The notes beneath the pieces are model-generated. The model made no database searches, was not told the origin of the DNA, and saw nothing but the letters and a program-made list of their open reading frames with translations. A stretch of DNA of 39,656 bases, from the IMG/VR virus record IMGVR_UViG_3300012096_000011, positions 1 through 39,656 of that record; one strand, 5' to 3'. The DNA comes from a virus. Of the stretch, positions 1 to 39,656 are shown one piece after another. Both the position numbers and the translations under genes were made by a program. How positions within the stretch are numbered: the first letter of the stretch is position 1; every line of letters begins with the position of its first letter.

Positions 1-3
1 AGG

Positions 4-132
4 TTAGTCGCTCTCGATTAAAGCTGGCTCTGGGACCAGCCAATAGCAATCGGTTATCCCTTCGGGGCGAGGGTCATCTTCTCCTATCCGGTCCGGGATT
101 TCCCAATCGACGGCGTAGATTATTAGGGTCAT
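4..132 (-). CDS. Small hypothetical protein (42 aa)
   Basis: Open frame of 42 codons, MTLIIYAVDWEIPDRIG... ending ...WLVPEPALIESD. The ATG overlaps the stop of the upstream minus-strand gene as ATGA, which supports translational coupling. The protein is short and acidic, with the Trp/Tyr-rich stretch TDCYWLVPE. I recognise no domain; proteins of this shape are common in phage early regions. It is the last minus-strand gene before the left edge of the contig. Confidence 0.6.
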   Translation of the reverse strand: MTLIIYAVDWEIPDRIGEDDPRPEGITDCYWLVPEPALIESD

Positions 133-281
133 TGTGCTGTCCTCTCCAGTTTCACGACGTTAGTCCTTGGCATAGGAAGGGGCCTTCGGCCCTTGGCATA
201 CCAAGAGATCCGGACCCAGGCCTTGCCAAGCCGACCGATAGTGATCCATCGGATCCCGCCGAGCTTGCGATAGGTAATCAT
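129..281 (-). CDS. Small basic hypothetical protein (50 aa)
   Basis: Frame MITYRKLGGIRWITIGRLGK... of 50 codons, with a strong GGAGG ribosome site 7-8 bases before its ATG. Its TGA overlaps the next ATG as ATGA. The protein is very basic (many Arg/Lys) with several Trp, so nucleic-acid binding is possible, but there is no recognisable family. One copy of a 12-base hairpin repeat (GGGCCTTCGGCC, 180-191) lies inside the coding sequence and encodes GRRPL. Confidence 0.6.
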   Translation of the reverse strand: MITYRKLGGIRWITIGRLGKAWVRISWYAKGRRPLPMPRTNVVKLERTAQ

Positions 282-298
282 TGATTAACCTCCGTTAA

Positions 299-334
299 GG
301 GAAGGCCCTAACTCTATGATGATAGGGCCTTCCC
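299..334 (-). terminator. Perfect 12-bp inverted repeat, possible terminator or mRNA-end hairpin
   Basis: GGGAAGGCCCTA (299-310) pairs perfectly with TAGGGCCTTCCC (323-334) around a 12-base loop. It lies between two minus-strand genes, just after the stop of 339-488 and just before the ribosome site of 129-281. No clear T-tract follows on the minus strand, so it may stabilise or process RNA rather than terminate. Confidence 0.4.
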
Positions 335-338
335 ATAG

Positions 339-488
339 CTAGCGCAGCTTATCGGCAAGTTGCGCAACAAACTGCATGTCGCGTTTATCAAAAGCGTCAT
401 GCAGAACTGCGATTACATTTTCGAGGTAAACGCTGGCATCAAACTCCCCATCATCAAACGCTTTGGTTATTTCAGCTAATCTATTCAT
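339..488 (-). CDS. Small acidic hypothetical protein (49 aa)
   Basis: Frame of 49 codons, MNRLAEITKAFDDGEFDASV... ending ...QFVAQLADKLR, predicted mainly helical. A 13 bp gap separates it from the upstream gene 502-768, whose end (CGCAAGGGCGAGTGAAAGGG) supplies a plausible AAAGGG ribosome site. A strong inverted repeat follows its stop. No family recognised. Confidence 0.6.
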   Translation of the reverse strand: MNRLAEITKAFDDGEFDASVYLENVIAVLHDAFDKRDMQFVAQLADKLR

Positions 489-501
489 GTGATTGACCCT
501 T

Positions 502-768
502 TCACTCGCCCTTGCGGGGCAGGGATTGAATAGCGGCCTTGATGGCCTCGCTTGCGCCTAGGACCGCCTCCCATTGCTCGCGGTAGAGGGTGACCGGGAA
601 GCGGCCATGGCCGTGATAAACCGAGAGCTTGAGGCCATCTTGGGTGATCTTCATCGAGACCTTGCGCTTGGCCTCAAGAGCTTCGATCAAGCGTTGGTTC
701 TGCTCGATTAGCTCTTGGTAGCTCGGTTTGGTTTGGTCTGGGAGAATTCGGCGGAGCTTGTCGTTCAT
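502..768 (-). CDS. Hypothetical phage protein (88 aa)
   Basis: 88 codons. The N-terminal half (residues 1-40) is a likely coiled coil (SYQELIEQNQRLIEALEAKR), followed by a compact segment with the motif VSVYHGHGRFPVTLY-like KLSVYHGHGRFPVTLYREQW. That GRFPVTLY segment looks like a family seen in several phages with no known function (my recollection, not searched). The start overlaps the stop of the 32-residue gene upstream, with AGGAGGAC as ribosome site. The codon pattern supports real coding. Confidence 0.75.
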   Translation of the reverse strand: MNDKLRRILPDQTKPSYQELIEQNQRLIEALEAKRKVSMKITQDGLKLSVYHGHGRFPVTLYREQWEAVLGASEAIKAAIQSLPRKGE

Positions 769-863
769 GTTTGGTCCTCCTGATCGAATAGGGCGAAGAT
801 CGGATCGTCTTCCCAGTCGCCCTCGGCTTGCTCTAGGACTATCTCCAAGTCATGGTCTGTCAT
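765..863 (-). CDS. Tiny acidic protein (32 aa)
   Basis: Frame MTDHDLEIVLEQAEGDWEDD... of 32 codons, ending ...FDQEDQT. GAGGAGC sits about 6 bases before the ATG, and its TGA overlaps the ATG of the next gene. The protein is very acidic. No family recognised; the coupling and ribosome site are the main evidence that it is real. Confidence 0.5.
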   Translation of the reverse strand: MTDHDLEIVLEQAEGDWEDDPIFALFDQEDQT

Positions 864-937
864 CGCTTTGCTCCTCGCTTTGCCCGCCTCACCATTGCAT
901 GCGGGCCGTGCTCGCTTGGCGCACGATCAAAGGCCAA
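860..937 (-). CDS. Possible 25-aa basic peptide
   Basis: The frame ending at 860 reads ...AFDRAPSEHGPHAMVRRAKR GAKR and overlaps the next start as ATGA. The only start candidates are weak: TTG at 937, preceded by AGGG, or an internal ATG. The segment looks like the C-terminus of a small basic protein, but its beginning is unclear. Confidence 0.25.
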   Translation of the reverse strand: MAFDRAPSEHGPHAMVRRAKRGAKR

Positions 938-993
938 AGAATAAACCCTAGATGGTTTAGCCCTAGGTAGGGCCTTCGGCCTTTGGGCTTGCG

Positions 994-1155
994 TCAGAAA
1001 CCGATCAATCGCCGAGCTCCGGTTCGAGCCTCTCGATCCTTCTCGCATTGGGCGATGTAATCCCTGATTTCCTTGCACCAATCCTCAACGCTTGGCTTTT
1101 CCAGGATTTCATCTAGCTTGGCCGCGAGCATTCCACGGTTTCTCTGATGGTGCAT
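994..1155 (-). CDS. Small hypothetical protein (53 aa)
   Basis: I chose the internal ATG at 1155 (MHHQRNRGMLAAKLDEILEK...) because AAAGGAAAG lies just upstream; the frame stays open further up but without a ribosome site. The protein is helical and charged (VEDWCKEIRDYIAQCEKDRE), ending RRLIGF. No family recognised. It belongs to the minus-strand block of small genes. Confidence 0.5.
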   Translation of the reverse strand: MHHQRNRGMLAAKLDEILEKPSVEDWCKEIRDYIAQCEKDREARTGARRLIGF

Positions 1156-1203
1156 TCGCTTTCCTTTCTCGCCTATTGTAGGCCTTGGCCCAATCACGAA
1201 TTG

Positions 1204-1491
1204 TTACAACGAGGCATTGATAGCGTTCAAGGCATTGATAGGGCCTTCGGCCATTAGAGCTCTAGCACTTGTTCCTTTGATTGTGACCCTTTGGCTATGA
1301 TTGCCTCCAGCTTCGCCTTTGCCTCGATGGCCTTGGCTATCGACCTTTGCGCTTGCCTTCACTTGTGCTTTCGTTCTTCTCTCGACCTTGGCGCTTTCCC
1401 TTGCCTCGTTGAGTTCGTTCGTTAGGGTTTGGATTGTTGCCCTTGCCCGAACCGATTTAATCTTGGCCTGTAGCTCCTGGATTTTGGTCAT
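1204..1491 (-). CDS. Coiled-coil protein, probably frameshifted in its second half
   Basis: Start MTKIQELQAKIKSVRARATI at 1491 follows an excellent AGGAGG. The first ~50 residues form a convincing coiled coil. After about residue 50 this frame becomes Gly/Ser/His-rich and unconvincing (DSQGHRGKGEAGGNHSQ). The neighbouring frame instead continues a coiled coil from the same point: RSIAKAIEAKAKLEAIIAKG, then SQSKEQVLEL and a stop at 1254-1256. That second frame has no start codon of its own after an upstream TGA. A natural or assembly frameshift between about 1337 and 1363 is likely, giving a ~79-residue protein spanning 1254-1491. No function known. Confidence 0.5.
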   Translation of the reverse strand: MTKIQELQAKIKSVRARATIQTLTNELNEARESAKVERRTKAQVKASAKVDSQGHRGKGEAGGNHSQRVTIKGTSARALMAEGPINALNAINASL

Positions 1492-1563
1492 TGCATCCTC
1501 CTGGTTTTGATGGCCCAAACCTAACCGCTTCCCGATCCCTTGTCAATGCGACCAATTGCCGCG

Positions 1564-1610
1564 CCTCATTCCCTTTCATTGCACCCTCATTCCGCTCAAG
1601 GCCTCATTCT
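1564..1610. repeat. Iteron-like CCTCATTCC repeats
   Basis: CCTCATTCC occurs at 1564-1572 and 1585-1593 (21 bp apart), and CCTCATTCT at 1602-1610. The reverse complement GGAATGAGG is at 1772-1780, with a partial copy GGAATGA at 1734-1740. The repeats flank the pyrimidine tract and tandem decamers, the arrangement expected of initiator-protein binding sites. Confidence 0.45.
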
Positions 1611-1619
1611 CCAATTTGA

Positions 1620-1632
1620 GGGGGTGACCCCC
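1620..1632. repeat. G5-TGA-C5 hairpin
   Basis: GGGGG (1620-1624) and CCCCC (1628-1632) flank TGA, followed by an AT-rich stretch. It may be a structural element of the candidate origin. No clean T-run follows on either strand, so a terminator is less likely. Confidence 0.35.
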
Positions 1633-1710
1633 GATTGTAAAAATTCTGTTCTCGTTCTGTTCTCTAGTCTCTTCTCCCCCCCCTCTCTCTCTCTTACACA
1701 CATAAGCACA

Positions 1711-1740
1711 CGCGGAACTACCCGGAACTACCCGGAATGA
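1711..1740. repeat. Three tandem 10-bp repeats (CSCGGAACTA type)
   Basis: CGCGGAACTA, CCCGGAACTA and CCCGGAATGA lie head to tail with an exact 10-bp period, close to one helical turn. They directly follow a CT-rich tract (about 1664-1695). Protein binding on one DNA face is a reasonable inference. Confidence 0.55.
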
Positions 1741-1851
1741 CTGGATTGTGAGGTTTTGAGCGGATTGAGACGGAATGAGGGGGACTTGGGGCAGGTTTTG
1801 GTAGTTTTTGGCAAATTCCCTTGAGCAATCTCCTCTAGATCGATCAAAAGT

Positions 1852-1866
1852 TGGCACGAAACTTGC
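1852..1866 (+). promoter_or_regulatory. Sigma54-like promoter motif (TGGCAC-N5-TTGC)
   Basis: TGGCACGAAACTTGC matches the -24/-12 consensus TGGCAC-N5-TTGC at every fixed base. It points rightward, toward the palindromes at 1909-1973, but the next gene (2002-2211) lies on the opposite strand. A transcript would therefore be antisense or long. It could be chance. Confidence 0.35.
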
Positions 1867-1908
1867 CTTACCCAGATTTACTATAGTGGTTTTGACTTTT
1901 TGCTCGCA

Positions 1909-1943
1909 TGCGACACTATGTCACAGTGCGACAATATGTCGCA
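1909..1943. promoter_or_regulatory. Two tandem 17-bp palindromes (TGCGACA-N3-TGTCGCA)
   Basis: Site 1, TGCGACACTATGTCACA (1909-1925), is imperfect. Site 2, TGCGACAATATGTCGCA (1927-1943), is a perfect 7-bp inverted repeat around ATA. The 18-bp spacing and near-identity are typical of a dimeric repressor or activator operator pair. Confidence 0.6.
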
Positions 1944-1944
1944 G

Positions 1945-1973
1945 GCATACCAGGTATGCGCTCAGCGCATACC
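1945..1973. promoter_or_regulatory. Overlapping palindromes with two GCATACC boxes 22 bp apart
   Basis: GCATACC-A-GGTATGC (1945-1959) overlaps the perfect 21-bp palindrome GGTATGCGCT-C-AGCGCATACC (1953-1973). GCATACC boxes start at 1945 and 1967. The same box recurs at 2296 and 2318 with the identical 22-bp spacing, so one regulator probably binds both places. Confidence 0.6.
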
Positions 1974-1977
1974 TTCT

Positions 1978-1992
1978 TGGCATGATTCTTGC
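1978..1992 (+). promoter_or_regulatory. Second sigma54-like motif (TGGCAT-N5-TTGC)
   Basis: TGGCATGATTCTTGC is one base off the -24/-12 consensus and sits 126 bp after the first motif in the same orientation, with the palindromic sites between them. It would fire into the 3' end of the minus-strand gene 2002-2211. The role is uncertain. Confidence 0.25.
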
Positions 1993-2001
1993 ATGGGCCA
2001 A

Positions 2002-2211
2002 TCATGCGTTTTGTGTGGCCCAGTCGGCATAATAGCCGCCTGCGGCCATGGCATAGACCAGTGGGACTAGGTCTTTGTCCTCGCAGGCTTGCTCGGCTGC
2101 CTCTTCCCACGACATCCGATATTGATGCGTGGCTTTGTCGTAGCTGGCCTCGTGGATGGCTACCGTGCGTAGATATGCCTGCGCTAGCTCGCGCTTAGCG
2201 TTGATGTCCAT
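2002..2211 (-). CDS. Small hypothetical early protein (69 aa)
   Basis: Frame MDINAKRELAQAYLRTVAIH... of 69 codons, with AGAGGT seven bases before the ATG. It is helical, with a central SWEEAAEQACEDKD and a C-terminal VPLVYAMAAGGYYADW. It is the first gene downstream of a strong minus-strand sigma70-like promoter (2256-2284) and lies between two sets of GCATACC operators. A regulatory role is conceivable but no DNA-binding fold is visible. Confidence 0.6.
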   Translation of the reverse strand: MDINAKRELAQAYLRTVAIHEASYDKATHQYRMSWEEAAEQACEDKDLVPLVYAMAAGGYYADWATQNA

Positions 2212-2255
2212 TGATTTACCTCTTCAAACAGCCCGGTCAATCCGACCGTACCCAT

Positions 2256-2284
2256 ATCATAGCCCAAGGCCATGGCCCTGTCAA
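2256..2284 (-). promoter_or_regulatory. Sigma70-like promoter, leftward (early)
   Basis: On the minus strand TTGACA is followed by a 17-base spacer and TATGAT (plus-strand 2284 to 2256). It lies about 45 bp upstream of the start of 2002-2211, and GCATACC boxes lie directly upstream at 2296-2324. It should drive the leftward early genes. Confidence 0.7.
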
Positions 2285-2295
2285 TATGTTTGTTT

Positions 2296-2324
2296 GCATA
2301 CCTGCCCTGCTCCTGAGGCATACC
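2296..2324. promoter_or_regulatory. Second pair of GCATACC boxes, 22 bp apart
   Basis: GCATACC at 2296-2302 and 2318-2324 repeats the spacing of the pair at 1945/1967. This pair lies just upstream of the leftward promoter's -35 box, where an activator or repressor would act. The 15 bases between the boxes are only partly alike in the two pairs. Confidence 0.5.
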
Positions 2325-2384
2325 TCCCCGCTCGCGAGGGGGTGGGGGCCAAAAGTCGGCGATCCGAGCGAGGCCCAACCCCCA

Positions 2385-2429
2385 GGGCGCAAAAATATCA
2401 TAAACCCTTCTCCTTGGGCGCAAAAATAT
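2385..2429. repeat. Direct repeats GGGCGCAAAAATAT, 31 bp apart
   Basis: Exact 14-base copies lie at 2385-2398 and 2416-2429. The 31-bp period is about three helical turns. They sit in the otherwise gene-free stretch 2212-2544 between the divergent promoters, upstream of the late promoter. Confidence 0.6.
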
Positions 2430-2497
2430 TGCAAACCAAGCTTAGGAACTAAATCCCAAAGGCCAAGGGTTGGGAAGGGATTGAGGGGAGAAAGGGC

Positions 2498-2526
2498 TTG
2501 ACTTTTGCTTCGAGGTGTGGTATAAT
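2498..2526 (+). promoter_or_regulatory. Sigma70-like promoter, rightward (late operon)
   Basis: TTGACT, a 17-base spacer and a perfect TATAAT, about 20 bp before the first rightward start codon at 2545. It is the only strong rightward promoter I see and probably feeds the structural operon, implying use of host RNA polymerase. Confidence 0.75.
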
Positions 2527-2544
2527 GCGCAATGGAGGATCGTA

Positions 2545-2847
2545 ATGGCGAAGCGCAAGCATTTGTCGAACCCTAGGTCGAAGATCCATCGGGTGAGCAA
2601 GGGACCGAGTCTGGAGGCGGCGACCCGAGCCCTATTGGTTGGACAGACCTATCTTCCGAGTTTGGTTAGGCCTCAAGGAGATTGGGGCGACCAGAGGAGA
2701 AAGGTGACCTTGCCAAGGGTTAGGTTTCTAGAGGCGGACTTTGATCGCCCGGCGGAGGGAAGGTGGGCGGAGCTAGGCCGATGCGAGCTACCAGACGCCA
2801 AGCCAGTTAATGGCCGAAGGCCCTATCTACGTCGGAGAACTGGATGA
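2545..2847 (+). CDS. Basic hypothetical protein (100 aa)
   Basis: The start MAKRKHLSNPRSKIHRVSKG at 2545 follows GGAGG. An ATG 30 bases upstream has no ribosome site and overlaps the promoter region. The protein is strongly basic throughout and ends PYLRRRTG, suggesting nucleic-acid binding, but no domain is recognised. It is the first gene of the rightward operon and contains one copy of the GGGCCTTCGGCC hairpin repeat near its 3' end. Confidence 0.6.
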   Translation: MAKRKHLSNPRSKIHRVSKGPSLEAATRALLVGQTYLPSLVRPQGDWGDQRRKVTLPRVRFLEADFDRPAEGRWAELGRCELPDAKPVNGRRPYLRRRTG

Positions 2848-2850
2848 TAA

Positions 2851-3003
2851 ATGGCAACGGTTAAGAAGGGAACCAAGGCGGTTAAGGTTGGTTGGGCTAT
2901 CCATCTGCGATGGTGGGGCAAGAGATTGCTGTGGAGCAAGCATCGCAAGGCCGAGGGTCGAATGATTGTTCGGGAGCTAAGGGATGGAAATCCTATCCGT
3001 TGA
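2851..3003 (+). CDS. Small basic hypothetical protein (50 aa)
   Basis: Frame MATVKKGTKAVKVGWAIHLR... ending ...RDGNPIR, starting 3 bp after the previous stop and overlapping the small terminase start by 20 bp. It is rich in Lys/Arg/Trp (LRWWGKRLLWSKHRK). The packing and base usage match its neighbours. Function unknown. Confidence 0.55.
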   Translation: MATVKKGTKAVKVGWAIHLRWWGKRLLWSKHRKAEGRMIVRELRDGNPIR

Positions 3004-3523
3004 GCCCCTGACCCGGGCCGAGGTCCCCAAATCCCATCACCGATCCGCGGTATCTCGGATCCGAGATGTCCATCATCGGATGGCCCAACTCTATGCAGCA
3101 GGGCTAAAGCCGAAGGCGATTGCCGAGATCACCGGGCGATCGGTTGTCTCGGTTAGGGAATGGCGGCGGAGCCCGGCCAGCGAGGAGCTAGTTGCCCAGT
3201 ACCGGGAAGGAATCGAGGGGGAGATCACAGAGGTGCTCGGGGAGCAGGTCAAGACTATCACCAGGGCGAGGTCGATCGCTTGGAGCCAGATTCTAGACCA
3301 ACTCGTGGAGGCGGAGGAGGGCGGAGAGCCATTGCCAATCCGAAGCTTGCTCGCGATCGCCGGGGACACTTCCGATCGAACCGGCCTTGGCCGACAAGCC
3401 ACTCAGGTCAACATCAACGTTGGGATTGGCGCGGAGCTGGAGAAGCGAATGCGAAGGGCAGGGTCCCTTATGGATCGACGGGCGATGGTTGATGTTACGC
3501 CCAAACTCGTCCGGAGAGGTTGA
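2984..3523 (+). CDS. terS: Probable terminase small subunit
   Basis: 179 residues, two genes before the large terminase. Residues ~30-65 read as a helix-turn-helix (RMAQLYAAGLKPKAIAEITG then RSVVSVREWRRSP), the usual DNA-recognition module of small terminases. A charged helix follows (EELVAQYREGIEGEITEVLG) and a C-terminal segment SDRTGLGRQATQVNINVGIG that resembles other phage small terminases. It would bind packaging sites and hand DNA to TerL. Identification rests on the HTH and gene order; there is no catalytic residue to check. Confidence 0.7.
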   Translation: MEILSVEPLTRAEVPKSHHRSAVSRIRDVHHRMAQLYAAGLKPKAIAEITGRSVVSVREWRRSPASEELVAQYREGIEGEITEVLGEQVKTITRARSIAWSQILDQLVEAEEGGEPLPIRSLLAIAGDTSDRTGLGRQATQVNINVGIGAELEKRMRRAGSLMDRRAMVDVTPKLVRRG

Positions 3524-3796
3524 GTGAATCGCCGAGATCTACTCAAGGGATTGCTTGTGGGGCCAGCGATTGGTTTGGCTTTGCCTGTTCACGCGAAGCC
3601 ATTTGAGTTTATCCCTGAGCCCTCGTCTGAGTTGCTTCGTTTTCGAGCCGCAATGGCTAGGGTCAAGGCCGGGCAGACCCAACGATTCTGGAACGAATAT
3701 CTTCCTAGGGTCCTTGCTGCAGAGCAATGCAGGCAAGCAGAGTGGTTGGAGGAATTCTATAGCCCCTGGATGGAGGCCTTGAGCCAGCGGGGATGA
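3524..3796 (+). CDS. Tat-signal protein of unknown function (90 aa)
   Basis: GTG start at 3524, directly after the small terminase stop, with GGAGAGG upstream. The N-terminus MNRRDLLKGLLVGPAIGLAL-PVHAKP is a textbook twin-arginine export signal: an RR-x-LLK motif, a moderately hydrophobic core and an AxA-like cleavage site near residue 25. The ~65-residue remainder is helical and Trp-rich (FWNEYLPRVLAAEQCRQAEW). A phage product fitted for Tat export, lying between the terminase genes, is odd. Function unknown. Confidence 0.65.
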   Translation: MNRRDLLKGLLVGPAIGLALPVHAKPFEFIPEPSSELLRFRAAMARVKAGQTQRFWNEYLPRVLAAEQCRQAEWLEEFYSPWMEALSQRG

Positions 3797-3969
3797 GACC
3801 TTGGGAAGAAGGCAGACCTGAGCCAGAATGCCCTCGATGTGCGGAGCTACGAGGTCGATCGGTGAAGATGCAAACGATCACCAAGGGAAAGGCCTCGATC
3901 AAGCAGGCATATGAATGCCCGAGTTGTGACTACGTGATCCCACTTGTGCCATTCGAGGCCCATGAGTAG
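3793..3969 (+). CDS. Zinc-ribbon protein (58 aa)
   Basis: Starts as ATGA over the previous stop. Two CxxC pairs, ECPRCAE (~residues 12-18) and ECPSCDY (~residues 41-47), separated by ~25 residues, form a probable zinc ribbon. Its end overlaps the start of the large terminase. Zinc-ribbon proteins beside terminases could assist packaging or nuclease control, but that is inference. Confidence 0.6.
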   Translation: MRPWEEGRPEPECPRCAELRGRSVKMQTITKGKASIKQAYECPSCDYVIPLVPFEAHE

Positions 3970-5479
3970 CCCCGCCCTCCTTGATTGGCTCGCCTCTTGC
4001 TCGAACGATCCGGTGAAGTTCGTTCTCGAAGCTTTCCCTTGGGGCGAGAACCGGCTAGCAGGGTTTGAAGGACCGGAGGATTGGCAATGGAATGTGCTCG
4101 AACGGATCAAATCTGGCCTCCCAATTGACCAAGCAATCCAGCTTGCGACTGCGTCTGGCCATGGTGTCGGAAAGAGTTGTTTGGTTGCGTGGATCATCCT
4201 TTGGTCCATCTCGACAATGACCGACACTAGAGGAGTGGTAACGGCCAATACCGAAACACAGCTTAAAACTAAGACCTGGGCCGAGCTAGGGAAATGGTAC
4301 AACCTGTTCATCGCGAGGGAGTTGTTTCATCTCTCCGCCACGGCCCTGTTCTCTGTTGATCGAGATCACGAAAGGACTTGGCGCATCGATATGGTCCCTT
4401 GGTCGGAGCGCAACACCGAGGCCTTCGCTGGTCTCCATAACCGTGGCCGAAGGATCCTGGTCCTGTTCGATGAGGCCTCGGCCATTCCCGATATCATCTG
4501 GGAAACCACCGAAGGGGCCTTGACTGATGCCGATACCCAGATCATCTGGGCGGTGTTCGGGAACCCGACCAGAAACACCGGGCGGTTTAGGGCTTGCTTC
4601 GAGCCAGGGAGCTTCTGGCAAACCAAGCGTGTGGATTCGAGAACGATTTCCTTCACCAACAAATCCCAGATCGATCGATGGATCAAGTTCTATGGCCTTG
4701 ACTCCGACTTCGTGAGGATCAGGATCCTCGGGGAGTTCCCCCGGGTTGGCGAGATGGAGTTCTTCTCTGGAACGGATGTAGATGAGGCGATGGTCAGGGA
4801 GGTGGAGCCCTTCGGAGCCTTGGCTCTTGGGGTAGATGTCGCGCGGTTTGGGGCTAACTTCTCCGTGCTATTCCCCCGGCGAGGGAGAGATGCGAGAACG
4901 ATTCCTAGAAGACGCTTTCAAGGCCTTTCAACCGTCGACCTCGCGGACAAGGTGTTTGAGTTCAATCGGGAGATCCGGGCCGATGGGATTCTCGTGGATG
5001 GGGGTGGGGTCGGAGGCGGGGTGGTAGATCAAATCCGCCACCGGCAACTTCATTGCTTTGAGGTTCAGTTCGGGGCCAAAGCCACTGGTCTTGGATACGA
5101 ATCCAATACCCAAGGTGAACGCTACGCCAACAAGAGGGCCGAGATGTATGGATCCCTTCGAGCTTGGCTCAAGGGTGGGGCCCTCCCGCCTGATCCAGAT
5201 CTCAAGAAGCAACTCGCTTCTATCACCTACACACTCAACAACCGGGACGAGATTATTCTAACCTCGAAAGAGGTCATGATGAGGGAGGGCCGGGAGAGCC
5301 CGGACGACATTGACGCGTTGGCATGTACCTTCGCCTATCCGATCGAGGCTAAGGCTTTGAGGTTTGGGGAGCCTTGGATCGCTCATGATGACGTGGTATC
5401 GGAATATGAACCGTATGCTATCTTAACAAAGAATAATATACCCTCGTCGGATTATAGCCCTTTTAGAAGCCTCTCCTAA
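3962..5479 (+). CDS. terL: Terminase large subunit
   Basis: 505 residues from the ATG at 3962 (MSSPALLDWLASC). The ATPase half has Walker A ASGHGVGKSCLVAW (~residues 63-76) and Walker B ILVLFDEASAIPD (~residues 165-178). The RNase H-like nuclease half shows acidic motifs LGVDVARFG (~288), ILVDGGGVGGG (~343) and a final SPDDIDALACTFA (~447-459). It would power DNA translocation into the prohead and cut the concatemer. The last ~20 residues (ILTKNNIPSSDYSPFRSLS) are AT-rich in codons and look different from the body. The gene ends TAATG, with the next gene's ATG inside: a homing endonuclease gene. Confidence 0.93.
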   Translation: MSSPALLDWLASCSNDPVKFVLEAFPWGENRLAGFEGPEDWQWNVLERIKSGLPIDQAIQLATASGHGVGKSCLVAWIILWSISTMTDTRGVVTANTETQLKTKTWAELGKWYNLFIARELFHLSATALFSVDRDHERTWRIDMVPWSERNTEAFAGLHNRGRRILVLFDEASAIPDIIWETTEGALTDADTQIIWAVFGNPTRNTGRFRACFEPGSFWQTKRVDSRTISFTNKSQIDRWIKFYGLDSDFVRIRILGEFPRVGEMEFFSGTDVDEAMVREVEPFGALALGVDVARFGANFSVLFPRRGRDARTIPRRRFQGLSTVDLADKVFEFNREIRADGILVDGGGVGGGVVDQIRHRQLHCFEVQFGAKATGLGYESNTQGERYANKRAEMYGSLRAWLKGGALPPDPDLKKQLASITYTLNNRDEIILTSKEVMMREGRESPDDIDALACTFAYPIEAKALRFGEPWIAHDDVVSEYEPYAILTKNNIPSSDYSPFRSLS

Positions 5480-5868
5480 TGATATCGGATCTAGAAATTG
5501 GTTGGCTTGCAGGAATTTTAGAGGGCGAGGGTTGCTTCCTTATGCGCAGTAGACATAAGAATTCTCAAAGCGTTAATATTGAATCAACTGATGAAGATGT
5601 TATAAATAAGGTAGCATTGATAGTTGAAAGATTAACTGGCAAGTTATATAATGTAGGTTTTCGCGAACCACAAACTGGGTTTCTTAATGCAAAAGAAAGA
5701 TATACCTTGCAAGTAAATGGCGAACCGGCTAGGATAGTTATGCGTACTATTGTAAGGTATATGTGTAGTCGCCGGCGTCAGCGTATTTGGCAATGTCTTA
5801 ATGGCTATAGATCACCAAAGAAACTAAGTCGGGAAGAACTCTTTCAAGCCCTTAAACTCGTTAGTTAG
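5479..5868 (+). CDS. LAGLIDADG homing endonuclease, free-standing
   Basis: 129 residues. WLAGILEGEGCF (~residues 9-20) is a LAGLIDADG motif whose conserved acidic residue (Glu) would bind metal in the nuclease. The protein has a single motif, so it would work as a dimer. The C-terminal segment SRRRQRIWQCLN is shared with the second copy at 20138-20512. Codons are much more AT-rich than the neighbours, a sign of transfer. Its ATG lies inside the TerL stop (TAATG), so it rides on TerL translation. It is not inside an intron or intein as far as I can see. Confidence 0.85.
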   Translation: MISDLEIGWLAGILEGEGCFLMRSRHKNSQSVNIESTDEDVINKVALIVERLTGKLYNVGFREPQTGFLNAKERYTLQVNGEPARIVMRTIVRYMCSRRRQRIWQCLNGYRSPKKLSREELFQALKLVS

Positions 5869-5882
5869 AGGAGGACCCTAAA

Positions 5883-6101
5883 ATGTTCGGAATGCCATCG
5901 TGGAAAACCACCCTCGCTGGGCTCTTGCCCATTCTCTCCGCCTTGGGCCAGCTTGCTGGAATGGCCCAAACCGGTCAATGGAATGGAGATCTTCTCCTCA
6001 CCGACATCGGCCTAATCTCCGCTGGGGCTATTGGCCTATTTGCTAAAGATCGAAACGTCTCCAATGCCCCAACGCCAGTCCCAGCCAAACCCGTTGCTTG
6101 A
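5883..6101 (+). CDS. Small membrane protein, holin-like
   Basis: 72 residues with GGAGGA seven bases upstream. Residues 8-28 (WKTTLAGLLPILSALGQLAG) and 39-54 (LTDIGLISAGAIGLFAK) are two hydrophobic segments, followed by a polar tail KDRNVSNAPTPVPAKPVA. This two-segment layout with a KDxNVSNAP tail is familiar in small phage membrane proteins often called holins. It lies upstream of a lysozyme in the same operon. A direct lysis role is inferred. Confidence 0.6.
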   Translation: MFGMPSWKTTLAGLLPILSALGQLAGMAQTGQWNGDLLLTDIGLISAGAIGLFAKDRNVSNAPTPVPAKPVA

Positions 6102-6114
6102 AAGGAATCACCCA

Positions 6115-6831
6115 ATGAAAAAGATTCTCTTGCTTTCGACCCTGCTTGTGACCCCGGCCATTGGAGCTGATCTCTACACCAAAGCCCCTCCGGCTCCGCT
6201 GGGTTATGGCGACCCATGGAATGGTTTCTACGTCGGCATCAATGGTGGTTATGGCTTCGAACGAGGAGCTGGATCCGGCCAGACCACTAACTTTCTCCAC
6301 AACATTGGGACGGACTTTGCAACCTCGCCGCAGGGGTTCGTTGGCGGTCTCCATGTCGGCTATATGTGGCACCTTCCAGGCTCAGGATTCGTGTTCGGCG
6401 TTGAGGGTGATGGCGATATCGCGACGCTCGATGGAACACAACAGAACCCGGGGTTCATCGGCAACGTCAATTCCAAGAACCGTTGGCTTGCGTCGTTTCG
6501 CGGAAGACTCGGCTACATACTCGTGCCGAATGTTTTGGCCTATGGCACCGGTGGTTATGGGTGGGGAAGTGCTGACTTCACCGTTACAGGGACGGACGGA
6601 AGTCAGGTCAACTTCAAACCAACTCTTGGTGGTGCCGTACTTGGCGGTGGAATTGAGATCGCTCTTACTCCTAGCTTGCTGGCTCGGGTGGAGTATCTTC
6701 ATTACTTCCTAAACGATATCAATGGGAGCTTTAGTGGCAAGTTGATGCCAATTGGGGTGTCGGCTAATATGATCTTTCACGCTGATGACAATGTAAGCCT
6801 CATTCGAGGTGGTCTGAGCTACAAGTTCTAG
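6115..6831 (+). CDS. Outer-membrane beta-barrel protein (Omp25/Omp31-like)
   Basis: 238 residues from MKKILLLSTLLVTPAIGA, a clear Sec signal peptide cleaved near residue 18; an upstream in-frame ATG lacks a ribosome site. The mature protein begins DLYTKAPPAP and continues WNGFYVGINGGYGFERGAGS, the signature of Rhizobiales porin-family barrels. Glycine and aromatic-rich strands follow (GGLHVGYMWHLPGSGFVFGV; ASFRGRLGYILVPNVLAYGT). The protein ends GGLSYKF, with the terminal Phe used by the Bam machinery. It should insert in the host outer membrane. Host genes of this family are common; finding one inside a phage late operon suggests receptor masking or superinfection exclusion (inference). Confidence 0.85.
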   Translation: MKKILLLSTLLVTPAIGADLYTKAPPAPLGYGDPWNGFYVGINGGYGFERGAGSGQTTNFLHNIGTDFATSPQGFVGGLHVGYMWHLPGSGFVFGVEGDGDIATLDGTQQNPGFIGNVNSKNRWLASFRGRLGYILVPNVLAYGTGGYGWGSADFTVTGTDGSQVNFKPTLGGAVLGGGIEIALTPSLLARVEYLHYFLNDINGSFSGKLMPIGVSANMIFHADDNVSLIRGGLSYKF

Positions 6832-6840
6832 GAGGTTCTT

Positions 6841-7071
6841 ATGGCAGCAGTAGGCGAAGCCCTTTCCCATCAGCTTTTTGACTTTCATCTCTCGGATGTC
6901 GGTCGGGTGGTGGCGAAGGTGATGAAAGAACATTCAAAGGATTGTGATGGGTGTTCTGGATATCCTACAGGGGCTTATGACCTAGTGATGGCCGAGCTCT
7001 TGATCAACGTTCGGGCTTTTCTTGGCGATCGCTTGGAGGAGCTTGAAATCCGCAAAGAAGAGGCCGCCTAG
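6841..7071 (+). CDS. Hypothetical protein (76 aa)
   Basis: 76 residues after AGGAGG. Helical, with HLSDVGRVVAKVMKEHSKDC, the pair CDGCSGYPTGAYD and a charged C-terminal helix RLEELEIRKEEAA. A possible metal-binding C/H patch (HSKDCDGCSG) is visible. No family recognised. Confidence 0.6.
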   Translation: MAAVGEALSHQLFDFHLSDVGRVVAKVMKEHSKDCDGCSGYPTGAYDLVMAELLINVRAFLGDRLEELEIRKEEAA

Positions 7072-7075
7072 GGTT

Positions 7076-7189
7076 ATGGGCTCTGGTACTTTAATGGCAC
7101 CTTTAAACGGTAGAAATAACTACTGGGAGCCCGCCTTCGTCGATCTGGTTAGGCCAAACCCTTTAGGTGATTCATGTCTCCCAGCGTGA
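7076..7189 (+). CDS. Possible small protein (37 aa)
   Basis: Frame MGSGTLMAPLNGRNNYWEPA... ending ...GDSCLPA, filling the gap between two genes and overlapping the next start by 16 bp. The internal ATG at 7094 is an alternative start. The ribosome site is weak. Real coding is plausible from the packing. Confidence 0.4.
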   Translation: MGSGTLMAPLNGRNNYWEPAFVDLVRPNPLGDSCLPA

Positions 7190-7371
7190 ACGTTTCTCAA
7201 CCCGTAGCCCCACCTCCACCACCCAACCCACCCATGTTTGGCTCTCAAGCCACCAAAGGCGCAGGAGATCGCCAACGACAGATGGCTGGGGCAAGCCAAG
7301 GCTTTGGGGCCACCATCCTTGGGGGTGGAAATCCGACCAATACCGGAAACAAGACTCTTTTGGGGCAATAG
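7174..7371 (+). CDS. Small Pro/Gly-rich phage protein ending KTLLGQ
   Basis: 65 residues. A proline-rich start (VAPPPPPNPPMFGS) leads to GFGATILGGGNPTNTGNKTLLGQ. The TILG...KTLLGQ ending recurs in 20781-21032. As I recall it also occurs in short proteins of many T7-like podoviruses, where the function is unknown; virion association is possible. Confidence 0.65.
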   Translation: MSPSVNVSQPVAPPPPPNPPMFGSQATKGAGDRQRQMAGASQGFGATILGGGNPTNTGNKTLLGQ

Positions 7372-7388
7372 CTAGAGGGTGATCAACA

Positions 7389-7571
7389 ATGAGTGAAAGT
7401 ATCAACTTCGAAGAACAAGCCCTTCGCATCTACAACGAAGGCCTTGCCTCCACCGTTGAGTGGCACAAGCGATTAGCCGAAGGCCCTCAACCAAAGTTGT
7501 TGGAGTCCAAGCCCTTGCTCCCCGATCATTCCCGTGGCTCGCTGAGCCCCCTTGGTGGAACTGTATGGTAG
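7389..7571 (+). CDS. Hypothetical protein (60 aa)
   Basis: MSESINFEEQALRIYNEGLA... starts 17 bp after the previous gene with GAGGGTG upstream and overlaps the lysozyme start by 7 bp. The N-terminal half is a helix; the C-terminal half is low-complexity (HSRGSLSPLGGTVW). Function unknown. Confidence 0.5.
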   Translation: MSESINFEEQALRIYNEGLASTVEWHKRLAEGPQPKLLESKPLLPDHSRGSLSPLGGTVW

Positions 7572-8143
7572 ATCTAATCCCGCTTAGGACCGCCAATCTG
7601 GGCCGTTGGAATCGAATGGCTCTCAAGCACGACTTCGAGCTCGCCTTTGAACACGTTGCCCGCAAACTTCTCGAAGCCAAGTCCCGCTATCGATCCGTGA
7701 CCGCTCGAACGCGTGTACCTTGGGCCATCATTGCCGTTATCCACGAAAGGGAAGGCTCTCAGTCTTGGCGAGCTAATCTAGCTCAAGGCGATCCTTGGGA
7801 CAAACCTTCAATCCACGTCCCTCGTAGCCGAGGTCCGTTTGGCTCTTGGGAAGACGCAGCGATTGATGCCTTGGTTAATTGCCCTCCCTTTGCTGCCAAG
7901 AACACTAATTGGTCGATTGGTGGCTCTCTAACAATGCTGGAGGAGTACAACGGTCTTGGCTATCAGTTAATCCATCATATGGCCTCGCCCTATCTCTGGG
8001 CTGGAACCAACCAATACATTAAAGGCAAGTATATTGCTGATGGCCACTTCGATCCGGATGCTGGAGATCACCAATTAGGTTGCGCTGGGCTCCTTCGGGC
8101 GATGGTCAAGCTAGATGAAACCATTGATGATGAGTGGGATTGA
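7565..8143 (+). CDS. Lysozyme-family endolysin
   Basis: 192 residues from the ATG at 7565, which has GGTGGA upstream; a longer frame exists but overlaps the previous gene. Core: VPWAIIAVIHEREGSQSWRA (catalytic Glu candidate in HERE), then LAQGDPW, RSRGPFGSWEDAAIDAL, LEEYNGLGY and SPYLWAGTNQYIKGKYIADG. This order matches phage lysozyme-like muramidases (COG5526-type) that cleave peptidoglycan at lysis. The holin-like gene lies 1.5 kb upstream and a coiled-coil gene follows by TGATG overlap. Confidence 0.8.
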   Translation: MVDLIPLRTANLGRWNRMALKHDFELAFEHVARKLLEAKSRYRSVTARTRVPWAIIAVIHEREGSQSWRANLAQGDPWDKPSIHVPRSRGPFGSWEDAAIDALVNCPPFAAKNTNWSIGGSLTMLEEYNGLGYQLIHHMASPYLWAGTNQYIKGKYIADGHFDPDAGDHQLGCAGLLRAMVKLDETIDDEWD

Positions 8144-8307
8144 TGGAGGAGCTTGAGCGCTTGCGCCAAGAGAATGCAGAGCTTAGGCGCTTGCTTGAGG
8201 CTGCTCTTAATCGGATTGAAGACGATTCGCAAACCTTGGACAAGCGCGCAGCTATAATTGGTAGTCTGCAACAGGCTTTGATTAGCCAGCCAGTGGGACA
8301 AGCCTGA
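8143..8307 (+). CDS. Small coiled-coil protein (54 aa)
   Basis: MEELERLRQENAELRRLLEA... is a clean heptad coiled coil to about residue 30, then helical to the end. It starts inside the lysozyme stop and ends inside the next start, so all three are coupled. There is no membrane segment, so a spanin is not supported. Function unknown. Confidence 0.6.
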   Translation: MEELERLRQENAELRRLLEAALNRIEDDSQTLDKRAAIIGSLQQALISQPVGQA

Positions 8308-8666
8308 TGCCTTTGAAGGTGCCTAGCTCCAACGTTGTTCCAATGGAAGGCTCAACCCCTTCTGAGGTCGATAAATGGATGGCCCTTGCCACCATGAAGG
8401 AGGTTGGCAGCTTCGACGCCCGATTTCGTGGGCAGAACCTCAACTTCTCTGAGGGTCTTGATCCGAACCTGCAAGGCAACGTTGAAGATCGTCGTGGTAG
8501 GTATGAGGGAGTTTTGCAACAATACGACACCACTGGTGTAGAGGGTATCAAAGATGCCTTAAGAAGGGGTGGTTCTTTACCTAAAGCAACTCCGATACCA
8601 CAAGGCCAACTATCAAAGGATGCAGGTTTTGATGACGTGGTGCGAAGAAGGTTGGCAAGGCGTTAG
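8307..8666 (+). CDS. Hypothetical protein (119 aa)
   Basis: Begins MPLKVPSSNVVPMEGSTPSE. Polar and Gly/Arg-rich, with FDARFRGQNLNFSEGLDPNL and a C-terminal QLSKDAGFDDVVRRRLARR. It stops two bases before the portal gene. Its position suggests a structural or assembly role, but nothing in the sequence decides it. Confidence 0.6.
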   Translation: MPLKVPSSNVVPMEGSTPSEVDKWMALATMKEVGSFDARFRGQNLNFSEGLDPNLQGNVEDRRGRYEGVLQQYDTTGVEGIKDALRRGGSLPKATPIPQGQLSKDAGFDDVVRRRLARR

Positions 8667-8668
8667 CG

Positions 8669-10453
8669 ATGGCCCTTTCTGAGCAAGACCTCGCCAAAGC
8701 GATGGGATCTCGGATTCCCTCAGCGCAAGACCTTGCCCTTCGTCGCCACTCCGAGAGTCGAATGATCGGCCTTAGAATCAATCGCTATTCGTGGTGGACC
8801 CACGGTAGGGAGCTTGCAGATTTCTTCCTTCCTCGCCGTTATAAGTGGCTGATTACCCCCAATCAAATGGGCCGGGGATCCCCAATCAATCAACATATCC
8901 TCGACTCGACCTCCACGCTTGCGGCCAGGAATCTCGCTGCGGGAATGATGTATGGAATAACCAACCCTACCACCCCATGGTTCCGTTTGAGGTTGGGAAG
9001 GATTGACTCAACCCAGACCAACCCCATTGCCATCTGGTTATTCCAAGTCGAGCAGATGATGATGCAGGTCTTTCAAGAATCCAACTTCTACCAATCCCTT
9101 GCGATTTTCTATTTCGATCTGGTGATCTTCGGTACTGCCTCGATGATCATCTATGAAGACTTCAATCATGTTATCAACTGCATCAACCCTTGCTTCGGCG
9201 AGTACTATTGTGATGTCAACTCTCAACTCAACATGGTGGATGTATTCTATCGTGAGTTCACCTACACCGTGGCCCAAGCCGTTGAGAGGTGGGGAATCGA
9301 GAATGTTTCTCCAAACATTGCCGCCCAATATAAGGAAAGCAAGCGGGGTTCCTCTGCTGGATTGACCCGGGAGATAGTGGTTGCTCATGGAATCGAACCC
9401 AATTTCAACTTCAGAGAGTTCGGGGTTCCATCCCAGTTCAAATATCGCGAGGTCTATTGGGAGTGGGGAGGGTCAGCCTCCCCACAAGGTGGAAGTAGTT
9501 TCTCTCCTGGCTTACTCGACAAAAGGGGGTTTTATGAAAATCCCTGCATTACAGCAAGGTGGGATACTGTGGCTAATGACGCCTATGGTCGATCTCCTGC
9601 CATGGATGCCCTTCCTGATTGTAAACAACTCCAACTCCAAGTTCGTCGCCAAGCCCAAGGTATTGATAAACAAGTTAATCCCCCCCTCCAAGCCGATATC
9701 CAACTTAAGAACCAACCAGCTTCCCTGATCCCTGGTGGGATAACCTACGTCGCTGGGCTAATGAGCTCCTCGAACCCTGGAATGCAATCGATCTACAACC
9801 ACAAAATCGAACTGGGTCCGATGACCGAGAACCTAGAACTGGTTCGTCAGCGGATCAAACAAATATTCTTCAACGATCTCTTTCAAACCATTTCCCAGTA
9901 TCAAACCCGGTCCAATGTTACCGCGGAGGAAGTCAATGCTCGACGAGCCGAATCCCTTATCATGCTTGGGCCAGTCCTTGAGCGATTGCAGCTTGAGCTC
10001 TTGGCTCCAGCAATCGATCGAACTTTTTCCATTATGTCCAGGGCTGGAATTTTGCCCCCCGCTCCAGCTAACATTAGCGGGGCGGAGCTCTCGATTCAAT
10101 ACGTTTCGATGCTCTCCCTAGCACAGCAAGCAGCTAAAACAGCTGGCATTGATAGGCTCTTGCAGATTGCCGGGTCCCTTGCTGGTATCGATCCAGCGGT
10201 AGTGGATAACCTCGACATTGACTACGCCTTGGCTCGCTATTCCAACCTGATGAACAACGATCCCCGATTGATTCGCACTCCTGATCAGGTCGCAAAGATC
10301 AGGACCCAAAGAGCCCAACAGCAGCAACAAGCCCAGGTCGCTCAGCAAGCCGACACTGCCCAGAAGCTAGCCGCAGGTGCTCAGACTCTATCCCAAACGG
10401 ATGTTGGAGGAGGAAAGAACGCAATGAGTGCAATGCTTGAGAGGGCTGCTTGA
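8669..10453 (+). CDS. Portal (head-tail connector) protein
   Basis: 594 residues with the features of the podovirus head-to-tail connecting family: RRYKWLITPNQMGRGSPINQ, HILDSTSTLAARNLAAGMMYG, TNPTTPWFRLRLG, then GRSPAMDALPDCKQLQLQVR and QTRSNVTAEEVNARRAESLI. These match T7/BPP-1-type portals closely. The C-terminus is a Gln/Ala-rich tail (QQQQQAQVAQQADTAQKLAA). It forms the dodecameric ring at the packaging vertex. The next gene starts inside its stop. Confidence 0.9.
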   Translation: MALSEQDLAKAMGSRIPSAQDLALRRHSESRMIGLRINRYSWWTHGRELADFFLPRRYKWLITPNQMGRGSPINQHILDSTSTLAARNLAAGMMYGITNPTTPWFRLRLGRIDSTQTNPIAIWLFQVEQMMMQVFQESNFYQSLAIFYFDLVIFGTASMIIYEDFNHVINCINPCFGEYYCDVNSQLNMVDVFYREFTYTVAQAVERWGIENVSPNIAAQYKESKRGSSAGLTREIVVAHGIEPNFNFREFGVPSQFKYREVYWEWGGSASPQGGSSFSPGLLDKRGFYENPCITARWDTVANDAYGRSPAMDALPDCKQLQLQVRRQAQGIDKQVNPPLQADIQLKNQPASLIPGGITYVAGLMSSSNPGMQSIYNHKIELGPMTENLELVRQRIKQIFFNDLFQTISQYQTRSNVTAEEVNARRAESLIMLGPVLERLQLELLAPAIDRTFSIMSRAGILPPAPANISGAELSIQYVSMLSLAQQAAKTAGIDRLLQIAGSLAGIDPAVVDNLDIDYALARYSNLMNNDPRLIRTPDQVAKIRTQRAQQQQQAQVAQQADTAQKLAAGAQTLSQTDVGGGKNAMSAMLERAA

Positions 10454-10638
10454 TGACCCTAGTTCGAGCCGCTAACACCAATGATCCATCCTCCCTTTCT
10501 GATAATCAGCTACTTCGCGAGCACTCTTGTTGGGACTTCGCCGTTCGTCAAATCTCCCAGTGGGGTCCTGCGATGGAAAGGGCAGAGCGGGAGCGGGAAC
10601 GATTCGCTGCGGAGATCAAGCGGAGGAAACTTGCGTGA
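10453..10638 (+). CDS. Small charged hypothetical protein (61 aa)
   Basis: ATG at 10453 overlaps the portal stop. The second half is strongly charged and helical (AMERAERERERFAAEIKRRK). It precedes the Bbp19-like gene; the ~80 bp gap between them holds an imperfect GGGACG...CGTCCC inverted repeat. Function unknown. Confidence 0.55.
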   Translation: MTLVRAANTNDPSSLSDNQLLREHSCWDFAVRQISQWGPAMERAERERERFAAEIKRRKLA

Positions 10639-10718
10639 GTTCCTGCCACCAAGCCCGCCAGCCCCGGTGTCAGGAAAGGGGACGGTCTCTGCCCCCTCCC
10701 TAGGGATCGTCCCCACCA

Positions 10719-11102
10719 ATGAAAGATGAGTATGAACTCTCTCCAGAAGAGAAGCGTGAGGCCAAGCGCCAAGCGAAGGCTGCAAAGGTCCAGGAGGCTG
10801 AGGAGAATGCTGTTGTTCAAGGGATTATGTCAACGCCTGGGGGCAGGGCTTGGATGCGGAGCAAGCTTGAGGTTTGCCAAATCTTCCACTCGACCTTTAC
10901 TGGAGAGGCCCTTAGTGGAGCCTTTAATGAGGGCCGAAGAACTGTTGGATTAATGCTGTTAGCCGAACTCATGCGTGCTTGTCCCGAACAGTATATTCGA
11001 ATGATGGGAGAACAAAGTGCCCGAAGAGATGACGAATGGAACCCAGACGACGAGCGGAACTGGGACGGAGACCAGTGGATCGGAGCAGGGCCAGAAGACT
11101 GA
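10719..11102 (+). CDS. Bbp19-family phage protein
   Basis: 127 residues. The core STPGGRAWMRSKLEVCQIFH followed by FTGEALSGAFNEGRRTVGLM and AELMRACPEQYIRMM is the pattern I know from the Bordetella phage BPP-1 Bbp19 group, always found between portal and capsid genes. The N-terminal 30 residues are a Lys/Glu-rich helix. The 3' end overlaps the scaffold gene by 86 bp. The exact role is unknown. Confidence 0.7.
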   Translation: MKDEYELSPEEKREAKRQAKAAKVQEAEENAVVQGIMSTPGGRAWMRSKLEVCQIFHSTFTGEALSGAFNEGRRTVGLMLLAELMRACPEQYIRMMGEQSARRDDEWNPDDERNWDGDQWIGAGPED

Positions 11103-11694
11103 CCAAAGCGCTCTTAGCGCAGCCCTTGGCGATGGAACCAAGACCGAGGACCAGCTAAACGCTGATAAGGCTAAGGCGCCTGTTGTTCCAGAGAAGTATG
11201 CTGACTTCACCGCCCCAGAAGGCCTAACCCTCGACCCAAAAGCCATCGAAGAGGCTGCGCCAATCTTCAAAGAACTTGGCCTCTCCCAGGAAGGGGCCCA
11301 AAAGCTAGTCGATTTCTACGGCAAACAGGTCGCCAAGCTTAGCAGCGATTCGATTAGCTCTTGGACCAAGACCCGGGAGGATTGGCGCGAAGAACTCAAA
11401 TCCGATCCAACTCTTGGAAAGGAGCTTGCCCCAGACGGCAAAGTACCTGTAACCGTGAACCGTGCTCTGGACGGTTTGCAAAACCCTAAGTTAGTCGCCG
11501 ACTTCAAGGATGCAATGAACACGACCGGCGCTGGGGATAATCCCGCCTTTGTTCGTGTTCTATACGCCTTGGCCAGCAAACTCACAGAGGGAACTTCGTA
11601 CGCACAAGGCGGCCCAACCGGGGCAAAGAATGCTTCGCGATCTGCCGCTGCCGCTGTGTATCCCAACCTACCTTCAAACTCTGGAGATAGCTAA
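11017..11694 (+). CDS. Probable scaffolding protein
   Basis: 225 residues directly upstream of the capsid gene. A disordered Thr/Ser/Gly-rich start (TNGTQTTSGTGTETSGSEQG) is followed by a helical acidic body (APIFKELGLSQEGAQKLVDF) and a polar C-terminus. This composition and position are those of head scaffolds, which guide prohead assembly and leave. I kept the GTG at 11017 because GGGAGA lies 5-6 bases upstream; ATG at 11029 is the alternative. Confidence 0.75.
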   Translation: MPEEMTNGTQTTSGTGTETSGSEQGQKTDQSALSAALGDGTKTEDQLNADKAKAPVVPEKYADFTAPEGLTLDPKAIEEAAPIFKELGLSQEGAQKLVDFYGKQVAKLSSDSISSWTKTREDWREELKSDPTLGKELAPDGKVPVTVNRALDGLQNPKLVADFKDAMNTTGAGDNPAFVRVLYALASKLTEGTSYAQGGPTGAKNASRSAAAAVYPNLPSNSGDS

Positions 11695-12737
11695 TGGCCA
11701 TTATAGGCACAACCGCAATCACCTATGCGGATTGGGCCAAGAGACTTGACGATGGTTATAAGATCGCTACCATCATCGAGCTCTTGTCTCAAACCAATGA
11801 GATCCTTGAAGACATGCTTGTGGTTCAGGGTAACCTTCCCACAGGTCATAAAACTACCGTTCGAACTGGCCTTCCTCAGGCCACTTGGCGGTTGCTTAAC
11901 CAAGGCGTCCCAAACGCTAAATCCACCACTGCTCAGATCGTTGATACCTGTGGGAATCTTGAAGCCTATGCAGTGATCGACAAAGATATCGCCGACCTTA
12001 ACGGCAATACCCAAGAGTTTCGGCTCTCGGAAGTGATGGCTTTTCTTGAGGGGATGAGCCAGCAGGTCGCTTCGACAATGATCTATGGAAATCAAGGGGT
12101 CAACCCAGAACGGTTCACTGGCTTTGCTCCTCGATACCCGACCGTTTCCACCTCTGCCTCCCAGACCGCTAACAACGTTCTCGACGGCCAAGGAACCGCC
12201 TCAACCAACACCTCGATTTGGATCCATGTGTGGGGCGCGGACACTGCCCATGTCACCTTTCCGAAGGGCAAGATCACTGGTCTCCAACACCGGGATATGG
12301 GTGAGTGGCCTGTGCTCGACGCCGCGGGCAACACCTACCAAGCCTATCGAGACCACTTCAAATGGGAGATTGGATACGTTCTTCGGGATTGGCGATATGT
12401 TTCTCGAATCTGTAACATCGACATCACCCAACTAACCGGTGTTAGCGCAGCTAACCTGATCAATCTCTTGGTTCGGGCGCTCTACAAGCTCCCAACCGCT
12501 CCGGCCTCTGCAACCACGATCCAGACCTCTGACACTCCCCAGGTCCGGGCCAACATGGGTCGGACGGTGATCTACTGCAACAGGGTGATTCGGACCTATC
12601 TTGACCTCCAGGCCATGAACAAGACGAACGTCTTGTTGCGGATTGAGGAGTTTGATGGCAAACCTATCACCACGTTTCGTGGGATTCCGATCAGAACTTG
12701 TGACGCGGTGCTCAACAATGAGGCCAGGGTAACCTGA
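11694..12737 (+). CDS. Major capsid protein
   Basis: 347 residues, beginning MAIIGTTAITYADWAKRLDD. Contains EILEDMLVVQGNLPTGHKTT, AYAVIDKDIADLNGNTQEFR, STMIYGNQGVNPERFTGFAP and RGIPIRTCDAVLNNEA, the pattern of the GP7-type HK97-fold capsid proteins of BPP-1-like podoviruses. It starts inside the scaffold stop (TAATG). A ribosome site and the cement gene follow within 25 bp. Confidence 0.88.
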   Translation: MAIIGTTAITYADWAKRLDDGYKIATIIELLSQTNEILEDMLVVQGNLPTGHKTTVRTGLPQATWRLLNQGVPNAKSTTAQIVDTCGNLEAYAVIDKDIADLNGNTQEFRLSEVMAFLEGMSQQVASTMIYGNQGVNPERFTGFAPRYPTVSTSASQTANNVLDGQGTASTNTSIWIHVWGADTAHVTFPKGKITGLQHRDMGEWPVLDAAGNTYQAYRDHFKWEIGYVLRDWRYVSRICNIDITQLTGVSAANLINLLVRALYKLPTAPASATTIQTSDTPQVRANMGRTVIYCNRVIRTYLDLQAMNKTNVLLRIEEFDGKPITTFRGIPIRTCDAVLNNEARVT

Positions 12738-12758
12738 GCTAGAGAAAGGAGCAAAGCT

Positions 12759-13301
12759 ATGATTCTCGATGGCCTTTTGTCCTTCACCAACCCCACCTCC
12801 GGTGATCTAATCACCGCCGCCCAGACCAACTTCCCATTCTCGAATGATATCGATTGGGGAATCTCTGGTCTTCCGGTCTCCTCGACCTCTCCAACCAACC
12901 AGCCCTTCCGAGATATGGGCATCGGCGACGATCCAGCCCTCAAGTTCTTGGTCGAGGTCACCACCGCCTTCGCTGGGGGTACCAGTGTCCAATTGATCCT
13001 TCAAGGGGCTCCCGATAACGGCTCTGGAGGTGAGGGAACCTTTGTAAACTGGTGGACTTCTCCAGTCTACACCACCGCCCAGCTCCTGCTTGGGGTCCGA
13101 CTATTCGACATGGACTTCCCTCGGCCTCCGGCTGGCGTAGCACTTCCACGGTTCTCTCGACTCCTCTACACCTCGGTTGGGACCTTCACCGCTGGAGCGA
13201 TCAAGGCCTTCATCGTGCTGGATCGGTTTGACCAAATCTACAACGCCTTGAACAACTCGATCCTTGGCGGCTACCCCGCTGGGGTTACGATCCCGAACTG
13301 A
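12759..13301 (+). CDS. Bbp16-family capsid cement protein
   Basis: 180 residues immediately after the capsid gene. MILDGLLSFTNPTSGDLITA, the middle VEVTTAFAGGTSVQLILQGA and a beta-rich second half (GVALPRFSRLLYTSVGTFTA) match the Bbp16 group, described as a decoration or cement protein on BPP-1 heads. Good AAGGAG upstream. Confidence 0.75.
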   Translation: MILDGLLSFTNPTSGDLITAAQTNFPFSNDIDWGISGLPVSSTSPTNQPFRDMGIGDDPALKFLVEVTTAFAGGTSVQLILQGAPDNGSGGEGTFVNWWTSPVYTTAQLLLGVRLFDMDFPRPPAGVALPRFSRLLYTSVGTFTAGAIKAFIVLDRFDQIYNALNNSILGGYPAGVTIPN

Positions 13302-13312
13302 GGAGGGAAGCA

Positions 13313-13717
13313 ATGAAGATCAATCGTTGGATTGTTGGCGGCCTATTCTTTGGCCTTCTCTCTGGGCTTGCTCTGGCCCAGGTTAATCGTTCTGTTCAGA
13401 TGTCGCAGGATCCCACTGGATTCATTGCGGCCGATCTAGTTGCTGGCCATCTTCACATTCCGCAAGGGGGTAAGGGCACTCCGGTCCTTTCGGCTTGTGG
13501 GGCTGCTACAGCAACTGGAAACGATGCAGCTTTTACTCTTACTGCTGCTCAGGCAACCTGTACGGCTACCTTTGCCACCGTCTATCCAGCTGCACCAAGG
13601 TGTCTGATATCTGGTGGGCCGACTACTGGTGGATTGGTAGCTTCTTCTACTACAGCGTTGACTATTACTGGTCTAACGGCTGCTAGTGTCTACACTGTCT
13701 TCTGCATTGGTCAGTGA
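13313..13717 (+). CDS. Secreted-type small beta protein (fibre C-terminal module)
   Basis: 134 residues. MKINRWIVGGLFFGLLSGLA-LAQ is a Sec signal peptide cleaved near residue 22. After a short QDPTGFIAADLVAGHLHIPQ segment, residues ~55-134 form a Thr/Ala-rich module: LSACG..ATGNDAAFTLT...TCTATFATVY..APRCLISGG...STTALTITGLTA...FCIGQ. The same module closes the tailspike 16314-17858. It looks like a free-standing copy of a fibre tip domain with an export signal. Function unknown. Confidence 0.65.
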   Translation: MKINRWIVGGLFFGLLSGLALAQVNRSVQMSQDPTGFIAADLVAGHLHIPQGGKGTPVLSACGAATATGNDAAFTLTAAQATCTATFATVYPAAPRCLISGGPTTGGLVASSTTALTITGLTAASVYTVFCIGQ

Positions 13718-13728
13718 GGAGGGAGGAT

Positions 13729-14037
13729 ATGATGATAACTTTCTGGCCTTCTGTGCAGCATATAACTGATAATACGCAAGGGTCTGCAACTATAATCGTA
13801 AGGGACTCGGCGTGGACTGTTGTTATGGGTGCTTCAGCTGATGGCACTCATAATTACTGCATGTTACCTTCTGGTTGTGACGTAGGAGACGTAGTGGAGG
13901 TACACGATGATGGCAGTTCTGGATTTGGTACCAATGTGCTACCTCCTTCTGGAGAAACCATGATCGGTGGTGTGTCTATAACGGCGCCGAGATTGTTTAG
14001 AAAGGTAGGCGCCTCAACTTGGAGCTATCTATCATGA
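13729..14037 (+). CDS. Small beta-rich virion-type protein (103 aa)
   Basis: Start ATG-ATG at 13729 after GGGAGG. Beta-rich (GSATIIVRDSAWTVVMGASA; CDVGDVVEVHDDGSSGFGTN), ending KVGASTWSYLS, as in small decoration or fibre proteins. No signal peptide. Codons are more AT-rich than most neighbours. It overlaps the next start as ATGA. Confidence 0.55.
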   Translation: MMITFWPSVQHITDNTQGSATIIVRDSAWTVVMGASADGTHNYCMLPSGCDVGDVVEVHDDGSSGFGTNVLPPSGETMIGGVSITAPRLFRKVGASTWSYLS

Positions 14038-14531
14038 GTACGATGAAAAGGTATCTGTTGGGGGGAGCTGCGGCTCTCCTCTTTGGGGTAGTTGCTGGCT
14101 TGGCTCAGCAACTAACTTCCCGAACCCTATCCGGAAGCGAGGTCATCCTTGCCCAGGTTGGCATTGGTGGAACTGGCCTCTATATCCCGACAGGCCAGAT
14201 GCGGAATGCTCAAGGGGTGGTTACCACCGCTCTGACCACCGGAACGTTATCGACCCTGACCAACCTGAATGCCGCGACGTTGATCTCGACCGCTGCGTGT
14301 GGTGGAACCCTGACGGTAAATCTTCCTGCGAATCCATGGGATGGGGAGATCTTTGAGTGGTCTAATGGCACAGCCGCTACTGCTTTTACTACTGGTTGTG
14401 TTGTTGCTGCAACTGATGGCGCAACTATTACTGGTGGTGCTGGTGCTAATGCTGTTACCACTCTTGCTGCTGGATCTAGTGCTGAGTGGCGCTATGTTCA
14501 ATCAACTAATACTTGGTATCGAGTGAGGTGA
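14034..14531 (+). CDS. Signal-peptide-bearing decoration/fibre protein
   Basis: 165 residues. MSTMKRYLLGGAAALLFGVV-AGLAQQ is a Sec signal; MKRYLL at 14043 may be the true start. Then SRTLSGSEVILAQVGIGGTG and YIPTGQMRN, a short segment common in phage fibre proteins. The end, WDGEIFEWSNGTAATAFTTG ... AAGSSAEWRYVQSTNTWYRVR, is a receptor-distal fibre-like beta module. The last ~170 bp use GCT/ACT-rich codons unlike the first part. Confidence 0.6.
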   Translation: MSTMKRYLLGGAAALLFGVVAGLAQQLTSRTLSGSEVILAQVGIGGTGLYIPTGQMRNAQGVVTTALTTGTLSTLTNLNAATLISTAACGGTLTVNLPANPWDGEIFEWSNGTAATAFTTGCVVAATDGATITGGAGANAVTTLAAGSSAEWRYVQSTNTWYRVR

Positions 14532-15103
14532 TGAAACTCAAGAACGCTCTCCTAGTTGGGATTGGCCTTGCCCTTTGCTCAGGGGCCCTGGCCCAGCAAT
14601 ACGACCAGCCCAATCCAACCTCTACCTTCAATATGGGAGGGGTGTTCAACACCACCCTTCCAACCATCACCAACGGGAAGACTGGATACGTTCAGATCGA
14701 TTCCGTTGGACGAATCATTACCACACCTGGTTCTGGTACCTTTGCTGCCCAGACCTCGATCACCGCCACCTTCTCAGGCGCAGATACCACCACAGCCACT
14801 GCTACCCTTCCGGCGGCAGCAGGTAAACTAACCTATATTTGTGGCTTCAATATATCTGGCCTTGGTGCAACTGCTGCCACAACTGTCTCTCCAACTATAG
14901 CGACCCTTGCGGGTGGAAATACCTTTACGCTTAGTGGTGGTTATACCTTTGCGACAGGGGCTACTGTTAACAATACTTTGGCCAGCTTTACCTTTCCATT
15001 GTGTGTGGCTGCAAATGCCGTGAACTCAACCATCGTGGTAACTGTTCCTGGTGCAGCAGGCAATACCTCGACCTTCATCAATGCTTGGGGGTACCAGCAA
15101 TGA
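14531..15103 (+). CDS. Signal-peptide-bearing beta-rich protein
   Basis: 190 residues from MKLKNALLVGIGLALCSGAL-AQQ, a clear Sec signal cleaved near residue 22. The start lies inside the previous stop. The rest is Thr/Ala/Gly-rich beta sequence (TSITATFSGADTTTATATLP; TYICGFNISGLGATAATTVS) ending STFINAWGYQQ. Similar to unassigned virion genes of alphaproteobacterial podoviruses. Function unknown. Confidence 0.6.
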   Translation: MKLKNALLVGIGLALCSGALAQQYDQPNPTSTFNMGGVFNTTLPTITNGKTGYVQIDSVGRIITTPGSGTFAAQTSITATFSGADTTTATATLPAAAGKLTYICGFNISGLGATAATTVSPTIATLAGGNTFTLSGGYTFATGATVNNTLASFTFPLCVAANAVNSTIVVTVPGAAGNTSTFINAWGYQQ

Positions 15104-15396
15104 AGTATCTTGCAATAGTCCTCACGCTTGCTATTGGCGGCTTTGCGGTGGCGCAAGACATTCGCCAAACAATTCCACTTCCATTACCAATGACCATGGG
15201 CGGTAGTGGTGGGGTGACTGGAGCGGTAGCCTTATCAAGCACTGTGGGTGCTCTTCCTGCTTGCAATGCGGCCATTAAGGGCCAAATCTACTTCGTAACT
15301 GACGCACTCCTTCCAGCTCTTGGCGCCATCATCGCCGGTGGGGGAGCCGTGAATGCGCTGGTGTTCTGCAATGGTACTAACTGGATTGGAGGCTGA
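15100..15396 (+). CDS. Signal-peptide-bearing small protein (98 aa)
   Basis: MKYLAIVLTLAIGGFAVAQ is a short Sec signal. The C-terminal half, LPACNAAIKGQIYFVTDALL ... GGGAVNALVFCNGTNWIGG, is a module I know from phage decoration or fibre proteins; two Cys may pair. Coupled to both neighbours by overlap or 2-bp spacing. Confidence 0.6.
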   Translation: MKYLAIVLTLAIGGFAVAQDIRQTIPLPLPMTMGGSGGVTGAVALSSTVGALPACNAAIKGQIYFVTDALLPALGAIIAGGGAVNALVFCNGTNWIGG

Positions 15397-15398
15397 CT

Positions 15399-15938
15399 AT
15401 GGCAAGATGGCTCTTAACCGAACCTCCCTACCTCAACGTTCCCGGCACTCGCTGGGAATACAAAGAGACCGACCGAACCTCTGGCAAGCAGAAGTCCATG
15501 ACCTTGCCGGTCCCAGCCTTCCTCGATCCACGGGACGAAGCGGATTGGAACTATTCCCAGAAGTCCGGCCCGTTCCAAGCCGAGCAAGGCTTCACGGTTT
15601 TGGAATCGTTTGGGATTGTGGTTTGCTATGAGGGCAAGGGTCAAGGACGAGATATCATCTTCGTTGGTCCTCCAACCCCGGGGATGCTTCCCTTGGACAC
15701 CGAGGCCAAGAAGATTTCGGATAAAGAATCGCCCAAGTGGATCCATCCGATCGAGGGCCTTCCTGGAACCTTTTCGGACAATCTCCTTGAAAGCTTGCAG
15801 ATGCAAGTTGCAGCAGTGGCATCTAAGGCTTCGGTGCCCAAGGATGACGGAAAGCTCGATAAGCTGATGGAAGCGATGACCATGATGGCCCAAGAGAATG
15901 CGAAGCTGATTGCTGCGCTTTCGACACGGAGAGCGTGA
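15399..15938 (+). CDS. Hypothetical structural protein (179 aa)
   Basis: MARWLLTEPPYLNVPGTRWE starts a compact domain with YKETDRTSGKQKSMTLPVPA and DIIFVGPPTPGMLPLDTEAK; the end is helical (DKLMEAMTMMAQENAKLIAA). No signal peptide. Its position within the decoration and fibre gene run suggests a virion role, but no family is recognised. Confidence 0.6.
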   Translation: MARWLLTEPPYLNVPGTRWEYKETDRTSGKQKSMTLPVPAFLDPRDEADWNYSQKSGPFQAEQGFTVLESFGIVVCYEGKGQGRDIIFVGPPTPGMLPLDTEAKKISDKESPKWIHPIEGLPGTFSDNLLESLQMQVAAVASKASVPKDDGKLDKLMEAMTMMAQENAKLIAALSTRRA

Positions 15939-15988
15939 TGGCCAAAGGAAAACCCAAACCTAAACCCAAACCTCCAAGGCCTTACTAA
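15938..15988 (+). CDS. 16-residue Lys/Pro micro-protein
   Basis: MAKGKPKPKPKPPRPY, linked to the genes on both sides by overlapping stop/start codons (TGATG and TAATG). The perfect coupling and the clean KP repeat argue for a translated peptide, or at least a coupling device for 15988-16317. Confidence 0.5.
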   Translation: MAKGKPKPKPKPPRPY

Positions 15989-16317
15989 TGGCTCTCATAA
16001 CCGTTCTTGTTGGCGCCGCTTCCGCTCAAGTGATCGGCGCTTCGACCCAGAACCTGGTTCGGCGTAAGCTGACCTTCCACAATCCGAACATTGTTGGCCA
16101 ACAGAGCATCTATCTGACCCAAGCTCCGGCTGCCGCAGTCGTGGGGTCTGGGCTGGCGCTCCTTCCAGGGGAAAAGTACGATGTCTTTGGCGACCAATGT
16201 CTCACGGCCTGGAATGGGATTGGCTCCGCTGCGGGGGCCAATGTATCCGTGATTGAGTATCTCTATGCGGCGGGGAATCTTCCCCAGGGTTATCTCTTTA
16301 GCCTTCCGGTGGGATGA
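15988..16317 (+). CDS. Small beta-sandwich virion protein (109 aa)
   Basis: MALITVLVGAASAQVIGAST followed by LTFHNPNIVGQQSIYLTQAP, LLPGEKYDVFGDQCLTAW and ANVSVIEYLYAAG. This resembles small phage proteins with an immunoglobulin-like fold. The N-terminus looks slightly like a signal peptide but lacks positive charge, and in relatives this stretch is part of the fold. Start coupled to the micro-protein; end overlaps the tailspike. Confidence 0.55.
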   Translation: MALITVLVGAASAQVIGASTQNLVRRKLTFHNPNIVGQQSIYLTQAPAAAVVGSGLALLPGEKYDVFGDQCLTAWNGIGSAAGANVSVIEYLYAAGNLPQGYLFSLPVG

Positions 16318-17858
16318 TGAAAAAGCTCCTTCTCGCACTTCTGCTTTCATCGAGTGTGGCGCAAGCCCAGTTTGCCACCACCACCACCACTGCACCGATT
16401 GGAGACAACACTAATCGGATTGCTAGCACTGGATTTGTTAATGGTGGAGGTCTTGGGTTTGGAGTGGTTGGCAATTCCAATCTTGCCCAAATGCCAGCCT
16501 TTACCTTCAAGGGCAACAACACCGCTGTAGGTGCGCCGCCGATTGATCTGACCGTGGCGCAGACCAAGTCGCTGCTTACCGTTTCGGTCTCCGTCACCGA
16601 CTCGGCCTTTGGCGCCAAGTGCGATGGAACGACCGACGACACGACGGCAATTCAAGCCACCATCAATTCGCTGCCGGCCAACGGGGGTATCGTGCTTTTC
16701 CCCGTCGCGAACTGCAAGATTTCGTCAACTCTGACGATCGGAAACGGCACGACTTCGGCAGTTTCTACTCGATCAGGGGTCATCCTCCAGGGTATTGCCA
16801 ACCCCGGAACCGGCTCGGCTGTGTTTCCGTTTACCACGGTCACTGGTCCGAAACTGACATGGGTTGGTGGTGCCTCTCCCATGATCTCCATCAAGGGGCC
16901 ACTGTCCGGATGGGGCATCCAAAACTTGTACCTCGACGGCGCCAGCACGGCGACGCAGTGTATAGCTCCCACTTCCGCACAGAATGGCGATAGTCGAAAC
17001 CTTGTCATTGTCAATTGCCTGCAAGGCATCGGATCAACTTCAAATCCCATTGGGGGCTATACAGGCGTCAATAATGTCGACAGCTGGCAGAATATCTGGA
17101 CCAACACGACCGTCGTTGTTCCTGGAGCAGCGGGAAACTTTGGCATCGTCCTTACGGGAGCCTCGGACGGCACCAGCGACACCGATTACAATGTGTTCGT
17201 TGGAACGACCATCCTCGTTGGCGGAACAAATATGGCGGTTAGCTTTCAGGTCAGCGATGGTAACATATTCAATAATTTGAGGGTAATTAAAAGCGGTGGA
17301 ACACCAGGTGCAATTCTCTATGACTATACTGTTAATTCAGGATTTCCCTCCGGAAATATTATTAACTCAGTAGATACCGGCGCACCTACTCTAACATTTG
17401 TTAATAATGGAACGCCAGGGGCGGGTGCCAAGGCAAATATCGTCAATGGACTCCAAGAGCAGAATGGCTCGACTGCTCCGAGCGTAGTCAATTTGGCGGT
17501 TTATGGAGCGCATAATATCAATCTTTCACAGGGTGGTAATAATCCAAGCACACAGATATCAACCACTAATGGGCATCTTGGCTATTCTGGCACAGCTCCG
17601 ACGCTCACGGCAGGGTGCAATGGCGCCGGTTCGGCTGGCGTGACTGGGACGGACAATGCCGGCCTAATAAATGGACAGACGGCAGCAGCTACGACCTGCA
17701 CGGTGACTTTCGCAAAGACCTACACAACAGCGCCATTTTGCACTGCAAATGGTGTCAATGGTGCAGTGACTTTGTTGAGCACGACAACGACTGCTTTAGT
17801 TATTGTATTTCCTAGCACAGCGGGATGGTTTGGTAGTTTTATCTGTGTGGGTATATAA
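16314..17858 (+). CDS. Beta-helix tailspike with N-terminal signal peptide
   Basis: 514 residues. MMKKLLLALLLSSSVAQAQF is a Sec signal. Residues ~22-95 carry fibre repeats (APIGDNTNRIASTGFVNGG; LAQMPAFTFKGNNTAVGAPP). At ~100 the pectate-lyase-like start FGAKCDGTTDDTTAIQATIN opens a right-handed beta-helix, with ANGGIVLFPVANCKISSTLT. Residues ~425-514 are the same TNDNAG...CTVTFAKTYTTAPFC...FICVG-type module found in 13313-13717. It probably binds or cuts a surface polysaccharide. The DNA from about 17240 on is AT-richer than the front half, suggesting an exchanged tip. A signal peptide on a tailspike is unexpected. Confidence 0.75.
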   Translation: MMKKLLLALLLSSSVAQAQFATTTTTAPIGDNTNRIASTGFVNGGGLGFGVVGNSNLAQMPAFTFKGNNTAVGAPPIDLTVAQTKSLLTVSVSVTDSAFGAKCDGTTDDTTAIQATINSLPANGGIVLFPVANCKISSTLTIGNGTTSAVSTRSGVILQGIANPGTGSAVFPFTTVTGPKLTWVGGASPMISIKGPLSGWGIQNLYLDGASTATQCIAPTSAQNGDSRNLVIVNCLQGIGSTSNPIGGYTGVNNVDSWQNIWTNTTVVVPGAAGNFGIVLTGASDGTSDTDYNVFVGTTILVGGTNMAVSFQVSDGNIFNNLRVIKSGGTPGAILYDYTVNSGFPSGNIINSVDTGAPTLTFVNNGTPGAGAKANIVNGLQEQNGSTAPSVVNLAVYGAHNINLSQGGNNPSTQISTTNGHLGYSGTAPTLTAGCNGAGSAGVTGTDNAGLINGQTAAATTCTVTFAKTYTTAPFCTANGVNGAVTLLSTTTTALVIVFPSTAGWFGSFICVGI

Positions 17859-17863
17859 AATTT

Positions 17864-19756
17864 ATGACCGTCTCCACTTCTCTCAATAAAATCATCTATC
17901 AGGGGAACGGCGCCACAACCGTATTCCCGTTCACCTTCCCGGGCGTAGCCGCAGCTGATATTCAAGTATTCTTCACCGATGTCCTGGGCAACGTCACCCT
18001 TCTAGCTGCTAGCTCCTATACCCTTTCGTTGAATGCTCCAACAGGCACCAACCCCACAGGTGCCGGGGGATCGGTCACCTACAACCCGCTAGGCGTACCG
18101 ATCCCCATCAACACCAGCCTGACTATCCTTCGAACCCTCCCGTTGGTGCAAAGCACTTCCCTAGCAAATCAGGGAACGCTTTACCAACCAGTGGAAGAGG
18201 CTGCGCTCGACTACCTAATGATGACCGTTCAGCAAACCGCGGAGATTGGGAATCGAGAACTAACTGTTGCGGTGTCCGACCCACCCCCGAATCCGCTCCC
18301 TGCGGTAGCTGCTAGGGCTAACCAGGTCCTTGGCTTCGATGCCTCTGGCAATCCGATAGCGGTCTCATCCCTTCCAGCTGGAACCGTGTCCTCTGCGATG
18401 CAACCGGTGGTCAATGCCGCTACCCTTGCTGCTGGTCGAAGCGCCTTTGGCCTTGGTTCGATCGCAACGGAGACCATTGGCCTTGGGCTTCAAGATAATG
18501 GCGCAAATGCGATTCAGACATTCTTCAATACGGTTGCGGATTCAACCAACCAAACCGTAACTTCATCGTTTCACCAAAACATCCGTGCAGCAACAGGAGC
18601 CCTCAACTATACCCTTCCCAAAGCCTCAACTCTGTTCAATGGTTTTGGCTTTTGGGTATATGCCTTAACTGGCGCAATAACCTTTATCATTAACGCTGCC
18701 GACGCTTTCTCTGGCGCAGGCACTGGCGCTTCTCTAGTTATTCCGCCTGGATCAAGAGTCTTCGTCTCCACCGATGCCGCTGGATCGGGTACTTGGTACA
18801 TTAGGCCAAGTGCTCTTCAAGGGTTTAATGCCCCACTTAATCTCCAGCTGAATGCTTCTGCCGGTAGCGGCAGTGCTTTGATTAATATTAAGGACGCGAA
18901 TGGCAATGATCCTTCTCCTGCTTCTCCTATAACTGTTGTCCATTCCTTCAATGGTAATGCGACTCCTCGTGCTATAACAGTTCCGTTATCATTGACAATA
19001 CCTAGTGGAGCTAGCCTTGGCACTGTTAGTGGTCAGGCTTTCAGAATTTGGGTTGGGCTTTTCGACAATGCTGGAACGCCTGTTCTTGGTGTTTATAACT
19101 CTCTTTCAGGAACCAATGTTCAGTCTTGGAATGAGGCCGCCCAGTCGCCTGGAGTAGCTATCTCAGCTGGGGCAACCCAAGCCCAGACTTGGTACACTAA
19201 TGGTTCGATTGCACCACCTAAGAGCTTTAGGATCCTTGGTTATTTTGAAGGTGTTCAGGGTGGTGGGGCTTGGACTACAGGTTTATCACTAGTGCAGCTC
19301 TTTGGGCCTGGGATTAAGCGGCCGGGGGATACGGTTCAGGAAGCTCCTACTAAGATCTCTGCTTCTGGTTCGACAACCAGCTCGACGTTTGTGGCTTTGC
19401 CTAACCAAACTGCGATTATTGGTATCCAATCGGCAGCTAATCTAATTCGGGTCGAGGCTTGTGGCCAAGTGTCTTCTGGTGGTAGCATTCCATCAAACCA
19501 AACTGGGCAGCTGTCTCTATCTCGTGGAACGGTTGCCAACGCAAACCTATTTGGGGATGTCGGTGGTCTATTTGGCGGAATCACTGGCGTTGCATCTGGG
19601 GCCTATACCTTCGGTTGCACTGGAGCACTGTTCGGTTATGACCTTCCTAATCAAGTCGGGAACGTGACCTATGCGGTGCAAGGGAATATCACTGGGGGCA
19701 ACACTCTTACCTTTGGTCCTAATGCTCAAATGCTTGCAAGAGAGATTATGGTTTAA
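17864..19756 (+). CDS. T7-type tail fibre protein
   Basis: 630 residues. The N-terminal ~130 residues (KIIYQGNGATTVFPFTFPGV; YQPVEEAALDYLMMTVQQTA) are the particle-binding domain of T7 gp17-like fibres, which attaches to the tail. The middle (LGFDASGNPIAVSSLPAGT) is a shaft linker and the C-terminal 450 residues are beta-rich, Gly/Ser/Thr-rich receptor-binding sequence. It lies beside the tailspike, so the phage may carry two adhesins. Confidence 0.85.
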   Translation: MTVSTSLNKIIYQGNGATTVFPFTFPGVAAADIQVFFTDVLGNVTLLAASSYTLSLNAPTGTNPTGAGGSVTYNPLGVPIPINTSLTILRTLPLVQSTSLANQGTLYQPVEEAALDYLMMTVQQTAEIGNRELTVAVSDPPPNPLPAVAARANQVLGFDASGNPIAVSSLPAGTVSSAMQPVVNAATLAAGRSAFGLGSIATETIGLGLQDNGANAIQTFFNTVADSTNQTVTSSFHQNIRAATGALNYTLPKASTLFNGFGFWVYALTGAITFIINAADAFSGAGTGASLVIPPGSRVFVSTDAAGSGTWYIRPSALQGFNAPLNLQLNASAGSGSALINIKDANGNDPSPASPITVVHSFNGNATPRAITVPLSLTIPSGASLGTVSGQAFRIWVGLFDNAGTPVLGVYNSLSGTNVQSWNEAAQSPGVAISAGATQAQTWYTNGSIAPPKSFRILGYFEGVQGGGAWTTGLSLVQLFGPGIKRPGDTVQEAPTKISASGSTTSSTFVALPNQTAIIGIQSAANLIRVEACGQVSSGGSIPSNQTGQLSLSRGTVANANLFGDVGGLFGGITGVASGAYTFGCTGALFGYDLPNQVGNVTYAVQGNITGGNTLTFGPNAQMLAREIMV

Positions 19757-20145
19757 TGACCGAAGAATTCGAAAAGCCTCTACATCCCGACTCCGTCTAC
19801 ATCCGCCGGTGTTCGGAGGAGCTAACCTCGATTCGTCAAATGCTCTCTAAGGTTATCAACTACATGGTAGATGCTGAGTCTGAGGTCCCGGAGAAGATGC
19901 GGAGGTTCATTATGTATTTTCACGACGTGCATGATATTGTGAATGTGTACGAGGAGCGGGGCCACCAGCCACCTGAGCATATCAAAAGGGAAATGGAGCG
20001 TTGTGATGATCGCTACCGACAGTTGTTGGCTCAGGCTCACACTGATGGAGGTGTCTTCGAAAAAGTTCGTCGAGAAATGGCAAGCGACCCAGAAAACCGT
20101 TGGGACCATACTCGACTACTAGGAAAGACTTCTAAGCGTGAGTAA
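19756..20145 (+). CDS. Conserved-type small phage protein (129 aa)
   Basis: Starts inside the fibre stop (TAATG). Helical, with VPEKMRRFIMYFHDVHDIVN, ERGHQPPEHIKREMERCDDR, YRQLLAQAHTDGGVFEKVRR and MASDPENRWDHTR. The last motif set resembles a family I recall from podoviruses of alphaproteobacteria, located near fibre genes; function unknown. Its 3' end overlaps a LAGLIDADG gene by 8 bp. Confidence 0.65.
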   Translation: MTEEFEKPLHPDSVYIRRCSEELTSIRQMLSKVINYMVDAESEVPEKMRRFIMYFHDVHDIVNVYEERGHQPPEHIKREMERCDDRYRQLLAQAHTDGGVFEKVRREMASDPENRWDHTRLLGKTSKRE

Positions 20146-20512
20146 TTTATCTGATTTTGAATTGGGTTGGCTTGTAGGTATCCTTGAAGGAGAAGGTCAT
20201 TTTGGCTTTTACACAAGCCAAGTAGTAGAAGTCAATATGACTGATGAGGATACTCTTTATAAGATAGCTTCCATTTACGAGAGAATTCTGGGAGTTCCAA
20301 TAACTGTTTTGTCCATACCCAAAAAGAGTGGTCAAGAGGTTTTCTCCGTAAGAGTTTATGGAGAACGCGCAAGAACTATCATGCACCTAGTTGTGACTCA
20401 TATGAGTTATAGAAGGCGCCAGAAAATCTGGCAATGTCTTAATAGCTTTAGGCCAGAGAAGGTTAATGTAGTTGATCTTATGAAGACGCTAAAGAAAGGA
20501 GAATCCAAATGA
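20138..20512 (+). CDS. Second LAGLIDADG homing endonuclease
   Basis: 124 residues from GTG at 20138. WLVGILEGEGHF (~residues 10-21) is the LAGLIDADG motif, and YRRRQKIWQCLN near ~95-106 repeats the C-terminal signature of the 5479-5868 enzyme, so the two are paralogues. AT-rich codons contrast with the flanks. It is inserted between two structural-region genes without breaking either and overlaps the next ATG by 4 bp. Confidence 0.85.
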   Translation: MSNLSDFELGWLVGILEGEGHFGFYTSQVVEVNMTDEDTLYKIASIYERILGVPITVLSIPKKSGQEVFSVRVYGERARTIMHLVVTHMSYRRRQKIWQCLNSFRPEKVNVVDLMKTLKKGESK

Positions 20513-20781
20513 CCAAGATCATGCTTCGCCAAGGCCATGCTGATCGAAACGTCCAAGAGGGATTTCATCGAGAGCCTCGGCCTTATGCAGTGAACCAGAA
20601 CTTTCCATCGCAGCTTGGAACTGCGATTGATCCTAAAGCGGTTGAGCGGTTTCGCCAAGGGGAAGGCTTTCGAGCTCCAATCGGCCCAACCGACGGCCTT
20701 GATCAAGGCCCCGGGGCCAATCGAGATGGTGGAAAGCCAGGTTCTCCGATCAGGAAATCCGGAGGACAAGGAACCTACTAA
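20509..20781 (+). CDS. Small Gly/Arg-rich protein (90 aa)
   Basis: MTKIMLRQGHADRNVQEGFH... ending GGKPGSPIRKSGGQGTY, preceded by AAAGGAGA. Low-complexity, probably flexible. First of a run of five short polar proteins before the tail-tube genes. No family recognised. Confidence 0.55.
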   Translation: MTKIMLRQGHADRNVQEGFHREPRPYAVNQNFPSQLGTAIDPKAVERFRQGEGFRAPIGPTDGLDQGPGANRDGGKPGSPIRKSGGQGTY

Positions 20782-21032
20782 TGGCTACTCCCGGGGCTGT
20801 GCCAAAGAATACTCCGCTAGGTATGATCCAGTCTGGTGGTAACCCCGGGTTTGGGGGTGGATCTTTAGCCATAATGCAAGAGCTGTCTGGATTTGCTCCT
20901 GGGGGAGAGAAGGGGTTTGAGCAAGGCTGGGCTAACGTTCCCCAATCAACACGATCAGCATTTATGGGAGGTCAAGACACGATTCTTGGTAGAAGGCCAA
21001 ATCGTCCACAGAAGACCCTCTTGGGTCAATAG
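20781..21032 (+). CDS. Small Gly-rich phage protein ending KTLLGQ
   Basis: 83 residues; ATG inside the previous stop. Ends MGGQDTILGRRPNRPQKTLLGQ, the same TILG...KTLLGQ signature as 7174-7371 14 kb upstream, so the phage keeps two members. The N-terminal parts are unrelated. Function unknown; a short conserved terminal motif suggests binding to a larger partner. Confidence 0.65.
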   Translation: MATPGAVPKNTPLGMIQSGGNPGFGGGSLAIMQELSGFAPGGEKGFEQGWANVPQSTRSAFMGGQDTILGRRPNRPQKTLLGQ

Positions 21033-21044
21033 AAGGAGAATACT

Positions 21045-21185
21045 ATGGACTGGAATCATGTACTAACACTCTTGCTAGTCATCGAAAAGGCCACTGGTCA
21101 TCCCAGGCTTAGGCCATTGGTCGACGCGGCTGCGGCTGAGCTAGAGGCGATGGATCCGACGGCGAAGCACGAGGAGGAAGAGTAA
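21045..21185 (+). CDS. Small hypothetical protein (46 aa)
   Basis: MDWNHVLTLLLVIEKATGHP... ending AMDPTAKHEEEE, after AGAAGGAGA and ending TAATG into the next gene. An amphipathic helix followed by an acidic tail. Function unknown. Confidence 0.6.
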   Translation: MDWNHVLTLLLVIEKATGHPRLRPLVDAAAAELEAMDPTAKHEEEE

Positions 21186-21457
21186 TGGCAAAGGATATCC
21201 TCTCTAGCTATGGCCCTGAGCGAAGCTCTGGTGGTGGTGGTGATGCTGATGGAGGGGTTGATATGGACGATAAGGTCGATGTGAATAACTATCGCTCGCC
21301 TTGTGGGCCTAGGAATATCGACGATCCAAAGTCTCCCAGCATCCATGGGAAGAACTTCGACTATTGCGGTAGCCAAGGGCAAGCTTCGCTTCGCTCTCAG
21401 TCCTCTGGCTCACCTGGGCTTGGGGGAATGGTCAAGTCTGTACAAGGGAAACATTAA
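21185..21457 (+). CDS. Small Gly-rich 'GPER' protein A (90 aa)
   Basis: MAKDILSSYGPERSSGGGGD... a flexible Gly/Asp-rich protein with SPCGPRNIDDPKSP and LGGMVKSVQGKH at the end. The N-terminus (M-x-KD-[IF]L-x-x-[YF]GPER) is shared with the next gene, so they are tandem duplicates that have diverged. Confidence 0.55.
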   Translation: MAKDILSSYGPERSSGGGGDADGGVDMDDKVDVNNYRSPCGPRNIDDPKSPSIHGKNFDYCGSQGQASLRSQSSGSPGLGGMVKSVQGKH

Positions 21458-21472
21458 GGCGAGGAGGCACTA

Positions 21473-21736
21473 ATGAGTAAAGATTTTCTTCGCGAGTTTG
21501 GTCCTGAGCGCCGAATAGACCAAGGCCCTTCTGGGGGAGGAGACCCGGGGCGAAGGGATGTGTTTGGGTATGCTCCACCGGTGGGACCGATTGGGGTTAT
21601 GGACACTTCGCCGGTTGGCTTGGGCGGAAAGAACCTTGGCAATCGCGGCTCCCAGGAATCTCGAAATGTGTTCGGCGATGGCGCTGGTGGGATGGCTAGC
21701 AATGGCCATCGCTGCGTGGTTCAAGGTCGATACTAA
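21473..21736 (+). CDS. Small Gly-rich 'GPER' protein B (87 aa)
   Basis: MSKDFLREFGPERRIDQGPS... shares the start pattern of 21185-21457; then Gly/Pro-rich to VFGDGAGGMASNGHRCVVQG. Preceded by GCGAGGAGG. Ends TAATG into the tail-tube gene. Probably disordered; unknown role. Confidence 0.55.
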   Translation: MSKDFLREFGPERRIDQGPSGGGDPGRRDVFGYAPPVGPIGVMDTSPVGLGGKNLGNRGSQESRNVFGDGAGGMASNGHRCVVQGRY

Positions 21737-22548
21737 TGACCTCCCAGACCGATATCGCCAACCGAGCGCTGGCTCTTATCGGTACGCGCTCTCAGATAGC
21801 CTCACTTACCGAGCAGAGTAATGAGGCTATTCAAACCAACATTTGGATCGACACCTGCCGGCGGGAGCTCTTGCGGCTTGCGCCTTGGAACTCTGCAAGG
21901 AACTACAACTCCTTGACCCTGATTTGTGCCGCTCCAGGTACGCCGGAGAATCCAACCACAGGAGCCCCGCAATGGGTGAAGGGCCAACCCCCACCGCCAT
22001 GGATTTACGAGTATGCATACCCATCGGATTGTATTCGGCCCCTTTTCGTGGTACCGCAATTCACTACGGGCTTCTCTGGAGGAGTTCCCATCACAACCGC
22101 AGTTACTGGAGGGGCTCCACAGTTCTGGAATGGGCCTCCGGTACGGTTCCAGGTTGGGCTTGATCAAGTCCTCAACGGTGTCCCTGCGGTTGGGGGTCCA
22201 GACGTAAAGGTGATTTGGACCAACCAGGAGTTCGCGATCCTGTCTTATCTAAAGGATATCTCCAACATTGACGTAATGGATGATCAACTCCAAGGGGCTT
22301 GGGCGAGTTACCTCGCCTCCAAGCTCGCTATTGCCTTAACCGGCGATAAGGGCTTGGCCAACCTCAGGATCAAGGACGCGAATAATATGATCCAAGTGGC
22401 CCGGGTTGGTGACGGGAATGAGGGATTGACCATCAACGATGTAACGCCAGATTTCATCCGGACCCGGGGAGTTGACTTTGCAGAGGACTTCTCTTGGAGC
22501 CCGAATATGGGGATCTTCGATTGGGGCGGGCTCCTGGCAACATACTGA
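21736..22548 (+). CDS. Tail tubular protein A (T7 gp11-like adaptor)
   Basis: 270 residues. MTSQTDIANRALALIGTRSQ and CRRELLRLAPWNSARNYNSL are hallmarks of podovirus tubular protein A/adaptor subunits. Then WIYEYAYPSDCIRPLFVVP, ISNIDVMDDQLQGAWASYLA and SKLAIALTGDKGLA. It forms the ring between portal and nozzle. Starts inside the previous stop. The nozzle gene follows. Confidence 0.82.
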   Translation: MTSQTDIANRALALIGTRSQIASLTEQSNEAIQTNIWIDTCRRELLRLAPWNSARNYNSLTLICAAPGTPENPTTGAPQWVKGQPPPPWIYEYAYPSDCIRPLFVVPQFTTGFSGGVPITTAVTGGAPQFWNGPPVRFQVGLDQVLNGVPAVGGPDVKVIWTNQEFAILSYLKDISNIDVMDDQLQGAWASYLASKLAIALTGDKGLANLRIKDANNMIQVARVGDGNEGLTINDVTPDFIRTRGVDFAEDFSWSPNMGIFDWGGLLATY

Positions 22549-22568
22549 GGGAACTTAGGAGAATCACT

Positions 22569-22598
22569 ATGGTGAGTTTTCTGCATTCAATCGTATAA
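22569..22598 (+). CDS. Nine-codon leader in frame with the tail nozzle gene
   Basis: MVSFLHSIV followed by TAA (22596-22598), with a good AGGAGA upstream of the ATG. The frame continues directly into TTG GAG GGT..., the start of 22599-25193. Either the leader couples translation to the TTG by reinitiation, or TAA is read through or is a mutation. See findings. Confidence 0.5.
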   Translation: MVSFLHSIV

Positions 22599-25193
22599 TT
22601 GGAGGGTGCTCAAATTTCAGAGAACATTATACAAGCAAGCTTTAGCTCGGGCGAACTCGCACCTTCAATATTTGCGAGAACCGATCTGGCTGCCTACCAC
22701 ACTGGGCTTGCCGTTTGCCGCAACTTCTTCGTTGACTATCGCTCAGGGATCTCCACTCGATCTGGAACCAAGTTCGTAATTCAATGTCTTAAGTCCTCTA
22801 CCGCTGTTCGTCTGATCGGCTTCTCTCAATCCGTTACCACGACCTACGTGATCGAATTCGGTGACCGCTATTGTCGGTTCATCTCTAATGGTGCTCCGGT
22901 TCTTGAATCCCCATTTGGAATCACTTCCATCACTCAAGGAGCCCCCGCCACCGCCAACATCCCAGGGAATAACTTCGTCTCAGGGGATTGGATCTTCATC
23001 ACTGGCGTAGTCGGGATGCTCGCTATCAATGGCCGGTTTGCCCAAGTTGGCTCTGCCATTGGGGCGGTGGTGACTTTGCTTGATGTTAACGGAAACCCGA
23101 TCAACTCGACCAACTTCTCGGCCTATTCCGGAGGAGGGACTGCTTCTAGGGTTTATACAATCGTCTCTCCTTATGCCGCAGCCGATCTTGCCTTGATTAA
23201 GTTCGTCCAAAGCGTTAGCGTTCTATTCATAACCCATCCGCTCTACCCGCCAAAAACCTTGTCCTTTCTCGCTCCAACTAATTGGGCCTTTGCTTCTATT
23301 GTTTTTGGCACCACCATCGATGCCCCAACCGGTCTCGTTGGCGTTGCCTCATCCGCTGGAACGGCCAACTATTCGTACGAAGTCACCGCCGTTGATGCCT
23401 CTGGCCAAGAGAGCCTTCCCTCGGCTGCTGCCGCGGTGAATGGGGCTGTGAATATTGGCACTACAGCCGGGACTATCTCGCTGACTTGGAACTCTGTAGC
23501 ATCAGCGGTGACCTATAACCTGTACAAGGCCGAACTCTCGGTTGCTGGAGCGGTACCGTCCGGTGTGAGTTATGGGTTCATCGGCTTCTCCTCTGGAACC
23601 AGCTTCGTCGATTCCAACATCGTCCCAGACTTCACTACCACCCCAGAGGTCGTCAACAATCTCCCATTCGCCAATGGCAACAACCCAGGCTCTGTGGTCT
23701 TCTTCCAACAACGCGCCTACTACGCCTCCTCAACCTCTCAGCCAGCCACCTTTTGGGGATCTCAGCCAGGGCAATTTAACAACTTCAACTTCTCAACCCC
23801 AATCCAAGCCTCTGATGAAATCACTGGAACCATTGTTTCGACTCAGCTAAACTCGATCCGTTACATGCTCCCGATGCCCGGAGGGTTAGTCTTTGGCACC
23901 GGTCGAGCGGCCTTTACCCTATCCGCAGGTTCTGGAACCAACGCCACTATCGGAGTCACCCCAGCTAACGCTACGATAACCCCTCAAGCCTATAATGGTT
24001 CTAGTGATGTCCCGCCGATTGTCGTTAACGAAGATATCCTATATGTCCAGGCAAAGGGCTCGATCGTACGGGACCTTTCCTACAACATCTACGTCGCAAT
24101 CTACACCGGGACAGATATCTCAATCAAGTCCAATCACCTCTTCTTCGGACACGGAATTAGGGAGTGGACCTACGCCGAAGAGCCATTCAAGGTTGTCTGG
24201 TCCGTTAGAGATGATGGTATTCTCCTCTCGCTGACCTTTATGAAAGAGCAGCAGATGATTGGTTGGGCGAGGCATGACACCCTTGGTCTTTACCAATCTG
24301 TGACTAGCGTGCAGGAGGGGCAGGTTGATGCGGCTTACTTTGTGGTAACCAGATTCGTTGGGGGGAATACTGTACAGTGGATCGAGCGGCAGCAACAGAG
24401 GATATTCACCTATGGTGCAGAGGATGCTTGGAGTGTGGATTGTGGCACGCAATCGAGTCTTCCCACCCCAGCCGCCAACTTAGTGGTAAGCTCGTCTGTA
24501 GGGAATGCAACCTTTACTGCGTCAGTGGGAGTGTTCAGTTCTTCGAGTGTGGGACAAGTTCTTCGTGCTGGCGGAGGAATAGCAACAATAACAGGGTTTA
24601 GCTCTTCTACCCAGATTACGGGAACTATAACCCAGCCAATAACCCAGGTTATCCCAAACGATCCAAATCGCACTCCAGTTCCTTTTGCCTCCGGTTCGTG
24701 GTCCCTTGCAACTCCGGCGACGAAATTCTTTGGCTTTGACTATTTAATCGGCCAAAGAATCTCAATCCTTGCGGATGGTGGGGTTAGCCCTAGCCAAGTA
24801 GTAGCAGGCGATGGGTCAATTACCCTTCCCTCCCCCGCTACCAAGGTGGTCGGTGGCTTTGGCTATCAATGTCAAGCGCAAACCATGCCATTGGATGTTG
24901 GGGAGCCGACGGTTATAGGAAAGCGCAAGAAGATAGGAGCGGTGAATCTGATTTTGGCTAACACCCGTGGGCTTAAGGTTGGGCGGAACTTCAATTCAGT
25001 AATTGGGCTCAAGGACCAGAACATTGGGGTTCAACTCAACCAAGCAATTCCATTGCAGACGGCCAACGTCCACTTCGTGATCGACCCGCTTTGGGATGTT
25101 CCAGGGCAAATTTGTTTTCAGATTGACGATCCATTGCCCGCGACGATTCTTGGAGTAGTGCCGGAGATTGTGATTGGTGACTCTGTTAAATAA
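22599..25193 (+). CDS. Tail tubular protein B (T7 gp12-like nozzle)
   Basis: 864 residues counted from the TTG at 22599, which immediately follows an in-frame TAA and has no ribosome site of its own. The start NIIQASFSSGELAPSIFART and the RNFFVDYRSGISTRSGTKFV segment are diagnostic of nozzle proteins. Also VFFQQRAYYASSTSQPATFW and a long beta-rich centre. The region around residues 245-350 (ANYSYEVTAVDASGQESLPS) reads as a fibronectin-III-like domain. It makes the hexameric tail tip. Confidence 0.85.
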   Translation: MEGAQISENIIQASFSSGELAPSIFARTDLAAYHTGLAVCRNFFVDYRSGISTRSGTKFVIQCLKSSTAVRLIGFSQSVTTTYVIEFGDRYCRFISNGAPVLESPFGITSITQGAPATANIPGNNFVSGDWIFITGVVGMLAINGRFAQVGSAIGAVVTLLDVNGNPINSTNFSAYSGGGTASRVYTIVSPYAAADLALIKFVQSVSVLFITHPLYPPKTLSFLAPTNWAFASIVFGTTIDAPTGLVGVASSAGTANYSYEVTAVDASGQESLPSAAAAVNGAVNIGTTAGTISLTWNSVASAVTYNLYKAELSVAGAVPSGVSYGFIGFSSGTSFVDSNIVPDFTTTPEVVNNLPFANGNNPGSVVFFQQRAYYASSTSQPATFWGSQPGQFNNFNFSTPIQASDEITGTIVSTQLNSIRYMLPMPGGLVFGTGRAAFTLSAGSGTNATIGVTPANATITPQAYNGSSDVPPIVVNEDILYVQAKGSIVRDLSYNIYVAIYTGTDISIKSNHLFFGHGIREWTYAEEPFKVVWSVRDDGILLSLTFMKEQQMIGWARHDTLGLYQSVTSVQEGQVDAAYFVVTRFVGGNTVQWIERQQQRIFTYGAEDAWSVDCGTQSSLPTPAANLVVSSSVGNATFTASVGVFSSSSVGQVLRAGGGIATITGFSSSTQITGTITQPITQVIPNDPNRTPVPFASGSWSLATPATKFFGFDYLIGQRISILADGGVSPSQVVAGDGSITLPSPATKVVGGFGYQCQAQTMPLDVGEPTVIGKRKKIGAVNLILANTRGLKVGRNFNSVIGLKDQNIGVQLNQAIPLQTANVHFVIDPLWDVPGQICFQIDDPLPATILGVVPEIVIGDSVK

Positions 25194-25287
25194 ACTCAAA
25201 CGCTTTTGGCGAATGCGCCACGCTGGGTATAGAGCTTGGAGAAAGGCGATGGTTGAAAAACATAGTTCTCCGAGGGAGAATCGATGA
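25177..25287 (+). CDS. Small basic protein (36 aa)
   Basis: MTLLNKLKRFWRMRHAGYRA... from GTG at 25177, overlapping the nozzle 3' end; stop shared with the next ATG (ATGA). Strongly basic. Its coding status rests on the coupling and a GGAGA about 9 bases upstream. Confidence 0.4.
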   Translation: MTLLNKLKRFWRMRHAGYRAWRKAMVEKHSSPRENR

Positions 25288-25673
25288 AGGTCGAAGTAGT
25301 TCGAACATCCGATTTCGATGTCGCCTCGATGGTAGCCCGAAGCTCTCATCCAGAAGGGGAAGAGATTGTTCGGGATTTTGTTAAACGAAGTCTTGTGGTC
25401 TTTGTTGGAAAGGCTGATGGAGTTGAGGCTTGTGTGGTTGGGTTGATTCCAGAAACAATTCTCTCGGATAGGGCCTATCTCTGGATGCTCCACACCGATA
25501 TTTGCGAGGCCCATCCGTTGCGGTTTGTTCGTTGGTCTAGGCGGGTCATAGCTGAGCTTCCTTATCGAGAACTCTTTGGGCATTGTGTGAATGCTACCTC
25601 TAGGCAATGGCTGGAATGGTTGGGGGCGGAGTTTGTTAATGAGAACTCGTTTAGGATAGCTAAAGATGGCTGA
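25284..25673 (+). CDS. GNAT-like / T7 gp13-like protein
   Basis: 129 residues after GAGGGAG. VVFVGKADGVEACVVGLIPE, AYLWMLHTDICEAHPLRFVR and a C-terminal VNATSRQWLEWLGAEFV fit the small N-acetyltransferase-like proteins that stand in the T7 gene 13 position (internal virion assembly). No clear acetyl-CoA loop is visible, so enzymatic activity is doubtful. It overlaps the next gene by 8 bp. Confidence 0.65.
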   Translation: MKVEVVRTSDFDVASMVARSSHPEGEEIVRDFVKRSLVVFVGKADGVEACVVGLIPETILSDRAYLWMLHTDICEAHPLRFVRWSRRVIAELPYRELFGHCVNATSRQWLEWLGAEFVNENSFRIAKDG

Positions 25674-26208
25674 TCCTGCTAGCTTAGCAATGGCTTCTAT
25701 TGGCTCCTCTGCCGCAGGTGGAATCACTGGGGCTATTGGCTCGATCTTTGGTGGTGAAGCCAAGTCTGAGATGTATACTTATCAGGCTGGCATCGCCGCG
25801 ATGAATGCGAAGATCGCGAAGCAGAATGCGGATTATGAAACGTCTCTTGGAGAGGTTCAGGCCCAGCAATTGGGAATGAAAACTAGAGCTCAGATTGGGG
25901 AAACCCGAGCTATCCAAGGAGCATCGGGGCTCGACCTTAACTCTGGCTCTAATCTTGAGGTTCGGGTCTCTGAGGCCGAGCTTGGGGTTCAAGACCAAGC
26001 TATGATTCGCTCTAACGCAGCGAGGCGGGCTTATGGCCAAGAGATCATCGCCGCACAGGAAACTGCTCAATCGAACCTTGATATGATGGCGGCGAGCAAT
26101 GCAAAGACTGAGGGCTTTATTGGGGCTGCGAGTTCGATCTTGGGGGCTGGGGGGAGCGTTTCGAGCAAGTGGTTGCAGGCCGGGCAAATGGGGGTTCCAG
26201 GATTCTAG
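25666..26208 (+). CDS. Internal virion protein (T7 gp14-like)
   Basis: 180 residues. A Gly/Ala-rich hydrophobic N-terminus (AMASIGSSAAGGITGAIGSI) leads into long Ala/Gln/Glu helices (AAMNAKIAKQNADYETSLGE; AQIGETRAIQGASGLDLNSG). This pattern and position match the first ejection protein of T7-like phages, which enters the outer membrane during DNA delivery. Confidence 0.7.
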   Translation: MADPASLAMASIGSSAAGGITGAIGSIFGGEAKSEMYTYQAGIAAMNAKIAKQNADYETSLGEVQAQQLGMKTRAQIGETRAIQGASGLDLNSGSNLEVRVSEAELGVQDQAMIRSNAARRAYGQEIIAAQETAQSNLDMMAASNAKTEGFIGAASSILGAGGSVSSKWLQAGQMGVPGF

Positions 26209-28335
26209 ATGCCCAAAGTTCCGTACGCCCCTCTTCCTGATGTAGCCCCAGCCAATGCCCCAGCTCCACTCCTCAACATCCAAACCCCACCTGACGCCTT
26301 TGGAGTTGGGATCGCTAACGCAGTTAAAGGTCTTGGGTCCACGATGGACCAGGTTGGGGGAGAGCTATTCCAACGTGCCACGGCCTTTCAACAACTTCGA
26401 AACGAGACCGAATCAACAGAAGCGGTAACCCGATACGAGAAGGAGGCTGGGCTCCTTCATGCTAATTTCTCATCCCTCCAAGGCAAGAACGCTCCCGCAG
26501 TGTTTGAACAATACCAATCCGACCTGGACGCTAAGCGTCAGTCCATTCGAGATGGGCTTTCTAATGATTTCGCCCGGCGAATGTACGATCGAAATGCGAA
26601 TTCGATCATGGGACGATCTATCTTCAATGGTGCTGGCCATGCAGCGACCCAGAACAAGATCGCGGTGGATGGAGCGGCGAAGGCGAGGATAGAGGGGTTA
26701 AAGGACACGATTCAGCAGAACCCGAAGGACGATACGGTTTACAACGATTCCCTTGCCGAGGTTGATCGCAGAGTTGAGGAGCGTGGAGCAGTTCAAGGAT
26801 GGAGTGATGATCAAATCGCTCAGCAGAAGGCGCTTGAGCGAAGCGGAGTAATGCGATCGAAGATTGAAGGCACCATACATACTGATCCGCTTAAAGCCCA
26901 AGCTATGTTTCAGGCCAGTCGTTATGCTATGCATTCGACCGATATTGAACACCTGGAGCAGAAGATTCAGAACGGAGTTCGTGGAGTTGTTCAACGGAAC
27001 GTCTCCGATGCGGTGAACAAGGGTTGGGCTCCATATATGACCCCGAGGGCCATCTCTAGGGCCGAAGGAGTTCAGGAGCCCTTAACTCGAATAATCCAAG
27101 AGGCCCAGAGAGCGCATCCAGAACTTCAATTTACGATCGGGGGGAAGGGTGGAGTTCGAACCCCCAATGAGCAAGCGGCCTTGGTGGCGCAAGGGGTTTC
27201 CAAAACCCTGCAAAGTGATCACCTTTCTGCGAAGGCCATTGATATCGTCCCAGTGATTAACGGAAAGGAGGACTACAATGCGGACTATGCTCCATACATC
27301 CGAGCAGTTGAGGAAGCCTCCCAAAGGCTCGGAATTCCCCTCAAGCCAAAGTCCGAAGCCTTCAAGTCCTGGGATCCTGGGCACTTCGCTTTGCCATCAG
27401 ACTATGACGTTGGCTCAGCACCTAAGCGTGTGGAGGAGCCAGAGCAATCAAGGATCGATCGAGGAACCAAATATGTAAGGGATCATCCTTTGTTCCAAGA
27501 CGATCCTTACATCGAGGATCTTACCAAGAACCGGATTCAAACGGACTTCAATCGGGCCAGATCAGTTGCGAGGGAAACCAATCTTGATAACATGGAGCTA
27601 ACCGCTCAAGGAATTATGGATCGGGGGGATGGAAAGCCTGCGGCAAACATAGACGAGTTTATGGCTAACGCGAAAAGCAAAGCTGCTTTTGACGCCCTTC
27701 GTCCAGATCAGCAAATAGCTGTGGCTAGGCGGATCAAAACCTATAATGACTCGCTCAAAGAGCAAACTGATCTTGCGACCAAGTTTCGCTTGCAAGGAAT
27801 GGCAGATGATGATCCGAATAAATTCCTCCAGATCGATCCATTGGATGAGAAGCTTAAGCTCTCCGACTCAGATCGAAAAGCCATCTTCTCACTCCAGCAG
27901 AAAATCCGTAAGAACCCAGAAAAGGATCCGCAAGTCAATCGAGCCTTAACTATTCTATCGCCAATGATCAACGATCCGGATCGAGGGATTGATAAAAAGA
28001 ATAACCCAGATCAGTTCTGGTTGTTTAAGGGAGCTCTTCAGGATGCGCTCCAAACTGAGCAGCAAAGGAATGGAGGAAAGCCGGTTGGGTTCGATGAGAT
28101 TCAGAAGATCGGGAAGCGATTGATGTATGGGATGGTTACTCAGGGTTGGTTTACCCAAGGACAAGAACCTTTGTTCAACATAGGAAAGAGCTTGCCTGGG
28201 GGAAGCTTGCAGCGAGATGTAATTCGATCAGAGTTGATGAAGAAGAGTCCAGGGTTTGTGGTCACGGACCAAGACATTGATCGCGAAGCGGCGAGGCAGG
28301 CTTATAACAAGCTCAGGGCCAAAGAGAAGCCATGA
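26209..28335 (+). CDS. Internal virion protein with M15 peptidase domain
   Basis: 708 residues. The N-terminal 250 residues are helical. Residues ~280-400 form a D-Ala-D-Ala/L-Ala-D-Glu peptidase M15-type domain: GVRTPNEQAALVAQ, then the zinc motif SDHLSAKAIDIVP (SxHxxxxAxD) and WDPGHFAL with the second His. The rest is helical and charged. It would cut peptidoglycan cross-links so that ejection proteins and DNA can pass; T7 uses a transglycosylase on gp16 instead. It follows 25666-26208 with no gap. Confidence 0.78.
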   Translation: MPKVPYAPLPDVAPANAPAPLLNIQTPPDAFGVGIANAVKGLGSTMDQVGGELFQRATAFQQLRNETESTEAVTRYEKEAGLLHANFSSLQGKNAPAVFEQYQSDLDAKRQSIRDGLSNDFARRMYDRNANSIMGRSIFNGAGHAATQNKIAVDGAAKARIEGLKDTIQQNPKDDTVYNDSLAEVDRRVEERGAVQGWSDDQIAQQKALERSGVMRSKIEGTIHTDPLKAQAMFQASRYAMHSTDIEHLEQKIQNGVRGVVQRNVSDAVNKGWAPYMTPRAISRAEGVQEPLTRIIQEAQRAHPELQFTIGGKGGVRTPNEQAALVAQGVSKTLQSDHLSAKAIDIVPVINGKEDYNADYAPYIRAVEEASQRLGIPLKPKSEAFKSWDPGHFALPSDYDVGSAPKRVEEPEQSRIDRGTKYVRDHPLFQDDPYIEDLTKNRIQTDFNRARSVARETNLDNMELTAQGIMDRGDGKPAANIDEFMANAKSKAAFDALRPDQQIAVARRIKTYNDSLKEQTDLATKFRLQGMADDDPNKFLQIDPLDEKLKLSDSDRKAIFSLQQKIRKNPEKDPQVNRALTILSPMINDPDRGIDKKNNPDQFWLFKGALQDALQTEQQRNGGKPVGFDEIQKIGKRLMYGMVTQGWFTQGQEPLFNIGKSLPGGSLQRDVIRSELMKKSPGFVVTDQDIDREAARQAYNKLRAKEKP

Positions 28336-31300
28336 CCAACGTCTACGACTTCGATCAAGCCCGAAGACTGTGGCAGAACTCTGCCTCTGCCCAGCTTGAT
28401 GGATCGTTGGATAAGAATCCAGATGATGTTGCGAAAGCCTTTAACTATTCGAAGGATACTAGGGTTGATCCATCAACCATTCACGAGAACCTTGACGAGT
28501 TCGAGCAAGATTATAAATCTGGTCTCGCTTCACGGCTAATTCGTGATAACCCGACCATCGCTTCCTTCATCAACGCTCATCCCCTCCATGCGGGGTTGAT
28601 CCACGACGACCTTGGGCGGTTAGATCAACTCACTGAGACCTTGGGGAAGATCCATCAATCTGGTGGGGATTCTCCGCTCAAGCAAGGGGTTAAGGGCTTT
28701 GCGGAGGGCTTTGGCGCTCAGGGCTTTGGCCATTGGCAAGAGACTCTATCGCCTGAGATGAAGGCCTTGAGCGAGAAGTATCCAATCTCCTCCCAGCTCT
28801 GGACCTTACTTGGAGTCCCGATTGAAGTTGGGATGCGAGGGTTTGCGGGCATCTTGCAAGGAGCTAAAGCTACTGTTAAGGGAGTTGCTAGACAAACTGG
28901 GGCTAGTGATCAATCAGCGGAAAGCTTTGCCAACGAGATGGCTGGAATGCTTGAGTTCCATCTCATGGGTGGTGGGCCGCAGGTGCCTAGGGCTGGGGAG
29001 CTAAAATCCCCAAAGATCGAGGTCGCTAAGGTTGAAGAACCAGATCTAATCGATCCTTCCCGCCGCTCCTTTCTAAAGGGTGCCGCAGCGGCTGGGGCAG
29101 CGGCAGCACTACCTAAAGGGGTTATCAAAGGACCGTTAGAAACCCTGATCCCTGAGCGTTTGATGGATCCAGAGACTCCCCAGCGCATTGCTCGACAGGC
29201 AATCTATTCAATGGGAGGTGATAAACAACAGGCGTTAGAATACCTGCTTGAAAGGGCTGCTAAGGGAAAGGGCTTTGCTGCTAAAGCTAGTGCTAATGCG
29301 GCGGAGATGATTCGCTCTGGATGGATTGATAAACTTCCAAGCATTTCTCAAACTATGATCGAGCAGACTCGATCTATTGATCAAGCCCTTGAGACTATTC
29401 GAAGAGAGGCTCAGACTCTTCGCCCTTATCTCGAAGCCGGGGAAGAACCGCCTGCTGGTGTTAGTGATATCGTTGATAAGGCCAAGGAGGAACAAGCCAA
29501 GCTCGATCAGAAAGCCCTTAGCGATGCAGTCTCGGATGCTGATTCTACCGCCCTGAAAGAGCGAAGTCCGGAGAAGTTTAGGGAGTTTCTTGAACCATCT
29601 CCGGATGTATCGATTAGAATCTCTGTTGAGGCTATCCGAAAGCTCTATGGAGATAAGGTCCCAGAGGCTGGGGACAATCTCTTGGGCTGGATTCCGGACC
29701 TTGCGATTAAGCTTGCTAATGAAGAAGCCGTTGGAGGAGGTGTTGAGGTTTCGCATAAGGACTTTCTAACCAATATTGATAAGGAGGTTTATAAGGCCTT
29801 AAAGGATGATATTTCGTTAAGGGATGGAGCGAGTGTTAATGAGTTGAAAGAGCTTGGGGAGTCCAAGGCTGGCATCGAGAAGCCAGATCCTAGTGATCCT
29901 GCCCTCAACTCCATTCGCAAAGGCGCTGGGTTGGAGCCGCCAGAGAAGATAATGGCCGCGGCAAAGCTAGAGCCTCCAATTGAGCCGCCAACAGTTCCGC
30001 CATCTAGTGGTGAAGAGCCCCCTTCTGAGTCTTCTCGCAATTCTCGAATCTTCACCTCCGCTAAGGCCTTTGGGAGAACCGAGAAAGAGCTTCGCAAATA
30101 CAATGAGCTTATCGCCAAGCGCGACGAAGAGGATGTAGCATGGAGAGCAAAGAGGGCAGAACGCCAAGCAAAACTAGAGAACAGCGAAGCTTGGAAGGAA
30201 GAAGCTTCATCAATCCGCCCAGAGGTGAGGGAGGAGATTGTATCTCGGTCAGACGTAGCGGCCCATCAGCTTTTCTCGGAGGGGAAATACGTTGGCCAAA
30301 CGTTGGAGCGGAAGCCGAAGCTAGCAAGGGATAACCTAACAGAGGAACAGATCAATACTCTCCCACCAGATATGATCTCAAGTCGAGGCCTTCACCCTGA
30401 CGACGTGGCCAATATGTTTGGGTTTAGTTCTGGAAATGATCTTGTTAACTCTATTGCCGCGCTAGAACGCGAAGCGGAAGGCCAAAGAGGAGACATTGTT
30501 AGACGATTAGTCAACGCGGAGGTTGAGCGTAGAGTCCAGGCCAAGCTTGGTTCATCTGCCGCCGATCTCTTGGATGAAGCCAAGGACCATGCTCTATCCT
30601 TGACCCAGATGGAGATGCTACACGAACAGACTCTAACGCTTGGGACTCAGCTTGGCGTAGAGCTCCCACTTTCCAAATCTCGAATGGATTGGGGAGCTCA
30701 TAACCTCCTAAACGAGAAGCGCTTTGGTGGGCTAAAGTCTGATCGCTTGTTGGCCGAAGCCGGCAAGGCCGGAAGGAGAGTTGAGAAAGCCCTTCTTGGT
30801 GATGATACCCTTGAAGCCTTCAAAGCCGCGCAGCAACAGTACACCCTCGCCCAGATGGCGAGCGGGGCGCGAGCCATCGAGAAGGAGAAGAAAGCCTTTG
30901 AGAAGCAAGCAAAGACGTTTTCCAAGCGCGAGGTGGATGGAATCGATCCAGAGTACACCAACTGGGTCCACGATATCCTCATCCGGGTTGGCCGAGATGT
31001 TTCCCGCTACCAAGAAGATCTTCGTACCGAGATCGCAGCACAAGAGTCCAAGACACTATCCGACTTCCTGGACAAGAAGGAAGGTATGGGGTACGAGATC
31101 TCGATCCCGGAGTTCTTGGTCGATTCGGCCTTCAAGAAACCACTCGAAGATATGTCTGTTCGTGATGCACGTCAGGTTATGAATGCGGTTAAGAGTTTGA
31201 TCAAGGCCGGAAGAGATGAGAAGAAGATTGGAGTCACTGGCGAGCGGATGGATAAGAAAGAGTTTATCGCTAAGGCAGTGCAGCAACTCTCTGAGCTTGG

Positions 31301-33428
31301 GGAAAAAGCTACCCCAGAAGAGAGGGCAAAGCAATTTGGAGCACCGGTTATAAAGCTTGGCCGAACCTTCCTCGCTGGGACCTTGCAGGTTGAGAGTCTC
31401 CTCAACCGGTGGGATAAAGGGGCTGCTTTTGGGTTATTTAACAACATTATTGGGCGCCCAATGTTTGAAGCAGCAAATTACCGAGATAAGCTCGCCAAGA
31501 GCGTGGCGAAGGAGATGGTGGATAAACTCCATGACAAGGTCAACCTCAAAGAGGTAATCCCGAATACGATCTTTCGCGACCCTATATCTGCCTATAAGCC
31601 CACCCCAGAAGATGCTGGAGCAATGGATTGGGACAACGCTACTCCAAAGGCTATGACTAGGCAGAGCCTTCGAGTGGTTTTACTTAACGCGGGGAATGAG
31701 GGTAACCTCAAGCGATTAGCGGATGGATATGGGATTAAGCCAGAGCAGGTAATGGATTGGCTTGATCGCTATGCGACTAAAAAGGACTGGAATTGGGCAC
31801 AGGCTTATGGAGACATCTTTAAGAATCTCAAAGTGCTATCTGATACGGCTGCAAGGCAAAGGTCTGGGGTAGCCCCTGAGAGCATTCCAATACTTCCAAT
31901 TGATTCGCCTCATGGCCAGTACCCAGGATGGTATTGGCCCATTATCAAAGACCCAACCTTCTCCTCTGGCCTTGAGAAGAAGAGTATGGGTGAGCCCTTA
32001 TTTCACGATGTCTATGTCCGAGCTGGCACGGCTAAGGGCTACACTAAGGACCGAACCGATCATACCGCGCCGATTAGTCTTGATCTCGATGCGATCCCTG
32101 GAAGGTTAATGCAGGAGATTCACGACATAGCGTTCAGGGATGCGGTGATGAACGCAAGTAAGGTGTTCTACGATCGTGACTTCATCAACGCTGTGACCAA
32201 GTTCCAGGGGAAGGAATATGGCGATACTCTAATCCCTTGGCTCAAGGACGTGGCAAACTCCTCTAACGGGAAGTCCACTGCGGATGCTACTTGGTCTAAG
32301 TGGTCGGAGTTCTTTAGACAGAATGTGGTTGGGACTCTGGTTGGATTTAATCCTAGAACCATTGAAAAGCACACTCTTTCAGCAGCGATGAACTCCTTTA
32401 CAGAGGTTGGGCCAAGGGAGTTTAGTGAAGCGGTTCAAAGCCTGTTCCGACGGGACTTCTCTGATACCCAAACCAATTGGGAGTTTGCTTATGATAAGAG
32501 CGAGGAGATTCAGCGAAGGTCGCAGAACTTTGTTGAGCAGGTCTCCGGTGCGCAAGAGAAAGTCTTGGACGCTCGATCATGGAGAGATACCCTCCTCCAC
32601 GCTGGAACGGCTCCGGTGGCATTCGGTGACATGCTTTCCGCACGACCAACTTGGCTCGCTGAGTTTAAGAAGCAAATCGAGGCCGGAAGGAGCGAAGGTG
32701 ATTCCATCTACGCGGCAGACCGAGCAGTTCGCCGAGCCCATGGGAGTTCTGCGATAACTAACCGTCCGGAGCTTATGCGAAGATATCCGTGGGCCGCGAG
32801 CCTTTATGGATTTTTTAACCACATCGCTAACCGCCAGTACGAGCTGGCGTGGAAGGCCAAAGAGGCTGCTGGGCTTGCGACCAAGGGGGAGGTTGAGGAA
32901 GCAATGAGCAAAGTCCCATCCCTTGCTGCTGGCTTGTTCTCTTATGTAATCTTTCCTGCGATTGTGGAAGAGCTCGTTACTCCTCTAACCAACGACGAGA
33001 GAGAGTCATGGGCCAAGAAAGCTGCTAAGGGATTGATTCGTGGAGCTTCTAGCTCTTGGATTGGGGTAAGAGACTTCGTCAACGCGGCCTTAGAGGCAAA
33101 GGATGGGACCTTTGGGCTTGCAAGCACCTTGCCGAAGGAATTCACCGACTTGGCTCGGGATCTATACAAGAAAGACCTTGGCTTTGACAAGGCCCATGCA
33201 GGGAAGACCATCAAGCATGCGATGGTAGCTATTGGGGCTGTTTTTGGCCTTGCTAATGCTCAAATAGGAAACCTTGCAGAGTTTCTCTATGACCTCAAAA
33301 CAGGGAAGCAGCGACCGCCCAAAGATCTAAAGTCCCTATGGCGAGGGCTGAGCAAGGGGGATGAGCAGGCTAAATCTGGTCCGGATTTGATTGAGCGGGC
33401 TCTACCAGGAAAGCGAAGGAGGCAATGA
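28332..33428 (+). CDS. Giant internal virion / ejection protein (1698 aa)
   Basis: 1698 residues, the largest gene, in the T7 gp16 position; starts inside the previous stop. Mostly long charged helices (ELGESKAGIEKPDP; RIFTSAKAFGRTEKELRKYN). At residues ~244-265 it carries SRRSFLKGAAAAGAAAALPK, a Tat/signal-anchor-like segment in the interior. A Pro-rich hinge follows (EPPIEPPTVPPSSGEEPPSE, ~545-570). The C-terminal third has WGAHNLLNEKRF, GFNPRTIEKHTLSAAMNSF and RYPWAASLYGFFNHIANRQY. It presumably forms the trans-envelope tube. No lytic domain is obvious; the peptidase is on the preceding protein. Confidence 0.75.
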   Translation: MTNVYDFDQARRLWQNSASAQLDGSLDKNPDDVAKAFNYSKDTRVDPSTIHENLDEFEQDYKSGLASRLIRDNPTIASFINAHPLHAGLIHDDLGRLDQLTETLGKIHQSGGDSPLKQGVKGFAEGFGAQGFGHWQETLSPEMKALSEKYPISSQLWTLLGVPIEVGMRGFAGILQGAKATVKGVARQTGASDQSAESFANEMAGMLEFHLMGGGPQVPRAGELKSPKIEVAKVEEPDLIDPSRRSFLKGAAAAGAAAALPKGVIKGPLETLIPERLMDPETPQRIARQAIYSMGGDKQQALEYLLERAAKGKGFAAKASANAAEMIRSGWIDKLPSISQTMIEQTRSIDQALETIRREAQTLRPYLEAGEEPPAGVSDIVDKAKEEQAKLDQKALSDAVSDADSTALKERSPEKFREFLEPSPDVSIRISVEAIRKLYGDKVPEAGDNLLGWIPDLAIKLANEEAVGGGVEVSHKDFLTNIDKEVYKALKDDISLRDGASVNELKELGESKAGIEKPDPSDPALNSIRKGAGLEPPEKIMAAAKLEPPIEPPTVPPSSGEEPPSESSRNSRIFTSAKAFGRTEKELRKYNELIAKRDEEDVAWRAKRAERQAKLENSEAWKEEASSIRPEVREEIVSRSDVAAHQLFSEGKYVGQTLERKPKLARDNLTEEQINTLPPDMISSRGLHPDDVANMFGFSSGNDLVNSIAALEREAEGQRGDIVRRLVNAEVERRVQAKLGSSAADLLDEAKDHALSLTQMEMLHEQTLTLGTQLGVELPLSKSRMDWGAHNLLNEKRFGGLKSDRLLAEAGKAGRRVEKALLGDDTLEAFKAAQQQYTLAQMASGARAIEKEKKAFEKQAKTFSKREVDGIDPEYTNWVHDILIRVGRDVSRYQEDLRTEIAAQESKTLSDFLDKKEGMGYEISIPEFLVDSAFKKPLEDMSVRDARQVMNAVKSLIKAGRDEKKIGVTGERMDKKEFIAKAVQQLSELGEKATPEERAKQFGAPVIKLGRTFLAGTLQVESLLNRWDKGAAFGLFNNIIGRPMFEAANYRDKLAKSVAKEMVDKLHDKVNLKEVIPNTIFRDPISAYKPTPEDAGAMDWDNATPKAMTRQSLRVVLLNAGNEGNLKRLADGYGIKPEQVMDWLDRYATKKDWNWAQAYGDIFKNLKVLSDTAARQRSGVAPESIPILPIDSPHGQYPGWYWPIIKDPTFSSGLEKKSMGEPLFHDVYVRAGTAKGYTKDRTDHTAPISLDLDAIPGRLMQEIHDIAFRDAVMNASKVFYDRDFINAVTKFQGKEYGDTLIPWLKDVANSSNGKSTADATWSKWSEFFRQNVVGTLVGFNPRTIEKHTLSAAMNSFTEVGPREFSEAVQSLFRRDFSDTQTNWEFAYDKSEEIQRRSQNFVEQVSGAQEKVLDARSWRDTLLHAGTAPVAFGDMLSARPTWLAEFKKQIEAGRSEGDSIYAADRAVRRAHGSSAITNRPELMRRYPWAASLYGFFNHIANRQYELAWKAKEAAGLATKGEVEEAMSKVPSLAAGLFSYVIFPAIVEELVTPLTNDERESWAKKAAKGLIRGASSSWIGVRDFVNAALEAKDGTFGLASTLPKEFTDLARDLYKKDLGFDKAHAGKTIKHAMVAIGAVFGLANAQIGNLAEFLYDLKTGKQRPPKDLKSLWRGLSKGDEQAKSGPDLIERALPGKRRRQ

Positions 33429-33685
33429 GTGATCACCGAGAATACAATAATCGTTGGCATCTTGATAAGAGGGTTCCTATAGCTCTGATTACAGCCATGA
33501 CGATTCAGATTGTAATCTTTGCCTATTGGGTTGGAGGGTTTAATAATCGTGTTGAGCAGCTAGAAAAGCAAATGATATTGATGGTTCCACAAGGCGAGAA
33601 GATTATTCGACTCGAGACTAAGGTGGACGAAATTCATAACTCCGTGAACGAAATCAAATCTTGGGTTAGGCCAAAAGGGCCTTAA
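33425..33685 (+). CDS. Small membrane-anchored coiled-coil protein (86 aa)
   Basis: One membrane segment at ~20-38 (IALITAMTIQIVIFAYWVGG) after a charged head, then a coiled coil (NNRVEQLEKQMILMVPQGEK; RLETKVDEIHNSVNEIKSWV). This layout fits an inner-membrane spanin or a type III holin-like protein; which one cannot be decided. It is the last rightward gene and meets the minus-strand helicase tail to tail with a 20 bp overlap and a weak AGGCC/GGCCT hairpin (33668-33682). Confidence 0.65.
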   Translation: MSDHREYNNRWHLDKRVPIALITAMTIQIVIFAYWVGGFNNRVEQLEKQMILMVPQGEKIIRLETKVDEIHNSVNEIKSWVRPKGP

Positions 33686-34886
33686 AGTATCGCAGGCCCT
33701 GTCGATCGACCTTGCTTACCTTAATCATTCCCGAACTCATCATCAAATCCAACGTTTTGCTAACCACATGAACCGGGAGTCGTTCGCAGGCGAACCGAAC
33801 AACTTTGGTTTCATTTGGTTCATCCTTTTCCCTAATGAAGTGTGCAATTTCGTCCATTGCTCTTGAATCGAGGTTAACCCTCGCGGCAAAGATGTAAGGC
33901 ATTTGGCTCTCGGCTTGGGTCAGCCAAGCGAAAGCCCGGTTGAAATCCTGAATAGTGATCCTTAAAGTGTCTCCCCGATCAGCCGAAGAGACCATAGATA
34001 GCTTCAACACGTGGGCCAAACGCCTAGAGTTATAGTGCTGGAGCTTGGGATGGTTTGGGACTGGGCGAAGCCCCCCAGATCTCCAAGCATTGATCTGATT
34101 TCGATACTCTTCATCGATCTCGAACTGGCCCTTGAGGGCGTAGATGGCAGTTAGGTCATGCATTAGATCGTTGCTTGAGTCCTTCACTGGGATATTGAAC
34201 AGGTCCTCCTGGAATGGTCGATCGTCAGCAAAGATCATGATTGTTCTGGACATAAAGCCTTGATCCCAAGCTCCACTAGGGAGTAGATCATGGAGATGGG
34301 AGGTAGTGTCTCCAGCCAAGATGGAAAGCTGAGGATTAGGAATAGAGATACTAATTCCCGCTCCTCTTCTAGTTTGGCTGTAAGGAACTGTAACGTCGTA
34401 GAAAGTAGTAAGATTTGCAACAAGTGCATTGTCATAGTCATTGAGTAAGGCTCCTAGTTCATCCGGGAGAAGAAGCATTGAGTTGTACTCAATCGGCGGC
34501 TCGGGATGGAGGATTATTCTCTTGTTCGCGGCAGCGAGGGCATCTACGAGCGAAGCTCCAGTTGTACTCGTTGGGGCAATCTTGAACTCTGGTAGCTTCC
34601 GCAAGAAACGTCCAGCAGCCTTTATGGTGTTTGACTTTCCAATCCCAGGTGGTCCCACAAGAAAGACATAGAGATTGGGAAACAACGGTGAACTTGTCAC
34701 CATAAAGCATCGCTGCTCTAGCACACTCGCTATCGTCACTATCCCTGCCCATGTGCGATAAATCTCCGACGTCTCGATGTTGTCTGTCCACTCAACGAAG
34801 GACTCGATCCAAGAGCGGCACTTCCTCTGGGCGCTTCCGTTTGTCTTGTTCAAAATAGGATTTGAGCCCTGAGGGATTCGTGTCAC
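33666..34886 (-). CDS. P-loop helicase/primase-helicase (DUF3987-like)
   Basis: 406 residues from the GTG at 34886, which has GGAGA 5-6 bases upstream; a longer frame to ATG 34949 overlaps the polymerase more. IESFVEWTDNIETSEIYRTW and AGIVTIASVLEQRC start the domain; Walker A VGPPGIGKSNTIKAA; Walker B-like MLLLPDELGALLND; AGDTTSHLHDLLP follows. The C-terminus (RFACERLPVHVVSKTLDLMM) is a winged-helix-like tail. DUF3987-type phage proteins of this kind sit beside polymerases and are thought to unwind DNA. The start overlaps the polymerase 3' end by 95 bp. Confidence 0.7.
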   Translation of the reverse strand: MTRIPQGSNPILNKTNGSAQRKCRSWIESFVEWTDNIETSEIYRTWAGIVTIASVLEQRCFMVTSSPLFPNLYVFLVGPPGIGKSNTIKAAGRFLRKLPEFKIAPTSTTGASLVDALAAANKRIILHPEPPIEYNSMLLLPDELGALLNDYDNALVANLTTFYDVTVPYSQTRRGAGISISIPNPQLSILAGDTTSHLHDLLPSGAWDQGFMSRTIMIFADDRPFQEDLFNIPVKDSSNDLMHDLTAIYALKGQFEIDEEYRNQINAWRSGGLRPVPNHPKLQHYNSRRLAHVLKLSMVSSADRGDTLRITIQDFNRAFAWLTQAESQMPYIFAARVNLDSRAMDEIAHFIREKDEPNETKVVRFACERLPVHVVSKTLDLMMSSGMIKVSKVDRQGLRYFKALLA

Positions 34887-36282
34887 TTGCTTCTCCAAAG
34901 TTCCATCCAGTTTTGCATCCGTAGGGAATGATAAGCTCGCGATTCCCAATCTGAACGGGATAATTCAATTGCTTAATGATCTTTGATACAATCTCGTCCT
35001 CCCTTTCCTCCGGGTATTGGACAACTATCGCGTCGTGGATTTGCATCAAGAGCTGGCAATCTCTTTCCTTCCAGACCTGGAGCATTCCTTGGTTAACAAT
35101 ATCAGCAAGGGAGCCCTGGGGGTCAAAGGCAATTGCCTCTCTTACGGTCTCTGGATCGTTTCGCCTACCCCAGAATTGGCGCTTTCGCCCAGTTAGATTA
35201 ATAAGAAATCCATCTTTAAGGAGCTTACTCTCTACCCATGCATGCCACCTTAAGTGGGAGGGAAAGGCTTTGAAGTAGATTGGTTGAAACTCCTCAATCA
35301 ACTCCACGTCTACTTTAGCTTGACTAGCAAGGGTTCTGGGCTTGCCGGCATAGTTGGTTCCATGACCAATCTTCTTACACATGAACCGTCGTGAATAGTG
35401 ACGGTAATATGGTTGTTCGGCCAGAGCCTTATCAAGTCTAGGATCTCCTGTCCAAAGGAGTTTGGGCCATACGAGCTTCGCCACTGTTGTATGGAGATCT
35501 CCTGACTCGCAGGCATCGAGATAACGGCTGTCATGAAAGAGAACATATTCTATTCCTCCAACCACTCTGCTCTCGCCCTGCTCTGCGTCGAAGTATCCCA
35601 TCTTCATCCCTGGGTCGGCGACTAGGACTGAGCGGAGGGCATCTTCGATATTTTGAAGGTTTCCACCAGTTCCGAACTCGGAGAGCGAAGAAGATAAGCG
35701 ACCAGTGTTAGTCCCTCCAATATTATAGGAGGTCCGAATTCGTCCGTCAGGATCAATATCGGTTTTAAGTACCGAGATCTTCTTAGCAATATCACGCATA
35801 GTCTTAATGTGTGAGATAATAGGACGAGCCACAAGGTAGGCTTCCATCTTCTCCAACGCGTTGCGGTCAACGGTAGGATTGCTTGAGCCTCGCTTGTGTA
35901 TGACCGGAATTCCAAGACGATCATAGAAAAGCTCCCTTAAATGGTCGTTGCTTCGCCAATTGAACCCGAACTGCCCAACCCCTTCGTGAACGATTCGAAC
36001 TAGGTTTCCTTCGAGTCGGTCAAGGAGATCATAGTATTGTTCCACCACTTCCGACTTACGTTGTCGGTCCACCAATACTCCTCGTAGCCGCATTTCGAGC
36101 ACTGGACCTTGTAGTGCCTTAGAGAAGGCGTACGTTTTAGCAGTGTGGCTGTCCAGTTGTGGCGACAAGATGTCGAGGAGCTCGGCGGTGATGAGGCAGT
36201 CGAGTCCATTGTAAACCCATTCCCTTTCCATCGGCTTGAGGCGATCAGGAGTCATTTTGTTGGTTTGGGTTATCTTAGCCAT
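34792..36282 (-). CDS. DNA polymerase, family A: C-terminal polymerase part
   Basis: 496 residues from MAKITQTNKM at 36282. It begins just before the ExoIII motif EREWVYNGLDC (~residues 19-29), so it carries only the end of the 3'-5' exonuclease. The polymerase domain is complete: motif A MGYFDAEQGESRVV (catalytic Asp), motif B RRFMCKKIGHGTNYAG, motif C LMQIHDAIVVQYPEE (HD). The N-terminal remainder is encoded by 36481-37500 in the same frame, with a 68-codon gene and several stops between. It would act as the replicative polymerase, presumably assembling with the exonuclease subunit. Confidence 0.85.
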   Translation of the reverse strand: MAKITQTNKMTPDRLKPMEREWVYNGLDCLITAELLDILSPQLDSHTAKTYAFSKALQGPVLEMRLRGVLVDRQRKSEVVEQYYDLLDRLEGNLVRIVHEGVGQFGFNWRSNDHLRELFYDRLGIPVIHKRGSSNPTVDRNALEKMEAYLVARPIISHIKTMRDIAKKISVLKTDIDPDGRIRTSYNIGGTNTGRLSSSLSEFGTGGNLQNIEDALRSVLVADPGMKMGYFDAEQGESRVVGGIEYVLFHDSRYLDACESGDLHTTVAKLVWPKLLWTGDPRLDKALAEQPYYRHYSRRFMCKKIGHGTNYAGKPRTLASQAKVDVELIEEFQPIYFKAFPSHLRWHAWVESKLLKDGFLINLTGRKRQFWGRRNDPETVREAIAFDPQGSLADIVNQGMLQVWKERDCQLLMQIHDAIVVQYPEEREDEIVSKIIKQLNYPVQIGNRELIIPYGCKTGWNFGEASDTNPSGLKSYFEQDKRKRPEEVPLLDRVLR

Positions 36283-36481
36283 ATTGATTTTCTGATATTT
36301 CCAATTCATCGCGAATTTCAGCTGCTGTCATATCATCAGGGAGTTCGCGTACAACGGCGTAGACTATTTGTCGTATAGTATCAGGTGAGTGGTATCTGAC
36401 TCTAGGCTTGTTTAACGAGGATAAACCAACACTTTTACATGAACAAGCTGACTCTATTGCCTCTTTCAGGTTTTGATTCAT
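36275..36481 (-). CDS. 68-aa ORF inserted in the DNA polymerase
   Basis: MNQNLKEAIESACSCKSVGL... with C-terminal SPDTIRQIVYAVVRELPDDM and TAAEIRDELEISENQYG. Starts inside the stop of the exonuclease part (TAATG) and overlaps the start of the polymerase part by 8 bp. AT-rich like the two LAGLIDADG genes. The C-terminal half may form a helix-turn-helix. No endonuclease motif is visible; it could be the remnant or accessory part of a mobile element. The insertion is a multiple of three. Confidence 0.55.
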   Translation of the reverse strand: MNQNLKEAIESACSCKSVGLSSLNKPRVRYHSPDTIRQIVYAVVRELPDDMTAAEIRDELEISENQYG

Positions 36482-37500
36482 TAGTCATCCCTCTTTATCG
36501 TCCTCTTACCCCTGCTCCGCATATCCTTCCAACTTCCCTCGTCGCAATAAACACTTCCCAAAAACCCCAATCCCTTGAGGCTTTCGGGCTGAAGGGAATA
36601 GTGGAGGAGCATCGTATCCTCACTTGCGTTAGCTACTTTGATTCCGTATCCCCGATAGAGGAAGGAGACATCGTAGAGTCCATTTTGGAATAGCTTTGGC
36701 AAAAGCGGATTACTGCAAGTGTTTGCAATATAGTTCCACACACTTCTTTCAAGCTCATGAGTTGGCCAATAATTTTTTCCAAGCTTTTTGGGGTCAAAGA
36801 ATGGGATAACAATTGCACGTCTTGGGCTAGGAGCAAATCCAATGCACGTAATTCCTCGTCCTGCCGTTTCAATATCAACGCTAAGGATTCGACAGCCTTC
36901 GATGTATCGCTTGTGGAACGCATAAATATCCTCCAAGGTTGGCTCGATCCAGACCTCGCGAAACGGGCGGCGGATTTCTGGGAAAGCGGATTCTCGTTTG
37001 GCTTTTACAAGGTCAATGACTCCAATGGGTCGCAGGTCCCACTGGCGTAGTATTGCAGCAGGATGGTAGGTCGGTAAACACTTGAACCCGGACGCACAAT
37101 GAGTTGACAAAGTTGTAGTTCCTCGAAACTTGGATATAGTCGTTCGACCAGTAAGCGCCCACAGCGCAGTGTTGCCCAGCGCAACAACCAGGTTGGGATT
37201 AACTTCGAGAAGCTCATTGCTCAATCTCTCAAGTTCTGGGGCAAACTCTGCCCGAATATATAGCCCTTTTCCAAGAGCCGGATAGCCAGGGATAGCTTGC
37301 GATTTAGGTCCGCATAAAGTTTCGATCTTGTTTCCTTTGGGGCGGAGATTGAACACATTGGTGATGTAAGTGTCCGCTCGATGAATGCCAGCTTCGCCCA
37401 GCATTTTTGTAAGTTCGTATCCAGCTGATCCGGAGAATGGGATTCGGGTTCGTTCTTCTTCTTCGCCATAACTTTCTCCAACTAAGACAATGTTGGTCAT
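36481..37500 (-). CDS. DNA polymerase N-terminal part: UDG-like domain plus 3'-5' exonuclease
   Basis: 339 residues. Residues 1-~185 are a uracil-DNA-glycosylase superfamily domain: LVGESYGEEEERTRIPFSGS, VALGNTALWALTG and TYHPAAILR (the HPxxxLR motif). Residues ~200-325 are the DNA polymerase I-type exonuclease: ExoI ILSVDIETAG, ExoII LFQNGLYDVSFL, then EDTMLLHYSLQPESLKGL. The ExoIII motif is missing here and lies in the next polymerase ORF. The UDG-plus-PolA order is that of SPO1-type polymerases, normally one chain. The ATG follows GGGGA, which may be sequestered by a hairpin. Confidence 0.85.
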   Translation of the reverse strand: MTNIVLVGESYGEEEERTRIPFSGSAGYELTKMLGEAGIHRADTYITNVFNLRPKGNKIETLCGPKSQAIPGYPALGKGLYIRAEFAPELERLSNELLEVNPNLVVALGNTALWALTGRTTISKFRGTTTLSTHCASGFKCLPTYHPAAILRQWDLRPIGVIDLVKAKRESAFPEIRRPFREVWIEPTLEDIYAFHKRYIEGCRILSVDIETAGRGITCIGFAPSPRRAIVIPFFDPKKLGKNYWPTHELERSVWNYIANTCSNPLLPKLFQNGLYDVSFLYRGYGIKVANASEDTMLLHYSLQPESLKGLGFLGSVYCDEGSWKDMRSRGKRTIKRDD

Positions 37501-37504
37501 GCTT

Positions 37505-37541
37505 TCCCCAAACGAAAAGGGGAGGAGCCTTCGCCCCTCCC
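37505..37541 (-). terminator. Intrinsic terminator with an overlapping alternative hairpin (attenuator-like)
   Basis: On the minus strand GGGAGG (37541-37536) pairs with CCTCCC (37525-37520) around a short GC-capped loop, followed by TTTTCGTTT. An alternative stem pairs TCCCC (37523-37519) with GGGGA (37509-37505), the ribosome site of 36481-37500. The two stems share bases and exclude each other. This can act as a terminator or as a switch on polymerase synthesis. Confidence 0.6.
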
Positions 37542-37549
37542 TGATTTAT

Positions 37550-37888
37550 TTAGACCAATACCCCAGCCCAAGCATCGCCTATGGGTATAATGAGAGGCAT
37601 AGTCCAATATACCTGCTTACCCTTCATCCTAGCCCAACGGATTTCGTTGGTTGTGGACTGACCGTAATAGCCATCTTCGTTTAGCACGACGATTCCATCT
37701 GAGTTGTCGATCTTAGCGAAGTGGATCTGGTCGAGGATTGTCTTCTGCTCCTCGGTAAGGCCATTACCCTCCTCTAATGAGTTATATACAGCTAAGCCGT
37801 ATACGACATGGCCAGCTAGACCCAGCTTCGTGCTCCACTCATGAAAGCGGGGCTCGAACTTGCGACTGCCGCAAAGAGTTAGTCTCAT
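37550..37888 (-). CDS. Nucleoside 2-deoxyribosyltransferase-like protein
   Basis: 112 residues from MRLTLCGSRKFEPRFHEWST; the ATG at 37888 has GGAGG upstream, whereas an earlier ATG lacks one. The fold pattern LCGSRKF ... KIDNSDGIVVLNEDGYYGQS ... TTNEIRWARMKGKQVYW matches the deoxyribosyltransferase/DUF4406-like superfamily, with DSDGxVVxN and the GxSTxxEIxWA helix. Such proteins act on nucleosides or bind nucleotides; the true substrate is unknown. A terminator-like hairpin follows. Confidence 0.65.
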   Translation of the reverse strand: MRLTLCGSRKFEPRFHEWSTKLGLAGHVVYGLAVYNSLEEGNGLTEEQKTILDQIHFAKIDNSDGIVVLNEDGYYGQSTTNEIRWARMKGKQVYWTMPLIIPIGDAWAGVLV

Positions 37889-37890
37889 TT

Positions 37891-37971
37891 CTACCTCCAT
37901 TTGGCCAAAAGCCAAGGCAATAATCCCATCATTGCGATGACCAATAGCATTATGACTAGTTCCCAGGGCAT
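37891..37971 (-). CDS. Tiny single-pass membrane protein (26 aa)
   Basis: MPWELVIMLLVIAMMGLLPW then LLAKWR: one hydrophobic helix with a basic C-terminal end. GGAGAG lies 5-6 bases upstream. It fills the gap between the ssDNA-binding-like and deoxyribosyltransferase-like genes. Function unknown. Confidence 0.5.
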   Translation of the reverse strand: MPWELVIMLLVIAMMGLLPWLLAKWR

Positions 37972-37974
37972 TGG

Positions 37975-38409
37975 CTACTCTCCAACCTTTGCAGTTCCAC
38001 CAATCTCTCCAAAGATTGACTGCCCATCCTCGCTGGCCCGATGCTTGATCGTTGCGAGGACGCTTGAGCCGGGAGCTTCATCGATCATCTGGCGTAAGGT
38101 TTGGGATTCATCAATCCCAAGATCGACGAGGAACTTCTTCAAGCGCCAAGCGGCGTCTTCGGTGAGATAGAATGTGGCTTTAATGGCCCGGGAGGCAAAT
38201 CCTCCCATCTCATCCAAAGCCTCTTGATCCACGTCGTCAAGGGTTCCGGTTGGTTGAAGGGTAAACTCGACGAAGTCGGTTTGTTTCTTGGAGGATTTGT
38301 CGAACCTTGGAAGGCCCTTGACGACGCATTCGTAGGTTCCGGTTGGTAGGGGCTTGGGACGTTCGATTTCTGAGGATTGCCGGTCGAGAATATCTTGAAA
38401 AGATGCCAT
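37975..38409 (-). CDS. Probable ssDNA-binding protein (144 aa)
   Basis: MASFQDILDRQSSEIERPKP then LPTGTYECVVKGLPRFDKSS, a beta-rich core (QTDFVEFTLQPTG; RAIKATFYLTEDAAWRLKKF) and GSSVLATIKHRASEDGQSIF. This matches the small OB-like proteins (DUF669-like) that accompany Sak4-type ATPases and serve as single-strand binding partners. AAGGA precedes the ATG. The Sak4-like ATPase is two genes upstream. Confidence 0.6.
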   Translation of the reverse strand: MASFQDILDRQSSEIERPKPLPTGTYECVVKGLPRFDKSSKKQTDFVEFTLQPTGTLDDVDQEALDEMGGFASRAIKATFYLTEDAAWRLKKFLVDLGIDESQTLRQMIDEAPGSSVLATIKHRASEDGQSIFGEIGGTAKVGE

Positions 38410-38419
38410 GGTTATGTCC

Positions 38420-38674
38420 TTATTCTGCTGGTTCGTAGGTTGCTTCGAAGATGTTCGGTTTGCAGGGGTAGATTTCTCCTTTCACTCCTTTGATGATCCA
38501 GTCGCCTGGGTTGGCGGTCATGGTTTCTTCCATGGTTTGAATTCGTAGAAACTGATCATAAACCTGAATGATTTCTTTCTCCAGTGCTTCGATGTACCAA
38601 TCAGGCGCTGGGCTCGGTGTGTCTGGTAACCATTGTATGGCTTCGATGACAACTGATTTCTTTCGATATTTCAT
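38420..38674 (-). CDS. Conserved phage protein with PGDWIIKG motif (84 aa)
   Basis: MKYRKKSVVIEAIQWLPDTP ... TMTANPGDWIIKGVKGEIYP then CKPNIFEATYEPAE. This small beta-rich family is very common in phages and prophages; its function is not established. Its ATG overlaps the stop of the ATPase gene as ATGA. Confidence 0.75.
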   Translation of the reverse strand: MKYRKKSVVIEAIQWLPDTPSPAPDWYIEALEKEIIQVYDQFLRIQTMEETMTANPGDWIIKGVKGEIYPCKPNIFEATYEPAE

Positions 38675-39459
38675 CGTCTCACTTTCAGGTTGTTGGGGGG
38701 CTCTCGAAGAACCTTGAAGAATTCCGCGAGCCCTGTGCCGATTTGGTAGCTTGGTTGCATTGCAAACGGAGCAGGGTTCGCGAGATCGATCAAGGGAGTG
38801 GAGTTGGTTTGGATTGTGCGCTTGCCTCCTTTGTTGGTGTAGAGAACTGCGGAAGGGAAGTATTGAGGAATCTTTGGGGATAGGGCTTGGCCTACCCCTT
38901 GAGGGAAGCCTTTCTTCGTTCCGTCAGGCATGTCCATGTAGTTTACGTGGCAAAGGACTAGGATGTTGGTTTGAAAGCTGGCGGAAGTAAGCCCAGCTAG
39001 GACGTTCTCGATGGATTGTTGGGCTTGATAGAAGGTTTGCCTTGGGTCCTTGGCTTTGCCCATGAACTCATGGAAGTCAAACGCTGCATCGCAGAGGCGG
39101 GATAGGGAATCGATCACTAGGATGTAATCTGGTCCCCATTCTTGTGGCTTTCCGTTCCAAGAATCGAGAAGCTTCATTCCCTCAATGAAGGCCTTTGGTT
39201 GTCCGTCAAGGATTGGGCCTAGCGGAGAGGACTTGCGCTTGTCTCGGAGGGGGATAAACTCGACATTCTCGATTGCCTCTTTGCACTCGTGGAGGATAAA
39301 ATACTTGAGCACGTCGAGCTTGTTATCGTAATCGAGGATTCGAAGCTTGTATCCGGCCTTGGCGAGGGAGGTAAGGGAACCGGTTTTGCCTGCTTGTGCG
39401 TCGCCGATGAGGAGGAGTTTGACGAAGCTATTCGATTGGTGAGCTGATAGGGAGGGCAC
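38671..39459 (-). CDS. RecA/Sak4-like AAA ATPase
   Basis: 262 residues from GTG at 39459, chosen because GGAGA lies 7 bases upstream and the start falls just before the core; ATG 39552 has no ribosome site. Walker A LLIGDAQAGKTGSLTSL (~residues 15-30), Walker B DYILVIDSLSRLCDAAFDFH, then NILVLCHVNYMDMPDGTKKG as sensor. This is the pattern of the phage Sak4 group of recombination mediators (RecA-core ATPases). It would load or anneal single strands with the neighbouring binding protein. Overlaps 39428-39610. Confidence 0.75.
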   Translation of the reverse strand: MPSLSAHQSNSFVKLLLIGDAQAGKTGSLTSLAKAGYKLRILDYDNKLDVLKYFILHECKEAIENVEFIPLRDKRKSSPLGPILDGQPKAFIEGMKLLDSWNGKPQEWGPDYILVIDSLSRLCDAAFDFHEFMGKAKDPRQTFYQAQQSIENVLAGLTSASFQTNILVLCHVNYMDMPDGTKKGFPQGVGQALSPKIPQYFPSAVLYTNKGGKRTIQTNSTPLIDLANPAPFAMQPSYQIGTGLAEFFKVLREPPNNLKVRR

Positions 39460-39610
39460 GATTGTATCTCCGAATGAGTTCTTCCAGGAGAAGGAGGTCT
39501 GTGTTCTTGAACCAGATATTGGCGGCTTTACGGAGTTTGAGGATAAGTTCATTATTACTTAATGCAGGCAAACTCTCCGTGGTACTTAAGTGCTGCTTCT
39601 CTGTAGGCAT
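39428..39610 (-). CDS. Small helical protein (60 aa)
   Basis: MPTEKQHLSTTESLPALSNN ... ELILKLRKAANIWFKNTDLL then LLEELIRRYNRALPISSPIE. The helical segment looks genuinely coding. AGAGGAAG precedes the ATG. It overlaps the C-terminus of the HNH/AP2 fragment upstream and the ATPase start downstream. Function unknown. Confidence 0.5.
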   Translation of the reverse strand: MPTEKQHLSTTESLPALSNNELILKLRKAANIWFKNTDLLLLEELIRRYNRALPISSPIE

Positions 39611-39656
39611 TGGAGGCTTCCTCTTTTGTGGCAAACGATCCAAGATGAACTCGTTG
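39555..39656 (-). CDS. HNH/AP2 homing endonuclease, C-terminal fragment cut by the contig edge
   Basis: 33 residues to the stop: VHLGSFATKEEASNAYREAA then LKYHGEFACIK. This is the AP2-type tail of phage HNH endonucleases (xLGxFxTxEEAxxAYxxAAxxxxGEFA). The 5' part lies outside the window, and joining to position 1 does not restore it. The start is missing, so 39656 is an open end. Confidence 0.75.
   Translation of the reverse strand, partial: QRVHLGSFATKEEASNAYREAALKYHGEFACIK

Follow-up and report, generated by a model that had tools for sequence, protein, structure and literature searches.

Fibre-like proteins with Sec signals in a soil podovirus clade: host-recognition parts probably completed outside the usual particle-building compartment

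The window, that is, the whole stretch of DNA that was analysed, is a 39.7-kb virus record, by gene content a BPP-1/epsilon15-like podovirus. The order typical of that group is present, with a portal gene (8669-10453), a phrog_212 capsid gene (11694-12737) and a Bbp16-like cement gene (12759-13301). A block of genes carrying signal peptides lies after the cement gene and before the tail genes, and is found again across a clade of soil podoviruses. The features are as follows, and genes are named below by their first position.

12759-13301, plus strand: Bbp16-like cement protein (PF21190, 7e-7), no signal; left border of the block
13313-13717, plus strand: short fibre-like protein, 134 aa, predicted Sec-exported; signal 13313-13378, Sec score 8.9
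14034-14531, plus strand: protein of predicted spike/connector fold, 165 aa, predicted Sec-exported; signal 14034-14105, Sec score 8.2
14531-15103, plus strand: beta-rich protein, 190 aa, predicted Sec-exported; signal 14531-14593, Sec score 9.4
15100-15396, plus strand: small protein, 98 aa, predicted Sec-exported; signal 15100-15153, Sec score 9.25
15399-15938, plus strand: conserved MARW gene, no signal; right border of the block in many relatives
16314-17858, plus strand: tailspike-like protein, 514 aa, predicted Sec-exported; signal 16314-16367, Sec score 9.5
17864-19756, plus strand: tail fibre, 630 aa, no signal; phrog_1640 (E=4e-21) over residues 1-125

The initial annotation spoke of five exported proteins in a row. 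The five signal genes are real, but the row is interrupted: signal-less gene 13726-14037 separates 13313 from 14034, and two more, 15399-15938 and 15988-16317, precede 16314. Gene 15988 does not qualify as a sixth exported gene, as it scores 5.35 and its 'ASAQ' lies inside a domain that is signal-less in relatives.

All five genes begin with a canonical Sec signal, made of a positive N-region, a hydrophobic core and small residues at -3/-1, and ending in x-x-A before Q. The predicted N-termini, each followed by Q, are MKINRWIVGGLFFGLLSGLALA (13313), MSTMKRYLLGGAAALLFGVVAGLA (14034), MKLKNALLVGIGLALCSGALA (14531), MKYLAIVLTLAIGGFAVA (15100) and MMKKLLLALLLSSSVAQA (16314). Our Sec score is a home-made, rule-based one, calibrated on 13 positives (E. 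coli signal peptides) and 518 negatives. The five genes score 8.2 to 9.5, compared with 6.6 to 10.2 for the E. coli peptides; four are within the top five of the 211 ORFs of the window, and 14034 stands at 8.2. Among the core families (portal, terminase, scaffold, capsid, cement and tail tubes), only 2 of 518 genes pass, both of them Tat-like capsid fragments, and the score is passed by 63 of 154 genes lying between the cement and tail-tube genes versus 2 of 238 elsewhere. Taken alone, the score does not tell a cleaved signal from a transmembrane anchor, as E. coli TolA reaches 8.0; anchors are set aside below because of the cysteine and family evidence. The Sec signals with A-Q cleavage first proposed for all five genes are therefore, on sequence grounds, genuine, and we infer that they are cleaved in vivo. 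In two loci (L037, 2345-2626; L038, 7596-7877), the capsid gene call is a short fragment whose N-terminus is Tat-like (MNRRGFITGFASFLAAPAIVR).

The signals are kept in relatives, as the initial annotation had proposed to check: across three families of the block, 144 of 146 distinct members carry one (27/27 in the 13313 family, 65/66 in the 14034 family and 52/53 in the third), counts that leave out three apparently signal-less 13313 homologues (L128, L133 and L138) whose gene starts were not traced. The cleavage site x-x-[AGS] before Q is found in 136 of the 144. Mean identity is 0.37 in the signal versus 0.50 in the next 35 residues for the first family, 0.34 versus 0.53 for the second and 0.35 versus 0.33 for the third; in two families the signal is less conserved than what follows it, and in the third it is about equally so. 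Of 80 viral contigs with related portals, most that span the region have 1 to 9 signal genes right after the cement gene, and the MARW gene family (cluster 8) is present in 25 loci. In the other portal-family relatives that were scanned, those in Burkholderia, Herbaspirillum, Rahnella and Magnetospirillum, no run of signal genes follows the cement gene; the Rahnella locus, L090, has the MARW gene immediately after the cement gene. Among 50,697 phage records, there was no match to the window region at the near-DNA level, nor to proteins 13313, 14034 and 16314. The 385 genomes of the class around an Azospirillum MAG gave one weak match to the 13313 family and one match to the L144 fibre.

Disulfides form in the periplasm, and exported proteins therefore tend to have even numbers of cysteines. 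Over both locus sets, mature signal-bearing proteins with even and odd numbers were 104 and 7, against 38 and 40 for composition-matched, signal-less fibre-like genes. The even to odd ratio was 51:2 in the first set (all other genes 127:144; matched fibre-like signal-less genes 21:17; Fisher p 2e-6 relative to the matched genes, an optimistic value since members are related), and 53:5 in the second (others 99:101; matched signal-less genes 17:23). Cysteines also come and go in pairs. For two alignment columns of the 14034 family, 36 of 54 members have both cysteines, 18 neither and none a single one; for a second pair the figures are 22 both, 31 neither and 1 single, and two members of the 13313 family have lost both cysteines of one pair. 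The signal-bearing proteins thus carry the paired cysteines expected of an oxidising compartment. Parity and paired gain or loss are tests independent of the signal, and argue that export is real: from sequence data, export of the block proteins appears well supported.

What kind of proteins are these? Since Foldseek found nothing in the PDB at E <= 0.001 with either model, what is said of the folds of 13313 and 14034 relies on ranked matches and VIA-align Z. For mature 14034, the AlphaFold model (pLDDT 85) is closest to CBA120 TSP4 (Z 9.5), the KP1-variant baseplate protein (9.0) and the Solidus tailspike (8.4), followed by T4 gp9 (8.1), T4 baseplate chain 5iv5_AC (8.0) and the Pa223 capsid spike (8.0), which places its predicted fold near T4 gp9/gp10 among others. 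Mature 13313 (pLDDT 78.5), which has a C-terminal beta domain with 4 cysteines, has as nearest folds discoidin II, the Pam1 tailspike, K64-1 depolymerase, AP22 gp53 and the R-pyocin fibre (Z 5.5 to 6.6), and the Sf6 tailspike at Z 4.8. Its predicted fold is thus near the Pam1 tailspike receptor-binding domain, the R-pyocin fibre and H-type lectins, at Z values (4.8 to 6.6) at which similar arrangements may often occur, and this evidence is weaker than that for 14034. Protein 14531 has 2 cysteines in its mature part and belongs to a three-member cluster in which all carry signals; 15100, also with 2 mature cysteines, has a signal-bearing counterpart in locus L003. Protein 16314 combines an N-terminal motif, GDNTNRIASTGFV, common to six other signal-bearing spikes, with a pectate-lyase-like middle (PF12708 weak and under the cut-off; 7chu, E=2e-7) and a C-terminal 4-cysteine domain like that of 13313; of 21 other viral contigs with relatives, 15 have a signal. 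Among signal-bearing homologues there are matches to the PF07484 tail collar (1.4e-14) and, in PHROG, to tail fibre or tailspike families. The view that the block encodes fibre- or virion-type proteins is upheld by these matches and by the tailspike-, baseplate-, pyocin-fibre- and capsid-spike-like predicted folds.

A conserved N-terminal attachment segment followed by a variable C-terminus was found. The 14034 family, whose mature N-terminus has the motif LSGSE, shows 0.53 identity over the first 35 mature residues and 0.35 over the rest. Protein 13313, compared with L003, retains its signal and the conserved mature N-terminus QVNRSVQMSQDPTG, and the remainder is swapped after 13411, which by analogy would resemble exchangeable receptor-binding domains. 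The 16314 motif is a further instance. The pattern is absent in the cluster-12 family (0.33 versus 0.39).

The reading that we favour, with a probability of about 0.6, is that these are fibre and spike proteins which are exported through Sec, cleaved before Gln, oxidised in the periplasm and docked on the particle at lysis, where they serve in receptor binding with exchanged C-termini. Virion-type fibre and spike proteins would be synthesised late and exported by the host Sec machinery; cleavage before the conserved Gln and disulfide formation in the periplasm would follow, and the proteins would dock on progeny heads or tails at lysis, when the inner membrane gives way. Docking would use the conserved segment that directly follows the signal, and the exported proteins would act in receptor binding, their C-terminal domains being exchangeable. 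The steps up to disulfides are supported by the sequence signatures, while we infer docking at lysis and receptor binding. Against this reading stand the signal-less fibre 17864, which could be the main receptor-binding protein of the window, and the shortest proteins (98 to 165 aa), which may instead be decorations or soluble lectins.

In the main rival reading, the exported, disulfide-bonded receptor-binding domains act off the particle. They may mask or degrade the receptors of the dying cell and of its debris, or serve as soluble decoys, which would keep progeny from being trapped or block rival phages. Such a role would fit the well supported export, the lectin/tailspike-like predicted fold of the 13313 C-terminus, a domain type common to spike 16314, and the separate signal-less fibre retained in the window; the lipoprotein Llp of phage T5 is a precedent for off-particle masking or decoy action. 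However, a signal-less fibre of the 17864 type is found in 4 of 17 clade records and lacking in 13. A near-complete 50-kb relative, G389, which has terminase, portal, capsid, tail-tube and replication genes, carries a Sec or Tat signal on every recognisable fibre gene, its sole large one (535 aa) being a tail-collar protein with a Sec signal. It has no recognisable signal-less fibre left to act as receptor-binding protein; the receptor-binding protein itself is therefore apparently exported, which points, for G389-like relatives, to signals on the phage's own receptor-binding apparatus rather than on a side product. Moreover, known attachment modules lie directly behind signals, and decoys would not need them: the tail-fibre N-terminal module LLPNG.Q.F.D..G.PL.GG is preceded by a signal in L243, L244 and L246 (scores 9.2, 7.0 and 7.4), and in Pseudomonas phage PAE2 the same module directly follows Met, without a signal. 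A soluble masking or decoy function is possible, though we hold it to be doubtful.

Alternatively, the proteins may remain on the infected cell, as adhesins or in biofilm formation or superinfection exclusion, perhaps together with an Omp25-like porin. A signal-bearing porin gene (6115-6831) is indeed part of this genome, and some records of the clade have it too, but it was matched in only 4 of 21 records, whereas the fibre block is general; the block proteins have no lipid or outer-membrane anchor, and their genes are located in the late virion operon, so that we regard this role as unlikely. Finally, the initial annotation had also considered that the signals might be uncleaved anchors used in assembly. 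The proteins would then never reach the periplasm, a scenario which the score cannot tell from cleaved signals but which the conserved cleavage site, the signals more variable than the following residues in two of three families, and the even, covarying cysteines of the mature part make very unlikely.

The docking reading may be set against known systems. Tailed-phage fibres and tailspikes (PF07484, pectate-lyase tailspikes, CBA120 TSP4, Pam1, Sf6) share with the block proteins the modular N-terminal attachment and exchangeable C-terminal beta domain, and folds and families match; the block proteins differ by their Sec or Tat signals and disulfides, whereas known tail fibres and tailspikes, to our knowledge, assemble in the cytoplasm without a signal. 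The pIII protein of inoviruses is a receptor-binding virion protein with a Sec signal and disulfides, a combination that the block proteins would share if their presumed role is correct. However, inoviruses assemble at the membrane and are extruded without lysis, while the present virus, a podovirus, presumably leaves the cell by lysis, and its proteins are unrelated to pIII. BPP-1/epsilon15-like podoviruses have in common with the window the portal (37 to 38% identity), the phrog_212 capsid and the Bbp16-like cement protein. Two cultured phages encode fibre-type proteins with Sec signals and even cysteine numbers. Bradyrhizobium phage ppBdUSDA122-1 (OP596612.1) has two signal genes right after its large tail protein (scores 9.5 and 9.0, with 6 and 18 cysteines), and Acetobacter phage phiAX1 has PhiAX1_440 (Sec score 9.45, 4 mature cysteines). 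The Bradyrhizobium phage fibres have the accessions WAX24264.1 and WAX24263.1. The virion modules of both phages are not BPP-1-like, and each carries one or two of these genes, under the label 'hypothetical' or 'tail fiber protein'; being cultured, they make the question testable now. Phage endolysins exported by Sec are known, namely fOg44 Lys44 and the SAR endolysins (PMC6116005); these are likewise late phage proteins using the host Sec, but they are lysis enzymes, not virion-type fibres. A signal-bearing esterase resembling tail-associated hydrolases was interpreted as a lysis factor (PMC10975493). Our searches of open-access literature found no description of Sec-exported fibres of tailed phages; the cultured examples sit in public records without comment.

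Tailed phages are held to build their entire particles in the cytoplasm. An uncultured group of soil phages probably completes its host-recognition parts outside this compartment, and a clade that secretes and oxidises its fibres first would, if confirmed, be an exception to cytoplasmic particle assembly. This would explain why many soil-virus fibre genes resemble secreted bacterial proteins. Receptor-binding domains would be stabilised by disulfides, giving soil phages hardened spikes, and late particles could take up the fibres of any co-infecting phage, which raises the practical question of fibre exchange between particles after lysis. Whether such a route is widespread among tailed phages, with receptor-binding fibres and spikes passing through Sec or Tat, undergoing oxidation and folding in the periplasm, and being mounted on particles only at or after lysis, is to our mind an even bet.

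Some fibre-like genes of the same block have Tat-type instead of Sec signals (L131, 9867-10733; L118, 7894; L225, 7713-8576 and 10504-11517). Unlike the Sec ones, those counted, in L118 and L131, have odd cysteine numbers (5 and 7). In the window, a small plus-strand gene between the terminase genes (3524-3796) has a Tat-type signal, MNRRDLLKGLLVGPAIGLALPVHA, and a 1698-aa internal virion-type protein (28332-33428, plus strand) has an internal Tat-like motif, SRRSFLKGAAAAGAAAALPKG.

The porin gene, on the plus strand between terminase and portal, encodes an Omp25-type outer-membrane barrel (PF13505) with its own signal; it is also found in Agrobacterium phage Rivra. Its plasmid homologues are mainly from Bradyrhizobium and Rhizobium, a hint of a Rhizobiales host. 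Two related small plus-strand genes (5479-5868 and 20138-20512) share GWLxGILEGEG and are probably homing endonucleases of the LAGLIDADG type. Ahead of tail-tube gene A, tandem short genes (20781-21736, plus strand) have similar starts, MAKDILSSYGPERS and MSKDFLREFGPERR, and are apparent paralogues.

Follow-up and report, generated by a model that had tools for sequence, protein, structure and literature searches.

Whether a viral replicase gene that is divided between two open reading frames (ORFs), with a small third ORF lying between them, has recently been cut by that small ORF, is rejoined by splicing, is decaying, or encodes a working enzyme of two chains is the question raised by this locus. 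The locus was analysed in the window, i.e., the whole stretch of 39,656 nucleotides of the IMG/VR record IMGVR_UViG_3300012096_000011. The window virus resembles a short-tailed phage, with terminase, head-tail adaptor and T7-like tail proteins, and its polymerase genes are accompanied by primase, SSB-like and Sak4-like genes.

The reading that we favour, with a probability of about 0.85, is that one old fission gave rise to a two-chain replicase with a shared proofreading site and that the break later became a gene slot. A single gene fission would have cut a family A replicase of the UDG-PolA type between the motifs ExoII and ExoIII, and both genes would have remained in one operon and been translated in succession. 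UDG, ExoI and ExoII lie on the N chain, ExoIII and the polymerase on the C chain, and the two chains would most likely form a single enzyme with a 3'-5' exonuclease site to which both contribute residues. The break point would then have served as a gene boundary, which homing-type nucleases and small phage genes may enter and leave without touching the chains; the 68-codon ORF would simply be its current occupant in the window.

Organisation of the polymerase locus

The coordinates of the two chains, the ORF between them and the adjacent gene are given in Table 1. The N chain matched the Pfam UDG family with E = 1.9e-21, which places a domain of the UDG superfamily before the exonuclease, while the match of its residues 205-319 to DNA_pol_A_exo1 was weak (E = 5.5e-4, below Pfam's curated cut-off). 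The C chain matched Pfam DNA_pol_A with E = 4.4e-32. In the comparison with PHROG 17 (DNA polymerase), the N chain covered positions 481-799 (E = 2.2e-22) and the C chain positions 808-1239 (E = 3.9e-46); as these ranges follow one another, the chains are consecutive parts of one protein. Both the PHROG 17 positions and the alignments to fused relatives showed that the two ORFs jointly cover a single-chain relative, and ExoI, ExoII, ExoIII and the polymerase motifs A, B and C are all present on the two polypeptides.

According to the family HMM alignment, the break maps to approximately residue 474-476 of E. coli Pol I, between ExoII and ExoIII, where the flanking E. coli residues are presumably Asp424 before it and Tyr497/Asp501 after it. 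The E. coli numbering was derived from this alignment by equating Y173 of the chain with Tyr497. The ORF between the chains shares one base with the stop codon of the N chain (TAATG) and overlaps the start of the C chain by 8 bp. The C ORF has a second in-frame ATG at 36309, and the homologues favour the start at 36282. The initial annotation had assigned UDG, ExoI and ExoII to one ORF and ExoIII with the polymerase to the other, with the small ORF coupled to both, and these assignments were reproduced in coordinates, domains and coupling.

Table 1. Features of the divided polymerase gene and the adjacent gene in the window.
Feature	Position	Strand	Description
N chain, 339 aa	36481..37500	(-)	UDG-like domain (residues 2-155) and first part of 3'-5' exonuclease
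ExoI D209, E211 and ExoII N273, D277	on N chain 36481..37500	(-)	
Exonuclease part of N chain, residues 205-319	36544..36888	(-)	weak Pfam DNA_pol_A_exo1; HMM alignment to E. coli Pol I
C-terminal tail of N chain, TIKRDD, conserved	36484..36501	(-)	codons AAG AGG at 36490-36495
Insert ORF, 68 aa	36275..36481	(-)	weak HTH-like match; close homologue only in identical contig L006
C chain, 496 aa	34792..36282	(-)	head of ~23 residues, ExoIII (Y24, D28), whole family A polymerase domain (residues 93-440)
ExoIII motif YNGLD, near C-chain start	36199..36213	(-)	
DNA primase/helicase-like ORF, next in operon	33666..34949	(-)	start uncertain; overlaps C-chain end

Distribution of the break

Loci were collected from IMG/VR contigs, GTDB contigs and named phages using scan patterns that lie off the junction and therefore should not favour split loci. 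At least 286 loci were obtained, with the best 80 kept in each of two viral scans, and a script sorted 286 of them into 190 split loci, 10 fused loci and 86 for which only one half was detected. One of the 190 split loci, that of Vibrio phage VS-ABTNL-3, has a different break point. Hence, the break at the window's position is present in 189 of the 286 loci listed, a fused single ORF in 10 and a break elsewhere in one. Among the matches listed, fused loci reach at most about 36% identity to the window in either half, and the C half of every split locus reaches at least that figure; since identity to the window separates both groups at this value, the split or fused state follows relatedness.

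The same break was found in the cultured podovirus Caulobacter phage Kuura, which has two ORFs in the gap and whose record names the N part a hypothetical protein and the C part a DNA polymerase. In the sections of the Kuura paper that were consulted, the assembly is described as verified by restriction digest and the split is not mentioned (PMC9959647). The break is not a chance feature of this contig, nor has the 68-codon ORF freshly cut the gene. Recent disruption by this ORF in one virus only, or an assembly error, would agree with the common frame of the halves when the window is taken alone, but with the same break in 189 loci listed and in the digest-checked genome of Kuura such an origin has practically no probability left.

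Junctions between the halves and their inserts

Identical junctions were removed, which left 142 sequence-distinct junctions, still including near-copies such as those of L038, L039 and L040. They range from a 4-bp overlap to a 1221-bp gap: the halves overlap or abut in 38 junctions and are separated by 1-30 bp in nine, by 31-100 bp in one, by 101-300 bp in 37 and by longer stretches, up to 1221 bp, in 57. In other words, the halves overlap, abut or lie at most 30 bp apart in 47/142 junctions, and an insert of 100-1221 bp is present in 94/142. Relative to the stop of the N chain, the start of the C chain is distributed over the three frames as 60/41/41, and this spread excludes splicing, inteins and read-through as a general explanation. 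The common frame of the halves pointed out in the initial annotation is real in the window, but it is a coincidence.

Where the gap is 60 bp or longer, an ORF of at least 40 aa on the same strand was found in 91 of 95 junctions. The 118 insert ORFs formed 86 unrelated BLAST clusters, the biggest with seven members. Pfam identified HNH_3 in 12 of them, DUF7768 in three and DUF3102 in two, and, in single ORFs, among others, endonuclease VII, GIY-YIG, LAGLIDADG_3, deoxynucleotide monophosphate kinase and the T7 gp5.9 RecBCD inhibitor; PHROGs agreed with Pfam on HNH. The cargo of the relatives' junctions includes a likely dNMP kinase, a T7 gp5.9-like RecBCD inhibitor and nucleoside deoxyribosyltransferase-like proteins. 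The only Pfam match of the window's 68-aa ORF was a weak one to HTH_20 (E = 0.009), and tblastn in the first 100 loci gave no match to it except in the identical contig L006. The chains of locus L007 are 95-96% identical to those of the window (dS near 0.29), yet a different ORF of 72 aa lies at its junction and the reading frame of its halves differs from the window's. The proposal that the polymerase was split by the small inserted gene had to be abandoned, as the break is older: it is common to the clade, 47 junctions have no insert and L007 carries another ORF.

More than 100 bp separate the N and C genes in 77/120 loci, and a large insert at the C/primase junction was counted from the list in 6/120 (a script threshold set by an outlying minimum gave 12). 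At the upstream SSB/N junction (window 37501-37974), more than 100 nt are present in 81/114 loci. The N/C junction was also considered as a unique hotspot, which was not upheld, the SSB/N junction being equally variable; for the same reason, the operon has several exchangeable gene slots.

The insert families bear on how the first break was made. We assign somewhat less than an even chance to an origin in which the two chains exist as described but a homing endonuclease insertion caused the first break and was later lost or replaced. The HNH_3 matches, together with the GIY-YIG, LAGLIDADG_3 and endonuclease VII ORFs, one each, speak for it, as do the precedents from T4-like phages in the consulted sections of PMC2988022. 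However, no insert common to the whole clade appeared among the matches listed, and, given that the upstream junction varies just as much, the nucleases are equally well accounted for if they entered a boundary that already existed.

Phylogeny and history of the split

The tree comprised 58 rows, which were chosen by identity steps from the 142 junctions together with fused relatives; L152 was excluded, as was L277, a doubtful fused locus. It was built by a quick method with SH-aLRT support and has long branches for several rows outside the split clade. All 48 split rows formed one clade (SH-aLRT 99), near the base of which Kuura branches, and nine fused rows and the one broken elsewhere fell outside. 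Relatives with an intact gene, which the initial annotation had recommended looking for, thus exist among the loci listed (10/286), and every fused row of the tree lies outside the split clade.

Supported sister pairs differ by a whole insert, namely L185 (330 bp) and L097 (0), L023 (345) and L037 (-1), L192 (139) and L174 (0), and L094 (335) and L125 (-1). As such well-supported sisters differ in this way, inserts come and go at a pre-existing break.

It had also been suggested that a short linker might be missing at the break, but nothing is missing. From the conserved Trp after ExoII to the Tyr of ExoIII there are 17-18 residues in the fused L002 and L003 and 38 in the window's two chains together; given this surplus, the tail of the N chain and the head of the C chain represent added sequence, or longer segments that were retained, rather than losses.

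Conservation, selection and translation of the two chains

Among the 142 loci, the exonuclease residues were invariant wherever the letter was present: the D and the E of ExoI in 139/139 each, the D of ExoII in 142/142, and the Y and the D of ExoIII in 141/141. The motif A Asp (D232) was found in 132/132 loci and the His-Asp of motif C in 123/123, so the earlier statement that both halves keep all catalytic residues holds across the loci with a letter there. Alignment A4 contained 106 rows, the C rows of L013, L145 and L146 having been dropped for stops in the matched range. For the computable pairs out of 15 run, some of which had no usable dS, dN/dS (NG86) was 0.05-0.19 in the N chain and 0.04-0.16 in the C chain. 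Judged from these ratios, both chains are under purifying selection. The N and C distances were correlated with r = 0.78 over 100 loci (highest of 500 permutations 0.20), as genes of the same operon would be anyway.

These data weigh against decay, in which the N chain alone would be a uracil-DNA glycosylase and the C chain an exonuclease-deficient polymerase. The UDG domain is indeed complete on the N chain and the polymerase domain on the C chain, but an unused exonuclease would lose its catalytic residues, and these are invariant throughout the clade in both chains, with both parts under purifying selection; decay is therefore unlikely.

The N chain of split loci ends in the conserved motif TIKRDD, followed by the stop codon. 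The codons of this motif are biased: AAG was used 103 times and AAA 23 times, and AGG made up 57 of 113 Arg codons, compared with 9% in the background. In the window, AAG AGG resembles a Shine-Dalgarno sequence and lies 8 nt upstream of the following start codon. Predicted pairing with the 16S end was stronger than at random places in the N gene, which served as controls (median -2.4): the median was -6.3 before the first insert ORF and -4.8 where a C start follows at a direct junction. The TIKRDD tail thus probably doubles as a ribosome site for whichever gene follows, and such a site in the N tail fits the translation of separate chains.

The polymerase gene of SPO1 is interrupted by an intron. 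Group I introns are carried by SPO1-type polymerase genes (as cited in PMC2988022). Together with the occurrence of ORFs of 60-odd codons in introns, this could suggest that the halves are separated by a self-splicing group I intron or an intein and that one chain is made. However, Rfam gave no intron family in window 34500-38000 even at E up to 10 and no intron at the gathering level in 16 relatives with inserts; in 38/142 junctions, which overlap or abut, a stop and a start codon separate the halves, the frames differ in two thirds, and the N tail ends in its conserved motif and stop with the putative ribosome site. From the frames, the overlaps and Rfam, a group I intron, an intein, read-through and frameshift were all ruled out, and splicing into one chain is highly improbable. 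An intron, an assembly error and relatives in which the parts are unrelated enzymes were looked for, as the initial annotation had advised, and none was found; its suggestion that the enzyme probably works as two chains remains the most likely one.

Predicted structure

Locus L038, which is about 64-65% identical to the window and has adjacent stop and start codons, was read across the stop as one residue and modelled using AlphaFold with 105 relatives. The joined model is a single Klenow-like enzyme and reached pLDDT 90.7 and pTM 0.86, with the junction at residue 338 and the C head forming a short strand at 340-343. Residues 178-812, which span the junction, aligned to Pol I large fragments with Z 28-32 (1xwl: 541 residues, Z 30.0, rmsd 3.6; 6vdd: 538 residues, Z 31.6). 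In the model, both sides of the junction fall in one exonuclease fold, and this indicates compatibility only and not association, because a single residue linked the chains and PolA structures are well known to the predictor.

Comparison with known split replicases

The single-chain UDG-PolA proteins (SPO1 gp31; Microcystis phage Mel-JY34; MW202489) have the same domain order and motifs as the window's chains but in one ORF. Phage replicases in two adjacent ORFs are known from T4-like phages, whose gp43A and gp43B co-purify and have polymerase activity; in Aeromonas phages 25 and 44RR, a seg endonuclease lies in one gap of the split gene 43 and an untranslated stretch in the other, and the endonuclease may have entered an already split gene (PMC2988022, sections consulted). 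That enzyme is of family B, with another break position and in few phages, whereas the clade described here has a family A enzyme, a break inside the exonuclease site that is fixed over a large clade, and 86 insert clusters. The OM43 phages MEP401 and MEP402 likewise encode a family A polymerase on two ORFs, between which lies a small uncharacterised ORF; this split is present in most of their group and its authors left splicing open, but the break lies inside the polymerase domain and each exonuclease stays whole (PMC10580990, sections consulted). In phage Aeh1, the homing endonuclease gene mobE stands between parts of a still-working enzyme, but that enzyme is a ribonucleotide reductase (nrdA) and a single insertion is tied to the break (PMC2988022, in part). 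In Lactobacillus phages Semele and Iacchus, an uncharacterised protein divides an SPO1-like polymerase gene; in the consulted text, the gene may hold an intron or intein and the break position is not stated (PMC6669764).

Split phage replicases are thus already known, and the initial annotation was right about the rarity of this case only in part: on the consulted sections of these papers (PMC2988022, PMC10580990, PMC6669764), such splits are less unusual than it supposed, but no replicase broken at this place was found among those described. What is new is that the break cuts the exonuclease site and is fixed throughout the clade. In the full-text literature searched, which omits most subscription papers, no family A polymerase was described as broken between ExoII and ExoIII.

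A two-chain replicase of this kind would be a natural clade-wide case in which two separately encoded chains of the replicase itself share an active site. For studies of communication between polymerase and proofreading sites it would offer natural split points, and for the way in which a broken gene becomes a gene slot it would offer a dated series of loci that have an insert, lack one or have a different one. The split might even be used, with the C chain on its own serving as a fast or strand-displacing polymerase that lacks the exonuclease, and with the supply of N chain tuning how large a share of replication is proofread, although we regard this as unlikely; if true, the N level would be set by translation through the interposed gene and each insert would reset the viral mutation rate. 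Since the N part may be annotated as a hypothetical protein, as in Kuura, polymerase surveys misread such phages as lacking proofreading and the UDG part.

Other observations on the polymerase genes

The polymerase of Vibrio phage VS-ABTNL-3 (L004, 4956-8090) is broken just after NLQN near motif A, with an ORF of 184 aa without a family match in the gap, and this break is an independent fission. In L118, L127, L145, L146 and L188, a stop ahead of the C chain's conserved LDR end suggested a second break, which was rejected, as the overlapping primase frame explains the stop. In the window, the C-chain gene overlaps the primase-like ORF at 34792-34949, and the LDR end is also primase coding sequence. 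Motif C (window 34963-36006, which holds motifs B and C) reads HDA in 104, HDS in 18 and HDG in one of 123 loci instead of HDE. The position matched to E. coli Phe762, which we take to be its E. coli number, is His in 129/129 loci, and the fused L002 and L003 share both this His and the change in motif C.

Follow-up and report, generated by a model that had tools for sequence, protein, structure and literature searches.

In Aeromonas phages 25 and 44RR, the replicative polymerase is split into two chains, gp43A and gp43B, which co-purify and are active (Petrov et al. 2010, as reviewed in PMC2988022); the break is occupied by the homing gene seg43 in one relative, and another has a different intercistronic sequence there. 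In phage Aeh1, insertion of the homing gene mobE splits the enzyme NrdA at a critical region, and an active enzyme forms again from the pieces; T4 mobE has a UAAUGA-type overlap, comparable to the overlap described below (PMC2988022). Split inteins with a homing gene between the halves have been termed 'fractured genes' (Dassa et al. 2009, as cited in PMC6892783). The OM43 phages MEP401 and MEP402, like most related metagenomic genomes, encode a family A polymerase as two ORFs, which are separated by a small unknown ORF (PMC10580990). Gene 31 of SPO1, which encodes a homologous polymerase with uracil-DNA glycosylase (UDG), exonuclease and PolA parts, is targeted by a homing element, a group I intron with an HNH endonuclease. 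The cultured Caulobacter phage Kuura (OQ067476; PMC9959647) has the same split as the locus studied here, with two small ORFs in the slot.

Here we analysed a stretch of viral DNA of 39,656 nucleotides (IMG/VR record IMGVR_UViG_3300012096_000011), hereafter the window, in which a UDG-family A polymerase is encoded by two genes with a 68-codon ORF between them (Table 1). The locus works like gp43A/gp43B; the replicative polymerase lies in two adjacent genes that are colinear with a fused relative and homing genes occur at the break in relatives. It differs in the enzyme family, the exact break within the exonuclease, clade-wide fixation and cargo diversity. The gp43A/gp43B split concerns a family B polymerase in few phages, whereas here a UDG-family A polymerase is cut between exonuclease motifs II and III in a whole clade, with about 90 cargo types. 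Moreover, the gp43A and gp43B chains were shown to be associated and active, whereas a working pair is suggested here by invariant catalytic residues. Aeh1 NrdA is a different enzyme and a single case, unlike the present slot, which has been reused by unrelated, mostly non-nuclease genes. In MEP401 and MEP402 the break lies inside the polymerase domain and the authors suspected an intron, in an account without slot turnover or catalytic-residue analysis (PMC10580990). The SPO1 intron is spliced and lies at another position, whereas the present locus consists of two stable genes and no intron. Among the open-licence papers searched, no description of this UDG-PolA split was found, which is not proof of absence.

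Table 1 Features of the split polymerase locus (window positions)
Feature	Positions	Strand	Basis
Chain B, family A polymerase preceded by the last exonuclease helix, which carries motif III	34792..36282	-	Pfam DNA_pol_A 4.6e-32
Exonuclease motif III, Tyr24 and Asp28 of chain B	36199..36213	-	Invariant in 72/72 relatives with residues there
ATGGCTAA, 8-nt overlap of the conserved chain B start with the stop of the 68-codon ORF	36275..36282	-	Sequence
Cargo ORF, 68 codons plus stop, 207 nt	36275..36481	-	Slot between chain A and chain B
TAATG, overlap of the chain A stop with the start of the 68-codon ORF, one base common	36479..36483	-	Sequence
Chain A, 339 aa, family-4/UdgX-like uracil-DNA glycosylase and N-terminal 3'-5' exonuclease (motifs I and II)	36481..37500	-	Pfam
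AGAGGG, Shine-Dalgarno-like, within the final codons of chain A and positioned for the ORF that follows	36489..36494	-	
Exonuclease motif II, Asn273 and Asp277 of chain A	36670..36684	-	Invariant in 73/73 relatives
Exonuclease motif I, Asp209 and Glu211 of chain A	36868..36876	-	Invariant in 73/73 relatives

Chain A matched the Pfam families UDG (1.9e-21) and DNA_pol_A_exo1 (5.5e-4), and its C-terminus reads TIKRDD before the stop codon. The chain B ORF is open from 36309, upstream of the start at 36282 that relatives use; the conserved start there is MAKITQT, and relatives begin with MAKITQT or MKIIxT. The two chains matched adjoining parts of PHROG 17, a UDG-exonuclease-polymerase profile, with chain A covering positions 481-799 and chain B positions 808-1239. 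An AF2 model of chain A, built with 48 relatives, had a mean pLDDT of 89.1 and was confident to about residue 300, after which pLDDT dropped, first to 63-65 and then, at the final residues, to 42. Residues 178-339 of chain A align to Klenow 324-493 (Z 14.4), and profile position 19 of chain B aligns with residue 170 of the Klenow construct, which we take to be about residue 493 in the standard 324-928 numbering. The break is located at Klenow residue 493, which lies after motif II and four residues short of Tyr497 in motif III. Because catalytic residues persist on both chains, the two chains would assemble into a working exonuclease, whose proofreading site is probably rebuilt from two polypeptides.

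An IMG/VR search with chain B recovered 80 relatives, mostly 50-75% identical, and a wider alignment search added more, giving 144 loci with intact junctions, of which 127 were distinct. The halves were separate genes in all 144 loci in which both were intact, and nothing lay between them in 33 of the 127 distinct junctions. Fused single ORFs were confined to distant outgroups (MW202489, Microcystis phage Mel-JY34, Desulfofustis phage LS06, vir526 and EBPR podovirus 3), with which chains A and B of the window align colinearly. A tree of both chains separated fused from split polymerases with a support of 0.997, consistent with a single fission. Two other UDG-PolA polymerases are annotated as two ORFs with different break points, in Vibrio phage VS-ABTNL-3 (L091, 3456-6590), which has a 184-aa ORF between its polymerase pieces, and in MW202554 (L092, 1727-4364); these breaks are apparently independent fissions.

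Since close relatives without an insert are split too, the 68-codon ORF is not the cause of the split. The ORF is genuine, but it does not interrupt an intact gene, and the proposal in the earlier note of a new type of coding insertion is not supported, because the polymerase is split in every close relative, empty ones included. Several of that note's observations hold. The ORF is AT-rich, with a GC content of 39.6% vs 51.7% for the window and 48.0% and 48.8% for its neighbours, which places it in the lowest 1.1% of 207-nt windows. It overlaps both flanking genes by stop and start codons, and it sits between the two polymerase parts without breaking expression. The observation that its length is a multiple of three is correct but carries no weight, since slot lengths in relatives are distributed 42/29/23 over the three remainders.

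Joining of the halves by RNA or protein splicing, through an intron or a split intein, would have precedents in the group I intron of the homologous SPO1 gene and in the 'fractured genes' mentioned above. However, a search for RNA families in Rfam gave no match in window positions 33600-38000 (E<=1) or in 16 relatives (gathering threshold), and thus no group I or II intron core around the insert, a possibility that the earlier note had raised. Empty sites keep a stop and a start codon in every frame relation (-8 to +2), and the extra tails of chain A (about 13 residues) and chain B (about 17) leave no room for intein halves, none of which were found at the chain ends. We therefore regard splicing as extremely unlikely. 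Programmed frameshifting or readthrough joining the chains was also rejected, as every frame is represented among the empty junctions (-8, -4, -1, 0, +1 and +2) and filled slots hold whole genes.

The remaining 94 distinct junctions were filled with 92 to 1629 nt, compared with -8 to +29 nt in the 33 empty ones, most of which are stop/start overlaps. Across the 94 filled slots, the longest ORF on the polymerase strand covered on average 0.81 of the slot, vs 0.37 on the other strand. Dinucleotide shuffles also gave a coverage of 0.37, and 92 of the 94 slots exceeded their own shuffles. As a class, the slot ORFs are thus beyond chance. Greedy tiling of the slots yielded 145 cargo ORFs in 90 blast clusters, although some small tiled ORFs may be spurious. 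Cargo included a deoxynucleotide kinase, DUF6378, DUF1937/DUF4406-type, RecBCD-inhibitor-like and zinc-ribbon proteins, and many unknowns. One cargo gene (L075, 3759-4004) had PHROG matches to host RecBCD nuclease inhibitors (E 2.8e-9) and is a possible counter-defence gene within the polymerase break. A 119-aa slot gene (L007, 2411-2770) strongly matched parts of the larger PHROG families 8593 and 14118 (E 1.8e-53). Two genes outside the slot in the window resemble slot cargo of other phages. A DUF4406-like gene lies between ssb and chain A (37550-37915, minus strand), and DUF1937/DUF4406 types are slot cargo elsewhere; an 84-aa gene (38420-38674, minus strand), missing from the closest relative, L003, is homologous to slot cargo of L142 and L158.

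Slot contents turned over among closely related phages, at 95-99% identity. Among 17 phage pairs with at least 95% identity over the two chains, 12 differed in slot content. The closest relative of the window, L003 (96.3%; 94-97% over 8 kb), carries an unrelated 72-aa ORF in its slot. Between these two phages, identity in 60-nt bins was 72, 82, 80, 90 and then 100% going upstream from the slot, and 63, 85 and then 97-100% going downstream, so that the flanks are 63-82% identical next to the slot and reach 97-100% again less than about 250 nt away. Such a dip would be expected from cargo exchange through recombination or gene conversion in which flanking DNA is taken along, and relaxed constraint on the chain ends may add to it. 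There were mosaic tracts in other places too. The slot is not uniquely mobile, because the sak4|ssb and ssb|exo junctions vary as well, while the pol|primase junction is nearly fixed (no extra DNA in 71 of 77). Nine cargo clusters (ten including the self-match of the window) had matches outside the slot, mostly in neighbouring junctions. This variability of other junctions, and the cargo found there, indicate that the break serves in the same way as other gene boundaries of the operon.

The 68-aa protein could alternatively be a true third subunit that bridges or regulates both polymerase chains, given the location of its ORF at the exonuclease break and its translational coupling with both halves. 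However, relatives that are 96% identical in the polymerase carry an unrelated ORF or nothing at this position, and the 90 cargo clusters, being unrelated, cannot all represent a subunit, which makes this explanation very unlikely.

The earlier note had also suggested that the ORF is a remnant of a homing element or the DNA-binding part of one. HNH, GIY-YIG or endonuclease VII genes were carried by 16 of the 94 filled slots (domains HNH_3, Endonuclease_7 and GIY-YIG, the last just below the cut-off), so the slot is truly linked to homing elements. Of 22 HNH_3 matches in 38 whole records, five fell in the slot, which makes up 0.8% of their DNA, although two of these five came from near-identical phages. 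Site occupancy in relatives therefore bears out the suggested link to homing genes, but the split exists without an insert too. The profile scan found no HNH_3 match in the window. A 129-aa ORF at 5479-5868 (plus strand) of the window had a LAGLIDADG_3 match just below the cut-off (E 9.8e-6, 21.4 bits), and is probably one of the homing endonucleases with which the note had compared the insert.

Scans of Pfam, PHROGs and NCBIfam detected no domain above the cut-off in the 68-aa protein, with HNH, GIY-YIG, LAGLIDADG, NUMOD and IENR all absent; the note had likewise seen no LAGLIDADG, HNH or GIY-YIG motif. The helix-turn-helix (HTH) that it considered possible corresponds to an HTH_20 match that does exist but, at 16.4 bits against a cut-off of 27, is too weak to be convincing. 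A single-sequence AF2 model of the 68 aa alone was of low confidence (pLDDT 62.5). A tblastn search gave near full-length matches on two Azospirillum replicons (plasmids; E 0.06 and 0.8), with identities of 44% and 39% over 60 residues, and further Azospirillum members were recovered with the three-sequence alignment as query. One match is an annotated 60-aa gene in prophage surroundings, where its neighbours are a tyrosine recombinase gene and a gene of the Gam family. The window ORF aligns colinearly with its homologues over 60 residues, and RELPxDMTxAExRD is conserved between them. A profile built only from Azospirillum sequences scored the window ORF at 35.2 bits, compared with 10.5 for the best of 20,000 shuffles, a test that calls for some discount since it is partly favourable to a family found with the 68-aa query itself. 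By sequence comparison, the 68-codon ORF is homologous to this free-standing Azospirillum prophage gene. Searches of cultured phages by tblastn gave only short chance matches. An IMG/VR match in L083, which spans 19 residues and is not part of a matching gene, was dismissed as chance, and a match to phrog_12068 (18.2 bits) was set aside because the Azospirillum homologue had no match to that family.

These results bear on whether the ORF is a decayed homing endonuclease or a DNA-binding module (NUMOD, IENR or HTH) that has lost its nuclease part. The nuclease genes in relatives' slots, the weak HTH_20 match and the AT-richness shared with many homing genes would fit such an origin. However, the 68 aa have no NUMOD, IENR or HNH match, and the blast cluster of the ORF contains none of the slot nucleases. 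The Azospirillum homologues are complete 60-aa genes, found as ordinary free genes in prophages, an outcome that the note had named as refuting its reading. Because they end right after the second helix, before a recognition helix, a complete HTH is disfavoured. We therefore consider decay from a homing element unlikely, and the note's suggestion is not upheld. The 68-codon ORF is ordinary cargo in an unusual place, neither a polymerase part nor a homing element, and its product is most likely a small early phage protein.

The end of the chain A gene contains an expression signal. A Shine-Dalgarno core was present in its last 15 nt in 87 of 127 phages, vs a frequency of 0.13 in control windows of the same gene; frequencies at other gene ends were 0.44 for sak4, 0.39 for ssb and 0.12 for pol. 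The arginine codon AGG was used in 53% of cases in the chain A tail vs 9% elsewhere. Judging from this codon bias together with the Shine-Dalgarno core, the conserved tail TIK[RK]D[DE] is, at least partly, a ribosome-binding site for the following ORF. In two other phages (L025, 2205-2441; L036, 3765-4001), a 78-aa cargo gene ends in VKRDE, close to the chain A tail TIKKDE of empty junctions, and may re-create a similar end ahead of pol.

Taken together, we consider it very probable that the polymerase gene at this locus is split and offers a cargo slot, and that the 68-codon ORF is one cargo gene. The comparison shows that an ancestor of the clade had one fused gene and that a single, lasting break arose in the loop that separates exonuclease motif II from motif III; chains A and B probably assemble to rebuild the proofreading site. 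Since then the break acts like any other boundary between genes of a tightly packed early operon, where the end of the chain A gene makes an ORF at its stop codon translatable. Small genes are gained, lost and swapped at this place, with recombination in the polymerase DNA on either side as the means. Homing endonuclease genes among the cargo may drive part of this exchange, and the 68-codon ORF is one such cargo gene, encoding a small prophage-type protein. The full scheme is a more tentative proposal, which we hold to be possible rather than probable: a clade-wide two-polypeptide proofreading site whose break is a standing docking site, where the upstream ribosome-binding site serves incoming genes, the polymerase flanks act as recombination arms, and homing endonucleases keep the cargo, the 68-codon ORF included, exchanging.

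The clade-wide split exonuclease with its reusable slot, not the 68-codon ORF, is the interesting part of this locus. Split polymerases were known from single phages or small groups, whereas this one is fixed over well over a hundred phage contigs. Annotation names only chain B as polymerase and overlooks that chain A is the other half; in the Kuura record, for example, only chain B is labelled DNA polymerase and chain A is a hypothetical protein. The point at which the break cuts the exonuclease fold is mapped precisely, and no catalytic residue is affected, so that a natural two-chain proofreading exonuclease becomes testable. The locus provides a clear case in which gene fission turns an essential gene into a site of cargo exchange.
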